From positions 1-60,101 of the forward strand of contig VXSG01000112.1 of assembly GCA_009838075.1 (NCBI GenBank): a DNA stretch of 60,101 nucleotides, read 5' to 3'. This document shows, piece after piece, positions 1 through 60,101 of the stretch (the stretch's first letter is position 1; the number at the start of each line of letters is the position of its first letter). Under the pieces are notes generated by a model. It was given only the letters and a program-made list of their open reading frames with translations, was not told the DNA's origin and did not search any database. The DNA is from Boseongicola sp. SB0665_bin_10 (GTDB taxonomy: Bacteria; Pseudomonadota; Alphaproteobacteria; Rhodobacterales; Rhodobacteraceae). The position numbers were made by a program, and so were the translations under genes.

Positions 1-199
1 CGTCGTGGAACACTGCCGCAAGACCCTGTACGACTTCGAGCGGCTCCGCGCGGTCAAGGCCGGGCCGGCGGCCGTCCCGGAAGACGGGACGACCGCGCCC
101 AACGCGGAGATGCTGGATGGCGGGCGCAAGACCCGAGGCGAGACTCCGTTCGCCCAATGTGCGATCCGCCGAGGCTGCGACACCGGTCGCGCACCAGGC
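1..199. other. left-edge segment, no gene assigned
   Basis: Several frames are open here. A plus-strand frame has a very GC-rich third codon position over the first ~135 bases, which hints at coding, but it has no stop until it runs deep into the opposite-strand DUF6505 gene. The minus-strand frame in phase with that gene is also open to the edge. I recognise no family in any of them. It may be the end of a gene lying mostly outside the window. Confidence 0.3.
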
Positions 200-679
200 T
201 CACTCGTCCAGCGATCCGTGAATGGCAAATTGGCCCAAGTCTGCATCCTGGGCTTCAATGACGCGGAACGACTCGCGAACCCCCACTTCGGTCAATTCAC
301 GAGAGACCGTGAGAAGCGTGTTCGCCGCATGCTCGTCGCACAACTCCGCCATGTGACCCAGTTCCTCGGCGGCGACAGGGCGCGCGGCGACAGGGCCGGG
401 CGCTCCGTAGTAGGTCACGAAGTGCTCTGCCAGCATGTCGGTCAAGCGCTCGAGTTCCACGAGCTCGATCTGGGTGACCGCAACGAAGGTCACGCGCCCT
501 GTCGTTTCCAGGCCGAACCAGCCGTTCGAAAAGGCTTGCCGGGCCTTGCCCGCCAGATCCGCCTCCGTCCAGTTCGAGAATTCGAACCCGCCAGGGATGC
601 ACCATTCGCCGGTGCGGGCCGGCACCGGGTAGACCCGGGTGTCGCTTTCATCGAAATGGATCGCGCGGGCAAGGTTCAT
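200..679 (-). CDS. DUF6505 family protein
   Basis: A 159-residue soluble protein that I match from memory to DUF6505, a small family of unknown function found beside formate dehydrogenase and Mrp genes in alphaproteobacteria. It has no signal peptide, membrane segment or cysteine cluster. Its start overlaps the stop of the ligase-like gene by 4 bp (ATGA), so it is the last clear gene of the leftward group DUF6494, Mrp, ligase-like, DUF6505. The context suggests a role in cofactor or Fe-S maturation, but nothing in the sequence shows a reaction. The family call is fairly secure; the function is unknown. Confidence 0.75.
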   Translation of the reverse strand: MNLARAIHFDESDTRVYPVPARTGEWCIPGGFEFSNWTEADLAGKARQAFSNGWFGLETTGRVTFVAVTQIELVELERLTDMLAEHFVTYYGAPGPVAARPVAAEELGHMAELCDEHAANTLLTVSRELTEVGVRESFRVIEAQDADLGQFAIHGSLDE

Positions 680-1380
680 TGCGGCTCCAGAAGAGCGGTG
701 AGCGGGAACAGGTGGGTGTCGTTTCCGTCGCGCAGGAGCATCCCGAAATCCTCGTCAATGCCAAGGAATGTGCCGCTCGCCTCCCCGAACCGGATTGCGC
801 CGCCCACCCCGTGCGCGATGCCCCTCCATTCGGCGTGCAGGGATCTCGAACCTTCATCCTCCCAACGCGCAATCCAGTTGAGCGTATGGCGCGCCCAGCT
901 CTCGATCAGGGTCACCGGGTCCACGTCGACGCAGCCTTCCTCGTAGAGTGCCGTTTCCTCGACGTCTTCGCCTGGCGTCTGCCTGGCGCTGAGCAGCGGC
1001 ATCTCGAACCCGACAACGAGCCAGTCCGGCTGCCTTTGCTCGTCACCGGTGCTGGCCGCCACGCGGAATCGGCCGCAGCGCGCCCCGTTGACACGGATTT
1101 CGCCAGACCAGCCAAGGTGGACCGCAACCTCCGGCGGCGCGAGCGCACCCAGGGAATTCTGCAGCCCGACGCCGCAAAGCGGCAGCATCGCCATGGCCTT
1201 TGCCAGCGGCACTTCCGGCGCGAACACCAAGGCGGAGCCAAGGCGGTCCACCGAGACGTTGTATACGACGAGCCCGGCGTCGCAGCCCAGGCTCGCCTTG
1301 GCGCAGGCAGTGACAAAGGGGTCGATTGCACCGGTGACGGCCAGGCCGGACATCAATGGAGGCAGGACGGCTTCCGTCAT
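676..1380 (-). CDS. biotin/lipoate ligase-like protein with DUF4444 C-terminus
   Basis: 234 residues with the fold signature of the biotin/lipoate A/B protein ligase family over about residues 1-180 and a short DUF4444-like C-terminal domain. The Gly/Arg-rich adenylation loop of true biotin ligases (GRGRxxR type) is not evident, so ligase activity is doubtful. It overlaps mrp upstream and DUF6505 downstream by 4 bp each, so the three are translationally coupled. In this neighbourhood such proteins accompany formate dehydrogenase genes. It may modify or chaperone a partner, but no substrate can be read from the sequence. Confidence 0.75.
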   Translation of the reverse strand: MTEAVLPPLMSGLAVTGAIDPFVTACAKASLGCDAGLVVYNVSVDRLGSALVFAPEVPLAKAMAMLPLCGVGLQNSLGALAPPEVAVHLGWSGEIRVNGARCGRFRVAASTGDEQRQPDWLVVGFEMPLLSARQTPGEDVEETALYEEGCVDVDPVTLIESWARHTLNWIARWEDEGSRSLHAEWRGIAHGVGGAIRFGEASGTFLGIDEDFGMLLRDGNDTHLFPLTALLEPQ

Positions 1381-2441
1381 GCGGCGCTCATCGCGAATAG
1401 CTCCCTCGCCGCCTGCTGAAACGCGGCCGCCTGCGGTCCGTCGGGGCTCGTCACGACAACGGGGGCCCCTCCGTCACCGGCGACGCGGATATCGAGGTGC
1501 AACGGAATCTCCGCCAGAAGCGGCACGCCGATCTTCGCCGCCTCGGCCGCCACGCCGCCGTGGCCGAAGGTGTGTTCTTCGTGCCCGCACTTCGAGCAGA
1601 CGTGGGTGGACATGTTCTCGATCAGGCCGAGGATCGGAACGCCCAGCTGGTTGAACATGTCCACCCCCTTGCGGGCGTCGATCAGCGCCACGTCCTGTGG
1701 CGTGGACACGATGATCGCGCCATCGACAACGGCTTTCTGCGCAAGCGTCATCTGGACGTCGCCCGTGCCAGGCGGCAAGTCGACGATCAACACGTCGAGG
1801 GCGCCCCATTGCACCTGCGTCAGCATCTGCTGCAATGCGCCCATCAACATCGGGCCACGCCAGACGACCGCCTGCCCTTCCGTCGTCATCAGTCCGATCG
1901 ACATCATCGTGACGCCATGGTTGCGCATCGGAAGAATGGTCTTGCCGTCCGGGCTTGACGGACGGCCCGAGACGCCAAGCATGCGTGGCTGTGACGGTCC
2001 GTAGACGTCCGCGTCCAACAGGCCGACACGCCGCCCTGCCTGCGCAAGCGCACAGGCGAGGTTTGCGGAGACGGTCGACTTTCCGACCCCGCCCTTTCCG
2101 GACGCAATCGCGAAAATGCGATCGATGCCGGGTATCCTTTCGGGTCCCTTGGGTTCGGGGCGCGCGCCGGGTTTCAGGTCTGGCGGGGCCTTTTCGGTAT
2201 GCGCGGTCATGAGGATCGACACGTCCTCGGCGCCCGGCAGCGCCTTCATCCGTGCCTCCGCGTCAGCTCGTACCGGCTCATAGGTCTGCGCAAGCTTCGG
2301 ATCAATTTCCAGGACGAACCGGATGCGTCCGCCCTCGACGTTCAAGGCACGCACCAGTCCCGCTGCAACAATGTCGTCACCGGTGGCGGGGTCGCTGACC
2401 GATTTCAGTGCACCGAGCACACTATCTCGAGACAGTGCCAA
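1377..2441 (-). CDS. mrp: Mrp/NBP35-family Fe-S cluster carrier ATPase
   Basis: A 354-residue P-loop ATPase that holds and transfers [4Fe-4S] clusters to apoproteins in the cytoplasm. An N-terminal MIP18/DUF59-type domain covers about residues 1-85. The deviant Walker A motif GKGGVGKST lies at 115-123, and the conserved CxxC (CSKC) that ligates the bridging cluster is near residue 280. The length is normal for bacterial Mrp/ApbC. It lies 3 bp after DUF6494 and overlaps the ligase-like gene by 4 bp. Next to a formate dehydrogenase with many clusters, a job in loading them is likely but inferred. Confidence 0.93.
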   Translation of the reverse strand: MALSRDSVLGALKSVSDPATGDDIVAAGLVRALNVEGGRIRFVLEIDPKLAQTYEPVRADAEARMKALPGAEDVSILMTAHTEKAPPDLKPGARPEPKGPERIPGIDRIFAIASGKGGVGKSTVSANLACALAQAGRRVGLLDADVYGPSQPRMLGVSGRPSSPDGKTILPMRNHGVTMMSIGLMTTEGQAVVWRGPMLMGALQQMLTQVQWGALDVLIVDLPPGTGDVQMTLAQKAVVDGAIIVSTPQDVALIDARKGVDMFNQLGVPILGLIENMSTHVCSKCGHEEHTFGHGGVAAEAAKIGVPLLAEIPLHLDIRVAGDGGAPVVVTSPDGPQAAAFQQAARELFAMSAA

Positions 2442-2444
2442 GGC

Positions 2445-2636
2445 TCAGTCGTTCTCCACGATGGTGCCCGAGATTTCGTGATCCAGGCCGAGTTCCTCGA
2501 TCGTGACGTTGGCCTTGACCGCGTAGCTCTTGCCGGCTTCGCCCTTGTCGCGAAGCGCCGCCTCGATCGCCTGTTGCGAGGTCACTCCCACTTGCTTCAG
2601 GAACTTTCTCATGGACATGTTGTAGGAGTCGCTCAT
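2445..2636 (-). CDS. DUF6494 family small protein
   Basis: A 63-residue protein rich in charged residues, recognised as DUF6494, a small family that travels with formate dehydrogenase and Mrp genes. It starts at the first Met of the frame (MSDSYNM...). It has no membrane segment or metal motif. It is the first gene of the leftward group and sits 3 bp before mrp. The function is unknown; co-occurrence suggests an accessory role in Fe-S or molybdoenzyme maturation. Confidence 0.8.
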   Translation of the reverse strand: MSDSYNMSMRKFLKQVGVTSQQAIEAALRDKGEAGKSYAVKANVTIEELGLDHEISGTIVEND

Positions 2637-3091
2637 CCTGGTCCTTCCTCTAGCTTGAATCGTCCGATCCGGTCCATTCGCCCTTGGTCATGCTTGGTTG
2701 CGCAGAACTCGAGACCGCGCTCGGCGTGAACGGAGCCATTGTAGATACCGGTTCGACCCCGGAATTCAACCCCGGAGAATTGATCGATCCAACCCGCGCA
2801 TCCCGAAGCCCGTTGCCGGAACGTTGCCAGGAGCCGGCGAGCCGCGCCGTGCCGCTCCAAAAATCCGGAAGCGAACAAGCCCCGGATTCAGGTCCACGGA
2901 ACAATTCGCCTTGAATCCGGCGCCGGCAATCCCGTATGTTCGAGTTCAGGGCCATGGTGTCGCCGCCTGGCATTCTGCTGCAATGGCAGTGCCCTCTAGC
3001 CAGGCAGGCCCCCATTTCCCCGGGGATACAGTCGAATGACCTGCACGGCGGGAATGTTGCGCTCAACCCGAGACGTCTTGCAAGAGGCCCC
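2637..3091. promoter_or_regulatory. divergent intergenic region
   Basis: 455 bases between the leftward DUF6494-mrp group and the rightward cytochrome gene. No convincing gene is visible: open frames on both strands lack ribosome-binding sites and family signatures. Promoters for both directions should lie here, but I could not pick out clear -35/-10 boxes. Confidence 0.4.
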
Positions 3092-3844
3092 ATGCTGAAA
3101 GGGTCCTTGACAGCTGCGTTTCTTCTCCTCGTCAGTGGCGCCAACCTTGCGTCCGCCGCCGACGACCGTCAGTTTCGCCTGTCGGTCCCCGACGTGCTGG
3201 CCGAGAGCGGGTTGATGAAGTACATGTTGCCGCGTTTCACCTTGAAGACCCAGGTGCGCGTCGAGCTGGTCTCGCCCGGGGAGGCGGCGGAAGTCGCGCT
3301 CGGCGACACCGGCACGCCGGTCTTTGCCGGCTTGGGCCAGACCTGGTCCATCGAGGTCCTTGCGCCGGGGCATGAAGGGGCATCTCGGTTTGCCACGTGG
3401 ATTGCGGACACGACCGGGCAAAGCGCGATCACGGGATTCAGGATCGACGGCGATCAGCCGTTCGCCTTGCCGGTCGTGGAAGAGGAGATTGCCGAAGACG
3501 CGTTCTACGACGGTGACAAGGAGCGCGGGCGCCAGGTTTCGCGGGTCCATTGCGGGCGCTGCCACGTCACCGCCCGAGGCGACGAAGGCCTCGGCATCGG
3601 TTCGACCCCGTCGTTCTTCGCCTTGCGCAGCTTTGAAGACTGGGACGTGAGGTTCTCGAGCTTCTACGTCCTGAAACCCCATGGCGCCTTCACGCAGATC
3701 GAAGACGTGACGGAACCCTTTCCCGAGGACCTTCCTTCGCCGATTGCGCCGTTGGAACTGACCTTGGATGACATAGACGCGATCCTGGCCTATGTCGCAG
3801 GCATCGAGCCCGCGGCCCTTGGCGCCCCCTTGACGGGTCAGTGA
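3092..3844 (+). CDS. periplasmic c-type cytochrome with binding-protein-like N-terminus
   Basis: 250 residues from the ATG that opens a clean Sec signal peptide (about residues 1-22, ending SAA). The frame extends 52 codons further upstream but that part looks non-coding. The C-terminal half has a single haem c site, CGRCH at 154-158. Residues ~28-75 resemble the N-terminus of ModA/TupA-type periplasmic oxyanion-binding proteins; this is my inference. It should carry electrons in the periplasm, plausibly for the nearby formate dehydrogenase. Its 3' end overlaps the oppositely oriented ferredoxin gene by 7 bp. An alternative reading is a haem-containing sensor or metal-delivery protein. Confidence 0.8.
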   Translation: MLKGSLTAAFLLLVSGANLASAADDRQFRLSVPDVLAESGLMKYMLPRFTLKTQVRVELVSPGEAAEVALGDTGTPVFAGLGQTWSIEVLAPGHEGASRFATWIADTTGQSAITGFRIDGDQPFALPVVEEEIAEDAFYDGDKERGRQVSRVHCGRCHVTARGDEGLGIGSTPSFFALRSFEDWDVRFSSFYVLKPHGAFTQIEDVTEPFPEDLPSPIAPLELTLDDIDAILAYVAGIEPAALGAPLTGQ

Positions 3845-5787
3845 TCGCGACGTTTCGACAGGTAGTCGTCCGTGGTTCGGACCCGCGGCCGCTCGCCCGC
3901 GGCCATTGGGCTGTCCTCGCTCAGGAACTGGGATTTCACCCGGCAATCGTCGCACATCTGGATCATTCTCAGCGCACCCTCTCCCTGGTACATCGAGTGC
4001 GAGGAAAGTTTCTCGGTGATGCGATCAATGGTCGACCTTGAACCGAACAGGCTGCCGCACTCGATGCAGGCGAACGGCTCTTCCTCGTTCAGGACCACCT
4101 GGGACAATGCCTCGTCGCCAAGATTGAGCCTGGGCACCAGCGTGATGGCATCTTCGGGACAGATGCTGGCGCAGAGCCCGCATTGCAGACAGGCATCTTC
4201 CTGAAACCGCAGTTGCGGCAGATCGGGATTGTCGCCCAGCGCTCCGGAAGGGCAAAGCGACACGCAGGAGAGACAAAGCGTGCACGCGTCCGCATTGACC
4301 GAAATCAGGCCATAAGGGGCATCGTCCGGCAACGGGAGCGGTTCGACGGCGTCCGGGCGCAGTGCCTTCGCCGCCTGCCGGGCGATCTGCCGACGCGTCC
4401 CCATGGGACGGATCGGCTTGGTCAGCGCGGATGGCACCTCGGAATCGAACAGCGCATCCGAAAGCGCGTCGGCGTCGGAAGTGTCGATCAAGGCCACCCT
4501 ATCGCCGGCAACCGCCTCGGTCAGGACAATCTCATGGTCCAGTACCGATCGGTCAGCCCCGGGTCCGGGCACGATGGCCACGGTCGCGAAACCGGCCGCC
4601 AGCGCGGCGAGGGCCTCGGCGTGCCCGAAAGCGCCGACTGCCGGCATTTCCATCGGCACGACATCGGCCGGAAGGCCCCGGCCATGCCGCGCCGAAAGCC
4701 TGATCAGTTCAGAACCGTGCCCGTCCACGACCAGCAGCCTTGGATCGCTCCCGCCGGCGCCAAGGAACGCCCTTGCCAGCGTCTGGATGCGAAGGAACGA
4801 ATGCTCGACCGGCGGCGCGTCGTACGAAATCGCGCCGGACGGGCAAAGCGAGGAGCATGCGCCGCACCCTGCACAAACCATCGGATCGACGGTGACGTGT
4901 TCGCCCTCGGGAGAAATCGCGCCAGTCGGACAGGCGTCAAGGCAACGCGAACATCCCACCTGACCGGCCCGGGAATGGGCGCAAAGGATCGGCTCGACAC
5001 GCGCGTAAAGCGGCTTTTCGAACGTGCCGATCAGCTTTGCGGCATCGAACACCGCATCCATGGACGCCGTCACGCTGCCCGGGTCGGCGCGCAGGTAGCC
5101 TTCCCGCTTTTCATGGGCGGAAAAGAGCGGCGCCTGCCCGCTGAGATCGAGGATCATGTCGCACTCGGAGTGTGCGCCGTCGCGTGGTTCGGTCCATCTC
5201 CAGTTGCCGCGCCCGCCCGGCTGAATTCGACTGAACGCATCGAACGACACCTTGAATTCACCCAAGGCCCCGGACGCTTTCCTAATCCGCCCCTTGATCA
5301 CGTCGAACTCTCGATCCGGAGGAGGGTCGCCCTCATCCTGCTGCAGGACCGTGACGCCGTGCGTGTCGGCAAGACGCCGGGCGGCGTCAAACGCGACATC
5401 GCCACTCCCGATGATCAGGCAAACGCCTTCGGACACAACGTCGATGGCCTTCATCAACGCCGCAGGCATCGTGGCCGCTGCGACGAGCGCAGCCATCTTG
5501 GGACCGGTGTCATTGTCGTCATCGGTCCAGCCGGCCCGGTCCCGAAGGTCGATGAATGAAGGCACCTCGGCCTCCAGCTCCTCGGCAAGCTCCTCGAAGA
5601 ACCGCATTTCCTGCCCGCAGCAGATCGTGCAGTCGCCCTCCGCAATTGCCCGAGCCGCGATTTCCGACTGCTCGGTACAAAGCGAGGTGTGGACCGGGGA
5701 ACACTCAACTCCGGTCGCGGCCTCGATCGCGGCAGGCTGCAGTCGTTGCGATTTCGCACAGTCGCAAAGGACCAGCTTGTTGGCCAA
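3838..5787 (-). CDS. four-cluster polyferredoxin of the formate dehydrogenase locus
   Basis: 649 residues. The chosen start is a TTG at 5785-5787 because a strong ribosome-binding site (AGGGAGGGG) sits just before it; another TTG seven codons upstream lies before that site. Two pairs of 4Fe-4S motifs are visible (CSRCLDACP and CAGCGACSSLCP in the middle; CTLCLSCVSLCP and CLQCGLCASICP near the C-terminus). Extra Cys pairs lie at the N-terminus (CDC, CTICC) and C-terminus (CIECG, CDDC). There is no signal peptide or membrane helix, so it is a cytoplasmic electron-transfer protein. It diverges from the DUF3305-DUF3306-fdh operon. Cytoplasmic placement opposite a periplasmic FDH makes a maturation or electron-supply role possible. 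Confidence 0.85.
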   Translation of the reverse strand: MANKLVLCDCAKSQRLQPAAIEAATGVECSPVHTSLCTEQSEIAARAIAEGDCTICCGQEMRFFEELAEELEAEVPSFIDLRDRAGWTDDDNDTGPKMAALVAAATMPAALMKAIDVVSEGVCLIIGSGDVAFDAARRLADTHGVTVLQQDEGDPPPDREFDVIKGRIRKASGALGEFKVSFDAFSRIQPGGRGNWRWTEPRDGAHSECDMILDLSGQAPLFSAHEKREGYLRADPGSVTASMDAVFDAAKLIGTFEKPLYARVEPILCAHSRAGQVGCSRCLDACPTGAISPEGEHVTVDPMVCAGCGACSSLCPSGAISYDAPPVEHSFLRIQTLARAFLGAGGSDPRLLVVDGHGSELIRLSARHGRGLPADVVPMEMPAVGAFGHAEALAALAAGFATVAIVPGPGADRSVLDHEIVLTEAVAGDRVALIDTSDADALSDALFDSEVPSALTKPIRPMGTRRQIARQAAKALRPDAVEPLPLPDDAPYGLISVNADACTLCLSCVSLCPSGALGDNPDLPQLRFQEDACLQCGLCASICPEDAITLVPRLNLGDEALSQVVLNEEEPFACIECGSLFGSRSTIDRITEKLSSHSMYQGEGALRMIQMCDDCRVKSQFLSEDSPMAAGERPRVRTTDDYLSKRRDH

Positions 5788-5916
5788 GGTCTTCCCCTCC
5801 CTCGACAATCGGCCGGTGACGAACTCACGTCATGCCGCCAGACTAGACATGTTTGGTCCTGAACGTAAACTGCGGCAGGCAGGCCACTTGAGCGAACAGG
5901 ACACACGCGAGGACGA

Positions 5917-6477
5917 ATGTACATCAATCCGGCGAAATACGAGGCCCTGCCTCTCGGGGTGGTGCTGCGCCGGGCGCCGGGAGTGACCCGCTGGAAGAAA
6001 TGGTCCTGGAAGGCGGTTGCGGTCCTGCCGGGCGCCGGATCGGCCAATTGGCGGGAGATGCGCCGGCAAGGCGACTGGGTCGAATATCACGCGGCCACCG
6101 TTTCGCTTGACCTTCACGGCGCGGAGACCGAGGCCTACAAGAACGCGCTCTCGGACAGCCGGCCCAGCGTCTTTGTCGTCCTGCGCCCGGGGGAAGGTTC
6201 CGACGGTGATCGGCCTTCCGTCCTGCTGGTCACGGCATCGCCATACGAGGCGCAGGACTACGCCGACAGCGGCGAGGAAATCGTCGAAAAGGTGCCGATG
6301 CCGCCCGGGCTTGTCGCCTGGGTGCGGGATTTCGTCGACGCGCATCACGTCGAAGAGGAATTCGTGAAGCGCAAGCGAGACAGGAAGCGCATCGACCTAG
6401 TCGAGGACGGCGTTGGCGACGTGCGCATACAGCAGGACACCGATGTCTATCGCGCCCCGAAGAGGCGGCTGCAATGA
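5917..6477 (+). CDS. DUF3305 domain-containing protein
   Basis: 186 residues with no signal peptide, recognised as DUF3305, a family almost always encoded beside DUF3306 and formate dehydrogenase genes. The N-terminal half is the conserved domain; the C-terminus is basic (about residues 148-186, rich in Lys/Arg). A GAGGA element precedes the ATG. It is the first gene of the rightward fdh operon and its stop overlaps the DUF3306 start by 4 bp. The molecular function is unknown; a maturation or quality-control role for the enzyme is inferred from location only. Confidence 0.9.
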   Translation: MYINPAKYEALPLGVVLRRAPGVTRWKKWSWKAVAVLPGAGSANWREMRRQGDWVEYHAATVSLDLHGAETEAYKNALSDSRPSVFVVLRPGEGSDGDRPSVLLVTASPYEAQDYADSGEEIVEKVPMPPGLVAWVRDFVDAHHVEEEFVKRKRDRKRIDLVEDGVGDVRIQQDTDVYRAPKRRLQ

Positions 6478-7109
6478 GCGACTTCTGGGAACGCAGGAAG
6501 GCGGCGGTGCGGGCGGAAGACGCTGCCGAGGAAAGGGCGAAGATCGCCGCTGACGAAGCTGAAGAACAGGCAAGGCTCAGCGAGAAGTCCGACGAAGAGG
6601 TTCTTCGGGAACTCGATTTGCCCGACCCCGACAGCCTGGCCGAGGGCGATGACTTCTCCGTCTTCCTGGAGCGCACGGTTCCGGAACGCATCCGCCTCCG
6701 TGCGCTCCGCCGCCTCTGGACGACGAACCCGGTACTCGCAAACCTCGACGGCCTCATCGACTACGGCGAGGATTTCACCGACGCGGCAACCGTCATCGAG
6801 AACCTGCAAACCGCCTATCGGGTGGGCGAAGGCATGGCCCGGCACGTCTCTGCAATGGCCGAACAGGAGCTGGCGACAACCGAAGATGAGGAAGGTGTAC
6901 CGAACGAATCGGGAACGGAAGATTCGCCAGATATCCCGGATATCGACGCGGATGAAGAACCCGACAAATTACCTCGGAATCAGATCGGGCCGGAAGTTGA
7001 AAAAATTGAGCGAAATTCTGGCATTGTCGCCGAAAAAATCGAAGGAAGTGGTGTCAGGCCACGCCGCATGAGCTATCATTTCGATGAAACGCCAGCAACC
7101 GAAGCGTAG
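6474..7109 (+). CDS. DUF3306 domain-containing protein
   Basis: A 211-residue very acidic protein. The first ~60 residues are an Ala/Glu-rich, probably helical or coiled-coil stretch beginning with the family-typical MSDFWERRK. The middle part matches DUF3306. The C-terminal third is Glu/Asp/Pro-rich and probably disordered. It follows DUF3305 with a 4-bp overlap, the standard pairing. Soluble, no metal motif. The function is unknown; it is probably an accessory factor for formate dehydrogenase assembly. Confidence 0.9.
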   Translation: MSDFWERRKAAVRAEDAAEERAKIAADEAEEQARLSEKSDEEVLRELDLPDPDSLAEGDDFSVFLERTVPERIRLRALRRLWTTNPVLANLDGLIDYGEDFTDAATVIENLQTAYRVGEGMARHVSAMAEQELATTEDEEGVPNESGTEDSPDIPDIDADEEPDKLPRNQIGPEVEKIERNSGIVAEKIEGSGVRPRRMSYHFDETPATEA

Positions 7110-7122
7110 GTAGCCAGTTTCG

Positions 7123-7731
7123 ATGAACGTGATGGATCGAGCCATTGAAGTGCCTGAAGAGGATCGTCTCCGCGCAGACCTCTACAACTTCCTCGGCCTG
7201 ATCCTTTCCCGCCCTCCCGACCAGACGCTTCTTGATCAGACTGCCGGATTGTCCGGCGACGCCACCGAGGTCGGCCAGGCAATCGGCGCGCTGGCCACCA
7301 TTGCACGGCGCTCCAATCCCAAGAGCGTGGAAGCGGAATTCAACAGGCTGTTCATCGGTCTCGGGCGGGGCGAGTTGCTGCCTTACGCCAGCTTCTACAT
7401 GACCGGCTTCCTGAACGAAAAGCCGCTCGCGTTGCTGCGCGGCGACCTGGCGTCGCATGGCATTGCAAGATCGGAAAACGTGTTTGAACCGGAAGACAAC
7501 ATCGCGTCGCTGATGGAAGTGATGGGCGCGCTGATCGTCGGAAGGTTCGGGGCGCCGACGCCGCTCGACATGCAGCGGGACTTCTTCAACCGGCACGTCG
7601 CTCCCTGGGCATGCCACTGCTTTGCCGATCTCGAGGCCGCGAAGAGCTCCGTGCTGTACGCGGCGGTCGGGCGGCTCGGCCGGTTGTTCATTGAAATCGA
7701 GACCGAAGGGTTTCGTCTCAGCGCCGCCTGA
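7123..7731 (+). CDS. TorD/DmsD-family molybdoenzyme chaperone
   Basis: 202 residues, all-helical. It contains the family hallmark stretch near residue 67 (EFNRLFIGLGRGELLPY) followed by a second conserved block (FEPEDNIASLMEVM). TorD-like proteins bind the TAT signal and apo form of a molybdoenzyme in the cytoplasm until the cofactor is inserted. Here it lies just before the TAT peptide and fdhA, so FdhA is the obvious client. The first ATG is used; an ATG three codons later is also possible and the ribosome-binding site is weak. Confidence 0.9.
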   Translation: MNVMDRAIEVPEEDRLRADLYNFLGLILSRPPDQTLLDQTAGLSGDATEVGQAIGALATIARRSNPKSVEAEFNRLFIGLGRGELLPYASFYMTGFLNEKPLALLRGDLASHGIARSENVFEPEDNIASLMEVMGALIVGRFGAPTPLDMQRDFFNRHVAPWACHCFADLEAAKSSVLYAAVGRLGRLFIEIETEGFRLSAA

Positions 7732-7788
7732 GGCGCAAGAACTGATCTGGCGAGAAATCGCCACAGCGAAAGGAAGGAGGACTTTCAC

Positions 7789-7977
7789 ATGACCGACAAG
7801 CCCGAAGAGGGTACCAGCCGTCGGGATTTCCTGAAAATGGCGGGGACGGGCGCACCGGTTGCGGCCGTTGTCATCGCCACAGGAACGTCGGCGGAAGCGA
7901 CCCAGCCTGACCTTTCTTCGGAAAGGATTCAGGACACGGCGCATACCCGCGCCTACTACGACAGCGCCCGGTTCTAG
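7789..7977 (+). CDS. formate dehydrogenase-region TAT target small protein
   Basis: 62 residues with a twin-arginine motif (SRRDFLKMAG, residues 10-19), a hydrophobic stretch to about residue 38 and a short tail ending HTRAYYDSARF. It matches the small family named for its position directly before formate dehydrogenase alpha genes. A strong ribosome-binding site (GGAAGGAGG) lies about 10 bases upstream. After TAT export only about 25 residues would remain, so it may be a small periplasmic or membrane-tethered FDH subunit or an assembly factor. The role is unknown. Confidence 0.9.
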   Translation: MTDKPEEGTSRRDFLKMAGTGAPVAAVVIATGTSAEATQPDLSSERIQDTAHTRAYYDSARF

Positions 7978-8092
7978 GACCGGACCCTGCCGTCACTGCC
8001 CGGCCTCGGTTGCGTGACGCCCACTGGCCGGCGCATTCGAAGACAACCCAGCACGCATGCGGGACTGCCCGCAGCCAGCAAGGGAGAATGAC

Positions 8093-10987
8093 ATGCTAAG
8101 GAAGAAGACCAACGGGATTGCGCGACGCTCCCAGCGGACTGGCATCCTGAACCAAGTCGCCGAGACATATGTCGACCGGCGCACTTTCCTCAGAAATTCA
8201 GGCCTGGCGATCGGCGGACTGACGGCAATCGCCGCCACGGGAGGCTCGGTCATGAAGGCCGAAGCCGCGACCGGCACCGGCGCGGTCGAGCTGCGCAAGT
8301 CCGTCTGCACGCACTGCTCGGTCGGCTGCTCGGTCATCGCCGAGGTGCAGAACGGCGTCTGGACCGGCCAGGAGCCGGGATGGGACAGCCCGTTCAACCT
8401 CGGTGCCCATTGCGCCAAGGGCGCAGCGGTCCGCGAACACGCGCACGGCGAGCGGCGGCTGAAGTACCCGATGAAGAAGGAGAACGGCGAGTGGGTTCGC
8501 ATCTCCTGGGAACAGGCCATCGACGAGATCGGCGACGGCATGATGAAGATCCGGGACGAAAGCGGGCCGGACAGCGTCTACTGGCTGGGCTCGGCCAAGT
8601 ACAACAACGAGCAGGCCTACCTGTTCCGCAAGTTCGCCGCCTACTGGGGCACGAACAACGTCGACCACCAGGCGCGGATCTGCCACTCCACGACTGTTGC
8701 AGGCGTTGCGAATACATGGGGCTACGGCGCCATGACCAACAGCTACAACGACATCCACAACTCCCGCGCGATCTTCCTCATCGGCGGCAACCCCGCCGAG
8801 GCGCACCCGGTCTCGCTCCTGCACGTCCTCCGGGCGAAAGAGCAGAACAACGCGCCCCTGATCGTCTGCGACCCGCGCTTCACGCGCACCGCAGCCCATG
8901 CTGACGAATATGTCCGCTTCCGTCCCGGATCGGACGTCGCGTTGGTCTGGGGCATCCTCTGGCACATCTTCGAGAACGGATGGGAAGACAAGGAGTTCAT
9001 CCGGACCCGGGTCTGGGGAATGGACCAGATTCGGGAGGAAGTGGCCAAGTGGACGCCCGAGGAAGTCGAGCGCGTGACCGGCACGCCGGGTTCGCAGCTG
9101 CGCCGCGTGGCCTTCACGATGGCCAACAACCGTCCGGGCACGGTGATCTGGTGCATGGGCGGAACCCAGCACACCAACGGCAACAACAACACGCGGGCCT
9201 ATTGCGTGCTGCAGCTTGCCCTTGGCAACATGGGCACCACCGGCGGCGGCACCAACATCTTCCGCGGCCACGACAACGTGCAGGGCGCGACCGACCTTGG
9301 CGTGCTTTCCCACACGCTGCCGGGCTACTACGGCCTGTCGGCCGGATCCTGGGCGCACTGGGCACGGGTCTGGGGCGAGGATCTTGACTGGCTCAAGGGC
9401 CAGTTCGCCACGGTCAAGGGGGCGGACGGCAAGGACAAGAACCTGATGAACCTGACCGGCATACCGGTCAGCCGCTGGATCGACGGGGTGCTTGAGAACC
9501 CGGACAACACGGACAACCCCGACAGGCTTCGGGCCATGGTGCTCTGGGGGCATGCTCCGAATTCCCAGACGCGGATGAAGGAAATGAAGACCGCGATGGA
9601 AATGCTGGACATGCTGGTCGTCATCGACCCGTATCCAACCGTTTCCGCCGTGCTTCACGACCGGACCGACGGGGTCTACCTGTTGCCCGCGTGCACGCAG
9701 TTCGAAACCCACGGCTCGGTCACGGCCTCGAACCGGTCGCTCCAGTGGCGCGAAAAGGTGGTCGACCCGCTCTTCGAATCCAAGTCGGACCAGGAGATCA
9801 TCGGCCTCTTTGCCAGGAAGTTCGGCTGGCACGACCGCTTCTTCCGCAACATCGCGATCGAAGCGGACGGCGTGACCCCGAACATCGAGGACACGACCCG
9901 CGAGTTCAACTCGGGCATGTGGACGGTCGGCTACACCGGCCAAAGCCCGGAGCGGATCAAGCTTCACATGGCCAACCAGCACACGTTCGACAAGACGACG
10001 CTCAGGGCCGTGGGCGGGCCGGCTGACGGGGACTTCTACGGGATGCCCTGGCCTTGCTGGGGCACTGCCGAGATGAACCATCCAGGCACGCCGAACCTCT
10101 ACGACATGTCCAAGCCTGTCGCTGACGGCGGCTTGTGCTTCCGCGCCCGGTTCGGTGTCGAACGGGACGGGGACAACATGCTGGCAGAGGGCGTGTTCAA
10201 CCCGGGTTCGGAAATCCAGGACGGCTATCCCGAGTTCACCATGCAGATGCTGATGGACCTGGGATGGGACGGCGACCTGACAGCCGAGGAACGTGCCGCC
10301 ATCGACGCGGTGGCAGGTCCCAAGACCAACTGGAAGACCGACCTCTCGGGCGGCATCCAGCGGGTCGCCATCAAGCACGGCTGCGCGCCCTTCGGGAACG
10401 CGAAGGCCCGTGCGGTTGTCTGGACCTTCCCCGATCCGGTGCCGTTGCACCGCGAGCCGCTCTACACGAACCGGCGGGACCTCGTGGCGGACTACCCGAC
10501 CTACGAGGACCGCAAGTTCTATCGCCTTCCGACGATGTACGCGTCGATCCAGAAGAACGACTTCTCGAAGGATTACCCGTTGATCCTGACCTCGGGTCGT
10601 CTGGTCGAGTACGAGGGCGGCGGCGACGAGAGCCGGTCCAACCCCTGGCTTGCCGAACTGCAGCAGGACATGTTCGTCGAGATCAACCCGAGGGACGCCA
10701 ACAACCTTGGCGTTCGCGACGGTGCGCAGGTCTGGCTGGAAGGCGCTGAGGGCGCAAGGGTCAAGGTGATGGCCATGGTCACCCGGAGGGTGGGCGAAGG
10801 CGTGGTCTTCATGCCCTTCCACTTCGGCGGCCATTTCGAAGGCGCGGACCTGCGTGGCAAGTACCCGGACGGGGCCGACCCCTTCGTCCTGGGCGAAAGC
10901 AGCAACACCGCGCAGACCTACGGCTATGACTCGGTAACCCAGATGCAGGAGACCAAGTGCACTCTCTGCAAGATCTGGTCAGCGTAA
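8093..10987 (+). CDS. fdhA: formate dehydrogenase, catalytic alpha subunit (Cys type)
   Basis: 964 residues from the ATG at 8093, chosen over an in-frame ATG 12 codons upstream because AGGGAG lies 6 bases before it. The enzyme oxidises formate to CO2 with a bis-MGD Mo or W centre. The TAT signal has RR at 29-30 (RRTFLR). One [4Fe-4S] cluster is ligated by C72, C75, C79 and C107. The active-site residue is C197, followed by H198, where many FDHs have selenocysteine; no in-frame TGA is present. The C-terminal molydopterin-binding beta-barrel is complete. The signal implies a periplasmic location. It is followed 14 bp later by the beta subunit. Confidence 0.97.
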   Translation: MLRKKTNGIARRSQRTGILNQVAETYVDRRTFLRNSGLAIGGLTAIAATGGSVMKAEAATGTGAVELRKSVCTHCSVGCSVIAEVQNGVWTGQEPGWDSPFNLGAHCAKGAAVREHAHGERRLKYPMKKENGEWVRISWEQAIDEIGDGMMKIRDESGPDSVYWLGSAKYNNEQAYLFRKFAAYWGTNNVDHQARICHSTTVAGVANTWGYGAMTNSYNDIHNSRAIFLIGGNPAEAHPVSLLHVLRAKEQNNAPLIVCDPRFTRTAAHADEYVRFRPGSDVALVWGILWHIFENGWEDKEFIRTRVWGMDQIREEVAKWTPEEVERVTGTPGSQLRRVAFTMANNRPGTVIWCMGGTQHTNGNNNTRAYCVLQLALGNMGTTGGGTNIFRGHDNVQGATDLGVLSHTLPGYYGLSAGSWAHWARVWGEDLDWLKGQFATVKGADGKDKNLMNLTGIPVSRWIDGVLENPDNTDNPDRLRAMVLWGHAPNSQTRMKEMKTAMEMLDMLVVIDPYPTVSAVLHDRTDGVYLLPACTQFETHGSVTASNRSLQWREKVVDPLFESKSDQEIIGLFARKFGWHDRFFRNIAIEADGVTPNIEDTTREFNSGMWTVGYTGQSPERIKLHMANQHTFDKTTLRAVGGPADGDFYGMPWPCWGTAEMNHPGTPNLYDMSKPVADGGLCFRARFGVERDGDNMLAEGVFNPGSEIQDGYPEFTMQMLMDLGWDGDLTAEERAAIDAVAGPKTNWKTDLSGGIQRVAIKHGCAPFGNAKARAVVWTFPDPVPLHREPLYTNRRDLVADYPTYEDRKFYRLPTMYASIQKNDFSKDYPLILTSGRLVEYEGGGDESRSNPWLAELQQDMFVEINPRDANNLGVRDGAQVWLEGAEGARVKVMAMVTRRVGEGVVFMPFHFGGHFEGADLRGKYPDGADPFVLGESSNTAQTYGYDSVTQMQETKCTLCKIWSA

Positions 10988-11001
10988 GGAGGAAATGAAA
11001 C

Positions 11002-11598
11002 ATGGGAGCTAGAGCAAAGTTTCTCTGCGACGCCGAGCGCTGCATCGAGTGCAACGCCTGCGTCACGGCCTGCAAGAACGAGCACGAGGTGCCTTGGGGC
11101 ATCAACCGCCGCCGGGTGGTGACAATCCAGGACGGAACGCCGGGAGAAAGATCGATCTCGGTCGCCTGCATGCACTGCTCGGATGCGCCCTGCATGGCGG
11201 TGTGTCCGGTCGATTGCTTCTATCAGAACGAGGAAGGGATCGTCCTGCACTCCAAGGACCTCTGCATCGGCTGCGGCTACTGCTTCTACGCCTGTCCTTT
11301 CGGCGCGCCGCAGTTCCCGCAGGCCGGGAACTTCGGCAGCCGCGGCAAGATGGACAAGTGCACCTTCTGCGCCGGTGGACCGGAGGACAATCACTCGACC
11401 GCCGAATTCGCCAAGTATGGCCGCAACCGGATCGCGGAAGGCAAGCTGCCGCTCTGTGCCGAGATGTGCGCCACCAAGGCGCTTCTGGCGGGTGACGGAG
11501 ATGTCGTCTCGGCCATCTACCGCGAGCGCGTGGTGTCCCGCGGCTTCGGCTCGGGCGCCTGGGGCTGGGGCACGGCATACGAAGCAAAGGGCGGCTGA
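11002..11598 (+). CDS. fdh3B: formate dehydrogenase beta subunit (FDH3-type ferredoxin)
   Basis: 198 residues with four Cys groups typical of a four-[4Fe-4S] electron-transfer subunit: CIECNACVTACK near the N-terminus, CMHCSDAPCMAVCP, CIGCGYCFYACP, and the CTFC plus CAEMC pair. It relays electrons from the alpha to the gamma subunit. Unlike E. coli FdnH (about 290 residues) it has no C-terminal membrane anchor and no signal peptide, so it must be exported with FdhA on the alpha-subunit TAT signal. A strong AAGGAGG site lies 8 bases upstream. Confidence 0.95.
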   Translation: MGARAKFLCDAERCIECNACVTACKNEHEVPWGINRRRVVTIQDGTPGERSISVACMHCSDAPCMAVCPVDCFYQNEEGIVLHSKDLCIGCGYCFYACPFGAPQFPQAGNFGSRGKMDKCTFCAGGPEDNHSTAEFAKYGRNRIAEGKLPLCAEMCATKALLAGDGDVVSAIYRERVVSRGFGSGAWGWGTAYEAKGG

Positions 11599-11608
11599 AG
11601 CCGTTCAC

Positions 11609-11634
11609 GAGGCGGCCTTTTTCCGGGCCGCCTC
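11609..11634. terminator. GC-rich hairpin between fdh beta and gamma genes
   Basis: A perfect 9-bp stem (GAGGCGGCC / GGCCGCCTC) with an 8-base loop that holds the T-run. No T-run follows the stem, so it is not a classical terminator. It starts 10 bases after the beta-subunit stop and ends 42 bases before the gamma-subunit start. It may stabilise the upstream mRNA or lower gamma expression. Confidence 0.55.
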
Positions 11635-11676
11635 CCCCCATTCCATCGGCCGCCTACGATCCGGAGGATTGCCGAC

Positions 11677-12882
11677 GTGCTGCGTTTGTACATTTTCGCA
11701 TTGATTCTTGCATCTGGCCTCGGCGCGCCCGCCGTGGCCCAGGACGGCATGGCGCCTGATCGCAGCGCCACCGGAGGGGCGCAGACGCTGGAGGACATCC
11801 TGGCCCGGCAGCGCGGCGAAGGAATCGACGACGCGTTTCGCAGGGAAAACACGGGCAGCCCGGACACCGCCGCCGGCATCGCCCAGCAACTTGGCACGTT
11901 GGGTGGCTCTTCCGATCCTGAACTCTGGCGCGCCCTGCGCTACGGCTCCGCGGACATAACGGTCTCGTCCGGCGGTGAGGTCGCTGCCGTGCTGGTGCAG
12001 GACGGCGGGATGTGGTGGCTAGATTTTCGGCGGACAACTCTCAAGAACTGGGGCGGCTACTTCCTGCTTGGCGTAATCGGGGCCCTGGTTGCATTCTTCC
12101 TCTTGCGCGGACGCATCCGGATCGATGCTCCCATGACAGGCCGGACAGTTGTTCGCTTCCGGGCAATCGAGCGCTTCGCGCACTGGCTGCTGGCCGGATC
12201 GTTCATTCTCCTGGGCATAACGGGATTGCTGTCGCTATTCGGCCGCACGGTGTTGATTCCAACCTTCGGGCACGAGGCCAATTCGTTCATCCTCATTGCA
12301 AGCAAATGGGTTCACAACAATGCGGCTTGGGCCTTCATGGTCGGGTTGGTCATGATTTTGGCGTTCTGGGTCTGGCACAACCTGCCCGACCGGACCGACC
12401 TGAAGTGGATCGCACAGTTCGGTGGCATCATCGGGTCGAAGCACCCCCCGGCCAAGAAATTCAATGCCGGTCAAAAGGTGATCTTCTGGTCGGTCGTGAT
12501 CCTTGGCGTTTCGATCTCGGCTTCGGGACTGTCCCTGCTCTTTCCGTTCGAGATTCCGATGTTCGCCAAGACCTTCGCGATCCTCAACGACCTTGGCGTC
12601 ACCGGGCTGCTGGGACTTGATCCATTGCCCACGGAACTGACGCCGCAGGAAGAGATGCAGTATGCACAACTCTGGCACGCCATCGTCTCGTTCGTCCTTA
12701 TGGGCATCATCATTGCCCACATCTACATCGGCTCGCTCGGAATGGAGGGCGCCTTCGACGCCATGGGAACCGGCGAGGTGGACGAAGCGTGGGCGCATCA
12801 GCACCATTCAATCTGGCTCGAAGACGTGAAGGCCGCTGACAAGGGTGAGCGCGCAACGGGTGACGCGACCGCGGCCGAATAG
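11677..12882 (+). CDS. formate dehydrogenase gamma subunit (cytochrome b556)
   Basis: 401 residues starting at GTG, with GGAGG 9 bases upstream. A Sec signal peptide (about 1-21) is followed by a periplasmic stretch, a membrane helix near residue 127 and then the four-helix cytochrome b domain that binds two haems b and passes electrons to quinone. Candidate haem-ligand His residues sit in the helices (FAHWLL, LWHAIV). This form is much longer than E. coli FdnI (about 217 residues) and matches the longer alphaproteobacterial FDH gamma. The stop directly abuts the next ATG. Confidence 0.93.
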   Translation: MLRLYIFALILASGLGAPAVAQDGMAPDRSATGGAQTLEDILARQRGEGIDDAFRRENTGSPDTAAGIAQQLGTLGGSSDPELWRALRYGSADITVSSGGEVAAVLVQDGGMWWLDFRRTTLKNWGGYFLLGVIGALVAFFLLRGRIRIDAPMTGRTVVRFRAIERFAHWLLAGSFILLGITGLLSLFGRTVLIPTFGHEANSFILIASKWVHNNAAWAFMVGLVMILAFWVWHNLPDRTDLKWIAQFGGIIGSKHPPAKKFNAGQKVIFWSVVILGVSISASGLSLLFPFEIPMFAKTFAILNDLGVTGLLGLDPLPTELTPQEEMQYAQLWHAIVSFVLMGIIIAHIYIGSLGMEGAFDAMGTGEVDEAWAHQHHSIWLEDVKAADKGERATGDATAAE

Positions 12883-14187
12883 ATGCGATCCGTCTCCGCG
12901 CTGCTGGCCGGATTGGCACTCTTGACATGCCCTGCACTCGCACAGGACTTCACGACGCTCAAGGGACACGGCGGCCCGGTCATGGGGCTTGCCGTTTCCG
13001 AAAGCGGGGAGGTCGCGAGCGCCAGCTTCGACAATTCTGTGGGGCGCTGGCAGAACCGCACGCCGCAATGGCTCGAGGGCCACGCCGCCGCCGTCATCGA
13101 CTTGATCTTCCTGCCCGACGGTCGCATCGCGTCGGGGGCGGATGACTTTTCCATATGGCTTTGGGACGGCACGGATGGGCGTGAACTCGGTCGCCACAAG
13201 GGAAAGGTCACCGACCTTGCAGTGTCGCATGACGGCGCGGTCCTGGCCTCGGCCAGCTGGGGCGGCACGATCGGGATCTGGCCACTTGCCGAACCGGATC
13301 CCGCGCCCACATTGATCGACCTGCGCGACACCGGCGCCAATGACGTTGCATTCTCGCCGGACGGCAGACTGCTGTATGCCGCGACCTCCAAGGGGGACAT
13401 CCGCGTCTACGACCTCTCGGCACCCGGTGACGCCCCGTTCCGGACACTGGTGCGACATGGGTTCGCGATCAACGAAATGGTGTTGTCGCCGGACGGGTCG
13501 TGGATGGCCTATGGCGCAGTCGATGGCGTGACCCGGGTGATCGACACGCAGACGGGCACCGTGCTTCGCGATTTCACCCTTGAACGACGGCCCATCCTCG
13601 CCATGGACTACCATGCTGAAACAGGGAAACTGGCCGTCAGCGACGGACATGGGTACATCTCGGTGATTTCCACCGAAACCTGGCGTATCGAACGCGACTT
13701 TCACGCGACCCGGAGAGGTCCGGTCTGGGCGCTGGCGTTCTCGCCTGACGGATCCGTGATCTGGGCCGGTGGGCTCGACAGCGTCGTCTACGGCTGGCCG
13801 GTCGAACTGCTGGACCGTTTCGAACCGTCCATGGGCGCGTCGCACAGCTTCCTGAAAAGCCCCGGATCGATGTCGAACGGCGAACGCCAGTTCATGCGCA
13901 AGTGCTCGATCTGCCACGCACTGGAGGCTGGCAACTCGCGCAAGGCGGGGCCGAACCTCAACGGCGTCTTTGGCCGTCTCGCCGGAACGGTTCCGGGGTA
14001 CCGGTATTCTGACATACTTGACGGCTCGGACATCGTCTGGGGCGAGGAAACGATCGATGCCCTTTTCGATCTCGGCCCCGACAACTATATTCCGGGCTCC
14101 AAGATGCCGATGCAGCAGATCGCTGCGCCAGAGGACCGTCGGGACCTGATAGAATTCTTGAGGGTGGCAACTGGAAACGGGGATTGA
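12883..14187 (+). CDS. exported WD40 beta-propeller fused to class I cytochrome c
   Basis: 434 residues. A Sec signal peptide (about 1-20, ending ALAQ) is followed by WD40-type repeats over about residues 25-310 (recurring LKGHGGPV, LSPDG and VWALAFSPDG patterns). A cytochrome c domain follows, with haem site CSICH at 341-345, GPNL nearby and a probable axial Met at 408 (SKMPM). The ATG follows the gamma-subunit stop with no gap, which implies tight coupling. It is probably a periplasmic electron carrier or docking subunit for the formate dehydrogenase. The coupling to FDH is from context only. Confidence 0.9.
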   Translation: MRSVSALLAGLALLTCPALAQDFTTLKGHGGPVMGLAVSESGEVASASFDNSVGRWQNRTPQWLEGHAAAVIDLIFLPDGRIASGADDFSIWLWDGTDGRELGRHKGKVTDLAVSHDGAVLASASWGGTIGIWPLAEPDPAPTLIDLRDTGANDVAFSPDGRLLYAATSKGDIRVYDLSAPGDAPFRTLVRHGFAINEMVLSPDGSWMAYGAVDGVTRVIDTQTGTVLRDFTLERRPILAMDYHAETGKLAVSDGHGYISVISTETWRIERDFHATRRGPVWALAFSPDGSVIWAGGLDSVVYGWPVELLDRFEPSMGASHSFLKSPGSMSNGERQFMRKCSICHALEAGNSRKAGPNLNGVFGRLAGTVPGYRYSDILDGSDIVWGEETIDALFDLGPDNYIPGSKMPMQQIAAPEDRRDLIEFLRVATGNGD

Positions 14188-14190
14188 AAC

Positions 14191-14325
14191 ATGAAGTCCA
14201 TGTGGGCAGGCCTTGCCGGTGTCATCGTGATCACCGTCGTGGCATACTTCGTTCTCGGGGAACTGGGTTTCTCCTCGGCGGAACGCGGATCAGGCAACGC
14301 CGTTCGGCTCGAGATGTCGAACTGA
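14191..14325 (+). CDS. 44-residue single-pass membrane peptide
   Basis: A short frame starting 3 bases after the cytochrome fusion gene. It encodes MKSMWAGLAGVIVITVVAYF and then a polar tail ending VRLEMSN. Residues ~6-24 form one clear membrane helix. The position inside the fdh transcription unit and the compact hydrophobic design suggest a small accessory subunit, like the short peptides of other membrane oxidoreductases. The upstream ribosome-binding site is weak. I recognise no family. Confidence 0.6.
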   Translation: MKSMWAGLAGVIVITVVAYFVLGELGFSSAERGSGNAVRLEMSN

Positions 14326-14337
14326 CCGGCGCTGGCC

Positions 14338-16416
14338 GTGCGGGAACGAGGGAAATCCGGTTTCGCGGCGGCGTACCATGCCCGGGTGCCGTCAATCCTG
14401 TGCCTGGCGGTTGCCGTGGCAGTCGCTGGCGTCGGCGCAGCAGGAGCCGTCTCGCCGGAAACCATGAATTCCGTGGTCTCGGTCCTGCCGCAATGGCCCG
14501 GGCGCCCGCAGGGCGGGTCCGGAGCGCCTCCGGGTGCAAGCCCCGAGGGCAGCGGCGTTGCTCTTCGCCCGGACGTCATCGCAACGGCATGGCACATCGT
14601 GGAGCGGGCCGAGCGGATTGAGGTTCGCCTTGCCGACGGGCGCATACTTCCGGCCAGCCTGATCGCCAGGGAACCCCGCAGCGACATCGCCCTCTTGCGT
14701 GTCGACACGGATCTCGCACCGTTCGACCCGGCGGCGGATCCTGCCCTTGCCGACCCGGTCTGTTCCATCGGCAATTCCTTTGGCCTCGGACTTTCCGTAG
14801 CCTGTGGCGTCGTCTCGGCCATCCAGGTGTCGAATGCCGGATTCAACGCGGTCGAGGACTTCGTCCAGACCGATGCGGCAATCAATCCTGGTGCATCCGG
14901 CGGCGCGCTCGTGGACCGGCAAGGCCGACTCGTCGGCATGGTTTCCGCAATTTTCGCGTCGAAGGGCGACACAAGCACGGGCGTCGGATTCGCCGTGTCC
15001 GCCGAGCTTCTGTGGCGTGTGACCGAAGCCCTCATCGCCGACGGCAAGGCAAGCTATCCTTCGCCGGGCTGGCGGCTCGACGTGCCCCGCCGGAACCAGT
15101 TGGCCCACCTGGCCGCGCCTGTTGTCACAGCCCTCCGGGTCGGTGGCCCTGCGGAAAGGGCGGGCGTTCGGACGGGCGATCTCGTCGCCGCCGTCGGCGA
15201 GCGGCGCACAAGGAGCCCGCGCGACGCCGTATCGGCCCTTGCCGTCCTGCCCGAAAGCGCCCGAGCCGTCGAACTGACGATCGTGCGCGGCGATGCCGAA
15301 CTGCAAGTGACCCTGCCGCTGCAATCGGGAGCAGTCATCGAACCTGGCGCCGTTTCGCCGCAGGCGAGCCATGGAGACTGCCCCCATCCCCCAACGGTCT
15401 GCATCATGCGTCAGGCCGTCTTTCCGGTATCCAGTTTCGACCCGATGGCCAGCGCTACCCGGATCGCTCCAACCTTGCTGGTCACAAATCGCCATGTGGT
15501 GGGAGACAGGATGGACGGGGTGGTGCATACACCTGACGGTCCACGCGTCGCGGAGGTCATCGCATCGGACTACCTCGGTGACCTGGTGCTGCTAAGCGTA
15601 ACTGGCCTGCCGGCGGGAGGGCACGTCCCGGCCCTTGGCGACGATGCCGTCGGACCGGCGCAACTCTACGTGGTCGGGGCCGATGTCGACCGCCGGGAAG
15701 TGCGGGTCCTTGACCCCGGAACGCTGATCGCGGGACCCGCCGAAGGTGCGGAACTCGGTCGCATCCATGTCACCGCGCGAATGCAGCCAGGCTTCAGTGG
15801 CGGCGCCCTGGTGGACGCGAACGGCAATCTCGCGGGCATTGCAGTCGGCGGGGGCGAAGGACGCTACGAGGCAATCCCGCTTGCGCAGGTCGCGAGGCTT
15901 CTCGACGGACGCAGCAGCGACGCAGCCGCTGAACTGACGGAGTGGCTTGGCCGGGCCTTCGCGAAATGCGCGGAACGGATCGACGTCGCCGAAAGCGGCG
16001 CCAAGGTCGAGCCGCAGGCCGTCGTGGACATATGCTCCACGGCGTTCAATCAGGGTCAGCTCCTCGAAGCCGGCCGCATGCTTGCCAGATCCGGGGCGTT
16101 TGACGGCGCGGCAACGCTCCACGGACAGGCCGTTCGTCAGACCCCGAACTCGATCAACGCGCGCCTGTCGCTGTTGGCATCCATGCAGCTGGCCGCGCGG
16201 TTCGAAGACATGACCGAACACGCGCAGTGGTTGATTGAAATGACCCCGGATGACCCCCGGGCACTCCGGATCGCGATCCAGTCCGGCGTGTGGGGCGATG
16301 ATCCGGAACTGGCCGAAGAGGCTTACCGGCTTCTGCTTGATGCCGACCCGCGCCAGGCCCTGGCGGCCCGCCGCTTCATCGACAGCGCCCCGCCGGCGCC
16401 TCGGCGCCGGAACTGA
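14338..16416 (+). CDS. tandem trypsin-like serine protease with PDZ domain
   Basis: 692 residues from a GTG; another GTG at 14386 would give a tighter signal peptide (MPSILCLAVAVAV...). The first chymotrypsin-fold domain has a full triad: H86 (TAWHIVE), D116 (SDIALL) and S187 (NPGASGGAL, where GNSGG is usual). A PDZ-like domain covers about 250-330. A second protease-like domain keeps TNRHVVGD, GDLVLL and GFSGGAL. The last ~150 residues are helical, TPR-like. It should be a periplasmic DegP-like protease. It ends the fdh operon and may act in quality control of the exported enzyme; substrates are unknown. Confidence 0.85.
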   Translation: MRERGKSGFAAAYHARVPSILCLAVAVAVAGVGAAGAVSPETMNSVVSVLPQWPGRPQGGSGAPPGASPEGSGVALRPDVIATAWHIVERAERIEVRLADGRILPASLIAREPRSDIALLRVDTDLAPFDPAADPALADPVCSIGNSFGLGLSVACGVVSAIQVSNAGFNAVEDFVQTDAAINPGASGGALVDRQGRLVGMVSAIFASKGDTSTGVGFAVSAELLWRVTEALIADGKASYPSPGWRLDVPRRNQLAHLAAPVVTALRVGGPAERAGVRTGDLVAAVGERRTRSPRDAVSALAVLPESARAVELTIVRGDAELQVTLPLQSGAVIEPGAVSPQASHGDCPHPPTVCIMRQAVFPVSSFDPMASATRIAPTLLVTNRHVVGDRMDGVVHTPDGPRVAEVIASDYLGDLVLLSVTGLPAGGHVPALGDDAVGPAQLYVVGADVDRREVRVLDPGTLIAGPAEGAELGRIHVTARMQPGFSGGALVDANGNLAGIAVGGGEGRYEAIPLAQVARLLDGRSSDAAAELTEWLGRAFAKCAERIDVAESGAKVEPQAVVDICSTAFNQGQLLEAGRMLARSGAFDGAATLHGQAVRQTPNSINARLSLLASMQLAARFEDMTEHAQWLIEMTPDDPRALRIAIQSGVWGDDPELAEEAYRLLLDADPRQALAARRFIDSAPPAPRRRN

Positions 16417-16548
16417 TCGGGCATCCGCGTCTCGGACCTGTCACCGGTCGGGCAAGGACTCGCGGCATCAGCTCAACGGCGCCTCGGCCTGGCCCTGTCA
16501 CTGGCACCTCCATGACAGGACGGCTGCGAGGGAAGCGAGGCAGTTCTA

Positions 16549-17616
16549 TCAGTTCAGCCGGTCACCTGTTTCGACGTCGAACAGGTGGATCTGGTCGGGA
16601 TCGGGCGACAGGAAGATCGGCTGACCCGGGGAAAGTGAATGTCTTTCGCGAAGAACCGCGACAATTTCCTCTGCATCGGTCCTGGCCACGACATGGGTCT
16701 CGGAACCTGTTGGCTCAACCACCGAGACCGTTGCCGGCAATCCGTCTTCGGAAAGCGAAAGGTGTTCGGGCCTGATGCCCAATTTCACTCTTGTTCCGTC
16801 AACCAGCCCGACACCATTTGCCATTGGCACGGATTGCCCCGTCATCTCGACCTCAATCCTGGTCCGGTCGCCGTTCCTGACGGCGCCGTCCAAAAGGTTC
16901 ATTGATGGTGACCCGATGAACTCCGCGACAAAGCGGTTGGCCGGCCTGTCGTATAGCTCCAAGGGCGCGCCGATCTGCCGGATGTGGCCGTTTTCCATGA
17001 CGACGATGCGATCAGCCATGGTCATGGCCTCGATCTGATCGTGCGTCACGTAGACGGTCGTCGTCTTGAGGCGCTGGTGCAGTTCGCGAATCTCGGCGCG
17101 CATTTGCACACGAAGCTTCGCGTCCAGATTTGAGAGTGGTTCGTCGAAAAGAAACACTTGGGGATCACGAACAATGGCACGCCCCATGGCCACGCGTTGC
17201 CGCTGACCTCCCGAAAGCGAACGGGGATAACGATCAAGATAGGGCGTAAGCCCAAGGACTTCGGCCGCCTGGGTCACGCGGCGATCGACCTCGGCCCTTT
17301 GCATTCGGCGCATCCGCAGCGCGAATGCCATGTTCGATCGAACAGTCTTGTGCGGGTAGAGCGCGTAGTTCTGGAAGACCATGGCGATGTCACGACCCGC
17401 AGGCGGCACGCTGTTCACCACCCGGTCACCGATCGCGATTGCGCCCGACGTGATGCTTTCCAGCCCTGCGATCATCCTCAAGAGCGTGGATTTCCCGCAG
17501 CCGGAAGGCCCCACCAGAACAACGAATTCGCCATCCGGAATCGTGAAGTCCATGCCATGGATCACTTCTACCGAACCATAAGCCTTCCGCACGTCGCGGA
17601 TTCGAACTTCCGTCAT
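16549..17616 (-). CDS. sugar ABC transporter ATPase (UgpC/MalK-like)
   Basis: 355 residues starting at the ATG preceded by AGGAAAGAAGG; a GTG nine codons upstream lies before that site and is less likely. Walker A GPSGCGKST, signature LSGGQRQR, Walker B VFLFDEP and the H-loop (VTHDQ) are all present. A C-terminal TOBE-type regulatory domain follows (IRPEHL region). It should energise the binding protein and permeases encoded 2-6 kb to the right on the other strand. The genes were probably neighbours before the 1.6-kb insertion. Confidence 0.92.
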   Translation of the reverse strand: MTEVRIRDVRKAYGSVEVIHGMDFTIPDGEFVVLVGPSGCGKSTLLRMIAGLESITSGAIAIGDRVVNSVPPAGRDIAMVFQNYALYPHKTVRSNMAFALRMRRMQRAEVDRRVTQAAEVLGLTPYLDRYPRSLSGGQRQRVAMGRAIVRDPQVFLFDEPLSNLDAKLRVQMRAEIRELHQRLKTTTVYVTHDQIEAMTMADRIVVMENGHIRQIGAPLELYDRPANRFVAEFIGSPSMNLLDGAVRNGDRTRIEVEMTGQSVPMANGVGLVDGTRVKLGIRPEHLSLSEDGLPATVSVVEPTGSETHVVARTDAEEIVAVLRERHSLSPGQPIFLSPDPDQIHLFDVETGDRLN

Positions 17617-17684
17617 GGGCCTTCTTTCCTGGTTGGGGGTCACGATAGTGCAGGAAATTCAACTCTGTCCATCGCTAGTTCGCG

Positions 17685-17702
17685 AATGCTTGGCGCCGTG
17701 CT
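17685..17702. repeat. 18-bp direct repeat, copy 1
   Basis: AATGCTTGGCGCCGTGCT, identical to 19290-19307 in the same orientation; the match extends to 22 bases with one mismatch. It is centred on GGCGCC with partly palindromic flanks. It lies ~70 bp upstream of the ABC ATPase gene and at the left edge of the inserted module. Confidence 0.7.
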
Positions 17703-17773
17703 GGACGAAGACCGTTGCCGAGCGGACCCCTGAATGGTATCCTGCCAAGCCAGCCGACCGGAATGCCTGAACC

Positions 17774-18238
17774 ATGCCTTCGAAGGCCAGCGCCACGGCC
17801 ACGCCATTGCAGGCAAGTGCCAGACCCGGGCATCCGTCCGGAACGCGGCCTGCGAAGGTCGCGGACAGGGACGTCTTTCGGCGCCTGGTCCGGGATCTGG
17901 CTCCGGCCTCGCCGTCCGAACGGAAGTTCGTGCTGGCCGAGATCCATGACCTCTTGGCCAGGCTGGACAAGGACGGTTTCAGGGACGCCATGGAAGCGGA
18001 TCCCGGCGTGAAGGCGCTTTCCCCGTTCAAGGCGAACTACCTTTGCGGCATGGTGGAGTTCACGGCCAGGCGCATCGGCGTCCGCGCGCCGTCATGGACG
18101 CAGGCCGTCCGTCCGCTCGACGAGCCCTGGTTCGCCACGGACCTGCGCTCCCTGCGGCTGCATCTTCTTGCCAGCTCGCCGGTGCCGTTCCGGCGGCGCA
18201 ACATCTTCATCGATTCGACGGTTGGAAGCCGGGTGTGA
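17774..18238 (+). CDS. partner protein of DUF6036 nucleotidyltransferase
   Basis: A 154-residue soluble protein of unknown function. The first ~25 residues are low-complexity and may be over-extended. The C-terminus carries a pattern (PWFATDLRSL, then FRRRNIFIDS) that I know from proteins encoded directly before DUF6036 nucleotidyltransferases, which fits the next gene. No catalytic motif is visible. The two genes form a small mobile-looking module that splits an ABC transporter locus. Such pairs resemble nucleotidyltransferase-based toxin-antitoxin or defence modules, but that function is inference. Confidence 0.7.
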   Translation: MPSKASATATPLQASARPGHPSGTRPAKVADRDVFRRLVRDLAPASPSERKFVLAEIHDLLARLDKDGFRDAMEADPGVKALSPFKANYLCGMVEFTARRIGVRAPSWTQAVRPLDEPWFATDLRSLRLHLLASSPVPFRRRNIFIDSTVGSRV

Positions 18239-18269
18239 CAGTTTGACAGTTTCGCTTTCGAAGGACCGG

Positions 18270-18865
18270 ATGGAGGCGCTTCTGCGTGACCTGAACGACG
18301 AGATGGCCCGCATGGAAAGAACATGGAAAGAACCGGCGAGATCAGCATCGTGGGCGGGGCCGTCATGTTCCTCGTCCACGAAGCGCGCGCGACCACGAGA
18401 GACGTGGACGCCTTCTGCCACCCGGCCTCCGCCATCCATGAAGCCGCAAGACGGGTGGCGGACAGGTTCGAGGACGAAGTTCCTCCGGACTGGATCAACG
18501 ATGCCGTGAAGGGCATTCTCAGCCCCAATGGAGGATTTGAGAACTGGCTGGAAATGTCGAACCTGCGGGTCATGACCGCCCAGCCCGCATACCTTCTCGC
18601 GATGAAGTGCATGGCGATGCGCCTGGAGGAGGAATCCCACGACATCGACGATATCCGCTTTCTCGTGCGGCATCTGGACCTCAAGACAGCCGACCAGGTG
18701 CTGGACACGGTCGTGAAATACTATCCTGCCGACCGGGTTCCCCAGAAAACGGTCTACGCGCTCGAGGAGGTTCTGGACGGCCTCTGGAACGATGTCGAGG
18801 ACAGGCACTCCGGTTCGGGCAGCACTCCCGACCGGTCGACGCCGCCTTCGCCGTTCGACAACTGA
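18270..18865 (+). pseudogene. DUF6036 nucleotidyltransferase, frameshifted by an 11-bp duplication
   Basis: The ATG at 18270 follows a GAAGGA site and begins MEALLRDLNDEMAR. At 18312-18333 ATGGAAAGAAC occurs twice in tandem. As it stands the frame ends after 79 residues at 18509. Removing one copy gives a continuous 194-residue DUF6036 protein through GEISIVGGAVMFL and the Asp pair of TTRDVDAF, ending at 18865. The second copy supplies an ATG at 18323 behind a weak GGAAAG site, so a 180-residue protein lacking the first 14 residues could still be made. Either a recent pseudogene or a slippage-reversible locus. Confidence 0.85.
18312..18333 (+). repeat. perfect 11-bp tandem duplication
   Basis: Two head-to-tail copies of ATGGAAAGAAC (18312-18322 and 18323-18333). 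Eleven is not a multiple of three, so the unit shifts the reading frame of the DUF6036 gene. One copy restores it exactly. Confidence 0.95.
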
Positions 18866-18902
18866 AGCGGTTGCCCGAACGTTCGTATTGAAGCGCCTGT
18901 GA

Positions 18903-19220
18903 AAGCCGCCAGGTCGTTGGATCGAACGCCGGACGCTCCAGGCGCACCCCTTTACCGGAATCGACCCCAACTACGCCGAGCGCCATCGCTACGGGGAGCG
19001 GGTGTCGACCGCGTTCGTCGAATCCACTTTCAACACGGTCGTGGGAAAGCGCTTCTCGAAGAAGCAGCAGATGCGATAGTCGAAGTCGGGAGCCCACCTC
19101 ATGCTTCAAACCAGGACACGCGTTCTCGACGGCACCCTCAGGGCCGGGTTCCGGTCCAGGCACCCCGGGCCTTTCAACGCGGAAAACACGGATCGGGAGA
19201 TTGAACGGGTGGCCGCCTGA
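18903..19220 (+). pseudogene. ISKra4-family transposase C-terminal remnant
   Basis: Translating from 18903 gives a frame whose middle matches the C-terminal end of ISKra4-family transposases: PNYAERHRYGERVSTAFVES, VVGKRFSKKQQMR, then GAHLMLQTRTRVLDGTLR. A TAG at 19077-19079 sits exactly where the family has Trp (QQMRW), so TGG became TAG. The frame then reads on to a TGA at 19218. Only ~90 residues of a ~450-residue enzyme remain, with no N-terminal part or visible terminal repeats. It is a dead fragment that marks past IS activity. Confidence 0.85.
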
Positions 19221-19274
19221 CCCCACGGATCTTGGTGCTTCCCACGGAATCACCCGAGTTGCAAATCTGGGATG

Positions 19275-19374
19275 CACCCTCCGAAACACAATGCTTGGCG
19301 CCGTGCTTGACAGGTTTGGATGACATGGTGTCAACTCAAGGCTTGAAAGGGCCAAATGTGTGTTTCGGGAGGTG
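19275..19374. promoter_or_regulatory. inverted repeats upstream of the ABC binding-protein operon
   Basis: Outer arms 19275-19290 (CACCCTCCGAAACACA) and 19359-19374 match as an inverted repeat in 14 of 16 positions and enclose ~68 bp. Inside lie the second 18-bp repeat and a TTGACA...TGTCAA inverted pair (19307-19312 and 19329-19334), 16 bp apart. The binding-protein gene starts 95 bp downstream, so this is probably its promoter/operator region. The ends of a tiny non-autonomous element are an alternative. Confidence 0.45.
19290..19307. repeat. 18-bp direct repeat, copy 2
   Basis: Exact copy of 17685-17702, same orientation. It lies ~160 bp upstream of the binding-protein gene and just after the transposase remnant. 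Confidence 0.7.
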
Positions 19375-19468
19375 TCAGGACAGGCGGCTGGCGTGACGGC
19401 CCTGGAGCATTCCGTTCGGCACCCACTCGATGCCAGAAATTCCAGAAGGAAGAACGAAAGGGAGTGAA

Positions 19469-21118
19469 ATGAAGACAAGTGTTTACAATTACATGAAGCG
19501 CGCCGGAAAGATGCAGCGCCGCGACGTGCTGAAAGGACTCGGTGCCGCAGGCACGATGGCGGCGTTTTCGGGTGTCGCGACCGGGGCAAGCGTGCGCCCA
19601 GCCTGGGCGGCGTCCCATGGCAGCTTGCGCGCCGACATCCTCAAGATCCCCGGCGTTGGCATGGGCTCGCCCACTGACTCGGACTGGCAGAAGGTCGGCG
19701 AAATGTGTCTCGGCCCGATCAAGGAAGTTGTCAGCGAAGGTGAATTTGCAGGTGTCGAACTGACCTTCATGGGGCTGAACAACCAGAACCTTCACAACTT
19801 CCTGTTCCGTGGATTCCTGAAGCCTTGGGAGGCCTACACCGGCGCGACGATCAACTGGATCGACCTTGCGCAGGCGGACTACAACGCACGTCTTCAGCAA
19901 TCGATCGCGACCGGCACGGTGGATTTCGACATCATTGAAATGGGTGCGCCGTTCGAAGGCGATGTCCTGGGCAGAGGCATGGCCTCGGTCATGCCCGACT
20001 GGGTCAAGGACGTCATCGACATGAACGACTACGTGGGCTACCTGCAAGCGCCTGTCGGCACCTGGGACGGCAAGACCTACCGGATTTCGATCGACGGTGA
20101 CTGCCACACATTCGCCTACCGGACAGACTATTTCGGGGACGGCTCGGTCACCGGCCGCGACGTGCCGGCGACCTGGCAGGAAATCAACGAGATCTCCCTG
20201 GAACTCAAGGGCAAGACCGACCCGCTGACCGGGCTGGATGCCCACGGATACCTTGATCCCCTCAAGGGCTGGGGCGGATTCGGTTTCTATTTCCTCGAGA
20301 ACCGCGCGGCTGCCTATGCCAAGCATCCGAACGATCCGGCATGGCTCTTCGATCCCGACACGATGAAGCCCAGGGTCAACAACCCGGCCTGGGTCCAGGC
20401 GATTCAGGACGTTCTCGACCTGATCGAGGCGGACGTGTACCCGGCCGACCAGATCAACGCCGATCCTGGCACCACTGCGTTCCAGCAATTCCTCGCCGGC
20501 ACCGGCTCAATGCTCATGTGGTGGGGCGATGTCGGCTCGAACGCACGCACGTCAGACACCTCGGTCGTGGGCGACGTAGTGGGCTTCGGAATCAATCCGG
20601 CCTCTGAGCGTGTCTACAACGCGGCCACGGGCGCGTGGGAAAACACCATGAACGAGGCGCCCAACATGGCCTACATTGGCTGGGGCGTATACGTCATGGC
20701 AACGGTCGACAGTGACGCGAAGAGGCAAAAGGCGGCCTGGTCGGCGGCGGCGCATCTCGGAGGCAAGGATCTCTCGCTTTGGGCCTCGGCATACCCGTCC
20801 GGATTCCAGCCGTACCGGAACAGTCACTTCAACTATGACGAGTGGGAAGAAGCAGGCTACGACCGCGCGTTCATCGAAGACTACCTCGGCTCGAATGCGG
20901 ACAGCTACAACCACCCGAACGCGGCCATTGAACCCCGCATCCCGGGCATCTTCCAATACTACTCGGTCGCGGAAGACGAACTGGCAAAGGGCTTTGCAGG
21001 CCAGTATGGCTCGGCGCAGGAAACTGCGGACGCCATCGCTGCGGCCTGGGAAAACATCACTGACCAGATCGGGCGCGACCAGCAGATCGCACTCTACAGG
21101 GCCTCGCTTGGGCTCTGA
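19469..21118 (+). CDS. TAT-exported carbohydrate ABC transporter binding protein
   Basis: 549 residues from the ATG that follows AAAGGGAG; an upstream in-frame ATG lacks such a site. A twin-arginine motif (QRRDVLKG, RR at 17-18) leads a hydrophobic region ending near ...RPAWA. The rest is a large type-1 extracellular solute-binding protein of the sugar/polyol class. It delivers ligand to the two permeases encoded just downstream. TAT export suggests folding before transport. The substrate cannot be read from sequence; neighbouring kinases and an isomerase point to a sugar or sugar derivative. Confidence 0.9.
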   Translation: MKTSVYNYMKRAGKMQRRDVLKGLGAAGTMAAFSGVATGASVRPAWAASHGSLRADILKIPGVGMGSPTDSDWQKVGEMCLGPIKEVVSEGEFAGVELTFMGLNNQNLHNFLFRGFLKPWEAYTGATINWIDLAQADYNARLQQSIATGTVDFDIIEMGAPFEGDVLGRGMASVMPDWVKDVIDMNDYVGYLQAPVGTWDGKTYRISIDGDCHTFAYRTDYFGDGSVTGRDVPATWQEINEISLELKGKTDPLTGLDAHGYLDPLKGWGGFGFYFLENRAAAYAKHPNDPAWLFDPDTMKPRVNNPAWVQAIQDVLDLIEADVYPADQINADPGTTAFQQFLAGTGSMLMWWGDVGSNARTSDTSVVGDVVGFGINPASERVYNAATGAWENTMNEAPNMAYIGWGVYVMATVDSDAKRQKAAWSAAAHLGGKDLSLWASAYPSGFQPYRNSHFNYDEWEEAGYDRAFIEDYLGSNADSYNHPNAAIEPRIPGIFQYYSVAEDELAKGFAGQYGSAQETADAIAAAWENITDQIGRDQQIALYRASLGL

Positions 21119-21152
21119 GCCGGGCCCTGCCGCACAATCGCGGCGACAACTT

Positions 21153-21182
21153 CCCGGGGGGCCGCCAGTTCGGCCCCCCGGG
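21153..21182. terminator. strong hairpin between binding-protein and permease genes
   Basis: A perfect 11-bp G+C-only stem (CCCGGGGGGCC / GGCCCCCCGGG) with an 8-base loop and no T-run. It lies in the 87-bp gap after the binding-protein stop. Such structures often protect the binding-protein mRNA so that it is made in excess over the permeases. Confidence 0.65.
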
Positions 21183-21205
21183 TTCTGCACCAAGAGCCGG
21201 AACCC

Positions 21206-22309
21206 ATGAGCCAAGGTGACCTACTGCACGTCGTGACCGGTGACGACATCGGAGATCGGCGCAGGTTCATCGGCAAGACCCTCATCTGGGGATCTTTCGC
21301 GATCGTGGTTGCGGCATTCGCCATGTGCGCCATGGCACAGACGGGATACCTGGCCTGGGAACTGGCGAACTGGCGTCCGGCGCTCTATGCCTATCTGCTC
21401 TGGGCCACCTGCCTGTGCATCGCTCAGGTCGTGCTCCACGGCGAACAGGGGAAGCGCACGCTGTTCGTGCTGCCCGCAACGCTCTTTGTCGTTGCCATGG
21501 TGATCTTTCCGCTGATCTTTGCCCTCACGCTAGCCTTCTCGAACTGGAATCTTTCGGCCTTTGAGGGCCCGAGGTTCAACGGTTTGGACAATGTCCGGCA
21601 GATGTGGGCCGATCCGTTCTACTGGAACGCGCTGAAAAACATGGTCTACTACACGCTCGCGATACTCGTGGAATATTCCATTGCCTTCGGTCTGGCACTG
21701 ATCCAGGCGAGCCAGATCCGGGCTCGGAAGTTCTTTCGCGTGGCGTTCCTGATGCCGCTCATGCTCTCGCCCGTCGCCGTGTCCTGGATGGTCGGCAAGT
21801 CAATGCTGGAGATCCGGTTCGGGCCGATTTCGAGGCTGGCGCGCTGGCTCGGCTGGGACCGGCCGAGCTTCTTCGGCGACCCCGAGATCGCGAGACTGAC
21901 GATCATGATCATGGATGCCTGGACGTTCATTCCCTTCATGATGATCATGCTGCTCGCCGGGCTTCAGGCGATCCCGCGCGAAGTTCAGGAGGCCGCCCGT
22001 GTCGATGGTGCCAGCGGCTGGCGCAGCTTCTGGGAGGTGACGTTTCCACTGATGCTTCCCGTCTCGCTGACAGCGATCCTGATCCGCATCATTTTCAAGC
22101 TGAAGCTGGCGGACATCATCATCAACGTCACGTCCGGCGGGCCCGGCGGTGCGACGGACAGCGTGACAAGCTTCATCTTCCGCGAGTACAGGGATCGCTC
22201 CAACGTCGGCTACGGAACGCTGCTTGCGATCGTCTACCTCGTGCTGATTGTCGTGGCGATCACCGTCTTCATGAAGGCGGTCGACCGCTGGATGAACCCG
22301 AGGTACTGA
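21206..22309 (+). CDS. carbohydrate ABC permease (MalF-like)
   Basis: 367 residues with about eight predicted membrane helices, including two extra N-terminal helices (~28-50 and ~60-75) before the core. The inner-membrane EAA loop that contacts the ATPase is visible (VQEAARVDGASGWRSFW followed by a FPLMLP stretch). It works with the binding protein before it and the second permease, which starts after a 1-bp gap. Confidence 0.92.
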   Translation: MSQGDLLHVVTGDDIGDRRRFIGKTLIWGSFAIVVAAFAMCAMAQTGYLAWELANWRPALYAYLLWATCLCIAQVVLHGEQGKRTLFVLPATLFVVAMVIFPLIFALTLAFSNWNLSAFEGPRFNGLDNVRQMWADPFYWNALKNMVYYTLAILVEYSIAFGLALIQASQIRARKFFRVAFLMPLMLSPVAVSWMVGKSMLEIRFGPISRLARWLGWDRPSFFGDPEIARLTIMIMDAWTFIPFMMIMLLAGLQAIPREVQEAARVDGASGWRSFWEVTFPLMLPVSLTAILIRIIFKLKLADIIINVTSGGPGGATDSVTSFIFREYRDRSNVGYGTLLAIVYLVLIVVAITVFMKAVDRWMNPRY

Positions 22310-22310
22310 G

Positions 22311-23228
22311 ATGGCCGAGCAGATCTTTCACGACCATTCCAGCGACCTTTCGTACAAGGCAAAGTGGTACGCGGGTCGCGTGGCCGTCTATGGCATCCTG
22401 ATCTTCTGGACAGTCGTCTGCCTGTTTCCGATCTACTGGACCGTCACCACGAGTTTCAAGCTGGCGCCGAACGTCATGCAAGGGCACATGATTCCCCTTG
22501 TCGACTTTTGGCCGGCCTGGAAGGGCTGGGACAGCCTCGGCCTTTCGCCGCGACTGGCCGGACAGGAATCCACCGTGCGCGAGGAATTCCTGAAACGCTT
22601 CACGAACTCCGCAATCACCAGCGTTTCGGCCTCGGTTCTGGCGGTCGTCCTCGGCTCGCTCGCCGCCTACGGTCTCAGCCGGTTCCGGTACAAGTTCGGC
22701 TTTATGCGGAATCCGGACATCTCGTTCTTCTTCCTCAGCCAGTTGATCCTGCCACCGGTTGTGCTCGCCCTGCCCTTTCTGGTGCTTTATCGTTCGCTCG
22801 ACCTGCTCGACACGCGGATAGGCCTGATTCTCCTGTACACGTTGACGGTGCTTCCGATCGTCATCTGGATCATGCGCGACCAGTTCCAGTCAATCCCGGT
22901 GGAGCTTGAAGAAGCCGCGCTTGTGGACGGCCTCTCGATCTGGCAGGCGTTCCTGACAATCGTCATGCCGATCGCGCTTCCCGGCATGGTCGCGGCATTC
23001 ATCCTGTCTCTCGTCCTGACCTGGAACGAGTACTTCTTCGCAGCGCTTCTGACCTCCACCGACGCCAAGACACTGCCGGTGATGGTGGCAAGCCAAACCG
23101 GCAGCCAAGGTATCAACTGGTGGGCAATGGCAGCGCTCTCGACCGCCGCGATCGTGCCGCTGATCATCATCGGCGTGGTTCTTGAACGCTTCATCATAAA
23201 GGGAATGGCCGCAGGTGCGGTGAAGTGA
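22311..23228 (+). CDS. carbohydrate ABC permease (MalG-like)
   Basis: 305 residues with six predicted membrane helices and the EAA-loop motif (ELEEAALVDGLSIWQAF). It is the second half of the membrane channel. It is the last gene of the rightward transporter operon and converges with the leftward kinase operon; the 244-bp gap between them shows no clear terminator hairpin. Confidence 0.92.
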   Translation: MAEQIFHDHSSDLSYKAKWYAGRVAVYGILIFWTVVCLFPIYWTVTTSFKLAPNVMQGHMIPLVDFWPAWKGWDSLGLSPRLAGQESTVREEFLKRFTNSAITSVSASVLAVVLGSLAAYGLSRFRYKFGFMRNPDISFFFLSQLILPPVVLALPFLVLYRSLDLLDTRIGLILLYTLTVLPIVIWIMRDQFQSIPVELEEAALVDGLSIWQAFLTIVMPIALPGMVAAFILSLVLTWNEYFFAALLTSTDAKTLPVMVASQTGSQGINWWAMAALSTAAIVPLIIIGVVLERFIIKGMAAGAVK

Positions 23229-23472
23229 CACTGGCGGCGAGTGACCGGCGCTGCCGGGGCCATGCGCTGCGAGCGGATCCACGACCGGCAGGGCCCTGTC
23301 AGGAAGCCCGCTTCCCGAGCTTGATCCGCCTCGCAAGAACGCAGGCGGCGGCAGGTCCACGGGGCGGCGTGGCGCTGTCCCGGACGGACGAGCCACGCCT
23401 TGCCCTGGCCTGATCCTTCATGGATTCAAGGCAAGATTGGCGTCCTGAAGCCACGAGGCAGGGATGATTTCG

Positions 23473-24987
23473 CTATTTGTCCGCTTTCTCCAGGTCGTCG
23501 CTCAATTCGGCCGCGATATCCTTCGTCGTCTCGTACAGACGCAAGAAGCGCCGGTAGTGACGGTCATGCATCGCCAGACGTCTCGGACTGACTTTCTCCG
23601 CCGGCGGGTTCCAGGCAGCCATGTCCTCCCATTGAGCCTGCCCGACGGCGAGTGCCGCGAGGAATGCGTCGCCGTAGCTGGCGCCCACCGAGATCCTGCA
23701 GACGGTCTGGGGAACGTCGCCAAAGTCGGAGGTTGCCTGCAGCCAGAGCGCATTCCGGGTGCCTCCGCCGACAGCCAGGATGCGTTCCGGCCTGGCGCCC
23801 GCGTCGCGGTAGGTCTCGATCACGTGGGCGGTGCCCATGGCGATGCCTTCGATCAATGCGCGGTATATGTCGCCTCTTGTATGGGTCAGGTTCAGCCCGA
23901 AAAGGACGCCTTTCGCCTTTGGGTCGTGAATCGGCGTGCGCTCTCCCGAAAAATAGGGAAGCATTATCAGGCCATTGGAGCAGGGCGGCGATTCAGCGGC
24001 CTCGGAGGCAAGCCTGGGAAACGCCTCTTCGCGACGGAGATCCCCGGTGAAGCGGTCACGAAACCAGTGGGTGAGGGTGCCGGAGGTTGCGAGGCCCGCC
24101 ATGGATGCGTGCTGGCCGGGAACCAGCCAGGGCGCGTACCAGAGGCGCGGGTCTCGAACCGGGTCGTCGGTCACCTGGATGACGAAAACGGTGGAGCCAT
24201 ACATCATCATCATGTCGCCAGGATTGCGAACGCCGACACTGACGGCCTCCGCCGCCGCATCGATGGTGCCACAAGTAACGGGCGTGCCCTTGGCGAGGCC
24301 GGTTTCGGCAGAGGCTCGCGCGGTGACGAAGCCCGAAATCTCACAGCTCCAGCAAAGCTTCGGCAGCCGGTCAAGCGGAAGGATCTCTTCGGTCAGCGCG
24401 TCCGACCAGGCACGCCTGCCCACGTCGTAGAGCGGGCTGAAATTTGCTGCCGTATAGTGGTCGATCACGTATTCGCCGGTCAGGCGGTGCGTGATGAAAC
24501 TCGTCGAAGTCAGAATCTTGTGCGTCCTGGCATACAAATCGGGATGGTTTCGCTTCAGCCACAGAATTTTCGGGCCGACCGCTTGCGACGTCAGGGCGTT
24601 GCCGCAGGCTGCGAGGATTTCATCTTCGCCGATCCCGGCGTTGAGATCGGCGATCTCCTTCTCCGCCCTGGTGTCCACGCCATAAAGGACACCGTTCATC
24701 AGCGGACTGCCGTCGACATCGACGGGCAGCATGCAGGGACCGATGGCTGAGACCGCAAGCGCCGCAATGTCGTTGGGATCAATGTCGCTCCCGGCAATGA
24801 GCTGGCGGATGATCCGCACGGTATCGCCCCACCAATCCTCTTCCGGCCGATGCTCTGCCCAGCCCGGCTTGGGCACGAGCATCTCGTGCGGATGCGCGGC
24901 CTGCGCGACAATTCTGCCAGTACGGACGCACACCAGGGCGCCCTTGGATTCGTAGGTCCCAATGTCGATGCCGAGAGTGTATGTCAT
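23473..24987 (-). CDS. FGGY-family carbohydrate kinase
   Basis: 504 residues with the N-terminal phosphate-1 motif GIDIGTYESKGALV, the FGGY domain pair and a C-terminal adenosine motif (AVGGGTRNALWLQATSDF). The length suits xylulokinase-like members. It phosphorylates a sugar or polyol in the cytoplasm; the substrate is unknown. It is the last gene of the leftward operon, 18 bp after the M42 gene, and is likely to act on the ligand brought in by the convergent ABC transporter. Confidence 0.9.
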   Translation of the reverse strand: MTYTLGIDIGTYESKGALVCVRTGRIVAQAAHPHEMLVPKPGWAEHRPEEDWWGDTVRIIRQLIAGSDIDPNDIAALAVSAIGPCMLPVDVDGSPLMNGVLYGVDTRAEKEIADLNAGIGEDEILAACGNALTSQAVGPKILWLKRNHPDLYARTHKILTSTSFITHRLTGEYVIDHYTAANFSPLYDVGRRAWSDALTEEILPLDRLPKLCWSCEISGFVTARASAETGLAKGTPVTCGTIDAAAEAVSVGVRNPGDMMMMYGSTVFVIQVTDDPVRDPRLWYAPWLVPGQHASMAGLATSGTLTHWFRDRFTGDLRREEAFPRLASEAAESPPCSNGLIMLPYFSGERTPIHDPKAKGVLFGLNLTHTRGDIYRALIEGIAMGTAHVIETYRDAGARPERILAVGGGTRNALWLQATSDFGDVPQTVCRISVGASYGDAFLAALAVGQAQWEDMAAWNPPAEKVSPRRLAMHDRHYRRFLRLYETTKDIAAELSDDLEKADK

Positions 24988-25005
24988 TGACTCCGGCCCC
25001 GGCTG

Positions 25006-26079
25006 TCAGTCGCGCGAAAGGCTGAAACTTGGGCCGATGCGCGCGAGCGCGGCAATCAGGAGCCGGCACAATGCGTCAAGGTCGCGAAGGTCCACGACCT
25101 CGCACGAAGAATGCGAATAGCGCATGGGGAAGCCCACGTCGATCGACGCGGCACCTTCGCCAACGAGCTGGACATAGGACAGGTCGGTCAGCGCACCGGT
25201 TTGCGCACTGCGCTGGAGCGGCACGCCGATGGCGCCAGCGGCTTCCTCGAACACCTGGACCATTGCCGGGTGCGGGATGACCCCGTTGAGCGTACCCCGC
25301 CCGTGAAAACTGTAGAGACTGATGCCCGGCCCCTGGCCCAGCCGCATCTCGCCGCGATCGACCATGTCGGGCGTGTCTGTGGCAAGCATGAGGTCGACCT
25401 GAATGGCGATGTCCGGCAACAGCCGCTGCGCCAGCGGCTGCGCGCCACGCAGGGAGAACTCCTCCTGCGTTGCAAATGCGACGTGAACGGTCGGGCCCTG
25501 CTCGCGGTCAGCAAGCATGCGGGCCACCTTGATCAGGACGGCGCAGCCGGCCCGGTCATCAATCGCGGGACCGACCATGCGGTGTTCGCCCAATGACGAA
25601 CCGCCGGGTGAATACACGACCGGGGCACCGATCTGGATGCCGGCCGCCTCGGCTGCCTCGCGCGTGTCGAATCCGCAGTCGACATAGAGGTCGGAACAGC
25701 GGACAACCGTGTACTTTTCGTCCGGCGTCGTGGCGTGGTGACTCTTGTTGGCAATGACTCCATCTATGTCATGACCCTCGCCAAGGCAGATTGTCACCCT
25801 CTGGCTGGCAAGCGCACGCTCGGGCACGCCTCCAAGACGTTCGAGACGCAGAAAGCCGTCAGCCTCGATCTTGCGGACCACGAAGCCGAGCTGATCCATG
25901 TGGGTGAACAGGAGCACGCTCGGCCCGCTGCCCTCGAATGTGGTCCAAAGATTGCCCAGCCTGTCACTTGCGCTGGGCAGCGGGCCCAGGTGATGGGCAA
26001 TGCGCCGCCGCACGCGATCTTCGTGCCCCGAAAGGCCTGGAATTGACATCAGGTCGGTCAGAAGGTCGCGGACACTCAT
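25006..26079 (-). CDS. M42-family metallohydrolase (SgcX-like)
   Basis: 357 residues starting at the ATG (MSVRDLL) that overlaps the BtpA stop by 4 bp. M42 dizinc-aminopeptidase ligands are all present: THMDQLGF (H-x-D), GPAIDDRAGC, the catalytic TQEEFSLRGA, DTPD, and a late His in RYSHSS. M42 enzymes cleave N-terminal residues from peptides, but in sugar operons such as E. coli sgc the role of the M42 protein is unknown. It may process a glycosylated or amide-linked substrate. Confidence 0.9.
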   Translation of the reverse strand: MSVRDLLTDLMSIPGLSGHEDRVRRRIAHHLGPLPSASDRLGNLWTTFEGSGPSVLLFTHMDQLGFVVRKIEADGFLRLERLGGVPERALASQRVTICLGEGHDIDGVIANKSHHATTPDEKYTVVRCSDLYVDCGFDTREAAEAAGIQIGAPVVYSPGGSSLGEHRMVGPAIDDRAGCAVLIKVARMLADREQGPTVHVAFATQEEFSLRGAQPLAQRLLPDIAIQVDLMLATDTPDMVDRGEMRLGQGPGISLYSFHGRGTLNGVIPHPAMVQVFEEAAGAIGVPLQRSAQTGALTDLSYVQLVGEGAASIDVGFPMRYSHSSCEVVDLRDLDALCRLLIAALARIGPSFSLSRD

Positions 26080-26879
26080 TCGGCGCGCCGTGCCCGTTGC
26101 ACGAATTCCCTCGCGCGATCGGGATCTATCGCCTTCCACGTATCGCCGTCGAACTTCAGTGCCGAGCCGACAATGCAGCCATCGGCGATCTTCAATACGT
26201 CGGCAACGGTCTCGTGCTTCACGCCGGTATTCGCCATGACCGGCGTGTCGGGCAGCATCGCCTTCACCGCTTCGAGGTCTTCCATGCGTGCAGCCTCGCC
26301 GGTGATGGTGCCGGAAACAAGCACGGCGTCAGGGATCGAGGAAAAGACCGCGGACCGCGCCCGGTCCGGCAGCGATCGGCGGTCGAGGCTGTCAGCGAAC
26401 TCGGCGGAGATGTTGTAGAGCATAGCGAGGTCCGGACGCCCGAGACGATCACGATAACGCATCGCCTTGCCGGCATCGGGTGTCCAGGGCCCCATGTCAG
26501 AGGCATACGTGCCGGTGAAAATCTCCCGGCAGAATGCGGCGCCTGTGGCGGCCGCAAGTGCAACCGTGGCCATTGGGTCCCAAAGAACGTTGACGCCGAA
26601 GGGAACCGCAATCTCGTCGTTCAGTTGCCCGATCACGAATGCCATTGTCGCGGTGGAGGCGGTATCGACAAGGAATTCGTAGGGCCGGTCGTTCTCGTTG
26701 CCGAACATGACGGCATCGAAACCGGCATCCTGGAGGGCTGCAAGATCCGCACGCGCGGATTCGACGATGCCGTCAATGCCGGTCTCGGCATCGTGGAGCG
26801 GCGAACCAGGCAAAGCACCAAGGTGAACCATGCCGACAATTGGCCTGGCCGTTCCGAATAGCGCCTGAAACCTGGTCAT
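26076..26879 (-). CDS. BtpA/SgcQ family TIM-barrel protein
   Basis: 267 residues from the ATG preceded by GCGGAGAG; an in-frame ATG 15 codons upstream is less likely. The family signature GMVHLGALPGSP lies at the N-terminus and the rest fits a (beta/alpha)8 barrel ending in GCIVGSALKFDGDTW. BtpA was named for photosystem I biogenesis in cyanobacteria, while SgcQ sits in the E. coli sgc sugar operon; the biochemical activity is unsettled. It couples by a 4-bp overlap to the M42 gene and is preceded by the PfkB kinase. Confidence 0.9.
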   Translation of the reverse strand: MTRFQALFGTARPIVGMVHLGALPGSPLHDAETGIDGIVESARADLAALQDAGFDAVMFGNENDRPYEFLVDTASTATMAFVIGQLNDEIAVPFGVNVLWDPMATVALAAATGAAFCREIFTGTYASDMGPWTPDAGKAMRYRDRLGRPDLAMLYNISAEFADSLDRRSLPDRARSAVFSSIPDAVLVSGTITGEAARMEDLEAVKAMLPDTPVMANTGVKHETVADVLKIADGCIVGSALKFDGDTWKAIDPDRAREFVQRARRAE

Positions 26880-26942
26880 CAAGCTCTCCGCACCGACGAC
26901 GCCCTTGCCGATGGCATCGGCCAACGAAGCGCCGGGTCGCGC

Positions 26943-27824
26943 CTAGCTTCGGGCAAGAAACGCCTCAACGGCGGCGTGCGTGACCTTGGGACGCAGACCA
27001 ATGGGCGAGGACACGAACAACCCCGCGGCGGCCTGCGCGAAACGCAACGCCGACTGAAGCAAATCACCTGCGGTGATCCGGGCGGCAAGTGCGCCCGTGA
27101 ACATGTCCCCTGCCCCATGCGTGCTCACGACCTTGGCCGAAAACGCCGGATGATGTGTCATCTGGCCGTTCTCCAGCAATATCGCGCCTTTGGCACCTCT
27201 GGTCAATACAACGGCACCCCGCGCCATGCCTGCCAGCGTGGTCAAGGCTGTTTCCGGATTGTCGTGCCCTGTCAGGCCCTTGGCTTCGACGAGGTTCACG
27301 ACCAGCACATCGATTCGCTCCGCCAGCCCGGCGGGCAACCGGCGCGCCGGCGCGGCGTTTGCAATGAGCAGGGAGCCAGGCGGCAGACGGGAGGCAAAGG
27401 CAAGATTTGCGGCCTCGGGAATTTCGTTTTGGAGAAGACCTGCCCGCGGCGGTTCCCGCCACGAAACGTCACCGTCATTTTCAAGATTGGCGCCCGGTAC
27501 GGTGACGGCACCGTACTCGCCCGAGGGCAGCGTGATCGCGACGCTCATGCCGGTGGGCCGGTCGGTCTCCAGAACAAGCGAATGCTCGACGCCGGCCTCA
27601 TCCATCGCGGCGCGGATCGTCCCCGCCGCGTTGTCCCGGCCGACCCGTCCGGCCATTGCGACCCGCGCGCCCATCCGCGCGGCGGCAACGGCCTGGTTGC
27701 CACCCTTGCCGCCGACGCGGTAGTCGACGCGCGCGCCGGGAAGGGTTTCATCCAGCCCCGGCATGCGCGGTGCGTCCACGACGACATCGTGGTGCAGCGC
27801 ACCAAGAACGACGATTCCGCTCAT
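26943..27824 (-). CDS. PfkB-family (ribokinase-like) sugar kinase
   Basis: 293 residues with the two PfkB signatures: GGKGGNQAVAAARMG near residue 37 and the C-terminal STHGAGDMFTGALAA, which holds the catalytic Asp (GAGD). It transfers phosphate from ATP to a sugar or nucleoside. Its ATG overlaps the isomerase stop by 4 bp. Together with the FGGY kinase, two kinases in one operon suggest two phosphorylation steps or two ligands. Confidence 0.92.
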   Translation of the reverse strand: MSGIVVLGALHHDVVVDAPRMPGLDETLPGARVDYRVGGKGGNQAVAAARMGARVAMAGRVGRDNAAGTIRAAMDEAGVEHSLVLETDRPTGMSVAITLPSGEYGAVTVPGANLENDGDVSWREPPRAGLLQNEIPEAANLAFASRLPPGSLLIANAAPARRLPAGLAERIDVLVVNLVEAKGLTGHDNPETALTTLAGMARGAVVLTRGAKGAILLENGQMTHHPAFSAKVVSTHGAGDMFTGALAARITAGDLLQSALRFAQAAAGLFVSSPIGLRPKVTHAAVEAFLARS

Positions 27825-28804
27825 TCGCCGTAGAGCGCGCGGGCAACAATGCGCTGACTGAGCGCGGCGTCCTGGCGGGCGATTGCGGCGGCGAGATCCC
27901 TGTCTGCGCGGAGCTTGTCGGCCACGAGGGAGAGTCTCTCGGCCATGTGGACGTTGGTTCGGACCTCTTCGACCGGATCCAGTCCCGTGAGATCAGGGAA
28001 CGTGTCGAAATAGATCACGCCATCGTAGCCAATGCGGTTCAGTTCGACAAAGAGCTCGACGGTCGCGACCGGGTGCACGGTGCCGACCATCAAGCCATCG
28101 TCGCGCTTGCCGTAGCCGTCATTCAGATGAACGCCAAGCAGGCGGGAATGGCGCGCGACAAGACTCGCGGCATAGGCCGGCATCTCGTCGGCATGGAGTA
28201 CATGGGCAAAATCGAGCGTTACGCCGACATTGGGCCGGTCCAGTTCCCTCGTGGCAAGAAGTGCCGTCCCGACATCTGGCATCAGCGAATAGGCTCGCGG
28301 GTCGTTCGGCTTGTATTCAATGGCGATGTCTATCTCGCGATTGTGGTCGGCCGCCTCGGCCATCGCCGAGACCGTGTCGTCCCAGGCCCGCGCGTAGTCC
28401 AGCTGAAAGGCGTAGTCGAACCCGTCCTGCCCCATCCAGAGCGTCAGCTGTCGGGCTCCCAGCCTGGCACAGATGTCGATCGCCTCACGCGTCTGATCGA
28501 TGGCCTTTCGCCGAATTGCGGGATCAGGATTCGTGTAGGCGCCAATGGCGAAGTCAGGATCTCCGTAGTACCGCATCGCAAGACCGTTCAGGCGCACTCC
28601 GCTTGTCTCAAGGGCGACGCGCACTGCAGACTCGTTGGCGGCAGAGACATGATCGGGAAAATTGAGGTCGGCGGCGTCGAGATTCCCGACGCGGGCAACG
28701 AGTTCAATCAGATGCGGCACGTCGTGCCGATCCGGCGGAAGCGCGGCCTTGAAAGCGTTCAGGCGTGCCGCATACCGCTGACGGTTCAACTGGACTGCGG
28801 GCAT
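27821..28804 (-). CDS. sugar isomerase/epimerase-like TIM-barrel protein
   Basis: 327 residues from the ATG behind a GGAGACGAG site; the frame runs 59 codons further upstream without a good site. The fold is the AP-endonuclease-2 / xylose-isomerase-like barrel, with likely metal ligands in IEYKPNDP, VTLDFAHV and GVHLNDGYG. It probably interconverts an aldose/ketose pair or epimerises the imported sugar. It is the first gene of the leftward operon. Confidence 0.85.
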   Translation of the reverse strand: MPAVQLNRQRYAARLNAFKAALPPDRHDVPHLIELVARVGNLDAADLNFPDHVSAANESAVRVALETSGVRLNGLAMRYYGDPDFAIGAYTNPDPAIRRKAIDQTREAIDICARLGARQLTLWMGQDGFDYAFQLDYARAWDDTVSAMAEAADHNREIDIAIEYKPNDPRAYSLMPDVGTALLATRELDRPNVGVTLDFAHVLHADEMPAYAASLVARHSRLLGVHLNDGYGKRDDGLMVGTVHPVATVELFVELNRIGYDGVIYFDTFPDLTGLDPVEEVRTNVHMAERLSLVADKLRADRDLAAAIARQDAALSQRIVARALYGE

Positions 28805-29141
28805 CGTCTCGTCTCCAGGCGCCGGCCAAGAAAGTCCACCCCAGGAGGCATGCCAATGGACAATGCCATGGCTGCGCGACGCTGCACCGCTGAATGCCAT
28901 GGACCGAGCTCCGCGGTTCACGTCTGTGGCTCCGTGAACAATCGTTGTGATACCAATCCCAGAAATCACGGATATCAACAAGAAGAGAACACATCATGCG
29001 TGGCCCGTAATTGTCATGGCCACAATCGCTCGAGACCGTTCGAGCTTGTCTGATGCCTGATCCCGCCGCCATTGACATGGGTTCGCTACAAAGCCCATCG
29101 TTTCCCGACGGCGCTATGCACATGCGCCCGCGAGGCACATT
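28805..29141. promoter_or_regulatory. divergent intergenic region
   Basis: 337 bases between the leftward sugar operon and the rightward PEP-mutase-family gene. It must hold promoters for both, but I see no regulator gene and no clear operator palindrome. Confidence 0.35.
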
Positions 29142-30074
29142 TTGAGCGAAGCACAAGAGAACAAGGGGACCGCGTTCAGGGACCTGCATGCCGCCGACGG
29201 AACTTTCGTGATGCCGAATGCCTGGAACGCCGGCAGCGCCCGCATGCTGGAAGCGGCCGGCTTTCCGGCAGTGGGAACCACAAGTGCGGGAATCGCCTTT
29301 TGTCTCGGGCTCCCGGACTATGAGGGAGCGCTCACTCGCGAGGCTGCGCTGGACGAGACCCGTCGGATTGCCGGCGCCGTGCAGGTTCCGGTCAGTGTGG
29401 ACGCAGAGAACGGCTACGGACATGCGCCGGAGGAGGTTGCCGATACCATCCTCAAGGTGGCCGATGCCGGCGCGATAGGCGCAAGCATAGAGGATTATTC
29501 GGCCGGCTTCGGCGCGGGCGGCCTCTACGACCGCCTCCTGTCCGTGGAGAGAATCGAGGCGGCGGTGGCCGCAGCCGCTTCCCTGCCGTTTCCGTTTACG
29601 GTGACCGCGAGGGCCGAGTGTTATCTCTCGGGGCATCCGAACCCTTTCGAGGAGTCAATGGCGAGGGTCGTTTCCTACCGAAACGCCGGGGCGGACTGTC
29701 TCTACGTGCCCGGAATCGCCGACGCGGAAACCATCGGCAAGCTCGTGAAGGAGGTCGAAGCCCCCGTCAACGTCGTCATGGGCCTCGCCGACAGTCCCTT
29801 GAGCGTGGCCCAGCTGGCGGACCTTGGGGTAAAGCGGGTCAGCATCGGCGGCTCTCTCGCGCGCGCCACCTTCGGGGTCATCCAGCGTGCCGCCGAGGAG
29901 ATCCGCGACCACGGCACCTTTTCCTATTCCGACGGCCAGGTACCGGACGCCGAACTATGCAGGTTCTTCGCCGACCGACAAGAATCGTGCACGCCCCGAG
30001 GGCACGCACTGACCCTGCCCCGTCGCCCATCTTCAGAGACCCGGGGACGAGCCGCACCGGGTCAAGGGCGTTGA
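29142..30074 (+). CDS. isocitrate lyase/PEP mutase superfamily enzyme
   Basis: 310 residues from a TTG start. The N-terminal pattern (FRDLHAADGTFVMPNAWNAG) begins as in relatives, which supports this start. The metal-binding block is VSVDAENGYG, followed by EDYSAGFG. The KKCGH loop of true isocitrate lyases is absent, so it is more like oxaloacetate decarboxylase, carboxyphosphonoenolpyruvate mutase or a 2-methylisocitrate lyase-like enzyme acting on a C-C or C-P bond next to a carboxylate. The last ~35 residues are Arg/Pro-rich and unlike the family core. Confidence 0.85.
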   Translation: MSEAQENKGTAFRDLHAADGTFVMPNAWNAGSARMLEAAGFPAVGTTSAGIAFCLGLPDYEGALTREAALDETRRIAGAVQVPVSVDAENGYGHAPEEVADTILKVADAGAIGASIEDYSAGFGAGGLYDRLLSVERIEAAVAAAASLPFPFTVTARAECYLSGHPNPFEESMARVVSYRNAGADCLYVPGIADAETIGKLVKEVEAPVNVVMGLADSPLSVAQLADLGVKRVSIGGSLARATFGVIQRAAEEIRDHGTFSYSDGQVPDAELCRFFADRQESCTPRGHALTLPRRPSSETRGRAAPGQGR

Positions 30075-30446
30075 GCGACTTGCCGAAGGCCGTTTGCGGC
30101 CGGAGACGTGCGTCACGGGACCGCGCGGGTCACAAGACGGCTTCGTCATTGATCCGGCTCTCCGACAGTGCAACCGCCTTGCCGGGAAACTCGGGTGACA
30201 CCTGCGCGACGCCAGGTCACGGACAGGAGGCGCACTCTCCCTGCAAGCCGCCCGCACCGGTCGTCCGGACCGGGTCCGCAATGGAACGGGATTTCGTGGG
30301 CCCCTTCGGCAACGAGCAGCTGGGAGGCGGAGAAGAGCGGCAACGGCCACAAGGACGACTGCGAGAATCGGCGCGCGGGGCGATGATCGCGTGCGGGAGA
30401 CGAAAATCCGGGGAAAGCCGCAAAATGCATCGCATAACCGCACAAG
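30075..30446. other. intergenic stretch without visible genes
   Basis: 372 bases between two rightward genes. Open frames here are short and match nothing I recognise. A promoter for pcs is expected. Confidence 0.3.
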
Positions 30447-31160
30447 ATGCGTCATGAAGATGTCATGACGCCCCGGACAAACGCCTACCTGGTCCATCTG
30501 CTCACGGCATCCGGCGCAGTTTTTGCCATGCTCGCCCTCCTGGCAGCGGTCGAGGGCAACTGGGCCACCATGTTCCTCTGGCTTCTCGTTGCCTTCGCGG
30601 TGGACGGGCTGGATGGCCCGCTCGCGCGCGCAACCAAGGTCACGGTCCATGCAAGGCGTCTTGACGGGTCCATTCTGGACGTGATCGTCGACTTCCTCAC
30701 CTACGTCGTCATTCCCGCTTTCGCCCTGTTTCACTCGAACCTGCTGCCGGGATGGACCGGTTGGGTGGCCATCATCGTGATCACCTTTCTTTCGGCAATC
30801 TACTTTGCCGACACACGGATGAAGACGTCGGACAATTCGTTCAACGGCTTTCCGGCCTGCTGGAACATGGTGGTTCTGGTCCTCTTTGCCATCAAGCCCG
30901 ATTTTTGGGTCAGCCTGACATTGGTCGTCGCTTTGGCGGTGGCCATGCTCTTGCCGATAAAGTTCGTGCATCCGTTTCGCACCGAGAGATGGCGGGTCAT
31001 CTCCCTGCCCGTGGCATTCGCCTGGACGTTCTTTGCAGGATGGGCCGCATGGGTGGATTTCGACCCCGATAGCTGGGCGCACTGGGGCCTGATCGTCACA
31101 ACGGTCTGGCTGCTGTTCGCGGGCGTCACGCAGCAAGTCCTGTACCGGGAAAGGCTCTGA
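30447..31160 (+). CDS. pcs: phosphatidylcholine synthase
   Basis: 237 residues, inner membrane, about seven to eight helices. The CDP-alcohol phosphotransferase motif is complete: DGLDGPLAR, then 12 residues later DGSILDVIVD. The enzyme joins choline directly to CDP-diacylglycerol to make phosphatidylcholine, the Pcs route common in alphaproteobacteria. The start could also be the second Met (MTPRTNAYL) six codons later. It stands alone here; a desaturase gene lies 4.8 kb downstream. Confidence 0.92.
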   Translation: MRHEDVMTPRTNAYLVHLLTASGAVFAMLALLAAVEGNWATMFLWLLVAFAVDGLDGPLARATKVTVHARRLDGSILDVIVDFLTYVVIPAFALFHSNLLPGWTGWVAIIVITFLSAIYFADTRMKTSDNSFNGFPACWNMVVLVLFAIKPDFWVSLTLVVALAVAMLLPIKFVHPFRTERWRVISLPVAFAWTFFAGWAAWVDFDPDSWAHWGLIVTTVWLLFAGVTQQVLYRERL

Positions 31161-31194
31161 ACCTCGCCCTGCCCGCCAGAACGCTTGCGTGTGC

Positions 31195-32328
31195 CTACCT
31201 GTCCTCCAGCGCAACCCAGTCGCGCGGCTCCGGTCCGTTGTACAGCGTGAGCGGACGGATCAGGATGTTGCCCCGCTTCTGCTCAAGGCACTGGATGACC
31301 CAGCCCGGCATCCGTCCGATGGCAAAGATCGGCACGTAGAGATCCATGGGGATCCCGTGGAGCTGGTAGACCACGCCGGAATAGAAATCGACGTTCACGT
31401 TCAGCCCGTGCCGCGCATAGGGCTTCATCGCCTCGACCACCGCCTGCAGGATTTCGTACCACTCCGGCTGGCCCATTTCCTCGCCCAGCTTTCTCACGCC
31501 GTCACGCATGTGCCGCGCACGCGGGTCCTCGGCACGATAGACCCTGTGGCCAAAGCCCGTCACCGGCTCCCTGTTCTTGCGCTTTTGCCGCACGTATTCG
31601 GCTGCATTTCCCGGAGCACCGATCTCCTCGACCATTTTCATGACGTCTTCTGCGGCGCCGCCATGGGCAGGCCCCGCAAGCGTGGCAAGCGCGGTCGTGA
31701 TCGCGCCATGCATGTCCGCTTCCGTGCCAACCGTCACCCTTGCCGCGAACGAGGACGCGTTGGCGCCATGTTCGGCGTGAAGGATGAAGTCCACGTCCGC
31801 CAGCCGTGCGGCGTCGTCCGAGGGCGTCTCGCCCTTGAGCATCCAGAGCCAGTTCCCGGCGTGTCCGAGCGACGGATCAGGCCTTGTCGGCTCGCGTCCG
31901 GACCGAATGGCGTGATGCGCGGCAATGATCATCGGCACCTGCGCGGTCAGGCGAATTCCGTTTTCGAGCATGCCTTCCTCGGACGCGTCCTGAGCGCCGG
32001 ATTCCAGCGCAGCCAGTGCGGAAACAGCGGTGCGCAGCACGTTCATCGGATGGCCGTCAGAGGTTGCGCGAACTATGTCGATGATCTCGTCAGGCAGGAC
32101 GCGGGCGGCCTTCAGCCCGGCGTCGAATTCCGCCAGCTCGTCTGCATTTGGCAACTCGCCCATGATCAACAGGTGAGCGACTTCCTCGAAGGTCGCGTTG
32201 GTCGCCAGATCGTCGATCGTGTATCCACGGTAGTACAGGCGGCCAGTCGCTCCATCGATGTCCGACACTGCCGAACGGTCGAAATGCACACCCATGAGGC
32301 CACGGTTGATCTTCGGTGCTTCGGTCAT
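31195..32328 (-). CDS. citrate/2-methylcitrate synthase family enzyme
   Basis: 377 residues, the short citrate synthase form. Catalytic regions are present: the active-site His in LHAEHGANAS, the second His in TGFGHRVYR, and the Asp in NVNVDFYSG. It condenses acetyl-CoA (or propionyl-CoA) with oxaloacetate. AGGAG lies 7 bases before the ATG. It diverges from pta with only 30 bp between start codons and is one step from the acetyl-CoA made by Xsc plus Pta. Whether it is the main TCA enzyme or a dedicated paralogue cannot be told here. Confidence 0.9.
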   Translation of the reverse strand: MTEAPKINRGLMGVHFDRSAVSDIDGATGRLYYRGYTIDDLATNATFEEVAHLLIMGELPNADELAEFDAGLKAARVLPDEIIDIVRATSDGHPMNVLRTAVSALAALESGAQDASEEGMLENGIRLTAQVPMIIAAHHAIRSGREPTRPDPSLGHAGNWLWMLKGETPSDDAARLADVDFILHAEHGANASSFAARVTVGTEADMHGAITTALATLAGPAHGGAAEDVMKMVEEIGAPGNAAEYVRQKRKNREPVTGFGHRVYRAEDPRARHMRDGVRKLGEEMGQPEWYEILQAVVEAMKPYARHGLNVNVDFYSGVVYQLHGIPMDLYVPIFAIGRMPGWVIQCLEQKRGNILIRPLTLYNGPEPRDWVALEDR

Positions 32329-32358
32329 GTAGCTGCTCCTGATACGGCAGGGGAATTG

Positions 32359-33234
32359 ATGATGAATGCTCTGGAAAGGTCCTTCGAAGCGGCAAAGGCA
32401 AGAAACGCGCGAGTCGTCATGCCGGAGATTCCGGAAGACGATCGCGTGCGAGATGCCGCCAATCGGCTCGTGGCTGGCGGCCTTGCCTCGATGGTGGCGC
32501 TAGCAGAACCGTCAGACGAACTGGCGGCGGCGGTCGTAGAGAACCGGGGGGTCAAGCCCGCCCTTGCGCGTCGCATGATCGGCAAGCCACTTGTTCGCGC
32601 CGCGGCAATGGTTGCGGTCGGCGAGGCGGATGTCCTCGTCGCAGGCGCGCTGGCTCCGACCCGGCGTGTGATCGAGGCCGCGTCCCTTGCGATCGGACTT
32701 GCCGACGGGATCAGGCAGCCTTCATCCTTCTTTCTCATGTCCCTCCCGGGAGGGAGCGAATTGATATTCGCGGACTGTGCCGTCTCCGTGGAACCGGACG
32801 CAGGCGATCTCGCAGGAATCGCGCGCAGTTCCGCCGCCTCGGCGGAAGCGCTTCTGGGCGATGCGAGGGTGGCGTTTCTCTCGTTTGCCACTGGCACCAG
32901 CGGCACAGGCCCCTCGGTCGAGAAGGTCACCGTGGCGACGGGGGCGGCGCAAGCCGCAGGCGTGAACGCGATCGGTCCGGTGCAGGCTGACACCGCCCTG
33001 AATCCGGAAATTGCCAGGCGCAAGGGATCGGGCGCCGGAGATGCCAACGTCCTGGTGTTCCCCTCCCTTGACGCCGGCAACATCGGGTACAAGCTCGTGC
33101 AGGAACTGGCCGGGGCACAGGCCATCGGGCCAGTCTTGCAAGGCTTTCGCAAGCCGGTCTGCGACTTGAGCCGAGGCGCGAGCGTGGATGACATCGTTGC
33201 CGCCACCGTCATCTCGATCGCACTCGCAGCCTGA
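32359..33234 (+). CDS. pta: phosphate acetyltransferase
   Basis: 291 residues, the PTA_PTB domain alone. The start is one of two adjacent ATGs (32359 or 32362) behind AGGGGA. Upstream sequence in the same frame is antisense to citrate synthase and is not part of the gene. The enzyme turns acetyl phosphate into acetyl-CoA. Conserved blocks include FATGTSGTGPSVEKV and GDANVLVFPSLDAGN. It converges with xsc, whose product is acetyl phosphate, so the two very likely form one pathway even though they lie on opposite strands. Confidence 0.92.
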   Translation: MMNALERSFEAAKARNARVVMPEIPEDDRVRDAANRLVAGGLASMVALAEPSDELAAAVVENRGVKPALARRMIGKPLVRAAAMVAVGEADVLVAGALAPTRRVIEAASLAIGLADGIRQPSSFFLMSLPGGSELIFADCAVSVEPDAGDLAGIARSSAASAEALLGDARVAFLSFATGTSGTGPSVEKVTVATGAAQAAGVNAIGPVQADTALNPEIARRKGSGAGDANVLVFPSLDAGNIGYKLVQELAGAQAIGPVLQGFRKPVCDLSRGASVDDIVAATVISIALAA

Positions 33235-33424
33235 CCGGAAACCCTGCTTGAAGGCGCCGGGCTGCGACGCCAAGGTGCGTGGGCACCGCCGTCCGCTGGC
33301 CCGTGCCCCGCATCAACAGGATGGACATTGCCTGCAATGGCTCCTCCCCGGCCCATTGCCATGAAAGCGCAACGCTGCCGATGCGCGCGCGGAACGACGC
33401 GCAGCATGGCCTGGCCGCCGGCGC

Positions 33425-35197
33425 CTACTCCGCAGCCATGTCTGTGGCGTCGATCCCCGCCACTTCGACCGGCTTCTTCATTGCGTCCCGACGGAAGGGC
33501 TCGCCAAGTTCCTGGTTGATCATCGCCTCGATCAAGGTGGTCTTGCCGCCGTTCATCTGGTCCTTGATCGCCTGGTTCAGCGCGGCAGTGAGTTCTTCCA
33601 TGTTCCAGGCCACGATGCCGTTGAGCCCGCAGGCCCTGGCGATTCCCGCAAATGAGACCTTCTCGTCCAGTTCGGTGCCGACGAAATTGTCATCGTACCA
33701 GAGGGTTGAGTTCCGTTTTTCCGCCCCCCACTGGTAGTTCCGGAAGACGATCTGCGTGATCGCCGGCCATTCGCTGCGCCCAATGGCAGTGAGTTCGGTC
33801 ACCGCGATGCCAAAGGCGCCGTCGCCCGCGAAACCCACGACGGGCACGTCCGGGCAGCCGATCTTGGCGCCGATGATGGCGGGCAGTCCGTATCCGCACG
33901 GACCAAAGAGGCCGGGCGCCAGATACTTCCGGCCTTCGTCGAAGTCCGGATACGCGTTGCCGATGGCGCAGTTGTTGCCAATGTCGGAAGAGATGATCGC
34001 GTCGCGCGGCAGGGCGGCCTGGATGGCCCTCCATGCCATGCGCGGGCTCATCCAGTCGGGTTTGGCCGCACGCGCCCGCTCGTTCCAGGTCGTGCCCGGA
34101 TCGTCGTCCTCGTGATCCATCGAGGCCAGTTGCTGCGCCCATGCCGACTTGGTGGTCGCGATCGTGTTCCGGCGCTCTTCGCGCCCGTCATCGCCCGCCA
34201 CATCGGAAAGCCGGGCAAGAATCCCCTTGGCGACCTTGGCGGCGTCACCGACGATGCCGACAGTGGCCTTCTTTGTCAGGCCGATCCGGTCGGGGTTCAT
34301 GTCCACCTGGATTATCTCCGCGTCCTTCGGCCAGTAGTCGAGGCCATAGCCAGGCAATGTCGAGAACGGATTGAGCCTGGTGCCCAAGGCGAGCACGACA
34401 TCGGCCTGCCTGATCAATTCCATGCCGGCCCTTGAACCGTTGTAGCCAAGCGGCCCTGCAAATAGCGGGTGTGCACCGGGAAAGGCGTCATTGTGCTGGT
34501 AGCCAACGCAAACAGGTGCATCAAGCCGTTCGGCCAGTTCCCGCGACGCCGCGATGCCGCCGTCCGACAACACGACGCCGGCACCGTTCAGGATGACGGG
34601 GAACCGGGCCGAAGACAGGAGAGCGGCAGCGTCGGCCACGGCGTTCTCTCCTCCCGACGAGCGCTCGAATTCAATCGGTTCCGGCAGATCGATGTCGACA
34701 ACCTGGGTCCACATGTCCCGGGGGATGTTCACCTGTGCAGGTGCCGAAGCGCGTTTCGCCTGCGCAATGACCCGGGTAAGGACCTCTGCCACTCGGGACG
34801 GGTCACGCACTTCTTCCTGGTAAGCGACCATGTCCTCGAAAAGCTTCATCTGCTCGACTTCCTGGAACCCGCCCTGGCCAATGGTCTTGTTTGCCGCCTG
34901 GGGCGTGACCAGAAGGAGCGGCGAGTGGTTCCAGTAGGCCGTCTTCACGGCAGTCACGAAATTGGTGATCCCGGGCCCGTTTTGCGCGATCATCATCGAC
35001 ATCTTGCCAGACGCACGCGTGTAGCCGTCTGCCATCATGCCGCCCGACCCTTCGTGCGCGCAGTCCCAGAACGTGATGCCGGCCTTGGGAAAGAGGTCCG
35101 AGATCGGCATGAAGGCCGATCCGATGATGCCGAAGGCGTGGCGGATGCCATGCCTTTGGAGGACTTTGACGAAAACTTCTTCGGTGGTCATCTTCAT
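33425..35197 (-). CDS. xsc: sulfoacetaldehyde acetyltransferase
   Basis: 590 residues from the ATG preceded by AGGGAGG; eight more upstream codons are open but lie before that site. A ThDP-dependent enzyme that converts sulfoacetaldehyde plus phosphate to acetyl phosphate and sulfite in taurine and other C2-sulfonate degradation. The catalytic Glu region (AHEGSGGMMADGYTR) and the ThDP-diphosphate motif (GDGAFGIAV ... RNYQWG) are intact, and the sequence matches Xsc rather than acetolactate synthase. No taurine transporter, aminotransferase or sulfite exporter is in the window. Confidence 0.93.
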   Translation of the reverse strand: MKMTTEEVFVKVLQRHGIRHAFGIIGSAFMPISDLFPKAGITFWDCAHEGSGGMMADGYTRASGKMSMMIAQNGPGITNFVTAVKTAYWNHSPLLLVTPQAANKTIGQGGFQEVEQMKLFEDMVAYQEEVRDPSRVAEVLTRVIAQAKRASAPAQVNIPRDMWTQVVDIDLPEPIEFERSSGGENAVADAAALLSSARFPVILNGAGVVLSDGGIAASRELAERLDAPVCVGYQHNDAFPGAHPLFAGPLGYNGSRAGMELIRQADVVLALGTRLNPFSTLPGYGLDYWPKDAEIIQVDMNPDRIGLTKKATVGIVGDAAKVAKGILARLSDVAGDDGREERRNTIATTKSAWAQQLASMDHEDDDPGTTWNERARAAKPDWMSPRMAWRAIQAALPRDAIISSDIGNNCAIGNAYPDFDEGRKYLAPGLFGPCGYGLPAIIGAKIGCPDVPVVGFAGDGAFGIAVTELTAIGRSEWPAITQIVFRNYQWGAEKRNSTLWYDDNFVGTELDEKVSFAGIARACGLNGIVAWNMEELTAALNQAIKDQMNGGKTTLIEAMINQELGEPFRRDAMKKPVEVAGIDATDMAAE

Positions 35198-35534
35198 TGT
35201 GGCTTCCTCCCTTTCGGACACGTGAGTCTTGCAATGTCTGCCGCGATATCGGCGGGATCGGCCCGCCGCGCGGGAATCAGGCAGCGTTTAGGGCAAATCC
35301 GCCCATAATGTCACGGGAATTCGCGCATTTCCTGCCACATGCGGACATCTGGACCGATGGTCTTGTTCGCTGAACGCGGCTAGGCGAACAGCTGCTTCGA
35401 AAATGGGATGCAGATGCGCAGGCAATCTGCCATTCCGCGCCGATACTTCATCCGCAGCTCGCACGGGCGGCTTGCAACCGGAACTTTCCCAAGAGAAAGA
35501 AATGGTCCAATGTGCCGGCAAGAGGTGATGTCCC
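35198..35534. promoter_or_regulatory. divergent intergenic region upstream of xsc
   Basis: 337 bases between xsc (leftward) and the 118-residue gene (rightward). No gene seen. It should hold the xsc promoter; no TauR-like regulator gene is adjacent. Confidence 0.35.
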
Positions 35535-35891
35535 ATGTCTGAGTTCTTGCCAAAAGACGTTCGCGAAGGCCTTGAACTTGCGCGCAAGCGGTCCTCGCGC
35601 AGGAGAGGCCGGCTGAATGTCCGTGCCGGCGACAAGTGCGTGGCTGTACTGCGCTGCTGGGAAAGCGGGTTCGCGGTCGATGCCGGAAGTTCGCAAGTCA
35701 TGCGTGGGCTGGTCGACCTCTATGACGGCGGACGACACCTGTCACAATGCCTGATCGTGGCCTCACGGGAAGACGCGGATGAGCGGGTGTACGAGTTCAA
35801 GCGCGCAACCCCCGCCACTGATCGAGTGCCTCTTGACTATGAGTGGCAATTCGAGCCGTTCGGCCTGATCACGCATCGACCCGCTGTCTGA
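35535..35891 (+). CDS. conserved hypothetical protein, 118 aa
   Basis: A small basic soluble protein with the conserved core VMRGLVDLYDGGRHLSQCLI followed by an FKR element, a pattern I recall from uncharacterised alphaproteobacterial proteins. No signal peptide, membrane helix or metal motif. It ends 32 bp before the desaturase gene, which points the other way. The function is unknown. Confidence 0.75.
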   Translation: MSEFLPKDVREGLELARKRSSRRRGRLNVRAGDKCVAVLRCWESGFAVDAGSSQVMRGLVDLYDGGRHLSQCLIVASREDADERVYEFKRATPATDRVPLDYEWQFEPFGLITHRPAV

Positions 35892-35923
35892 AGCCGACGC
35901 CACAACGCTTCTTCGACCTGCAT

Positions 35924-36853
35924 TCAGATCCGTCCTCGCACCCGTCCCCGAACGGTTTGATCGCGACCGAACATCGACGCCGCGTAGTCGCGCGTGAAGG
36001 CCATGTAGCCATCAGCGGTGACCTGGTGTCGGCCTTGCATGTGATCATGCAACTCGGGCAACTTGTGAAACGGAACCTGAGGCAACGTGTGATGTTCGAC
36101 GTGATAGGGCATGTTCCAGGTCAGGAACCGCACCAGGCGGTTGGTGTAGGTCGTGCGCGTGTTCCGGAACATGTCGGCGACAAAGGCGCATCGCCCGTGC
36201 TCCGCCAGAAGGTAGAGCCGCAGAAAGGGTTGGCCCAGCAAGCACGGAAGCATCCAGACCCAGAAGAGCAGCGGCGTGAGAAGCAGGCTGGCCGCAGCAA
36301 ATGCATAGGCCAGCAGCATCCACCGGGCTTCGCGTGCAATTCTGCGCCGGGCACGCTCGGGTACGTAGGCGCCAGGTCTTGCTCCCGCAGCGTTGGACAG
36401 GACATGACGCGCCATCGCCCACCAGAACGGGAGACCGGAAACGTGAATCACGTAAGACGCCCACGTTTCGGGCTTGGCGCCGGCAATCAACTCTGGATCA
36501 CGCCCGGGATCGTTCGTGTACTTGTGATGCGCCAGGTGAAAGTAGCGGAACCATTCGAACGGCTGCAGGATTGGCAGCCCGGCCAATCGTCCGACCCACT
36601 CATTCAACCAGTGCGTTGCAAAGGGCGTCTTGTGAGTCGCTTCGTGCTGCAAGGTGAAGAGAAAGCAGATGGCGATGCCAAGTGGCACGATTGCCAGCCA
36701 CCAGAAGGGCGCACCGACGGCGACATACAGTCCCAAGGCGAGGATCAGGCCCAAATGCAAAGCAAGGTGCCGCAAGCCGGCGGCGTCTTCGGTCTTGCTC
36801 AGGTCAGCCAGGACGGGGCCAGGCACCGAATTGACGAAAGCCTTGTGATCCAT
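35924..36853 (-). CDS. membrane fatty acid desaturase
   Basis: 309 residues with paired membrane helices and the three histidine boxes of membrane desaturases: HEATH (~residue 70), HLAHH (~106) and HVEHH (~255), which bind the di-iron centre. It introduces a double bond or hydroxyl into an acyl chain or related lipid; exact substrate unknown. It is single-gene, convergent with the 118-residue gene. Beta-carotene ketolase/hydroxylase relatives share the boxes but the overall pattern fits fatty acid desaturases. Confidence 0.9.
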   Translation of the reverse strand: MDHKAFVNSVPGPVLADLSKTEDAAGLRHLALHLGLILALGLYVAVGAPFWWLAIVPLGIAICFLFTLQHEATHKTPFATHWLNEWVGRLAGLPILQPFEWFRYFHLAHHKYTNDPGRDPELIAGAKPETWASYVIHVSGLPFWWAMARHVLSNAAGARPGAYVPERARRRIAREARWMLLAYAFAAASLLLTPLLFWVWMLPCLLGQPFLRLYLLAEHGRCAFVADMFRNTRTTYTNRLVRFLTWNMPYHVEHHTLPQVPFHKLPELHDHMQGRHQVTADGYMAFTRDYAASMFGRDQTVRGRVRGRI

Positions 36854-37161
36854 GACGGAAGCAGCCTAACCCGAACCCCGGAAAAGGTCACGTTGCGAAT
36901 CTCATGTCTCGAATGGCGCCGGACATGCCAACTTTGCCCGCGTTGAACATGCGTTGCGCCGGCACGCGAGCGGTGACGGACATCAGGATGTGGACGAAGG
37001 AGTCGGTTTGGGTCCAGTGTCAGGCGTGCCCTGGACCCGTGTTCGAATTCCGCCCCAAGGCGCCTGCTCTTCGAATGTCGCCAATTGGGCGCATGAGCCA
37101 GTGCGGCCCCCGTCTGGCTATTTCGCGCGGGACTTCATGCAAGGTGGTCCGCGCCGCTGCC
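36854..37161. other. intergenic stretch before the secreted hypothetical gene
   Basis: 308 bases. The frame of the next gene is open through part of it, but codon content and lack of a ribosome-binding site argue against coding. Nothing else seen. Confidence 0.3.
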
Positions 37162-38058
37162 ATGTCACGAAGGAGCAAGCTCGAAGTGCAGCTGGACCAT
37201 CAATTCGTGTCCGGACGTGAACTGCCGAACCGACCGCGTCGATTTCAGCGCGGAGTTCGCTGGTGGGCCTCGCTGCCGCAGCTTGTCCCGGCCGTCCTCT
37301 CCCTCTTGCTCGTTGCCTTGCCCACCGTCATTCCGCCCGCGAATGCCGAGGAAGCGTCCGAAATCCCCGCGGCGGAAGCTCTGGCCGCCTGGCAAGGCGG
37401 AGTTTCCTCCGATGCGCGAATGCTCGCGCGGCGCATTCATCTTGGAGAGTCCAGCGCACTGCTCGTGAACGAACAGCGGCTTGGCGAACTCGCCATCGAG
37501 ATCGACCAGGTGCTGGAGAACATCCGAAATCGTTACCCGGAAACGGCCGAGGTTGCGGCACGATCACGGTTCAGGCCAGCGACGCTGCTTCTGACAGTGG
37601 AAGGCGGACTCTTCGATGCGATTGCCCAGCGTTGGAACGGTGCCGGCAGGGTGCCCCTGACCGGGTTCGAGGAATTCGACGCGCTGAATTCCAGGCTGGG
37701 CCTGCACGCGTGGGAATCCATGCCGTTGCTCGCTTCCGTGGTCATGAATTTCAGCGAGCGCGCAAACCTGCATGTGGCGCGGCAGGCATACCTGGACCTT
37801 GATGGTGTCGTCGACGCCGAGCTTGACGTGTATCTGGAAGATGGACCGGACATCGCGGTGACGAGCGCGTCCGGCCGCTGGTTTGTCATGATGCGCAAGG
37901 CATGGGGGGACTGCCCGTCCGGCTGCCTGCATTCGCGGACGTCCTTCTTCGTCGTCAATCATGGGCATGTCGAACGGGTGGACGGGAACAGGGCCGAAGG
38001 CATGGAGGAATTCAGGAGTGCCGTGCCTTCCCGGGAGTGGCCTCGGTGGATCGAGTGA
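37162..38058 (+). CDS. exported or membrane-anchored protein of unknown function
   Basis: 298 residues from the ATG at 37162. The ribosome-binding site is weak and the frame is open further upstream, so the start is uncertain. A basic N-terminus precedes one hydrophobic segment (LPQLVPAVLSLLLVALPTVI, ~residues 38-57) that looks like an uncleaved anchor or long signal. The remaining ~240 residues are soluble and hold a late Cys pair (CPSGC) that could form a disulfide. No family recognised. Confidence 0.65.
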   Translation: MSRRSKLEVQLDHQFVSGRELPNRPRRFQRGVRWWASLPQLVPAVLSLLLVALPTVIPPANAEEASEIPAAEALAAWQGGVSSDARMLARRIHLGESSALLVNEQRLGELAIEIDQVLENIRNRYPETAEVAARSRFRPATLLLTVEGGLFDAIAQRWNGAGRVPLTGFEEFDALNSRLGLHAWESMPLLASVVMNFSERANLHVARQAYLDLDGVVDAELDVYLEDGPDIAVTSASGRWFVMMRKAWGDCPSGCLHSRTSFFVVNHGHVERVDGNRAEGMEEFRSAVPSREWPRWIE

Positions 38059-38665
38059 GGGCGAATGACCAGTGCGGCGGGAAAATGCCTCGCAATCAGG
38101 CCGCGGACGGCGGCATCGGCATGATCCGGTCCGACCGGTCACCGACCCTGACCTGACCGAACCTCATGCGCACCTTGATTGCAAAGGCGGCGACGAACGC
38201 GCCGCCGCGCCCAAGAGAGGAACGCCGCTGCGCCTGGCCCCGGGCTGCCTTCAGGTCCGAACCGAGCCGACCAGCCAGGTTCGCGGGCGGCCTTGGGCGC
38301 GTCCCATTCACGCGCTGCCGATCGAAAGCCTTGAACGACACAGGATAGTTGTCGTGGCCCGGAATGCCGGGACCGAGCTTCTTGAGGTGTCAACGAAACC
38401 CTTCCCTCGTGCGACCGAACCACGCCTTGTCGTTTCATGCCCTGCTGTCACGGATCGCGCCAGGACGCGCGACGACCGATGCATCCTGGAGATTGTGCGG
38501 GGTTGCGTTTCTCGCGCAACCCTGGAGCGGCCCAGGAGAGGCCCTCCAAGTGAATTTGCCCCGCCGCCGTGCCCATGAGGGGTTGAATTCACCCGCTTGG
38601 CGTCGTTATGTCGCCGTCGGACTAGCCGCAAGGAGCGGCAATCAATCAGTCCAAGGGAGAAAGAC
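38059..38665. promoter_or_regulatory. long leader before the tct operon
   Basis: 607 bases without a convincing gene. At 38500-38522 there is a hairpin (GGGTTGCG / CGCAACCC, 7-base loop), 144 bp before the tctC start. The tct operon promoter is expected downstream of it. No two-component TctDE genes are nearby. Confidence 0.35.
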
Positions 38666-39631
38666 ATGCAAACAAAGATTCGTGCGCTCGCATTGGGCGC
38701 GTTTATGTCAGTTGCGGGATCGGCCGCTTTGGCGGCAACCGAGTGCATCGCACCCGCCAACCCCGGCGGCGGCTGGGACTTCACCTGTCGCCAGATCGGC
38801 AAGATCCTGTACGACATCGGCCAGGTGGACTCACCGGTTCAGGTCACCAACATGGCCGGCGGCGGCGGAGGCCTGGCCTACAGCCACGTGGTCAATGAAC
38901 GCGGCGACGACAACAACCTGATCGTCGCCGCCAGCCAGGCCACGGCAACGCGCCTTGCACAGAACGCCTATGCCGGCATGACCGCCGACCAGGTGCGGTT
39001 CGTGGGCGCGATCGGTGCCGATCCCGGCGTGATCGTCGTGGCCGCCGACAGCCCGTTCATGTCGCTCGGCGACATGGTCGACGCGATCAAGTCCGATCCC
39101 GGCTCGGTCGCCTTCGGCGGCGGCTCGGCGGCGGGCGGGTTCGACCACCTGAAGGTGCTCATGGTCCTGAAGGAGGCCGGTTTCACCGACATCACCAAGG
39201 TCAAGTACATCGGACTTGACGGCGGTGGCGACGCGATCACCCAGACGATCGGCGGCTTCACTCAAGGCATGACCGGCGACATGTCCGAAATCGTCGGCTT
39301 CCTCCAGTCGGGCGAGGTGCGCGCGCTTGCCGTCCTCACCGAGGAGCGGGTGCCGGGCTTCGAGGACATCCCGACGGCCGTGGAGCAGGGCTTTGACGTG
39401 GTCGCCGTGAACTGGCGCGGCCTCTACGTGCCAAAGGGTATCTCGGACGCCGACTTCGAGGCATGGGGCGCCAGGCTCCAGGCCGTGGCGGACAGCCAGG
39501 AATGGAAGGACGCCATGGTCGCCAACGGTCTCGCCCCCTTCACCAAGGTCGGCGGCGACTTCCAGAGCTGGGTAGACGGCGTCATTGCCGATACGGTCGA
39601 ACTCTCGAAAGAGATCGGCGTAATCCAGTGA
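38666..39631 (+). CDS. tctC: tripartite tricarboxylate transporter binding protein TctC
   Basis: 321 residues from the ATG preceded by AAGGGAGAAAGAC. The signal peptide covers about residues 1-23 (ending ALAA). The mature protein has the TctC/Bug signature, with the ligand-binding start ECIAPANPGGGWD and the later GGGSAAGGFDH loop. It is a periplasmic binding protein that feeds carboxylate-type ligands to the TctAB membrane complex. Its stop overlaps the TctB start (GTGA). Confidence 0.93.
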   Translation: MQTKIRALALGAFMSVAGSAALAATECIAPANPGGGWDFTCRQIGKILYDIGQVDSPVQVTNMAGGGGGLAYSHVVNERGDDNNLIVAASQATATRLAQNAYAGMTADQVRFVGAIGADPGVIVVAADSPFMSLGDMVDAIKSDPGSVAFGGGSAAGGFDHLKVLMVLKEAGFTDITKVKYIGLDGGGDAITQTIGGFTQGMTGDMSEIVGFLQSGEVRALAVLTEERVPGFEDIPTAVEQGFDVVAVNWRGLYVPKGISDADFEAWGARLQAVADSQEWKDAMVANGLAPFTKVGGDFQSWVDGVIADTVELSKEIGVIQ

Positions 39632-40071
39632 AACTCTCCGACCGGCTCTTCGGAGTGGTCGTGATACTGGGGGCGCTCGCCTATACGGCGGGCGCCTTCC
39701 AGATACAGGCCAGCTTCATGTCGGACCCTGTCGGGTCGAAGACATTCCCGCTGATCCTTGCGGGAGTCGCGACGATCTGCGGGCTGGTCTTTCTCTTCCG
39801 GCCCGATGACGACCCGAAGTGGCCTGGCCGATTGACGCTTGGCAACATCGTGATCGCCGTCCTCGTCATGGTTGCCTACGCCCATGCCCTGAAGCCGCTC
39901 GGCTTCCTGATGCCCACGGCGGTCTGCGCGGCCATCCTGAGCTTCCAGATCTCCCCTCGTCCGCTGCCTGCGGCAATCACCGGTCTTGGCCTGTCGATCG
40001 GGCTGTTCCTGATATTCAAGTACGCGCTCGGCCTCGGGCTTCAGCCCGTGCCCAAGGCGTGGCTGGGCTGA
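39628..40071 (+). CDS. tctB: tripartite tricarboxylate transporter small subunit TctB
   Basis: 147 residues from a GTG that overlaps the TctC stop. Four hydrophobic helices are visible, as expected for TctB. It forms the small membrane subunit with TctA, whose ATG overlaps this stop by one base (TGATG). Confidence 0.9.
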   Translation: MKLSDRLFGVVVILGALAYTAGAFQIQASFMSDPVGSKTFPLILAGVATICGLVFLFRPDDDPKWPGRLTLGNIVIAVLVMVAYAHALKPLGFLMPTAVCAAILSFQISPRPLPAAITGLGLSIGLFLIFKYALGLGLQPVPKAWLG

Positions 40072-41615
40072 TGGAACTCCTCTCGAACCTCGCCCTCGGC
40101 TTCAGCGTCGCGCTTACGCCGTTCACGCTCTTTCTCGCCGTTGCGGGGTGTTTTCTGGGTACCATTATCGGCGCGCTTCCGGGCCTCGGCCCGTCGAACG
40201 GCGTCGCCATCCTGATCCCGCTTGCATTCTCGCTCGGCCTCGATGCGACATCCGCCCTCGTCCTGATGACGGCCGTCTATTACGGCGCGATGTATGGCGG
40301 GCGGATCAGTTCCATCCTTCTCAACATCCCCGGCGACGAGCCTGCGCTGATGACGACGCTTGACGGCTACCCGATGGCGAAGGCGGGTCGTGCCGGAGAC
40401 GCTCTCGTGCTGTCCGGCTTTGCAAGCTTCTTCGGCGCGCTTTTTGCAACCATCGGCCTGATGCTGCTTGCGCCGCTGCTGTCCCGCATTGCGTACCAGT
40501 TCGGTCCGTCGGAGTATTTCGCGCTATACCTGCTGGCGTTCTCCACCTTGGGAGGCATCGCCTCCAAGAACCAGGCCAAGGCCGCCCTCGCCTCCTGCAT
40601 GGGGCTTGGCATCGCCATGATCGGGCTGGACAACCAGACCGGGATGCCACGCTTCACCGGCGGCAACCTGCACCTTATGGACGGTGTCGATTTCCTGGTC
40701 GCGATTGTCGGGCTGTTTGCGGTCGCGGAGGTCTTTGTCTTCATCGAGAGTCATGGCAGGGAGTCTTCCATCGGCGTCAGGCTCGGAAAGGTGACCCTGC
40801 CGGTCCGCGACCTGGCCAAGGGCATCGGCACCATGCTGCGCTCCAGCGTGATCGGGTTCATCGCCGGCGTGCTTCCCGGCGCCGGCGCCTCGCTCGGTTC
40901 GTTCCTGGCCTACATGGGCGAGAAGAACGTGCAGGGCGAAAGGGGCGGTTTCGGCACCGGCGTGCCCAAGGGCGTGATGGCGCCCGAGGCGGGGAACAAC
41001 GCCGCAGCCGGCGGCGCGCTCGTGCCGATGCTGACGCTCGGCGTGCCCGGTTCCGGAACGACCGCCGTGCTGCTGGCGCTGCTGCTGACGCTCAACATCA
41101 CGCCGGGACCGACCCTGTTCACCGACCGGCCGGACGTCGTGTGGGGCCTGATCGCCTCGCTGCTGATCGCGAACTTCGTCCTTCTGGCGATGAACGTGCC
41201 AATGGTGAAAATCTTCGTCCACATCCTGAGCGTGCCGGCATGGGTTCTGCTTCCGGGCGTCATGATGATCTCCTTTGTCGGCATCTATTCGCTCTCGGGC
41301 AGCTATTTCGATCTCCTGCTGATGATCTTCTTCGGCATCGTCGGCTGGATTTTCCGCAAGCTGGACGTTCCGACAGTGCCCATCATCCTTGGCATCCTTC
41401 TCGGCAATCACATGGAGGACGCGCTGCGTCGCGCAATGATACTATCCGACGGCGACTGGCGGTTCCTGTTCGGGTTCCGGTGGCATGGGCCGTCGGACGG
41501 GTACGAATTCTACTCCGCGATTCCCTCGTCGCTTCTTGTCCTTGCCGTTGCAGGATTCGTGGCGCCGATCTTCCTCCGCCGCGTGATCAAGAGACCCCAG
41601 GCAGTCAGTGACTGA
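40071..41615 (+). CDS. tctA: tripartite tricarboxylate transporter large subunit TctA
   Basis: 514 residues, about 11-12 membrane helices. Family motifs include GALPGLGPSNGVAIL near the N-terminus, YGGRISSILLNIPGD, and GNNAAAGGALVPMLTLGVPG in the middle. It is the sodium- or proton-driven carboxylate channel of the system. The downstream gene begins after 189 bp with no terminator seen, so transcription probably continues into the catabolic genes. Confidence 0.94.
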   Translation: MELLSNLALGFSVALTPFTLFLAVAGCFLGTIIGALPGLGPSNGVAILIPLAFSLGLDATSALVLMTAVYYGAMYGGRISSILLNIPGDEPALMTTLDGYPMAKAGRAGDALVLSGFASFFGALFATIGLMLLAPLLSRIAYQFGPSEYFALYLLAFSTLGGIASKNQAKAALASCMGLGIAMIGLDNQTGMPRFTGGNLHLMDGVDFLVAIVGLFAVAEVFVFIESHGRESSIGVRLGKVTLPVRDLAKGIGTMLRSSVIGFIAGVLPGAGASLGSFLAYMGEKNVQGERGGFGTGVPKGVMAPEAGNNAAAGGALVPMLTLGVPGSGTTAVLLALLLTLNITPGPTLFTDRPDVVWGLIASLLIANFVLLAMNVPMVKIFVHILSVPAWVLLPGVMMISFVGIYSLSGSYFDLLLMIFFGIVGWIFRKLDVPTVPIILGILLGNHMEDALRRAMILSDGDWRFLFGFRWHGPSDGYEFYSAIPSSLLVLAVAGFVAPIFLRRVIKRPQAVSD

Positions 41616-41804
41616 CCGCGGCCAGGAACGCACGGCCCTGCCGGTGCGCGGCGATGCAAGAGCACGAAATGTCATGCGGCATCGAGACCTCTCTCGCACC
41701 GGACCAGTTCCCCGGTGGCAATCTCCTTCTGTTTGCGGACCGTACACGTCCCGGCGGATGCAGGGCACTCGTGAACAAGCGCCGACAAGCCGGCGAACCG
41801 AACC

Positions 41805-43157
41805 ATGACGCGCATTCTCGTTCCCTCCGGCGCGCTCGGCCTCGATTACGACGAGGCAGCGCTCGAACGCGGCATCCGGATGAATCCGGATCTCATCGCC
41901 ATCGACGGCGGGTCGACCGACAGCGGGCCGTCCTATCTCGGCAACGGCGTGTCGAAATACGCACGGAGCTCGACCAAGGTGGAGTGGAAGGGGCTGATCG
42001 AGGCGGCGCGGAACGCAGGATGCCCTCTCGTCATCGGAACCGCGGGCACCTGTGGGACCGACGGGATGGTCGACTGGCTCGTCGACATCACGCGCGAATG
42101 CCTGGACGAGCTCGGCTGGACGCCAAGGGTCGCGACGCTCAAGTCCGAGCAGGTTCCGAACGAAGTCGGCCAGCGCTTCGCCTCGGGCCAGGTCTCGGCC
42201 CTGGACGGCGCGCCAGACCTGGATCGCAAGACCATCGAGGACTGCACGCACATCGTTGCCTTGGCGGGCGCCGAGCAGATCCAGCAGGCCATCGAGACCG
42301 CGGCGGAGATCATCATCGCGGGCCGGACGACCGACACGGCCACCATAGCGGCGCTTCCGCTCATGCGGGGCGACCACGCCGGCGGCGCATGGCACGGGGC
42401 CAAGATCGCGGAATGCGGCGCCCTCTGCGCCACGAATCCCCAGTCCGGCGTCCTGATGGTCGAGTTCGACAAGGTCGGTTTCACCGTGCACCCCCTGGCG
42501 GACGATGCCCGCGCAACGCCGCAAACCGTCCTCGCGCACATGCTGTACGAGAATTCGGATCCGTTCATCCTTCACGAGCCGGGCGGGCATCTCGACGTGA
42601 CCGACGCCACCTACGAGGCGCTCGACGAGGTGCGCGTCCGCGTGGAAGGATCCCGCTGGGTTGCGTCGGACCAGTACACCGTGAAGCTGGAAGGCGCGCG
42701 CGTGGCCGGCTGCCAGACTCTCTTGATGGCCACCATCCGCGACCCGCGATACGTAAGAAACGCGCAAGCCTGGATTCGGGACATCGGTCACCGGCACGCC
42801 GCCAAGGTCGAGAACCGGACGGGCCTCGCACCGGAAGCCTGGCGCTGCGACCTCCGGCTAGTCGGCATCGACAGCACGCTTGGAGAGATGGAGACCAGGC
42901 CGGGCGCGCCGACCGAGATCGGGGTCCTTTGCACCATAACCGCCGAGGACCAGGGCACCGCGAACGAGATCGGCAAGCTCATGAATCCCTACCTTCTGCA
43001 CCACCCGCTGACATCCGAGGAAGAGCAGCCGACCTTCTCGTTTCCGTTTTCGCCGGCCGAGATCGACAGGGGGCCGGTCCATGAGTTCTGCCTCCATCAT
43101 GTCATGACGCTGTCAGACCCGATGGACGCGTTCCGCCTTGACGTGATCAATGCCTGA
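41805..43157 (+). CDS. AtuA / DUF1446 family protein
   Basis: 450 residues, recognised as the AtuA-type (DUF1446) family: an early IDGGSTDSGPSYLG block, GTAGTCGTDG, and IIAGRTTDTATIAALPLMRG. The reaction is not established; AtuA is needed for acyclic terpene use in Pseudomonas. It is soluble. Its end overlaps the DUF4387 gene by 8 bp; the two families normally occur together and probably form one enzyme. Here it lies between a carboxylate importer and CoA activation genes. Confidence 0.9.
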   Translation: MTRILVPSGALGLDYDEAALERGIRMNPDLIAIDGGSTDSGPSYLGNGVSKYARSSTKVEWKGLIEAARNAGCPLVIGTAGTCGTDGMVDWLVDITRECLDELGWTPRVATLKSEQVPNEVGQRFASGQVSALDGAPDLDRKTIEDCTHIVALAGAEQIQQAIETAAEIIIAGRTTDTATIAALPLMRGDHAGGAWHGAKIAECGALCATNPQSGVLMVEFDKVGFTVHPLADDARATPQTVLAHMLYENSDPFILHEPGGHLDVTDATYEALDEVRVRVEGSRWVASDQYTVKLEGARVAGCQTLLMATIRDPRYVRNAQAWIRDIGHRHAAKVENRTGLAPEAWRCDLRLVGIDSTLGEMETRPGAPTEIGVLCTITAEDQGTANEIGKLMNPYLLHHPLTSEEEQPTFSFPFSPAEIDRGPVHEFCLHHVMTLSDPMDAFRLDVINA

Positions 43158-43452
43158 AGTGGGCGAGGTCTGCGACAAGGTCCGGTCGAAGAACGCCGGA
43201 CCCTTCTGGCTGACGATCGACATCTTTTGCGGAACCGACGACGCTTTTGCCCGTCTGTCAGGCGGTCTCACGACGAAACGCGTCGCGGAAGCCCTCGGCA
43301 CGGATCCGACGGCGATCAGGCGGTTCGACATCAAGGACCTGAACGTGATCAAGATCAGCCTCCCTCGCCCTGTCGTGCAAGGCCATCCCGGGGACAGGGA
43401 CATGCACGGTGCGGCATGGGCTTCCGTCGTCGCGGAGCTCGTGGTCGACTGA
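43150..43452 (+). CDS. DUF4387 domain protein
   Basis: A 100-residue protein covering the whole DUF4387 domain, with conserved AGPFWLTIDIFC near residue 16 and a late HGAAWA. It is the standard companion of DUF1446/AtuA, here overlapping it by 8 bp. It may be a small subunit. No reaction is known. Confidence 0.88.
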   Translation: MPEVGEVCDKVRSKNAGPFWLTIDIFCGTDDAFARLSGGLTTKRVAEALGTDPTAIRRFDIKDLNVIKISLPRPVVQGHPGDRDMHGAAWASVVAELVVD

Positions 43453-43455
43453 ACG

Positions 43456-44649
43456 ATGGTCGCACCGCTCTCGGACATTCTCGTGCTGGACCTGACCAAC
43501 GTGCTGGCGGGCCCGTTCTGCTGTCACCAGCTGGCCCATCTCGGTGCGGAGGTGATCAAGATCGAGCAGCCCGGACGCGGCGATCTTGCGCGGCGACTGG
43601 GTGCGGATGCCCGGCTCAATGCCGCGGGGATGGGCGCCTCGTTCCTTGCCCAGAACGCGGGCAAGAAGTCCGTGACGCTGAATCTCAAGCATGCCAAGGG
43701 AAAGCCGCTTTTCAAGCGGCTGGTGGCAAAGGCGGACGTCCTGGTCGAGAATTTCCGCCCAGGGGTCATGGAGCGACTTGGCTTGAGCCATGATGTCCTG
43801 AAAGGGATCAATGCAGAACTGACATATTGCGCGATCTCCGGTTTCGGCCAGGACGGGCCCTGGGTTGACCGTCCCGCATATGACCAGATCATCCAGGGCG
43901 CGTCGGGTGTCATGTCGATCACGGGAACCGCGGTGAGCGCCCCGACGCGCGTTGGCTACCCAGTGGCGGACACGGTCGGTGGCCTGACCGCGGCCTTCGC
44001 GATCACGGCGGCGCTGAACAAGCGGCCACGCGGCGCGTTCATCGATGTCTCGATGCTGGAATCCGTCCTGGCGACCATGGGATGGGTGGTGTCGAACCAC
44101 CTGATTGCGGGAGTCATCCCGGAAGCGCATGGCAACGAAAACCCGACATCGGCGCCGTCCGGAACCTTCAGCACGGCCACCGATCCGATCAATGTCGCGG
44201 CGAACAGCGACGATCAGTGGGTGCTGCTGACGGACCATCTTGGCCTGGCCCGCCTGCGGAACCGCACCGAATACGCCACGCGCGAGGATCGGAAGAGGAA
44301 CCGGCACAGGCTTCGCGCGGAGATCGAGGACGTGCTCGTGACAAGGCCCGCCAGGGACTGGGTCGAGGAACTGAACCGGATCGGGGTCCCGGCGGGGGCC
44401 GTGCTGACCGTGCCGGAAGTGCTCCGCTCGGAACAGATCGCCGGTCGTGGATTCCTGGCCGGTTTCGAGAACGCCCCAGGCGTCGGACGCGACATCGAGG
44501 TTGCGCGAACAGGCGTCAAGCTTGATCGGAAGGCAGCTGCCGTCGACAGCCCGCCGCCGGAACTTGGGCAGCACAATCGTGAAATCTGGGGCCGAGTCGG
44601 AATTTCCGGTTCCGAGCTTGAGCGCCTCGAAAGGGATGGGGTCATATGA
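43456..44649 (+). CDS. family III (CaiB/BaiF) CoA-transferase
   Basis: 397 residues. The N-terminal block LDLTNVLAGPFCCHQLAHLGAEVIK and the FRPGVMERLGL and GFGQDGPWV segments are typical of family III. The usual catalytic Asp falls near residue 155 (YDQIIQGASG context). It moves CoA between carboxylic acids, here presumably onto the acid imported by TctCBA. It starts 3 bp after DUF4387 and its stop overlaps the citryl-CoA lyase start by 4 bp. Confidence 0.92.
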   Translation: MVAPLSDILVLDLTNVLAGPFCCHQLAHLGAEVIKIEQPGRGDLARRLGADARLNAAGMGASFLAQNAGKKSVTLNLKHAKGKPLFKRLVAKADVLVENFRPGVMERLGLSHDVLKGINAELTYCAISGFGQDGPWVDRPAYDQIIQGASGVMSITGTAVSAPTRVGYPVADTVGGLTAAFAITAALNKRPRGAFIDVSMLESVLATMGWVVSNHLIAGVIPEAHGNENPTSAPSGTFSTATDPINVAANSDDQWVLLTDHLGLARLRNRTEYATREDRKRNRHRLRAEIEDVLVTRPARDWVEELNRIGVPAGAVLTVPEVLRSEQIAGRGFLAGFENAPGVGRDIEVARTGVKLDRKAAAVDSPPPELGQHNREIWGRVGISGSELERLERDGVI

Positions 44650-45452
44650 GCGGCAACGACGTCTCCGACTGGTGGTCAACAGCGATAATCGACATGGAGC
44701 CGGGCCGGATCCATTTGCGGGGCCATCCGATCGAGGAACTGATCGGAAAGCTCACGCTGCCGGAAACGATCTGGCTGATGACCAGGGGCGAGACGCCCGA
44801 GGAAGGCCAGGCCCGGCTTCTCGAAGCTGCACTGGTCGCCGCGGTGGATCACGGGCCGCAGGCGCCGTCGATCGCAGCTGCACGCATGGCCGTGACATGC
44901 GGACTGCCGCTGAACAACGCAATGGCTTCCGCGGTCAACATGCTCGGTGACGTGCATGGTGGCGCAGGGGAGCAGGCGGTCGAGTTCCTTGATGGCATTG
45001 CCAGGACGGCCAGTTCCGGAACCGGGCTGGCACAAGCCGCTTCGGAAGGGATCGACAACTGGCAGCATGCCCGCAACGCATTCGTGCCGGGCTTCGGCCA
45101 CAGGTTCCACACGCCCTCCGACCCGCGCGCGCCGCGCCTCCTCTCGCTCGTGGACAGTGCGGCCGAAAGCGGCGTCGTGACGGGGCAGTACGCCCATGCC
45201 GGACGCGCGGTCGAGGACGAGTTGCACAGGCGGAAAGGCAAGCCCGTGCCGATGAACATCGACGGAGCGACGGCCGTCATCTTTGCCGAACTCGGCTTTG
45301 CACCACCGCTGGCACGCGGACTCTTCTGTCTCTCGCGCTCTGTCGGCATCCTCGCGCACGCGTGGGAACAGATGCAGCAGGGCGGGCGCAACAAGGGTCC
45401 GACACCTCCCGAATACCGATGGAGCTACACCGGCCCGCGCCCGAACACGTGA
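44646..45452 (+). CDS. citryl-CoA lyase (citrate synthase fold)
   Basis: 268 residues, much shorter than citrate synthase but with its C-terminal active-site pattern: GDVHGGAGEQ, FVPGFGHRFH, and a late Asp in NIDGATAV. It matches the stand-alone citryl-CoA lyase family, which splits citryl-CoA to acetyl-CoA and oxaloacetate. Coupled by a 4-bp overlap to the CoA-transferase, it gives an activate-then-cleave pair. The true substrate may be a citrate analogue. Confidence 0.88.
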   Translation: MSGNDVSDWWSTAIIDMEPGRIHLRGHPIEELIGKLTLPETIWLMTRGETPEEGQARLLEAALVAAVDHGPQAPSIAAARMAVTCGLPLNNAMASAVNMLGDVHGGAGEQAVEFLDGIARTASSGTGLAQAASEGIDNWQHARNAFVPGFGHRFHTPSDPRAPRLLSLVDSAAESGVVTGQYAHAGRAVEDELHRRKGKPVPMNIDGATAVIFAELGFAPPLARGLFCLSRSVGILAHAWEQMQQGGRNKGPTPPEYRWSYTGPRPNT

Positions 45453-45495
45453 CGACAGGGCGCCGGACGAATGTTGCCCGACGCCCGCGCCCCGC

Positions 45496-46245
45496 TCAGC
45501 AGACGTAGTTCATTCCGAGCCGACCGCCATCGACGTAGATCGTCTCGCCGGTGATGTAGCTTGCCTTGCCGCTGATCAGGAAGGCGACCACGTCGGCGAT
45601 TTCGCCTGGCGTGCCGACGCGCTTGAGCGGCGTTCGTGACATGATTGTCTTCATCGCATCGGGGCTTGCGTTGACCGCGGCCATCATGGCCGTGTCTATC
45701 GACCCCGGACCGACCGAGTTGACGCGGACATTGTGCGGCGCAAGCGCAAGCGCGGCCGCCTTGGTGAGTTGCATCACGCCGCCCTTGGACGCGCAATAGG
45801 CGGGGATCGCGGGAATCGCGACCTGGGCATTGATCGACGACATGTTGACGATCGCGCCCTCGATGCCCGCGTCGATCATCATCCGGGCCGCGCGCTGAAG
45901 CGCCGCGAAAGCGCCCGTGAGATTGACGCCGATCACCTTCTGGAAAGTGGCAATGTCGTAGTCGAGGAAATCGCCCGGCTCCGAAATCCCCGCATTGTTC
46001 ACCAAGGCCGAGACCGGGCCGTGATCGGTCTCGATTCGATCGAACATGGCCGAGACCTGCGCCGGATCGCCCATGTCGCAGACGAACGCGTCCGCATCCC
46101 GACCGAGCTTCTTCGCCGCGTCCCCCACGCGCGCGTTGATGTCCGCCAGTATGATCCTGAACCCGTCATTCGCCAGTGCTTCCGCGCATGCATGTCCGAT
46201 GCCCTGCGCACCCCCGGTCACCAACGCGATCGGCTTTTCCGTCAT
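45496..46245 (-). CDS. short-chain dehydrogenase/reductase
   Basis: 249 residues of the classical SDR type: cofactor motif TGGAQGIGHA, NNAG at about 87-90, and the catalytic Ser, Tyr (YCASKGG) and Lys. It oxidises or reduces an alcohol/ketone with NAD(P). AGGAGGG precedes the ATG. It converges with the citryl-CoA lyase gene (43 bp apart) and diverges from the 6-phosphogluconate dehydrogenase gene with a 101-bp shared promoter region. Substrate unknown; glucose/3-oxoacyl-type reductase annotations would be guesses. Confidence 0.9.
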   Translation of the reverse strand: MTEKPIALVTGGAQGIGHACAEALANDGFRIILADINARVGDAAKKLGRDADAFVCDMGDPAQVSAMFDRIETDHGPVSALVNNAGISEPGDFLDYDIATFQKVIGVNLTGAFAALQRAARMMIDAGIEGAIVNMSSINAQVAIPAIPAYCASKGGVMQLTKAAALALAPHNVRVNSVGPGSIDTAMMAAVNASPDAMKTIMSRTPLKRVGTPGEIADVVAFLISGKASYITGETIYVDGGRLGMNYVC

Positions 46246-46346
46246 GACTCACCCTCCTGCCAAGCTCGGGCCTGACTGCCGTTGCGTTTCCGGCCCTTCG
46301 CCGTAGTGTTAGCGCCGGAACCGCGGGACGGGAACAGGAAACGCGC

Positions 46347-47780
46347 ATGCCAGAGTCAGAAATCGGAGTTGTCGGGCTTGGGACCATGGGCGCAATGCTG
46401 ACTCTCAACATCGCCGACAACGGCTTTCGCGTGTCGGCGTACAACCGCACCCGTGCCCGCGTCACCGAGCTCATGGACAGCGCGGGAGATCTCGCCCGGC
46501 AAATCGGGCCCTGCAAGTCCGTCGAGGAACTCGTCCAGTCCCTGAAGCGCCCGCGCAACGTCATCCTGATGGTCCCTGCCGGCAACGTGGTCGATGCCCA
46601 GATCGACGCCCTTCGGCCCTTGCTCGACGACGATGACATGATCATCGACATGGGCAACGCGAACTTCCACGACACGAGGCGGCGCGCGCGCGCCGCGCGC
46701 GAGGCCGGGCGTCCCTATCTCGGCGTCGGCATCTCTGGGGGCGCCGAAGGCGCACGCTTCGGTCCGTCCATCATGGGCGGCGGCCCGCGGACTTGCTGGG
46801 AACGGGTGGCCCATGTCCTCGAGGCTGTCGCGGCGGACCATGAAGGCCAGCCCTGCGCCATGTGGATGGGCGAAGATGGCGCGGGTCATTTCGTCAAGAC
46901 GGTGCACAACGGCATCGAATACGCGGACATGCAGCTGATCGCGGAAGCATACGGGATCATGCGCGACGGCATGGGCATGGCCGCGGCAGACTGCGCGGAA
47001 GTGTTCACGCGCTGGAACGACGGCATTCTCAAGAGCTATCTGGTCGAGATTTCCGGCAAGGTGGCGGCGGCCCGGGATGACAGCACCGGCGAACCCGCGC
47101 TGGATGTCATTCTTGACCGTGCGGGACAGAAGGGAACGGGTCGCTGGACGGTGATCGAAAGCCAGATGCTCGGCGCCCCGGTTCCAGTGATCGAGGCGGC
47201 CGTTGCCGCCCGCAACATGTCGGCGATGCGGGACCTGCGCCTGCAAGGCGCCGAACTCTATCGGGCGCGCGCCTGCCGCCTGGATGAAGGCCTGGCAATT
47301 CAGGACCTGGAACAGGCGCTGATCGCAGGGAAGATCCTCTGCTACGCGCAGGGCTTCGATCTTCTCTTCAAGGCCAGCACGGATTTCGGCTGGTCGCTGC
47401 CAATGCCGGGAATCGCCGAGATCTGGCGCGAGGGCTGCATCATCCGCTCGGCAATGCTGAACGACATGGCGGCGGCCCTTCGGGAATCGCCGGGCACGAA
47501 CCTGGCGCTTGCAGACCGTTTCCGCGCCCTCATGGGCAAAAACATCAAGGGCCTCCGGAAAACCGCGCTTGCCGCGCAGGCCGCACGCCTTCCGGTCCCT
47601 GCGCTTGCTGCGGCGCTTGCCTATTTCGACACCCTGGCCTGCGAGCGTACGACCGCCAACATGCTCCAGGCGCAGCGCGACTATTTCGGAGCACACGGGT
47701 TCGAACGCATCGACGGCGAAGGCGAGCATCACGGACCCTGGCACGGTCACGATCTGGACGGGAGTCCTGCCCAAGGCTGA
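46347..47780 (+). CDS. gnd: 6-phosphogluconate dehydrogenase, decarboxylating
   Basis: 477 residues, the full length of Gnd. The nucleotide motif GLGTMGAM is at the N-terminus. Substrate and catalytic blocks include GVGISGGAEGARFGPSIMGG, HFVKTVHNGIEYADMQ and GTGRWTVIESQMLG. The C-terminal tail (HGPWH) is present. It converts 6-phosphogluconate to ribulose 5-phosphate, CO2 and NADPH. AGGAAA precedes the ATG. No edd/eda or zwf genes are adjacent. Confidence 0.93.
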   Translation: MPESEIGVVGLGTMGAMLTLNIADNGFRVSAYNRTRARVTELMDSAGDLARQIGPCKSVEELVQSLKRPRNVILMVPAGNVVDAQIDALRPLLDDDDMIIDMGNANFHDTRRRARAAREAGRPYLGVGISGGAEGARFGPSIMGGGPRTCWERVAHVLEAVAADHEGQPCAMWMGEDGAGHFVKTVHNGIEYADMQLIAEAYGIMRDGMGMAAADCAEVFTRWNDGILKSYLVEISGKVAAARDDSTGEPALDVILDRAGQKGTGRWTVIESQMLGAPVPVIEAAVAARNMSAMRDLRLQGAELYRARACRLDEGLAIQDLEQALIAGKILCYAQGFDLLFKASTDFGWSLPMPGIAEIWREGCIIRSAMLNDMAAALRESPGTNLALADRFRALMGKNIKGLRKTALAAQAARLPVPALAAALAYFDTLACERTTANMLQAQRDYFGAHGFERIDGEGEHHGPWHGHDLDGSPAQG

Positions 47781-47919
47781 CAGGGCCGGGAATTGGCCAC
47801 GCCCCGGCATGCCGCGGAACGCGCGGAACCGAACGGGCTCCCTGCTGCATCCATCGAAGGGAGGTAGGCGCCACCCGATCCTTGCCCAGCACGGGATGCC
47901 ATCGGCCGGCAGGTCGGAA

Positions 47920-48951
47920 TCAACCCCGACCGCGATCAAGCAGGCGCGCGGCCAGCGGCGCTCCCGTGATGACGATCACGAGGCGCAATATGTGATGCGC
48001 GACGATGAATGACATGTCCGCCCCGACGACAAGCGCCAGAACCGTGAGTTCCGCCTGGCCGCCCGGCGAGTACGCGAGCAGCGCGGACATGCCGGGGGCA
48101 AGCCCGAAGGAATAGATCGCCTCAACGAAGGCCACGGTCAGAATGATCAGGAGTCCGCAGAATCCCAGGCCGGCAACAATGTCCTTCCGGATCTCGTTCA
48201 CCGTTATGCCGTTGTAGTTGCAGCCGATGGTCATGCCGATGAAGAACTGTGACGCCCAGATGGCTTCTGCGGGCGGGCGCTGTTCGAGGAATCCCGCCAG
48301 AGTCAACGCAGTCGCCACGATCATCGGCCCGAGAATCGAGGCCCCCAACAGGCCGACCTTCCGCGCCGCCCACCAGCCGAACCCCGCCGCGAGCACCATC
48401 AAGGCAAGTTCGGATGGCGCGACCGTCGCCAGCGGAACGCCCGGGGGGCGGTCGAGATCCGCATTCCATATGCCTTTCAGGAGGAATGGCAACGCCACCA
48501 CGATCACGAAGACGCGGGTGGCATGAATCAGCGACAGGGCGCGGACATTGCCGCCCGCCTCCTCGCCGAAGACGACCATGTCCTGAAGGCCGCCTGGCAT
48601 CGCCGCGTAGTAGGCGGTCGGGAAGTCGTATCCACACAGTCGCCGGAAATAAGGCACTCCGGCGACACCGATGGCGAGAATGAACACGGGCATCAGGATG
48701 AGCGTCGGCCACATGGACGGAAAGGTTGCCAACACGGCTGGCGTGAGCGTTGCGCCCACCGCGACGCCGAGAACGGTCCGCATCGCGGCGTTGACCGGCT
48801 TGATGCCACCGAGCGGAACGCCCAGGAGTGCGGCAATGAGGCAGCTCGTGACCGGGCCGAGCAGCCACGGCAGCGGCAGCGCCAGCAGATGAAACGCCGC
48901 CACCCCCAACAGGCCGGAGGCCAGTGCACAGAGAACGGGAACTACCTGCAT
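47920..48951 (-). CDS. AbrB-family membrane protein
   Basis: 343 residues with ten or so predicted helices, matching the AbrB family sometimes mislabelled ammonia monooxygenase. It shows the two-fold repeat with HLLALPLPWLLGP in the first half and GLLGASILGPMI in the second. It starts at the ATG that opens the first helix; the frame runs a further 133 codons upstream without family similarity and the ribosome-binding site is weak. Probably a transporter; substrate unknown. Confidence 0.85.
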   Translation of the reverse strand: MQVVPVLCALASGLLGVAAFHLLALPLPWLLGPVTSCLIAALLGVPLGGIKPVNAAMRTVLGVAVGATLTPAVLATFPSMWPTLILMPVFILAIGVAGVPYFRRLCGYDFPTAYYAAMPGGLQDMVVFGEEAGGNVRALSLIHATRVFVIVVALPFLLKGIWNADLDRPPGVPLATVAPSELALMVLAAGFGWWAARKVGLLGASILGPMIVATALTLAGFLEQRPPAEAIWASQFFIGMTIGCNYNGITVNEIRKDIVAGLGFCGLLIILTVAFVEAIYSFGLAPGMSALLAYSPGGQAELTVLALVVGADMSFIVAHHILRLVIVITGAPLAARLLDRGRG

Positions 48952-49298
48952 GAAGTCATGGCGAAAGCAGGGTGACTCCGCGAACGTTCTCCAAGAGCGC
49001 TGCTGGAGATCGAGACGGCCACCATCCGCGACCCTTGCGCGCCAAACCGCGTGTGCAGGGCTTTTGGCACTGCTGCCGGGCCAGCTCCGGTTGCGGGCTG
49101 GCGCCGTGCGGCAATCCGCATCGCACGCCTCGTTGGAATTCCAGCATTCATGCCCGCTTCTTCCTCCATCTGGCCCCGAAATGGAAGGACGTCCGCTCGA
49201 TCTGCGTGACGCGCCCGGCCCGGCCCGTGCCGCCGCCGGACTTTCGGTGACGCATCTTGCGCAGGGATGGATGACTGGCCTACGATGCAGGTTCTGGA
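48952..49298. promoter_or_regulatory. divergent intergenic region abrB-like / hpnC
   Basis: 347 bases. Open frames on both strands show no family signature. Promoters for both neighbours are expected; none could be picked out. Confidence 0.3.
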
Positions 49299-50171
49299 AT
49301 GGATGCAGTCTTGAGCGACAGCGGACACATTTCGCAGGTGGAAACGCCATCGGGCAAGAACGCCGAATACGAGAACTTTCCCGTCGGCTCGATATTGCTT
49401 CCTGCCCGAACGCGACCTCACGTCGCCACGTTCTACGCGTTTGCCCGTGCCATCGACGACATCGCGGATTCGCCGGATCTCACGGCTGGGGAAAAGACGG
49501 CGCGACTGGAAGGGTTTGGACGTGAGCTTCGGCTCGCCGAAGGGCGGGCTGGCTACGAAAAGGCCACGCGAATGGCCGCAAGCCTTGCCGAGACGGGCGT
49601 CAGCGACATCCATTGCCGCAATCTCGTCCGCTACTGCCTGCAAGACGCGACAAAGAACCGCTACGCGTCGTGGCAGGAAGTGATCGACTACTGCATGCTC
49701 TCCGCTGCACCGGTCGGGCGGTACCTGATCGATCTTCATGGCGGGTCAAGCGCAGGCTACGGAAGTTCGGACGCGTTGTGCAACGCGCTTCAGGTCATCA
49801 ATCACCTGCAGGATTTCGGCGACGACTACAGGACCCTGGACCGCATCTATCTGCCCGCGGACTGGATGGCGGAGTCTGGCGTCAACGTTGAGGAACTCGG
49901 CAAGGACCGCACATCCGAGCGGCTTCGCGTCGTCATCGACAAGTGCCTGACCGAAATCGAGGCACTCATGAAGGATGCGCGCCAACTGCCTGGTCACGTC
50001 AACCACCGTCGCCTGAAACTCGAAGCCGCCGTCATCGTGCGTTTGGCTGACCGGCTGGCCTGGCAACTCTCTCGAAAGGACCCCTTGGCGGCACGGGTCA
50101 AGCTGACAAGGCCGGAAGCCGTCATTTGCACGATGCGAGGGCTGGCCGGGGGCCTCGTCCTGTCGCGATGA
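49299..50171 (+). CDS. hpnC: squalene synthase component HpnC (hydroxysqualene synthase)
   Basis: 290 residues of the squalene/phytoene synthase fold. The first Asp-rich motif is AIDDIADSPD and the second NHLQDFGDDYRTLD. In the three-step HpnCDE route HpnC turns presqualene diphosphate into hydroxysqualene. It converges with hpnE-hpnD instead of heading one operon with them. The ATG has only a weak ribosome-binding site. Confidence 0.92.
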   Translation: MDAVLSDSGHISQVETPSGKNAEYENFPVGSILLPARTRPHVATFYAFARAIDDIADSPDLTAGEKTARLEGFGRELRLAEGRAGYEKATRMAASLAETGVSDIHCRNLVRYCLQDATKNRYASWQEVIDYCMLSAAPVGRYLIDLHGGSSAGYGSSDALCNALQVINHLQDFGDDYRTLDRIYLPADWMAESGVNVEELGKDRTSERLRVVIDKCLTEIEALMKDARQLPGHVNHRRLKLEAAVIVRLADRLAWQLSRKDPLAARVKLTRPEAVICTMRGLAGGLVLSR

Positions 50172-50238
50172 TCCCTGCGGCACCGCTCATGAACCCCGGA
50201 TCGGGTCGCCCGGCGTCGGCAACGCGCCGGACGACGGG

Positions 50239-51549
50239 TCAGGTCGCAGCATGCTCGCTACCCGGATTCTCCATGAGTGCCTGACCCATGCTCCCGGCAG
50301 CCAGTTCGGCCGCCAGCCTGCCGGAACGCACCGCGCCCTCGATCGTTGCCGGCAGGCCGGTATCCGTCCAGTCTCCGGCAAGGAAGACACCCGGTGGACC
50401 TGCGACGGATCCGGGCCGTCGCGCGACCTGTTCCGGTGTCTGGGCAATGGTCGCCATCCGCTCGACGACGACACGGTGCGGCGGCACCATTCCCGCGTCG
50501 CCTTCCAGTTCCAGTGACCGTCGGACGTCGTCCCAGATCGCACCCACCTTGCTTCGCCCGTCGACGTCGCCCCGGCAGGCGCTGACGGTCGCCGAGACAA
50601 TGCCGTCCCGCCAGAACAGCCACTCCGCCGTGCCGCCGAGGAGCCCGAGGAACGGCGGGTCCTCCGGCTTCCACGAGACGATTCCTGGCGTCCGGAAATG
50701 CACATTGACGATGCCGCGGTGCTCGTTCGGGACGCGCAGGCCCGGAACCAGCTCTTCGGCGACACGGGCGGGCACGGCCAGGATCACCCGGTCATCCGGT
50801 CCAACCTGGACCTCGTCATCCCTGAAACACAAGGCCGTGACACGGCCTGACTTGTTCAACGTGATCGAACGAAGCCGCATGCGAAAGCGCAGCTCGGCAC
50901 CACTTCCCGCCAGAAAGGCCACCGCCGGGTCCGCGAAGGCACCGCTCAGGCCATGCCTCGCCGTCAGGGGACGGCATGCACGACCCCCTCGGCCAATGGT
51001 TTCACGCAGAACCGGCTTCATGAGCACCGCCGCGGCATGCTCGGGTTCGGTGTTGAGAACCGCGATCGATACCGGTTTCCAGAATCGCTCGTGCAACTGG
51101 CCGCAAGGCGACAGGACTTCGCTGATCGACGATCCCGGACCGGCATTCAACAGGCGGAGCGACTTTGCATAGTCCGCCAGTCGCGCACCCGGAACCCGTC
51201 CGTCGCGGGAAAACGGTCTTCCGGGGATGCGGCCATCGCCCAGGTCAACCGTCCAGCGTTCACCTGTGGCGAGATCAAGGAACGGAAATCGGGCGCTGAT
51301 CGGACCGGACAGCCTGTCCCGTGCGCCAATCAGGGCCAGGAACCGCTGAATCGAGGTGTTGCCGGAGAGCATCAGGTGGCTTCCGTTGTCGATCATCGCC
51401 CCGAGGCTCTCGTCGTGGAACGAACGGCAGCGTCCGCCGGCAAGGCCGGTCGCTTCGTGAACGGCCACGCGGACACCGCTCGCGGACAACTCGCACGCCG
51501 CGCTCAGGCCGGCAACGCCTGCGCCAACCACATGGGCGATTCCAGGCAC
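50239..51549 (-). CDS. hpnE: hydroxysqualene dehydroxylase HpnE
   Basis: 436 residues, FAD-dependent amine-oxidase/phytoene-desaturase fold. The N-terminal dinucleotide motif is VVGAGVAGLSAA, and the C-terminal FAD block contains GVFLAGDWTDTGLPATIEGA. It reduces hydroxysqualene to squalene, the hopanoid precursor. It begins with GTG directly after the hpnD stop (TAG-GTG), so translation is coupled. Confidence 0.92.
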   Translation of the reverse strand: MPGIAHVVGAGVAGLSAACELSASGVRVAVHEATGLAGGRCRSFHDESLGAMIDNGSHLMLSGNTSIQRFLALIGARDRLSGPISARFPFLDLATGERWTVDLGDGRIPGRPFSRDGRVPGARLADYAKSLRLLNAGPGSSISEVLSPCGQLHERFWKPVSIAVLNTEPEHAAAVLMKPVLRETIGRGGRACRPLTARHGLSGAFADPAVAFLAGSGAELRFRMRLRSITLNKSGRVTALCFRDDEVQVGPDDRVILAVPARVAEELVPGLRVPNEHRGIVNVHFRTPGIVSWKPEDPPFLGLLGGTAEWLFWRDGIVSATVSACRGDVDGRSKVGAIWDDVRRSLELEGDAGMVPPHRVVVERMATIAQTPEQVARRPGSVAGPPGVFLAGDWTDTGLPATIEGAVRSGRLAAELAAGSMGQALMENPGSEHAAT

Positions 51550-52422
51550 CTAGAACAGGCCGTGGCGCAGGGCCAGGCAGGCCTTTCGGAACGAGCCGAC
51601 GGAAATCCGCTCGGACGGAAACGGCGAGAACCCCGCTCCGACGATCCGTTCCAGGAGCTTTCCGTACACCGCGCGCATCATCCTGGCGGGCCGAATGTCC
51701 TGAGGTCGGCAAGCGCTCATGATCTTGTCCGCAGCCGCGAAGTGGTCCCGGGCATGCGCCGACAGCCCCTGGCAGACAATGGCCGCTGCAGGCTGGTCGG
51801 CAAGCGTGTCGGCGCGCGGGTGTTCAAGCCCTGCCTCACGAAGAGCGGATGCGGGAAGGTAGATCCGGTTGCGTCGGGCGTCTTCACGGACGTCACGCAG
51901 GATATTGGTCAACTGAAGCGCCGAACCGAGTGAAGCCGCCAATTGCCTGCCGGTCTCGGGATCGAGGCCGAATACCCGACAGGACATCCGCCCGACCGAA
52001 CAGGCCACGCGGTCAACATATGTCGCCAGGGCCGCCTCATCGGGAATGCGTACGGACGGCGCCGCGTCCGTCATCATTCCGTCAATCACGCAATTCAGGT
52101 CGGATTCCGCAATTTCGTAATCGAAAGCCGGCCTGGCAAGTGCCCTCACCGTCGCCCGTGCCGGCGCCTCGCCCCGATAGAGCCGCTCCACGTCGCGCCG
52201 GTAGCCGTTAAGCGCCTCCTGCTTGCGAAACGTCTCGCCGGGCTCATCCGCTATGTCGTCGACCTCCCGGCAAAACGCGTAGATCGCATACATCGCGTCG
52301 CGCTTCGCGGGCAGCATGCGTCGCATCGCCCAGAAAAACGCGGAACCCGAATTCGCGACCAGCGTCTCCGCATAACGTTTCGCCGCAAGCTCGCCTGACC
52401 GTTGCACGTTCGCAAATTGCAT
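51550..52422 (-). CDS. hpnD: presqualene diphosphate synthase HpnD
   Basis: 290 residues, squalene/phytoene synthase family. Asp-rich motifs are REVDDIADEPGE and TNILRDVREDARRNR. It condenses two farnesyl diphosphates to presqualene diphosphate. It is the first gene of the leftward hpnD-hpnE pair. No squalene-hopene cyclase (shc) gene is in the window, so the hopanoid end of the pathway must lie elsewhere if present. Confidence 0.92.
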   Translation of the reverse strand: MQFANVQRSGELAAKRYAETLVANSGSAFFWAMRRMLPAKRDAMYAIYAFCREVDDIADEPGETFRKQEALNGYRRDVERLYRGEAPARATVRALARPAFDYEIAESDLNCVIDGMMTDAAPSVRIPDEAALATYVDRVACSVGRMSCRVFGLDPETGRQLAASLGSALQLTNILRDVREDARRNRIYLPASALREAGLEHPRADTLADQPAAAIVCQGLSAHARDHFAAADKIMSACRPQDIRPARMMRAVYGKLLERIVGAGFSPFPSERISVGSFRKACLALRHGLF

Positions 52423-52679
52423 TGGTCACAGATACATCGCGGATCAGGATCGATCAACCGAGTCGACCGCCGCAGACGGCTTCCAATTCCTTGAATCGTT
52501 GAGTGCGGGTCGCGAACTGGTCCTGCCTTCTCCGTTGGATTCGATGCCAGCTTGACTGCAACGGTGTTGGCAAACTATCTTTCTACACCGGGAAGTGAAC
52601 GCAGAAGTGCTGCCGGACTTCTGTCTGGGCGGCAATTCTTCCATGCACGGCGAAGAGACAATTTTGGGGAAGGGAACCA

Positions 52680-53132
52680 ATGTCCGAATTGGAAATTGAG
52701 GCATTTGCGGCCGATACCGGAACGGCAATCAGGATCGTCGGCCGGATTGACGGAAGTTCCGCACCCGTTCTCGACGGCCGGCTCAAGGAGCTCGGCATGA
52801 ACCTTGGCCTGCCGATAGTGCTTGACTTCGACGACGTGGACTTTGTCAGCAGCGCGGGGCTTCGAACCCTGTTGGTCCTTGCGAAACGCGTGGAAGCGAA
52901 GGGCGGAACCGTTGTCATCGCCCGATTGCAGCCCGAAGTCGACGAAGTCTTCGAAATCTCCGGGTTCAAGAGCATCTTCAAGCATCACCCGTCATTGACA
53001 GCAGCCTTGACGGAGAACGGCATGCCAGCCGATCTTTGCGGCGGGACCAGCGAGGAAGAGCCGAGTCAGGAGCAGGAAGGCGGCCTCGGACGTTTCGTCT
53101 CCAAGATCCTGCCGGGCAGGTCGGGCAATTGA
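52680..53132 (+). CDS. STAS-domain protein (anti-sigma factor antagonist-like)
   Basis: 150 residues. Residues ~8-110 form a STAS domain with the usual phosphorylation site (VDFVSSAGLRTLL; the second Ser is the likely acceptor). The last 35 residues are acidic then basic and probably disordered. An AAGGGAA site precedes the ATG. It would bind an RsbW/SpoIIAB-like kinase or relay a stress signal. No kinase or phosphatase partner is adjacent. Confidence 0.88.
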   Translation: MSELEIEAFAADTGTAIRIVGRIDGSSAPVLDGRLKELGMNLGLPIVLDFDDVDFVSSAGLRTLLVLAKRVEAKGGTVVIARLQPEVDEVFEISGFKSIFKHHPSLTAALTENGMPADLCGGTSEEEPSQEQEGGLGRFVSKILPGRSGN

Positions 53133-53327
53133 TCACGGCGCCTGCGGACCATGCCGCAGGCCATCCCGAGGCCGCGGCGAGACCGTCGGGTGCGCAGACA
53201 AGTTCATCAAGCATGCCCTGATCCACGAATCGCTGGCCGACGCTGGCGCCCCGGGTCATGCCATGTCGGGGCATACCGTTGAATGAAGTGCCGGACCGAT
53301 CGCGGACAATCGCCCAGCGAGGAAAAA

Positions 53328-54533
53328 ATGGCTGAAGCATTCATATGCGAAGGACTGCGCAGCGCCATTGGCAAATATGGCGGAGCGCTCGCGGATACAC
53401 GTCCCGACGATCTGCTGGCAGAGGTGATCCGTGCCGTCATGGCTTCCGCGCCGTCCCTTGATGCGACAGCGGTCAACGACGTGATCATGGGATGCGCCAA
53501 CCAGGCCGGAGAGGACAACCGCAACGTGGCCCGGATGTCGGCGTTGCTGGCCGGACTTCCCGAAACCGTCGGCGGTGCAACCATCAACCGGCTTTGCGGA
53601 TCCGGGCTTGACGCAGTGGCCATGGCGGCGCGCACGGTCAGGACCGGCGAAGCGGACGTCATTCTTGCCGGGGGCGTCGAGAGCATGACGCGCGCGCCCA
53701 TGGTCATGCCCAAGGCGAATGCCGCGTTTTCCCGACAGGCCGAGATCTTCGACACGACCATTGGCTGGCGATTCGTCAACCGCAGGATGGAGGCGAAACA
53801 CGGCGTCGACAGCATGCCGGAGACCGCAGAGAACGTCGCCTCGGAATTCGGGATCTCGCGAACCGACCAGGACGCTTTCGCACTCCGGTCGCAGGAGCGC
53901 GCGGCGCGAGCCATTGAATGCGGACGGCTGGGGGAGGAGATCACGCCGGTCTCGATTTCCGGGCGGAAGGCCGATCCGGTCGTCTTTGACACCGACGAGC
54001 ACCCGCGTCGCACCTCGCTCGACAAGCTCGCCGCGCTGCCGACCCCTTTCCGAGACGGCGGCACGGTCACGGCCGGAAACGCGTCCGGCGTGAATGACGG
54101 CGCCGCGGCGCTGATTGTGGCGTCGGAAGCGGCGATCGAGCGGCACGGACTGACACCCAAGGCGCGGGTCTTGGGCGCCGCGACGGCCGGCGTTCCGCCG
54201 CGAATCATGGGCATTGGACCGGCACCCGCCAGCGAAAGGCTGCTGGATCGCCTTGGCATCGCGACAGCCGATCTGGACGTCATCGAGCTGAACGAGGCAT
54301 TCGCGGCCCAGGCGCTGGCGGTGACGCGTCAACTCGGCCTTCCCGACGACGCGGACTTCGTGAATCCGAACGGAGGCGCCATCGCGCTCGGCCACCCGCT
54401 GGGCATGTCGGGCGCGCGGCTGGCACTGACGGCCGCGATCGAGATCCAGGACCGGGACCTGTCCCTCGCCCTTTGCACCATGTGCATCGGTGTCGGCCAG
54501 GGAATCGCGCTTGCTCTCGAGAGGGTCAGGTAG
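53328..54533 (+). CDS. pcaF: 3-oxoadipyl-CoA thiolase
   Basis: 401 residues from the ATG preceded by GAGGAAA. Thiolase catalytic residues are present: Cys in INRLCGSGLDAV, His in GHPLGMSGAR, and the second Cys in LCTMCIGVGQG. The blocks GCANQAGEDNRNVARM and DTTIGWRFVNRRM are those of PcaF-type enzymes, which split 3-oxoadipyl-CoA to acetyl-CoA and succinyl-CoA at the end of aromatic degradation. No other pca or paa genes are nearby, so a general thiolase role is possible. Confidence 0.85.
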   Translation: MAEAFICEGLRSAIGKYGGALADTRPDDLLAEVIRAVMASAPSLDATAVNDVIMGCANQAGEDNRNVARMSALLAGLPETVGGATINRLCGSGLDAVAMAARTVRTGEADVILAGGVESMTRAPMVMPKANAAFSRQAEIFDTTIGWRFVNRRMEAKHGVDSMPETAENVASEFGISRTDQDAFALRSQERAARAIECGRLGEEITPVSISGRKADPVVFDTDEHPRRTSLDKLAALPTPFRDGGTVTAGNASGVNDGAAALIVASEAAIERHGLTPKARVLGAATAGVPPRIMGIGPAPASERLLDRLGIATADLDVIELNEAFAAQALAVTRQLGLPDDADFVNPNGGAIALGHPLGMSGARLALTAAIEIQDRDLSLALCTMCIGVGQGIALALERVR

Positions 54534-54789
54534 AAGCACCTTGCGCCGGACGCGGGCTCCTCCAGACAGGGTCCATGCGAGCCTGAATGCACAGACATCC
54601 GCGTGGAGATTCATCCCGGGAGGCCCCCGCGTGGATTATGCGGTGTCGCTCTCGAGAACGCCTGCACCCGCTCTACGCCCTTCGGCACTTCGCGCGCCCG
54701 AGCTCACCATATGCCCGCCGGCGCGTGAAGTTCCGGCCGGCGGGTCGGGCGCACCTGCTCTCAGCCTCGAGCGCTTGCCCTTCTTCAGT
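54534..54789. other. intergenic stretch after the thiolase gene
   Basis: 256 bases with no recognisable gene; together with the decayed regulator that follows it makes an 840-bp region without an intact gene. Confidence 0.3.
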
Positions 54790-55100
54790 GAACCGCGCCT
54801 TCTTGAAGCCCCTTCCCCGCGCCTGCATTGCTCCGATGACGGGCTTCAAGCTTCGTCCTCGTTCCGTCACCTCGCACGCCACGCGCGGCGGCACCCGGCA
54901 GGCACATGTCGAGAGACAACGCCATCGGCTTCCAGTTCCCGCAGCTGCAGCGTGATCATCCGTTCGGTCGCGTTCGGAGCAAGTCGGCACGGCCCGCTGA
55001 AACGCTTTCGCCGCCAAGAATGCGACAAACGGGGATCGGCTTCCAGCGCACGCGGTTCTGTCGAACGGGCCGAAACCGAGTTCGGCAGGCTCGAGGTCGC
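54790..55100 (-). pseudogene. HxlR-family transcriptional regulator, twice frameshifted
   Basis: Three minus-strand frames joined in order give an HxlR-type winged-helix domain: RWKPIPVCRILGGE, then KRFSGPCRLAPNATERM followed by ITLQLRELEADGVVSRHV, then VPPRVACEVTERGRSLKPVI. One base is missing at each junction: an A (plus-strand T-run at 55006-55008) and a G (plus-strand C-run at 54894-54896). Adding both restores a continuous reading frame. HxlR proteins usually sense aldehydes or quinones and sit divergent to their target, here the AidB-like gene. Homopolymer sequencing errors are an alternative. Confidence 0.75.
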
Positions 55101-55376
55101 CGACTTTGGCAATCACGACAAGGCCCCTGTGGCAGCACGGCCGCCGCATGCTTCAAATCGCCGCCACCGCGCCCCAACCAGGCCGTCCAGGCAACCGGAC
55201 ACCTTCAGAATGGGCATCCGGGAGCGTCTCAATGCGCGGCACGCGGGAACAGGACAGTGCTCGCAAGCAACTGGCAATGCGACATTTGACGTGCCAGAAT
55301 TGGCACGAAAGACGCCGTCGGCCTGCCCACACCGAGTCGCACGGATCCCGAACCAGGATGAACGGACCCACGCCCA

Positions 55377-57002
55377 ATGACGGAACTGCCCGCAACCGAA
55401 CTGCTGGAAACGCACGACGTGACCAATCAACCAGATGCTGCGGGCGACCGTGATCTCTGGGCCGACGACATCGTCCTGCGCATGCTCGTCGGCAATGACG
55501 GGAAGGAAAGCGCACTTGCCGCCTATGGCGCGACCCTCGGGCAGCGCGACATGCGGACAGCGGCACGAAATGCCGAGCGGCACGCGCCCGAACTCCGCCT
55601 GTTCGACCACGCCGGCCGGCGCTTGGACGAGGTGGTCTATCACCCCGACTACCATCGGTTCATGGCCACCTCGATCGCCGCCGGATACCACTCGGTGGCA
55701 TGGGAGCGCGATGCCGGCGGCCACGTCGTGCATGCGGCCATGGTCTATCTGGCCAGCCAGGTGGAGCCCGGGCATTGCTGCCCGCTGACAATGACCTACG
55801 CGGCGCAGCCGGTGATACGCGCTGCGGAAGGTCTGCGCGATGACTGGCGCGCCCTGGCCCTGGCCCGGGAATACGATCCGGCAGCCAAGCCGGCGAAAGC
55901 GAAGCCAGGCGTGACCCTCGGAATGGCGATGACCGAGAAACAGGGTGGCTCCGATGTCAGGGCCAACTCGACCGTTGCGGAGCGCCAGGGAGATGCGTGG
56001 CGGCTGACGGGTCACAAATGGTTCTGTTCCGCGCCGATGTCGGACGGGTTCCTGACGCTTGCCAGGACCGGTTCCGGCCTGACCTGCTTCCTTGTGCCGC
56101 GATGGCTGGACGACGAACGGAACGGCATCCGAATCCAGAGGCTGAAGGAAAAGCTTGGCAACCGCTCGAACGCCTCGGCCGAAATCGAGTACCACCGCGC
56201 GCTGGCCTACCGCGTCGGCGGGGATGGCGCAGGCGTGCGAACCATCGTGGAGATGGTGCACCACACGCGCCTCGACACTGCCATTGCGCCTGCCGGCCTC
56301 ATGCGTGCCGCGCTCCGCGAAGCCCATCACTGGGTCTCGAACCGTCTCGCATTCCAGAAGCGCCTGATCGACCAGCCGCTGATGCGCACTGTTCTCGCCG
56401 ATCTTGCCCTCGACTGGCAGGGAGCGCTGACGCTGGGCATGCACGTCGCACGATGCTTTGACGGACGCACTCCGGAAGACCGGGCCTTTGCACGGATCGG
56501 CGTGGCATTGGCGAAGTACCTGAACAACAAGCTTTGCCCGACCGTGGTCGGCGAGGCCATGGAAGTGCTTGGCGGCATGGGATATGTCGAGGAGACAATG
56601 CTTCCCAAGCTATTCCGCGAGGCGCCGCTCAACGGCATCTGGGAAGGGTCGGGCAACGTCATCTGTCTCGATGTCCTTCGGACACTCGCGAAGGTTCCCC
56701 TGGCCGCCGACGCGCTGAACGCCGATCTGGATTCCGCGACGGGAATGGACAAGACCTATGACGCCGCGCTCGCCGAACATCGGGCACGCTGGCAGTCGCC
56801 CGTGCCTGAAGCGGAGGCAAGATGGTTCGCCGAGCGGACGGCGCTGTTGCTGACGGCGTCCGCGCTCCTGCGGCTCGGCGAGCCCAGGGTTGCCGAAGCC
56901 TTCGTTGACTCCCGGCTGTCCGGAAGGCGTGGCCGCACGAGCGGAGCCCTGGCGCCGATGCACACCAACGCGGTGCTGGCACACGGGCTTGAACCTGCCT
57001 GA
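55377..57002 (+). CDS. AidB-like acyl-CoA dehydrogenase
   Basis: 541 residues, matching the AidB branch of the acyl-CoA dehydrogenase family, with the long N-terminal extension (~residues 1-170) of that group. Core motifs are GMAMTEKQGGSDVR, GHKWFCSAPMSD, and the C-terminal EVLGGMGYVEE and GIWEGSGNVICLDVLR. FAD-dependent. E. coli AidB belongs to the adaptive response to alkylation; many relatives are metabolic enzymes with unclear substrates. An HxlR regulator remnant lies directly upstream on the other strand. Confidence 0.9.
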   Translation: MTELPATELLETHDVTNQPDAAGDRDLWADDIVLRMLVGNDGKESALAAYGATLGQRDMRTAARNAERHAPELRLFDHAGRRLDEVVYHPDYHRFMATSIAAGYHSVAWERDAGGHVVHAAMVYLASQVEPGHCCPLTMTYAAQPVIRAAEGLRDDWRALALAREYDPAAKPAKAKPGVTLGMAMTEKQGGSDVRANSTVAERQGDAWRLTGHKWFCSAPMSDGFLTLARTGSGLTCFLVPRWLDDERNGIRIQRLKEKLGNRSNASAEIEYHRALAYRVGGDGAGVRTIVEMVHHTRLDTAIAPAGLMRAALREAHHWVSNRLAFQKRLIDQPLMRTVLADLALDWQGALTLGMHVARCFDGRTPEDRAFARIGVALAKYLNNKLCPTVVGEAMEVLGGMGYVEETMLPKLFREAPLNGIWEGSGNVICLDVLRTLAKVPLAADALNADLDSATGMDKTYDAALAEHRARWQSPVPEAEARWFAERTALLLTASALLRLGEPRVAEAFVDSRLSGRRGRTSGALAPMHTNAVLAHGLEPA

Positions 57003-57649
57003 CACGCCGCCCAATCATGGCCGCAAACCGGTTGGCAGCAGGCATCAATCTCCTTGGCTTCTCACCGGTTTCGGTCCTGTTGACGTCCTGCATGAACGCG
57101 CCCGGGCCCAAAGGACGGCGAGTTCGCGGTGACGCAGCGCGCCACGCATCCGACGCAGCACCTTGGGCTGGACGCGGAATCACCTGCCGTTGGCATATCC
57201 GGCTCTCTGCCTTGTCCGCCTGGTCCCGGCGGCAAGCCGGTCGTGCCCGTCAGCGGCCACGCTCCGGCGATCCCGGCCAGCCTTGCGGCTGATCACGTTG
57301 AAGCGGCCCGGAAAGCACGCCAACCCTTCACTTCCCCGAAACCGTGAAACCCGGCATCGATGGCGGCAGCCTCGTGACACTCCGCGTCCGCCTCAGACTG
57401 GACGGGAAAGTGCGCTGGGTGTCGCCGGTATGGCACGATCGGGGGCATTGCAATGTCGGCCTCGGCCGCTCGTTTCGGAAGTCACCGAAATGATCGAAAC
57501 AAACGGGAACCGCGTTGCGCAACTTGCCGCAGTCGGCGCGGTTCCCGTGAATGCATGAAGTCGCGCCAACGTTCCATTGCGGACACGCGGGCACGATGAC
57601 CGACCGTGACAGCCAACACCTTGGACGCGTGCCTAACTGCACCCGCCGG
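57003..57649. other. convergent intergenic region with an inverted repeat
   Basis: 647 bases between convergent genes. No coding sequence recognised. The only clear structure is the inverted repeat at 57503-57548. Confidence 0.35.
57503..57548. repeat. 12-bp perfect inverted repeat
   Basis: Arms ACGGGAACCGCG (57503-57514) and CGCGGTTCCCGT (57537-57548) with a 22-base loop that itself holds the palindrome TTGCGCAA. No T-run follows on either strand. It lies ~100 bp beyond the stop of the leftward binding-protein gene, so it could end or protect that transcript. Confidence 0.55.
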
Positions 57650-58804
57650 TCACTGGCGCGCGACCTCGATCCAGTTGCCCTCGACGATCCTGGAAATGAT
57701 GATCACGTCAGCACCCTGGTGGTCGCCGGGATCGTAGTCGACTTCCACGCCCAAGATTTCGTCAGTGTACTGGATGTTCTCCATCGCGGCCTGAAACGAC
57801 TCGTGCGTCAAGTCCGGGCCCGTGGCATCGAGCGCGCGCACCAGCAGTTCCGCGGCGGAGCGCCCAAGAAGCGCGCCGGTGGGCGGGACCTCGCCGGTGG
57901 CTTCCTGGTAGCTCGCGACCCACTCCGCCAAGGTCGGGTTGTCCATGCGCGCAACGATGTCCGACCATCCGGCAGATGCGTACATGCCTTCCGTCACGCC
58001 CCCGGGAACCCTTGCCACCGCGGTGTGAAAGGCGGCCGATGAACCCAGGAAATTCACGTCGGTCCAGCCGATCTTCTTGGCCGTCGCCACGGCCGTGATG
58101 ACCTGTCGCAGCCCGAGCGCAATGGCGATGGTGTCGCAGCCGTCAGCCCTCAGCTTGGTCAGGGAACCCACGAAGTCCTGCTCGTCCGGCCTGTGAGTCG
58201 TCTCGGAAGCGAAATTCAGCCCCAGTTCCGATGAGATGTCCTTGGCGCCTTCGGCGATCTCCTGACCGAAGTCGGAGGGAATGTACATGGCACAAATGCT
58301 CGTCGCGCCTTCGTTCTTCACCAGGTAGCTTACGCCGGCCCGGATCTGGTCGTAGTAGGACGAGACGCTCGCGTATTTGTACGGCGCCGGCGGATCAAGC
58401 AGCTGGCGCCCCACCGAAAGAGGGGCGATGTTGGGAACGCCACGCCCTTCCAGCAGCGGAAACAATGCGACATTCATCGGCGTTCCCGTCGTCAAGAACA
58501 TCGCGAAGACCTTGTCGGAGTTCAGCAGCTTGTTGAACCCGGTCATGGCCCTCGGCAGCTGGTAGCCATGGTCCTCCACGATCAGGCGAATCTTGCGGCC
58601 GTGCACCCCGCCCGAAGCATTGACCTGATCGAAATAGAGATTGGCGGCCCGAACCGCAGGCGCGCCAAATCCGGCGAAGGGACCCGACAGGTCGGAGTTG
58701 GTGCCGATCAGCACCTCGTCGTCCGACACGCCTTGGGTTTGCGCCGTTGCCGCGCCGCACATCAGCAGGGACACGACGAACGCGTTCTTGAACAGGTTCT
58801 TCAT
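57650..58804 (-). CDS. Liv-type ABC transporter substrate-binding protein
   Basis: 384 residues with a Sec signal peptide (about 1-21, ending ATAQ). The mature part starts VSDDEVLIGTNSDLSGPFAG, the typical opening of branched-chain amino acid/amide (LivK-like) binding proteins. It lies 30 bp downstream of the acyl-CoA synthetase gene, a common pairing in Liv-like clusters that also encode permeases and ATPases; those would lie outside the window. The ligand is unknown. Confidence 0.9.
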   Translation of the reverse strand: MKNLFKNAFVVSLLMCGAATAQTQGVSDDEVLIGTNSDLSGPFAGFGAPAVRAANLYFDQVNASGGVHGRKIRLIVEDHGYQLPRAMTGFNKLLNSDKVFAMFLTTGTPMNVALFPLLEGRGVPNIAPLSVGRQLLDPPAPYKYASVSSYYDQIRAGVSYLVKNEGATSICAMYIPSDFGQEIAEGAKDISSELGLNFASETTHRPDEQDFVGSLTKLRADGCDTIAIALGLRQVITAVATAKKIGWTDVNFLGSSAAFHTAVARVPGGVTEGMYASAGWSDIVARMDNPTLAEWVASYQEATGEVPPTGALLGRSAAELLVRALDATGPDLTHESFQAAMENIQYTDEILGVEVDYDPGDHQGADVIIISRIVEGNWIEVARQ

Positions 58805-58834
58805 GGTCTTTGGGTCCTATCTGGTCACTCGGCG

Positions 58835-60043
58835 TCAAGCATACATCTCGTCGACAAGCGCGCCATGATTCTTTTCGACGAAACTGCGCCTGAGCTTCAT
58901 GGTCGCGGTCAGCTCCTCGTCCTCGGCAGTCAGCAGGACGTCGATCAACCGAAAGTCCTTGATCTGCTCAGCGCGTGCGAGATCACCGTTCACCGCGTCC
59001 ACCACGCCCCCGATGAGATTGCGCACCTGCCGGACCTGCGTCAGCGACGCAAAGTCGGAGAACGGCAGCCGATTGTCCTGCGCAAACTTCTCGACCGATT
59101 CCTGATCCACCATGATCAGGCAGGCAATATGCTTGCGACCGTCTCCGATCACGATCGCGTCCGAGACGTATGGCGAGGCCTTCAGGCGATCCTCGATATT
59201 CGCGGGCGCGATGTTCTTGCCACCTGACGTGATGATGATGTCCTTGATCCGTCCGGTGACGGTCAGGTAGCCGTCCGCGTCGATCTCGCCCGCGTCGCCG
59301 GTTCGCAGCCAGCCATCGGCGGTAAACGCGTCAGCGGACTTCTCGTTGTCGCGCCAGTAGCCCTTGAAGCAGCTGGCGGCCCTGAACTGGATCTCGCCGT
59401 CCCGCCCGATCCTGATCTCGCTGCCCGGCACGTTCCGCCCCACGGTGCCGGGCCGGTTTGCGGCTGCAGAGTTCAGCGTCATGATGCCGGCGCTTTCCGT
59501 CATCCCGTATCCCTCGAAGATGCGCACGCCGATGGCCTGGAACCACCTCAGCAGATCCGGGGAAATCGACACCGCGCCCGTGTTGCCACGACGCAGCCGG
59601 TCCATGCCCAGCATCCGGCGCAAGTTCCGCAGAATCACGAGATCCCAGAAGAGGTGCCGCGCCATCACGCCGAAGGACTTCGGCCTGCCCGCAAGTTCTG
59701 CATCCGCCCTGGCCATTCCGGCGCTGAGCGCCCGGCCAAATGCCCATCGCCCCAGCCACGTGGAGTCTGCCTCCATGTTGGAAATGCGCGAATGCATCTT
59801 CTCCCACACGCGCGGCACGGCGACGAACACGGTCGGCGAGACTTCGCGAATGTTCTCGAAGACGGTCTCCGGACTCTCGGCGAAATTGACCGTCGAACCG
59901 ATCGCGATGGGATGGAGAACCGAGACCGTTCGCTCGAGCACGTGGCATAGCGGCAGGAAGCAGACATGCTCGTCGTCAGGCGACATCAGCAGCGTGTCGG
60001 GAGCTGTCGAGATCGAGTACATGATGTTGGAATGCGTCAGCAT
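58835..60043 (-). CDS. long-chain acyl-CoA synthetase-like (FAA1 type), 5' part missing
   Basis: 402 residues matching the AMP-forming synthetase family from its GAMLTHSN position onward: GYGMTESAG, the TGDAGEID block, the GRIKDIIITSGGKNIAP hinge and the C-terminal Lys region (ATMKLRR). About 200 N-terminal residues are absent. The frame stays open to the window edge, but the residues just before GAM do not form the expected ATP-binding TSGTTGxPK, and no other frame supplies it. The gene is truncated by a rearrangement, or the last ~55 bases are misassembled. It would activate a fatty acid with CoA if complete. Confidence 0.8.
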   Translation of the reverse strand: MLTHSNIMYSISTAPDTLLMSPDDEHVCFLPLCHVLERTVSVLHPIAIGSTVNFAESPETVFENIREVSPTVFVAVPRVWEKMHSRISNMEADSTWLGRWAFGRALSAGMARADAELAGRPKSFGVMARHLFWDLVILRNLRRMLGMDRLRRGNTGAVSISPDLLRWFQAIGVRIFEGYGMTESAGIMTLNSAAANRPGTVGRNVPGSEIRIGRDGEIQFRAASCFKGYWRDNEKSADAFTADGWLRTGDAGEIDADGYLTVTGRIKDIIITSGGKNIAPANIEDRLKASPYVSDAIVIGDGRKHIACLIMVDQESVEKFAQDNRLPFSDFASLTQVRQVRNLIGGVVDAVNGDLARAEQIKDFRLIDVLLTAEDEELTATMKLRRSFVEKNHGALVDEMYA

Positions 60044-60088
60044 CGCCCCTCGTATGCTTCGAGAATCAGAAAGGAACCGGGAGGTGGC

Positions 60089-60097
60089 TGTGGATAA
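60089..60097 (-). promoter_or_regulatory. DnaA-box consensus match
   Basis: TTATCCACA on the minus strand, a perfect match to the DnaA box. It stands alone at the window edge, so an origin role is not supported; a chance match or a sign of foreign sequence at the edge is as likely. Confidence 0.3.
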
Positions 60098-60101
60098 GTT
60101 G

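Follow-up and report, generated by a model that had tools for sequence, protein, structure and literature searches.

The window analysed here is a stretch of 60,101 nucleotides from Boseongicola sp. SB0665_bin_10 (Rhodobacteraceae), in which seven genes following one another on the plus strand encode a tripartite tricarboxylate transporter (TctCBA), an AtuA/DUF4387 pair, a family III CoA-transferase and a citryl-CoA lyase (Table 1). Each of the seven proteins passes its Pfam cut-off, in agreement with a previous sequence-only reading of this DNA, which had described seven genes running in one direction from TctC to citryl-CoA lyase. Its description of the junctions, all of them overlaps or a 3-bp gap with a single exception, agrees exactly with the coordinates of the seven genes: tctC/tctB and CoA-transferase/lyase overlap by 4 bp, tctB/tctA by 1 bp and atuA/duf4387 by 8 bp, duf4387 and the CoA-transferase gene are separated by 3 bp, and the exception is the 189-bp gap between tctA and atuA. 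This gap is kept, with slight differences in length, in four congeners. The complete gene order is found in 4/4 congeners examined, a count leaving out three more in which atuA lies only on contig-end fragments, and because of this recurrence the arrangement is more than chance. The genes from tctC to the citryl-CoA lyase gene (38666-45452) are a real operon; promoter-like and terminator-like sites between 38050 and 46400 were not above chance.

Table 1. Features of the operon and their positions in the window
Feature	Position	Strand	Description	Profile score or support
tctC	38666..39631	+	periplasmic binding protein, tripartite tricarboxylate transporter	PF03401, 76.7 bits
tctB	39628..40071	+	small membrane subunit, GTG start	PF07331, 64.3 bits
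tctA (type A)	40071..41615	+	large membrane subunit	PF01970, 487.7 bits
tctA-atuA gap	41616..41804	+	intergenic, 189 bp	aligned in 5 species
atuA (DUF1446)	41805..43157	+	putative C-C lyase of the citramalate-lyase type, large subunit	PF07287, 69.4 bits (cut-off 22.8)
duf4387	43150..43452	+	putative small subunit of the same lyase	PF14330, 80.5 bits (cut-off 27)
CoA-transferase gene	43456..44649	+	family III CoA-transferase	PF02515 (CoA_transf_3), 368.7 bits
citryl-CoA lyase gene	44646..45452	+	citryl-CoA lyase, short citrate-synthase-fold type	Citrate_synt, 124.5 bits; NF004864, 441.6 bits (cut-off 261)

TctC, TctB and TctA are all present together, as in a complete tripartite tricarboxylate transporter, and import by TctCBA, which had been proposed before, is supported by this context. 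The N terminus of TctC resembles a signal peptide when judged by eye, and its nearest solved relative is 25hk_A (E 7e-35); the match listing names no citrate-type ligand for the solved relatives of this protein.

The CoA-transferase and the citryl-CoA lyase

The citryl-CoA lyase passes an NCBIfam equivalog model (NF004864) and matches PDB 6hxp_A (E 4.4e-38), the structure of a citryl-CoA lyase from the reductive TCA cycle. Lyase residues H104, H152 and D206 align to H265, H306 and D363 of GltA, and R161, R231 and H69 to R315, R388 and H230; all six show 95% conservation or more over 59 sequences. These His/His/Asp and Arg positions presumably bind oxaloacetate as in citrate synthase, both arginines being expected for an oxaloacetate product, and their retention was counted in favour of a citrate-like substrate. 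The third substrate arginine of GltA, R408, which comes from the partner subunit, aligns to G251 of the lyase, with the conserved R248 and K250 close by. In the CoA-transferase, Asp143 of the YDQ motif, presumably catalytic, is found in 44/44 aligned relatives. The enzyme could be assigned to no known substrate class (succinate-glutarate, mesaconate, oxalate and others), its seven NCBIfam matches all lying far below their cut-offs.

Several known systems resemble this part of the operon. The citryl-CoA synthetase/citryl-CoA lyase system of the reductive TCA cycle has a lyase that is likewise short and of citrate-synthase fold, but there an ATP-dependent synthetase carries out the activation, a task that falls here to a family III CoA-transferase encoded next to an importer. 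Citrate lyase (CitDEF), which has an acyl-carrier subunit and an HpcH-type lyase subunit, converts the acid to acetate and a 2-oxoacid, and the net reaction would be equal here if acetyl-CoA were the CoA donor; neither subunit type is found by Pfam among the seven genes, whose lyase belongs to the citrate synthase family. The Ict-Ich-Ccl itaconate/citramalyl-CoA route includes an itaconyl-CoA hydratase and an HpcH-type citramalyl-CoA lyase, and neither of these was detected by Pfam among the operon genes. A limited literature search for citryl-CoA lyase together with a tricarboxylate transporter returned only an unrelated joint mention.

The AtuA/DUF4387 pair

Among solved structures, both subunits are closest to the citramalate lyase CmlA/CmlB (PDB 9erq and 9evf, the latter released 2025-10-08), which has the same two-subunit make-up of an AtuA family protein and a DUF4387 protein. 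AtuA matches 9erq_A with E 1.1e-74, and DUF4387, compared by sequence only, matches 9erq_B (CmlB) with E 1e-10. The AlphaFold model of AtuA (pLDDT 90.9) has a single PDB match below E 0.001, namely 9evf_A from the citramalate lyase-ADP-pyruvate complex (E 1.6e-47, TM 0.90/0.89, 34% identity). Fourteen polar positions of AtuA, shared with the citramalate lyase, are kept at 95% or more in 89 close rows of a 101-row alignment and are identical in 10 distant rows and in the homologues from E. coli and Prevotella. Several residues next to conserved motifs, such as Lys51, Thr176 and Thr178, are found in type A AtuA only. Because of this homology and of the fold match, the pair is most likely a C-C lyase of the citramalate-lyase type, as predicted from sequence and model, and by analogy it is possibly ATP-linked. 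The ADP in the crystal could also be a ligand without catalytic meaning. The name of the solved relative, citramalate lyase and not citrate lyase, counts against citrate.

In the sequence-only reading, the DUF1446/DUF4387 pair rearranged or hydrated the acid, which was then charged with CoA and cleaved. Gene order speaks for this sequence of steps, but the homology to CmlA/CmlB and the lyase fold speak against it; a hydratase or isomerase role of the pair was rejected on these grounds, and we regard the order as very improbable. Cleavage without ATP, also proposed there, may hold for the CoA branch but is doubtful for the DUF pair, because its relative was crystallised with ADP. The idea that this could be the first clear biochemical setting of such a pair is likewise not supported, as CmlAB is its nearest solved relative and settings have already been described for its family, among them those of ThnQS and of AtuA in the breakdown of linalool; a literature search of limited scope found no paper on CmlAB.

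The genomic setting differs between these systems. In the window the pair lies behind TctCBA and beside a CoA-transferase and a citryl-CoA lyase, whereas the E. coli and Prevotella homologues lie in glutamate mutase/methylaspartate clusters; homologous pairs are found in methylaspartate-mesaconate clusters, and the match between the E. coli protein and the solved chain is full-length (967.8 bits). In 2015 the fate of citramalate in such clusters was called unclear. A 2025 review reports, from unpublished data, that ThnQS, an AtuA-like enzyme of anaerobic naphthalene degradation, is a lyase working at the carbon of a tertiary alcohol; in the breakdown of linalool, AtuA of terpene utilisation has tentatively been called an acetate lyase. 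For both, cleavage of a C-C bond at a carbon with a tertiary hydroxyl group has been proposed or reported, but their substrates are CoA-bound ring or terpene intermediates; the likeness to the pair of the window lies in the described chemistry. More distant AtuA relatives occur without TctCBA, for example at six loci (L036-L041) and on a Klebsiella plasmid; the AtuA family is therefore not tied to citrate.

Cassettes and transporter types in other genomes

Outside the genus, the seven-gene set is mostly split into two modules: TctCBA with AtuA/DUF4387, and CoA-transferase with citryl-CoA lyase, the latter often behind another TctCBA. Conservation of the seven-gene order, suggested as a check on the sequence-only reading, holds among the congeners examined and elsewhere mostly gives way to this division. 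The DUF4387 gene adjoins atuA in 80/80 named loci and the same TctA type lies directly upstream in 65/80, so that the pair does recur with TctCBA; the lyase accompanies the pair only in a minority of cases. Joint occurrence with TctCBA elsewhere, whose lack would have refuted the sequence-only reading, is thus upheld in part. CoA-transferase and lyase were not found within reach of atuA in 74/80 named loci (63 of the 80 loci have flanks of 5 kb or more on either side), therefore the pair can hardly be a preparatory step for them, a second argument against prior hydration. The same is said by the other module: type B TctA, CoA-transferase and lyase stand together in 24 of the 48 lyase loci examined (22 of 70 lyase places, among them the window and genome G002, were left out), and atuA was not seen within 9 kb in 22 of these 24. 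The earlier view that CoA-transferase and lyase belong with carboxylate import is supported by the same 24 loci.

At the genome level no association between atuA and lyase was retained, both being present in 18 of 295 family genomes where 17.4 were expected (p 0.87); their link is positional only. The two are no more than 10 kb apart, in several arrangements, in 8 of these 18 genomes. At the cut-off used, the lyase is missing from 61/79 atuA genomes and such an atuA from 47/65 lyase genomes; each system being mostly without the other, neither appears to depend on what the other produces. Action in series, in which two lyase systems would work on a larger acid and one would remove a C2 unit before the other, is quite unlikely on this ground, although proximity in those eight genomes and the tight operon of the genus speak for it.

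Orthologues of type A TctA, with 73-100% identity, are found in 70/295 family genomes, and type A is about 41% identical to type B. Among genomes carrying type A, B or C (the last defined at an E 1e-190 cut-off), 171/179 have a single type; in counts over the 295 genomes that ignore phylogeny, A and B occur together in 5 (18.0 expected), B and C in 0 (10.6 expected) and A and C in 3 (9.7 expected), and type B and lyase occur together in 47 (16.7 expected). The three types are thus largely mutually exclusive within these genomes. This near-exclusion, and the lyase tracking type B, were counted in favour of a citrate-like substrate. Type B and type C transporters are also seen without adjoining lyase genes, which fits an acid usable by core metabolism.

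The SPO0184-0186 system of Ruegeria pomeroyi, of the same transporter family, is a proven citrate transporter. In genome G038 a type B transporter has flagellar genes around it, in the order that locus tags suggest for SPO0184-0186 with flgE (SPO0192), except that SPO0190 is a choline oxidoreductase, which G038 lacks at the corresponding place. Synteny and locus-tag counting, not sequence, thus suggest that type B is this transporter. Around type C loci, a first search of 20 stretches found no flagellar genes.

Candidate routes for the imported acid

The operon hints at a further bacterial route for using citrate or a close relative. We give an even chance to the reading in which two alternative and mutually unrelated systems, placed in one operon, cleave imported citrate or a close analogue to a 2-oxoacid and a C2 unit. 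Judging from its family, TctCBA would import an acid with a tertiary hydroxy group, citrate or something close to it such as citramalate being the most likely. By comparison with the solved homologue, the AtuA/DUF4387 heteromer would break the bond that joins the carbinol carbon to the CH2-COO arm in the free acid; the reaction would need no CoA, would probably be coupled to ATP and would yield oxaloacetate (or pyruvate) together with acetate or activated acetate. In the other branch, as their families indicate, the CoA-transferase would move CoA from acetyl-CoA or another acyl-CoA to the acid, and the lyase would split the thioester into acetyl-CoA and the 2-oxoacid. The two would be alternative cassettes, mostly separate behind related TctCBA in other Rhodobacteraceae and stacked behind one transporter in the genus of the window. 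We infer the substrate, the direction of the reactions, the ATP dependence and a substrate common to both lyases. Acetate kinase and phosphotransacetylase were rejected as regular partners: a kinase homologue occurs in four loci only (L178, L091, L197 and L140, the last two in the same genome) and a transacetylase in L178 only (E 1e-12).

Another acid has also to be weighed. A second TctCBA, of type B and without lyase, lies on another contig of the same genome (G000:C65); it would be redundant if type A imported citrate too, and the acid taken up by type A may therefore be a different one, such as citramalate. AtuA/DUF4387 would then be a true CmlAB, and CoA-transferase and lyase a CoA-linked route for citramalate or its other isomer. 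This likely citrate transporter, the citramalate lyase structure nearest to both subunits and the homologues in methylaspartate-mesaconate clusters speak for such an operon, but we hold it to be unlikely, with low identity to the solved subunit, type A-specific residues beside the conserved motifs, a lyase retaining both arginines presumably needed for oxaloacetate, and a type A TctA seldom found in one genome with the likely citrate type.

A bolder version of the two-cassette reading, tentative and with less than an even chance, makes type A AtuA/DUF4387 a CoA-free, ATP-driven citrate lyase. In many Rhodobacteraceae, uptake by TctCBA would then be followed by one of three interchangeable steps, aconitase only, AtuA/DUF4387, or CoA-transferase with citryl-CoA lyase, and the genus of the window would run two of them from one operon. 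Such an enzyme would be a further one that cleaves citrate, beside citrate lyase, ATP-citrate lyase and citryl-CoA synthetase/lyase, and the obscure pair annotated as acyclic terpene utilization AtuA/DUF4387 would gain a general role in cleaving tertiary-alcohol acids. If lineages of this family split imported citrate instead of sending it by way of aconitase, its carbon would arrive as oxaloacetate and a C2 unit, with no iron-sulfur enzyme involved and no CO2 lost on the way.

TctCBA systems are known with a TctDE-type two-component regulator. Many type A, B and C loci adjoin divergent genes for a response regulator, a sensor kinase and a binding protein; next to the operon in the genus of the window, no regulator of this kind was found. 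Citrate has been proposed to be among the most available substrates for R. pomeroyi in a marine bloom, TctABC being its most expressed transporter.

Composition and conservation of the operon

All seven genes of the operon, tctC-tctB-tctA-atuA(DUF1446)-duf4387-family III CoA-transferase-citryl-CoA lyase, are present in the place and direction given by the sequence-only reading, with the junctions it had noted: in succession, overlaps of 4 bp and 1 bp, a gap of 189 bp between tctA and atuA, an overlap of 8 bp, a gap of 3 bp and an overlap of 4 bp. Each of the seven proteins passes its Pfam cut-off; the last also passes the NCBIfam equivalog for citryl-CoA lyase (441.6 bits, cut-off 261), and the CoA-transferase, assigned to family III, reaches no substrate-level NCBIfam cut-off. 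A PF07287 search finds a single AtuA in the window's own genome, and the window atuA is 93-94% identical to that of Boseongicola sp. and Silicimonas sp. MAGs, which places the window within a broadly defined Rhodobacteraceae.

The operon is real and conserved in its genus: the order is intact in all four congeners examined, at about 89.5-98% identity, a count that excludes three further congeners whose atuA lies on fragments only. At ten loci from other genera of the family, with atuA of 59-67% identity, atuA and duf4387 are always present, a full or nearly full tctC-tctB-tctA precedes them in nine (the remaining one, L034, is cut by its contig), and neither CoA-transferase nor lyase is found in any fetched stretch. 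At six more distant loci (atuA of 28-39% identity) no TctCBA of the window's kind was found.

Identity of the AtuA/DUF4387 pair

In phmmer searches against the PDB each protein of the pair has one relevant match, the large subunit to 9erq_A, "Citramalate lyase, subunit A (cmlA)" (E 1.1e-74), and DUF4387 to 9erq_B, "subunit B (cmlB)" (E 1e-10). For an AlphaFold model of AtuA, built from 62 aligned orthologues (pLDDT 90.9), the best structural match is 9evf_A, "Citramalate lyase - ADP - pyruvate complex" (E 1.6e-47, TM 0.90, 34% identity); the second-best has E 8.7e-3 and TM 0.12. Fourteen polar residues (D34, S37, D39, R174, D177, K200, E203, C204, H245, Y248, E249, K294, E296 and E371) stand out as conserved: 95% or more of the 89 close rows, duplicates included, have each of them, as do all ten distant rows and two methylaspartate-cluster homologues. 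The nearest solved relatives of the pair are the citramalate lyase subunits CmlA/CmlB by sequence, and for AtuA by fold too. Neither the rearrangement or hydration of the imported acid first proposed for the pair nor the idea that this operon could be its first biochemical setting is supported; a solved citramalate lyase already represents the family.

The homologous pair of E. coli Sakai has a fumarase gene next to it as well as glutamate mutase and methylaspartate ammonia-lyase; the large subunit of this pair aligns with the solved chain along its full length (967.8 bits). The annotation there calls DUF4387 an "acyl-CoA synthetase" and AtuA a "3-methylaspartate ammonia-lyase", names that the CmlA match of the large subunit does not support. 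In Prevotella nigrescens methylaspartate ammonia-lyase is followed by the pair, with fumarase-type genes close behind. A 2015 paper calls the fate of citramalate in the E. coli methylaspartate cluster unclear and notes the DUF1446 gene there; a 2025 review describes the AtuA-like ThnQS, citing unpublished work, as a lyase opening a ring at a tertiary hydroxylated carbon. We infer that AtuA and DUF4387 together form a lyase acting generally on tertiary-alcohol acids, and the ADP in 9evf suggests coupling to ATP. AtuA was also found by tblastn on 12 Klebsiella plasmid records.

Two modules linked in position

TctA of type A, that of the window, is found immediately upstream of atuA at 65 of the 80 named loci; 11 have a different or a cut TctA nearby and four have none, and duf4387 follows atuA at all 80. 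In the family set (295 genomes, 294 genera), atuA is within 300 bp of type A tctA at 62 of 70 places, the exceptions including a split atuA (G020), a contig end (G189) and an atuA 2.5 kb off (G199); in G240 and G235 no atuA is near. Six of the 80 named loci have both CoA-transferase and lyase, at identities of no less than 50% and 55% respectively, within 8.5 kb of atuA, and two further loci show a weak CoA-transferase match only; flanks of 5 kb or more are available on either side of atuA at 63 of the 80.

The CoA-transferase/lyase pair is likewise a module of its own. Citryl-CoA lyase occurs at 70 places in 65 of the 295 genomes; among the 48 places whose neighbourhoods were counted, CoA-transferase adjoins it at 36 (33 at 55% identity or more), type B TctA, a second kind, at 24, and atuA is near at six. 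Eleven places have neither CoA-transferase nor type A or B TctA, and in the lyase tree these (L172, L202, L205, L207, L213, L214, L216, L217, L220, L221, L222) form, with the L101/L156 lyase, a separate branch of 13 rows. Ruegeria sp. THAF33 is one named genome in which annotated genes show the module. Elsewhere the pair adjoins a TRAP transporter (L160) or, in Methylobacterium nodulans, a DASS symporter, so that, TctCBA included, at least three kinds of importer have it as a neighbour; on Azoarcus and Azospirillum plasmids it lies among other catabolic genes.

What links the two modules is position rather than presence. At cut-offs of E 1e-120 for atuA (79 genomes) and E 1e-40 for lyase (65 genomes), 18 of the 295 genomes have both, with 17.4 expected (p 0.87). 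In eight of the 18 they lie at most 10 kb apart, two of these being the window's genome and its congener, and the arrangement varies: lyase downstream on the same strand in the window's genus, upstream on the same strand in G207, G218 and G286, convergent in G244, and divergent in G223 and G170; in G227 lyase and type A tctCBA lie at a contig end. In the lyase tree the window's genus forms one clade (support 99/100), separate from the upstream-linked group (91/91) and from the group that includes G223 and G170 (93/94), the joining of these groups being poorly supported, and the G244 lyase sits on the stand-alone branch. These placements and the varied arrangements suggest that the modules were joined more than once, which is firm for G244 only. 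As far as our searches show, the novelty lies in this modularity, with lyase systems of two unrelated kinds following TctCBA transporters that are related to one another, and in the stacking of both systems in the window's genus.

Transporter types, substrate and proposed route

TctA of type A is 73-100% identical to the window's, type B 83-100% to its own query, and type C, a third kind, 65-70% to the window's. At least one type occurs in 179 of 295 genomes and exactly one in 171. By statistics that ignore phylogeny (cut-off E 1e-190), A and B co-occur in five genomes (18.0 expected, p 1.7e-5), B and C in none (10.6, p 3.1e-6), and A and C in three (9.7, p 0.0055). Genes for a divergent response regulator, sensor kinase and binding protein adjoin many loci of all three types. 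The regulator was found at 46 of the 80 named atuA loci, at each of the eight type C loci examined and at 18 of 20 additional loci of type B, and one representative kinase carries a 2CSK_N domain; beside the window's operon no such trio was found. Near-exclusion and shared regulation suggest interchangeable systems for one kind of acid. Lyase lies within 5 kb of type B TctA at 28 of 76 places, CoA-transferase is absent too at 18 of 20 type B loci chosen among those without lyase nearby, and neither lyase nor atuA was found at the eight type C loci examined, one of them cut just after tctA; that types B and C often lack catabolic genes fits an acid usable by the TCA cycle.

The operon lyase keeps the His/His/Asp positions of citrate synthase and those of two substrate Arg, which fits an oxaloacetate-type product. 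In Ruegeria pomeroyi a tctABC (SPO0184-0186) mutant loses growth on citrate and its drawdown, and SPO0192 is flgE; SPO0190 is a choline oxidoreductase. When loci were scanned with E. coli flagellar proteins, tctCBA turned up next to flagellar genes in G038 alone. This locus is of type B and reads tctA, tctB, tctC, regulator, kinase, binding protein, a gene we take to be motB-like, and flgE, an arrangement that fits the R. pomeroyi locus tags if one gene, SPO0190, is added. By this synteny, rather than a sequence match, type B TctCBA is probably a citrate transporter. The window's own genome also carries a type B TctCBA without lyase, so type A may import an acid other than citrate, citramalate being the main rival. 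Yet another TctA-family gene is present in this genome.

Taking citrate or a close analogue as the acid probably imported by TctCBA, AtuA/DUF4387 would split the free acid, perhaps by way of a carboxylate activated with a nucleotide, to give a 2-oxoacid plus either acetate or an activated form of acetate. In parallel, the CoA-transferase would charge the acid and the lyase would release acetyl-CoA and the same 2-oxoacid, at no ATP cost if acetyl-CoA were the donor. We speculate that running both routes could suit different energy or CoA states.

Other genes of the window are listed with the coordinates of the features.

Coordinates of the operon, of related loci and of other genes in the window
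Sequence	Coordinates	Strand	Feature
Window	38666-45452	+	Seven-gene operon
Window	31195-32328	-	Full-length citrate-synthase-family gene (PF00285, 392 bits), several kb upstream of the operon
Window	32325-33407	-	Adjoining ORF, no Pfam match at E 1e-5
Window	8057-16416	+	One stretch: molybdopterin oxidoreductase with Fe4S4 domain; cytochrome b561-type membrane protein; WD40-repeat protein with C-terminal cytochrome c domain; trypsin/PDZ protease
Window	49299-50171	+	Squalene/phytoene-synthase gene
Window	50239-51549	-	Amine-oxidase-type gene, flanked by the two synthase genes
Window	51550-52422	-	Squalene/phytoene-synthase gene
Window's genome, G000:C65 (L248)	1258-8832		Type B TctCBA region
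E. coli Sakai (L042)	36934-38618	-	AtuA and DUF4387 homologues by Pfam
Klebsiella plasmid (L173)	6977-15036		AtuA/DUF4387 pair, then aldehyde and alcohol dehydrogenases and a gene annotated fumarate hydratase
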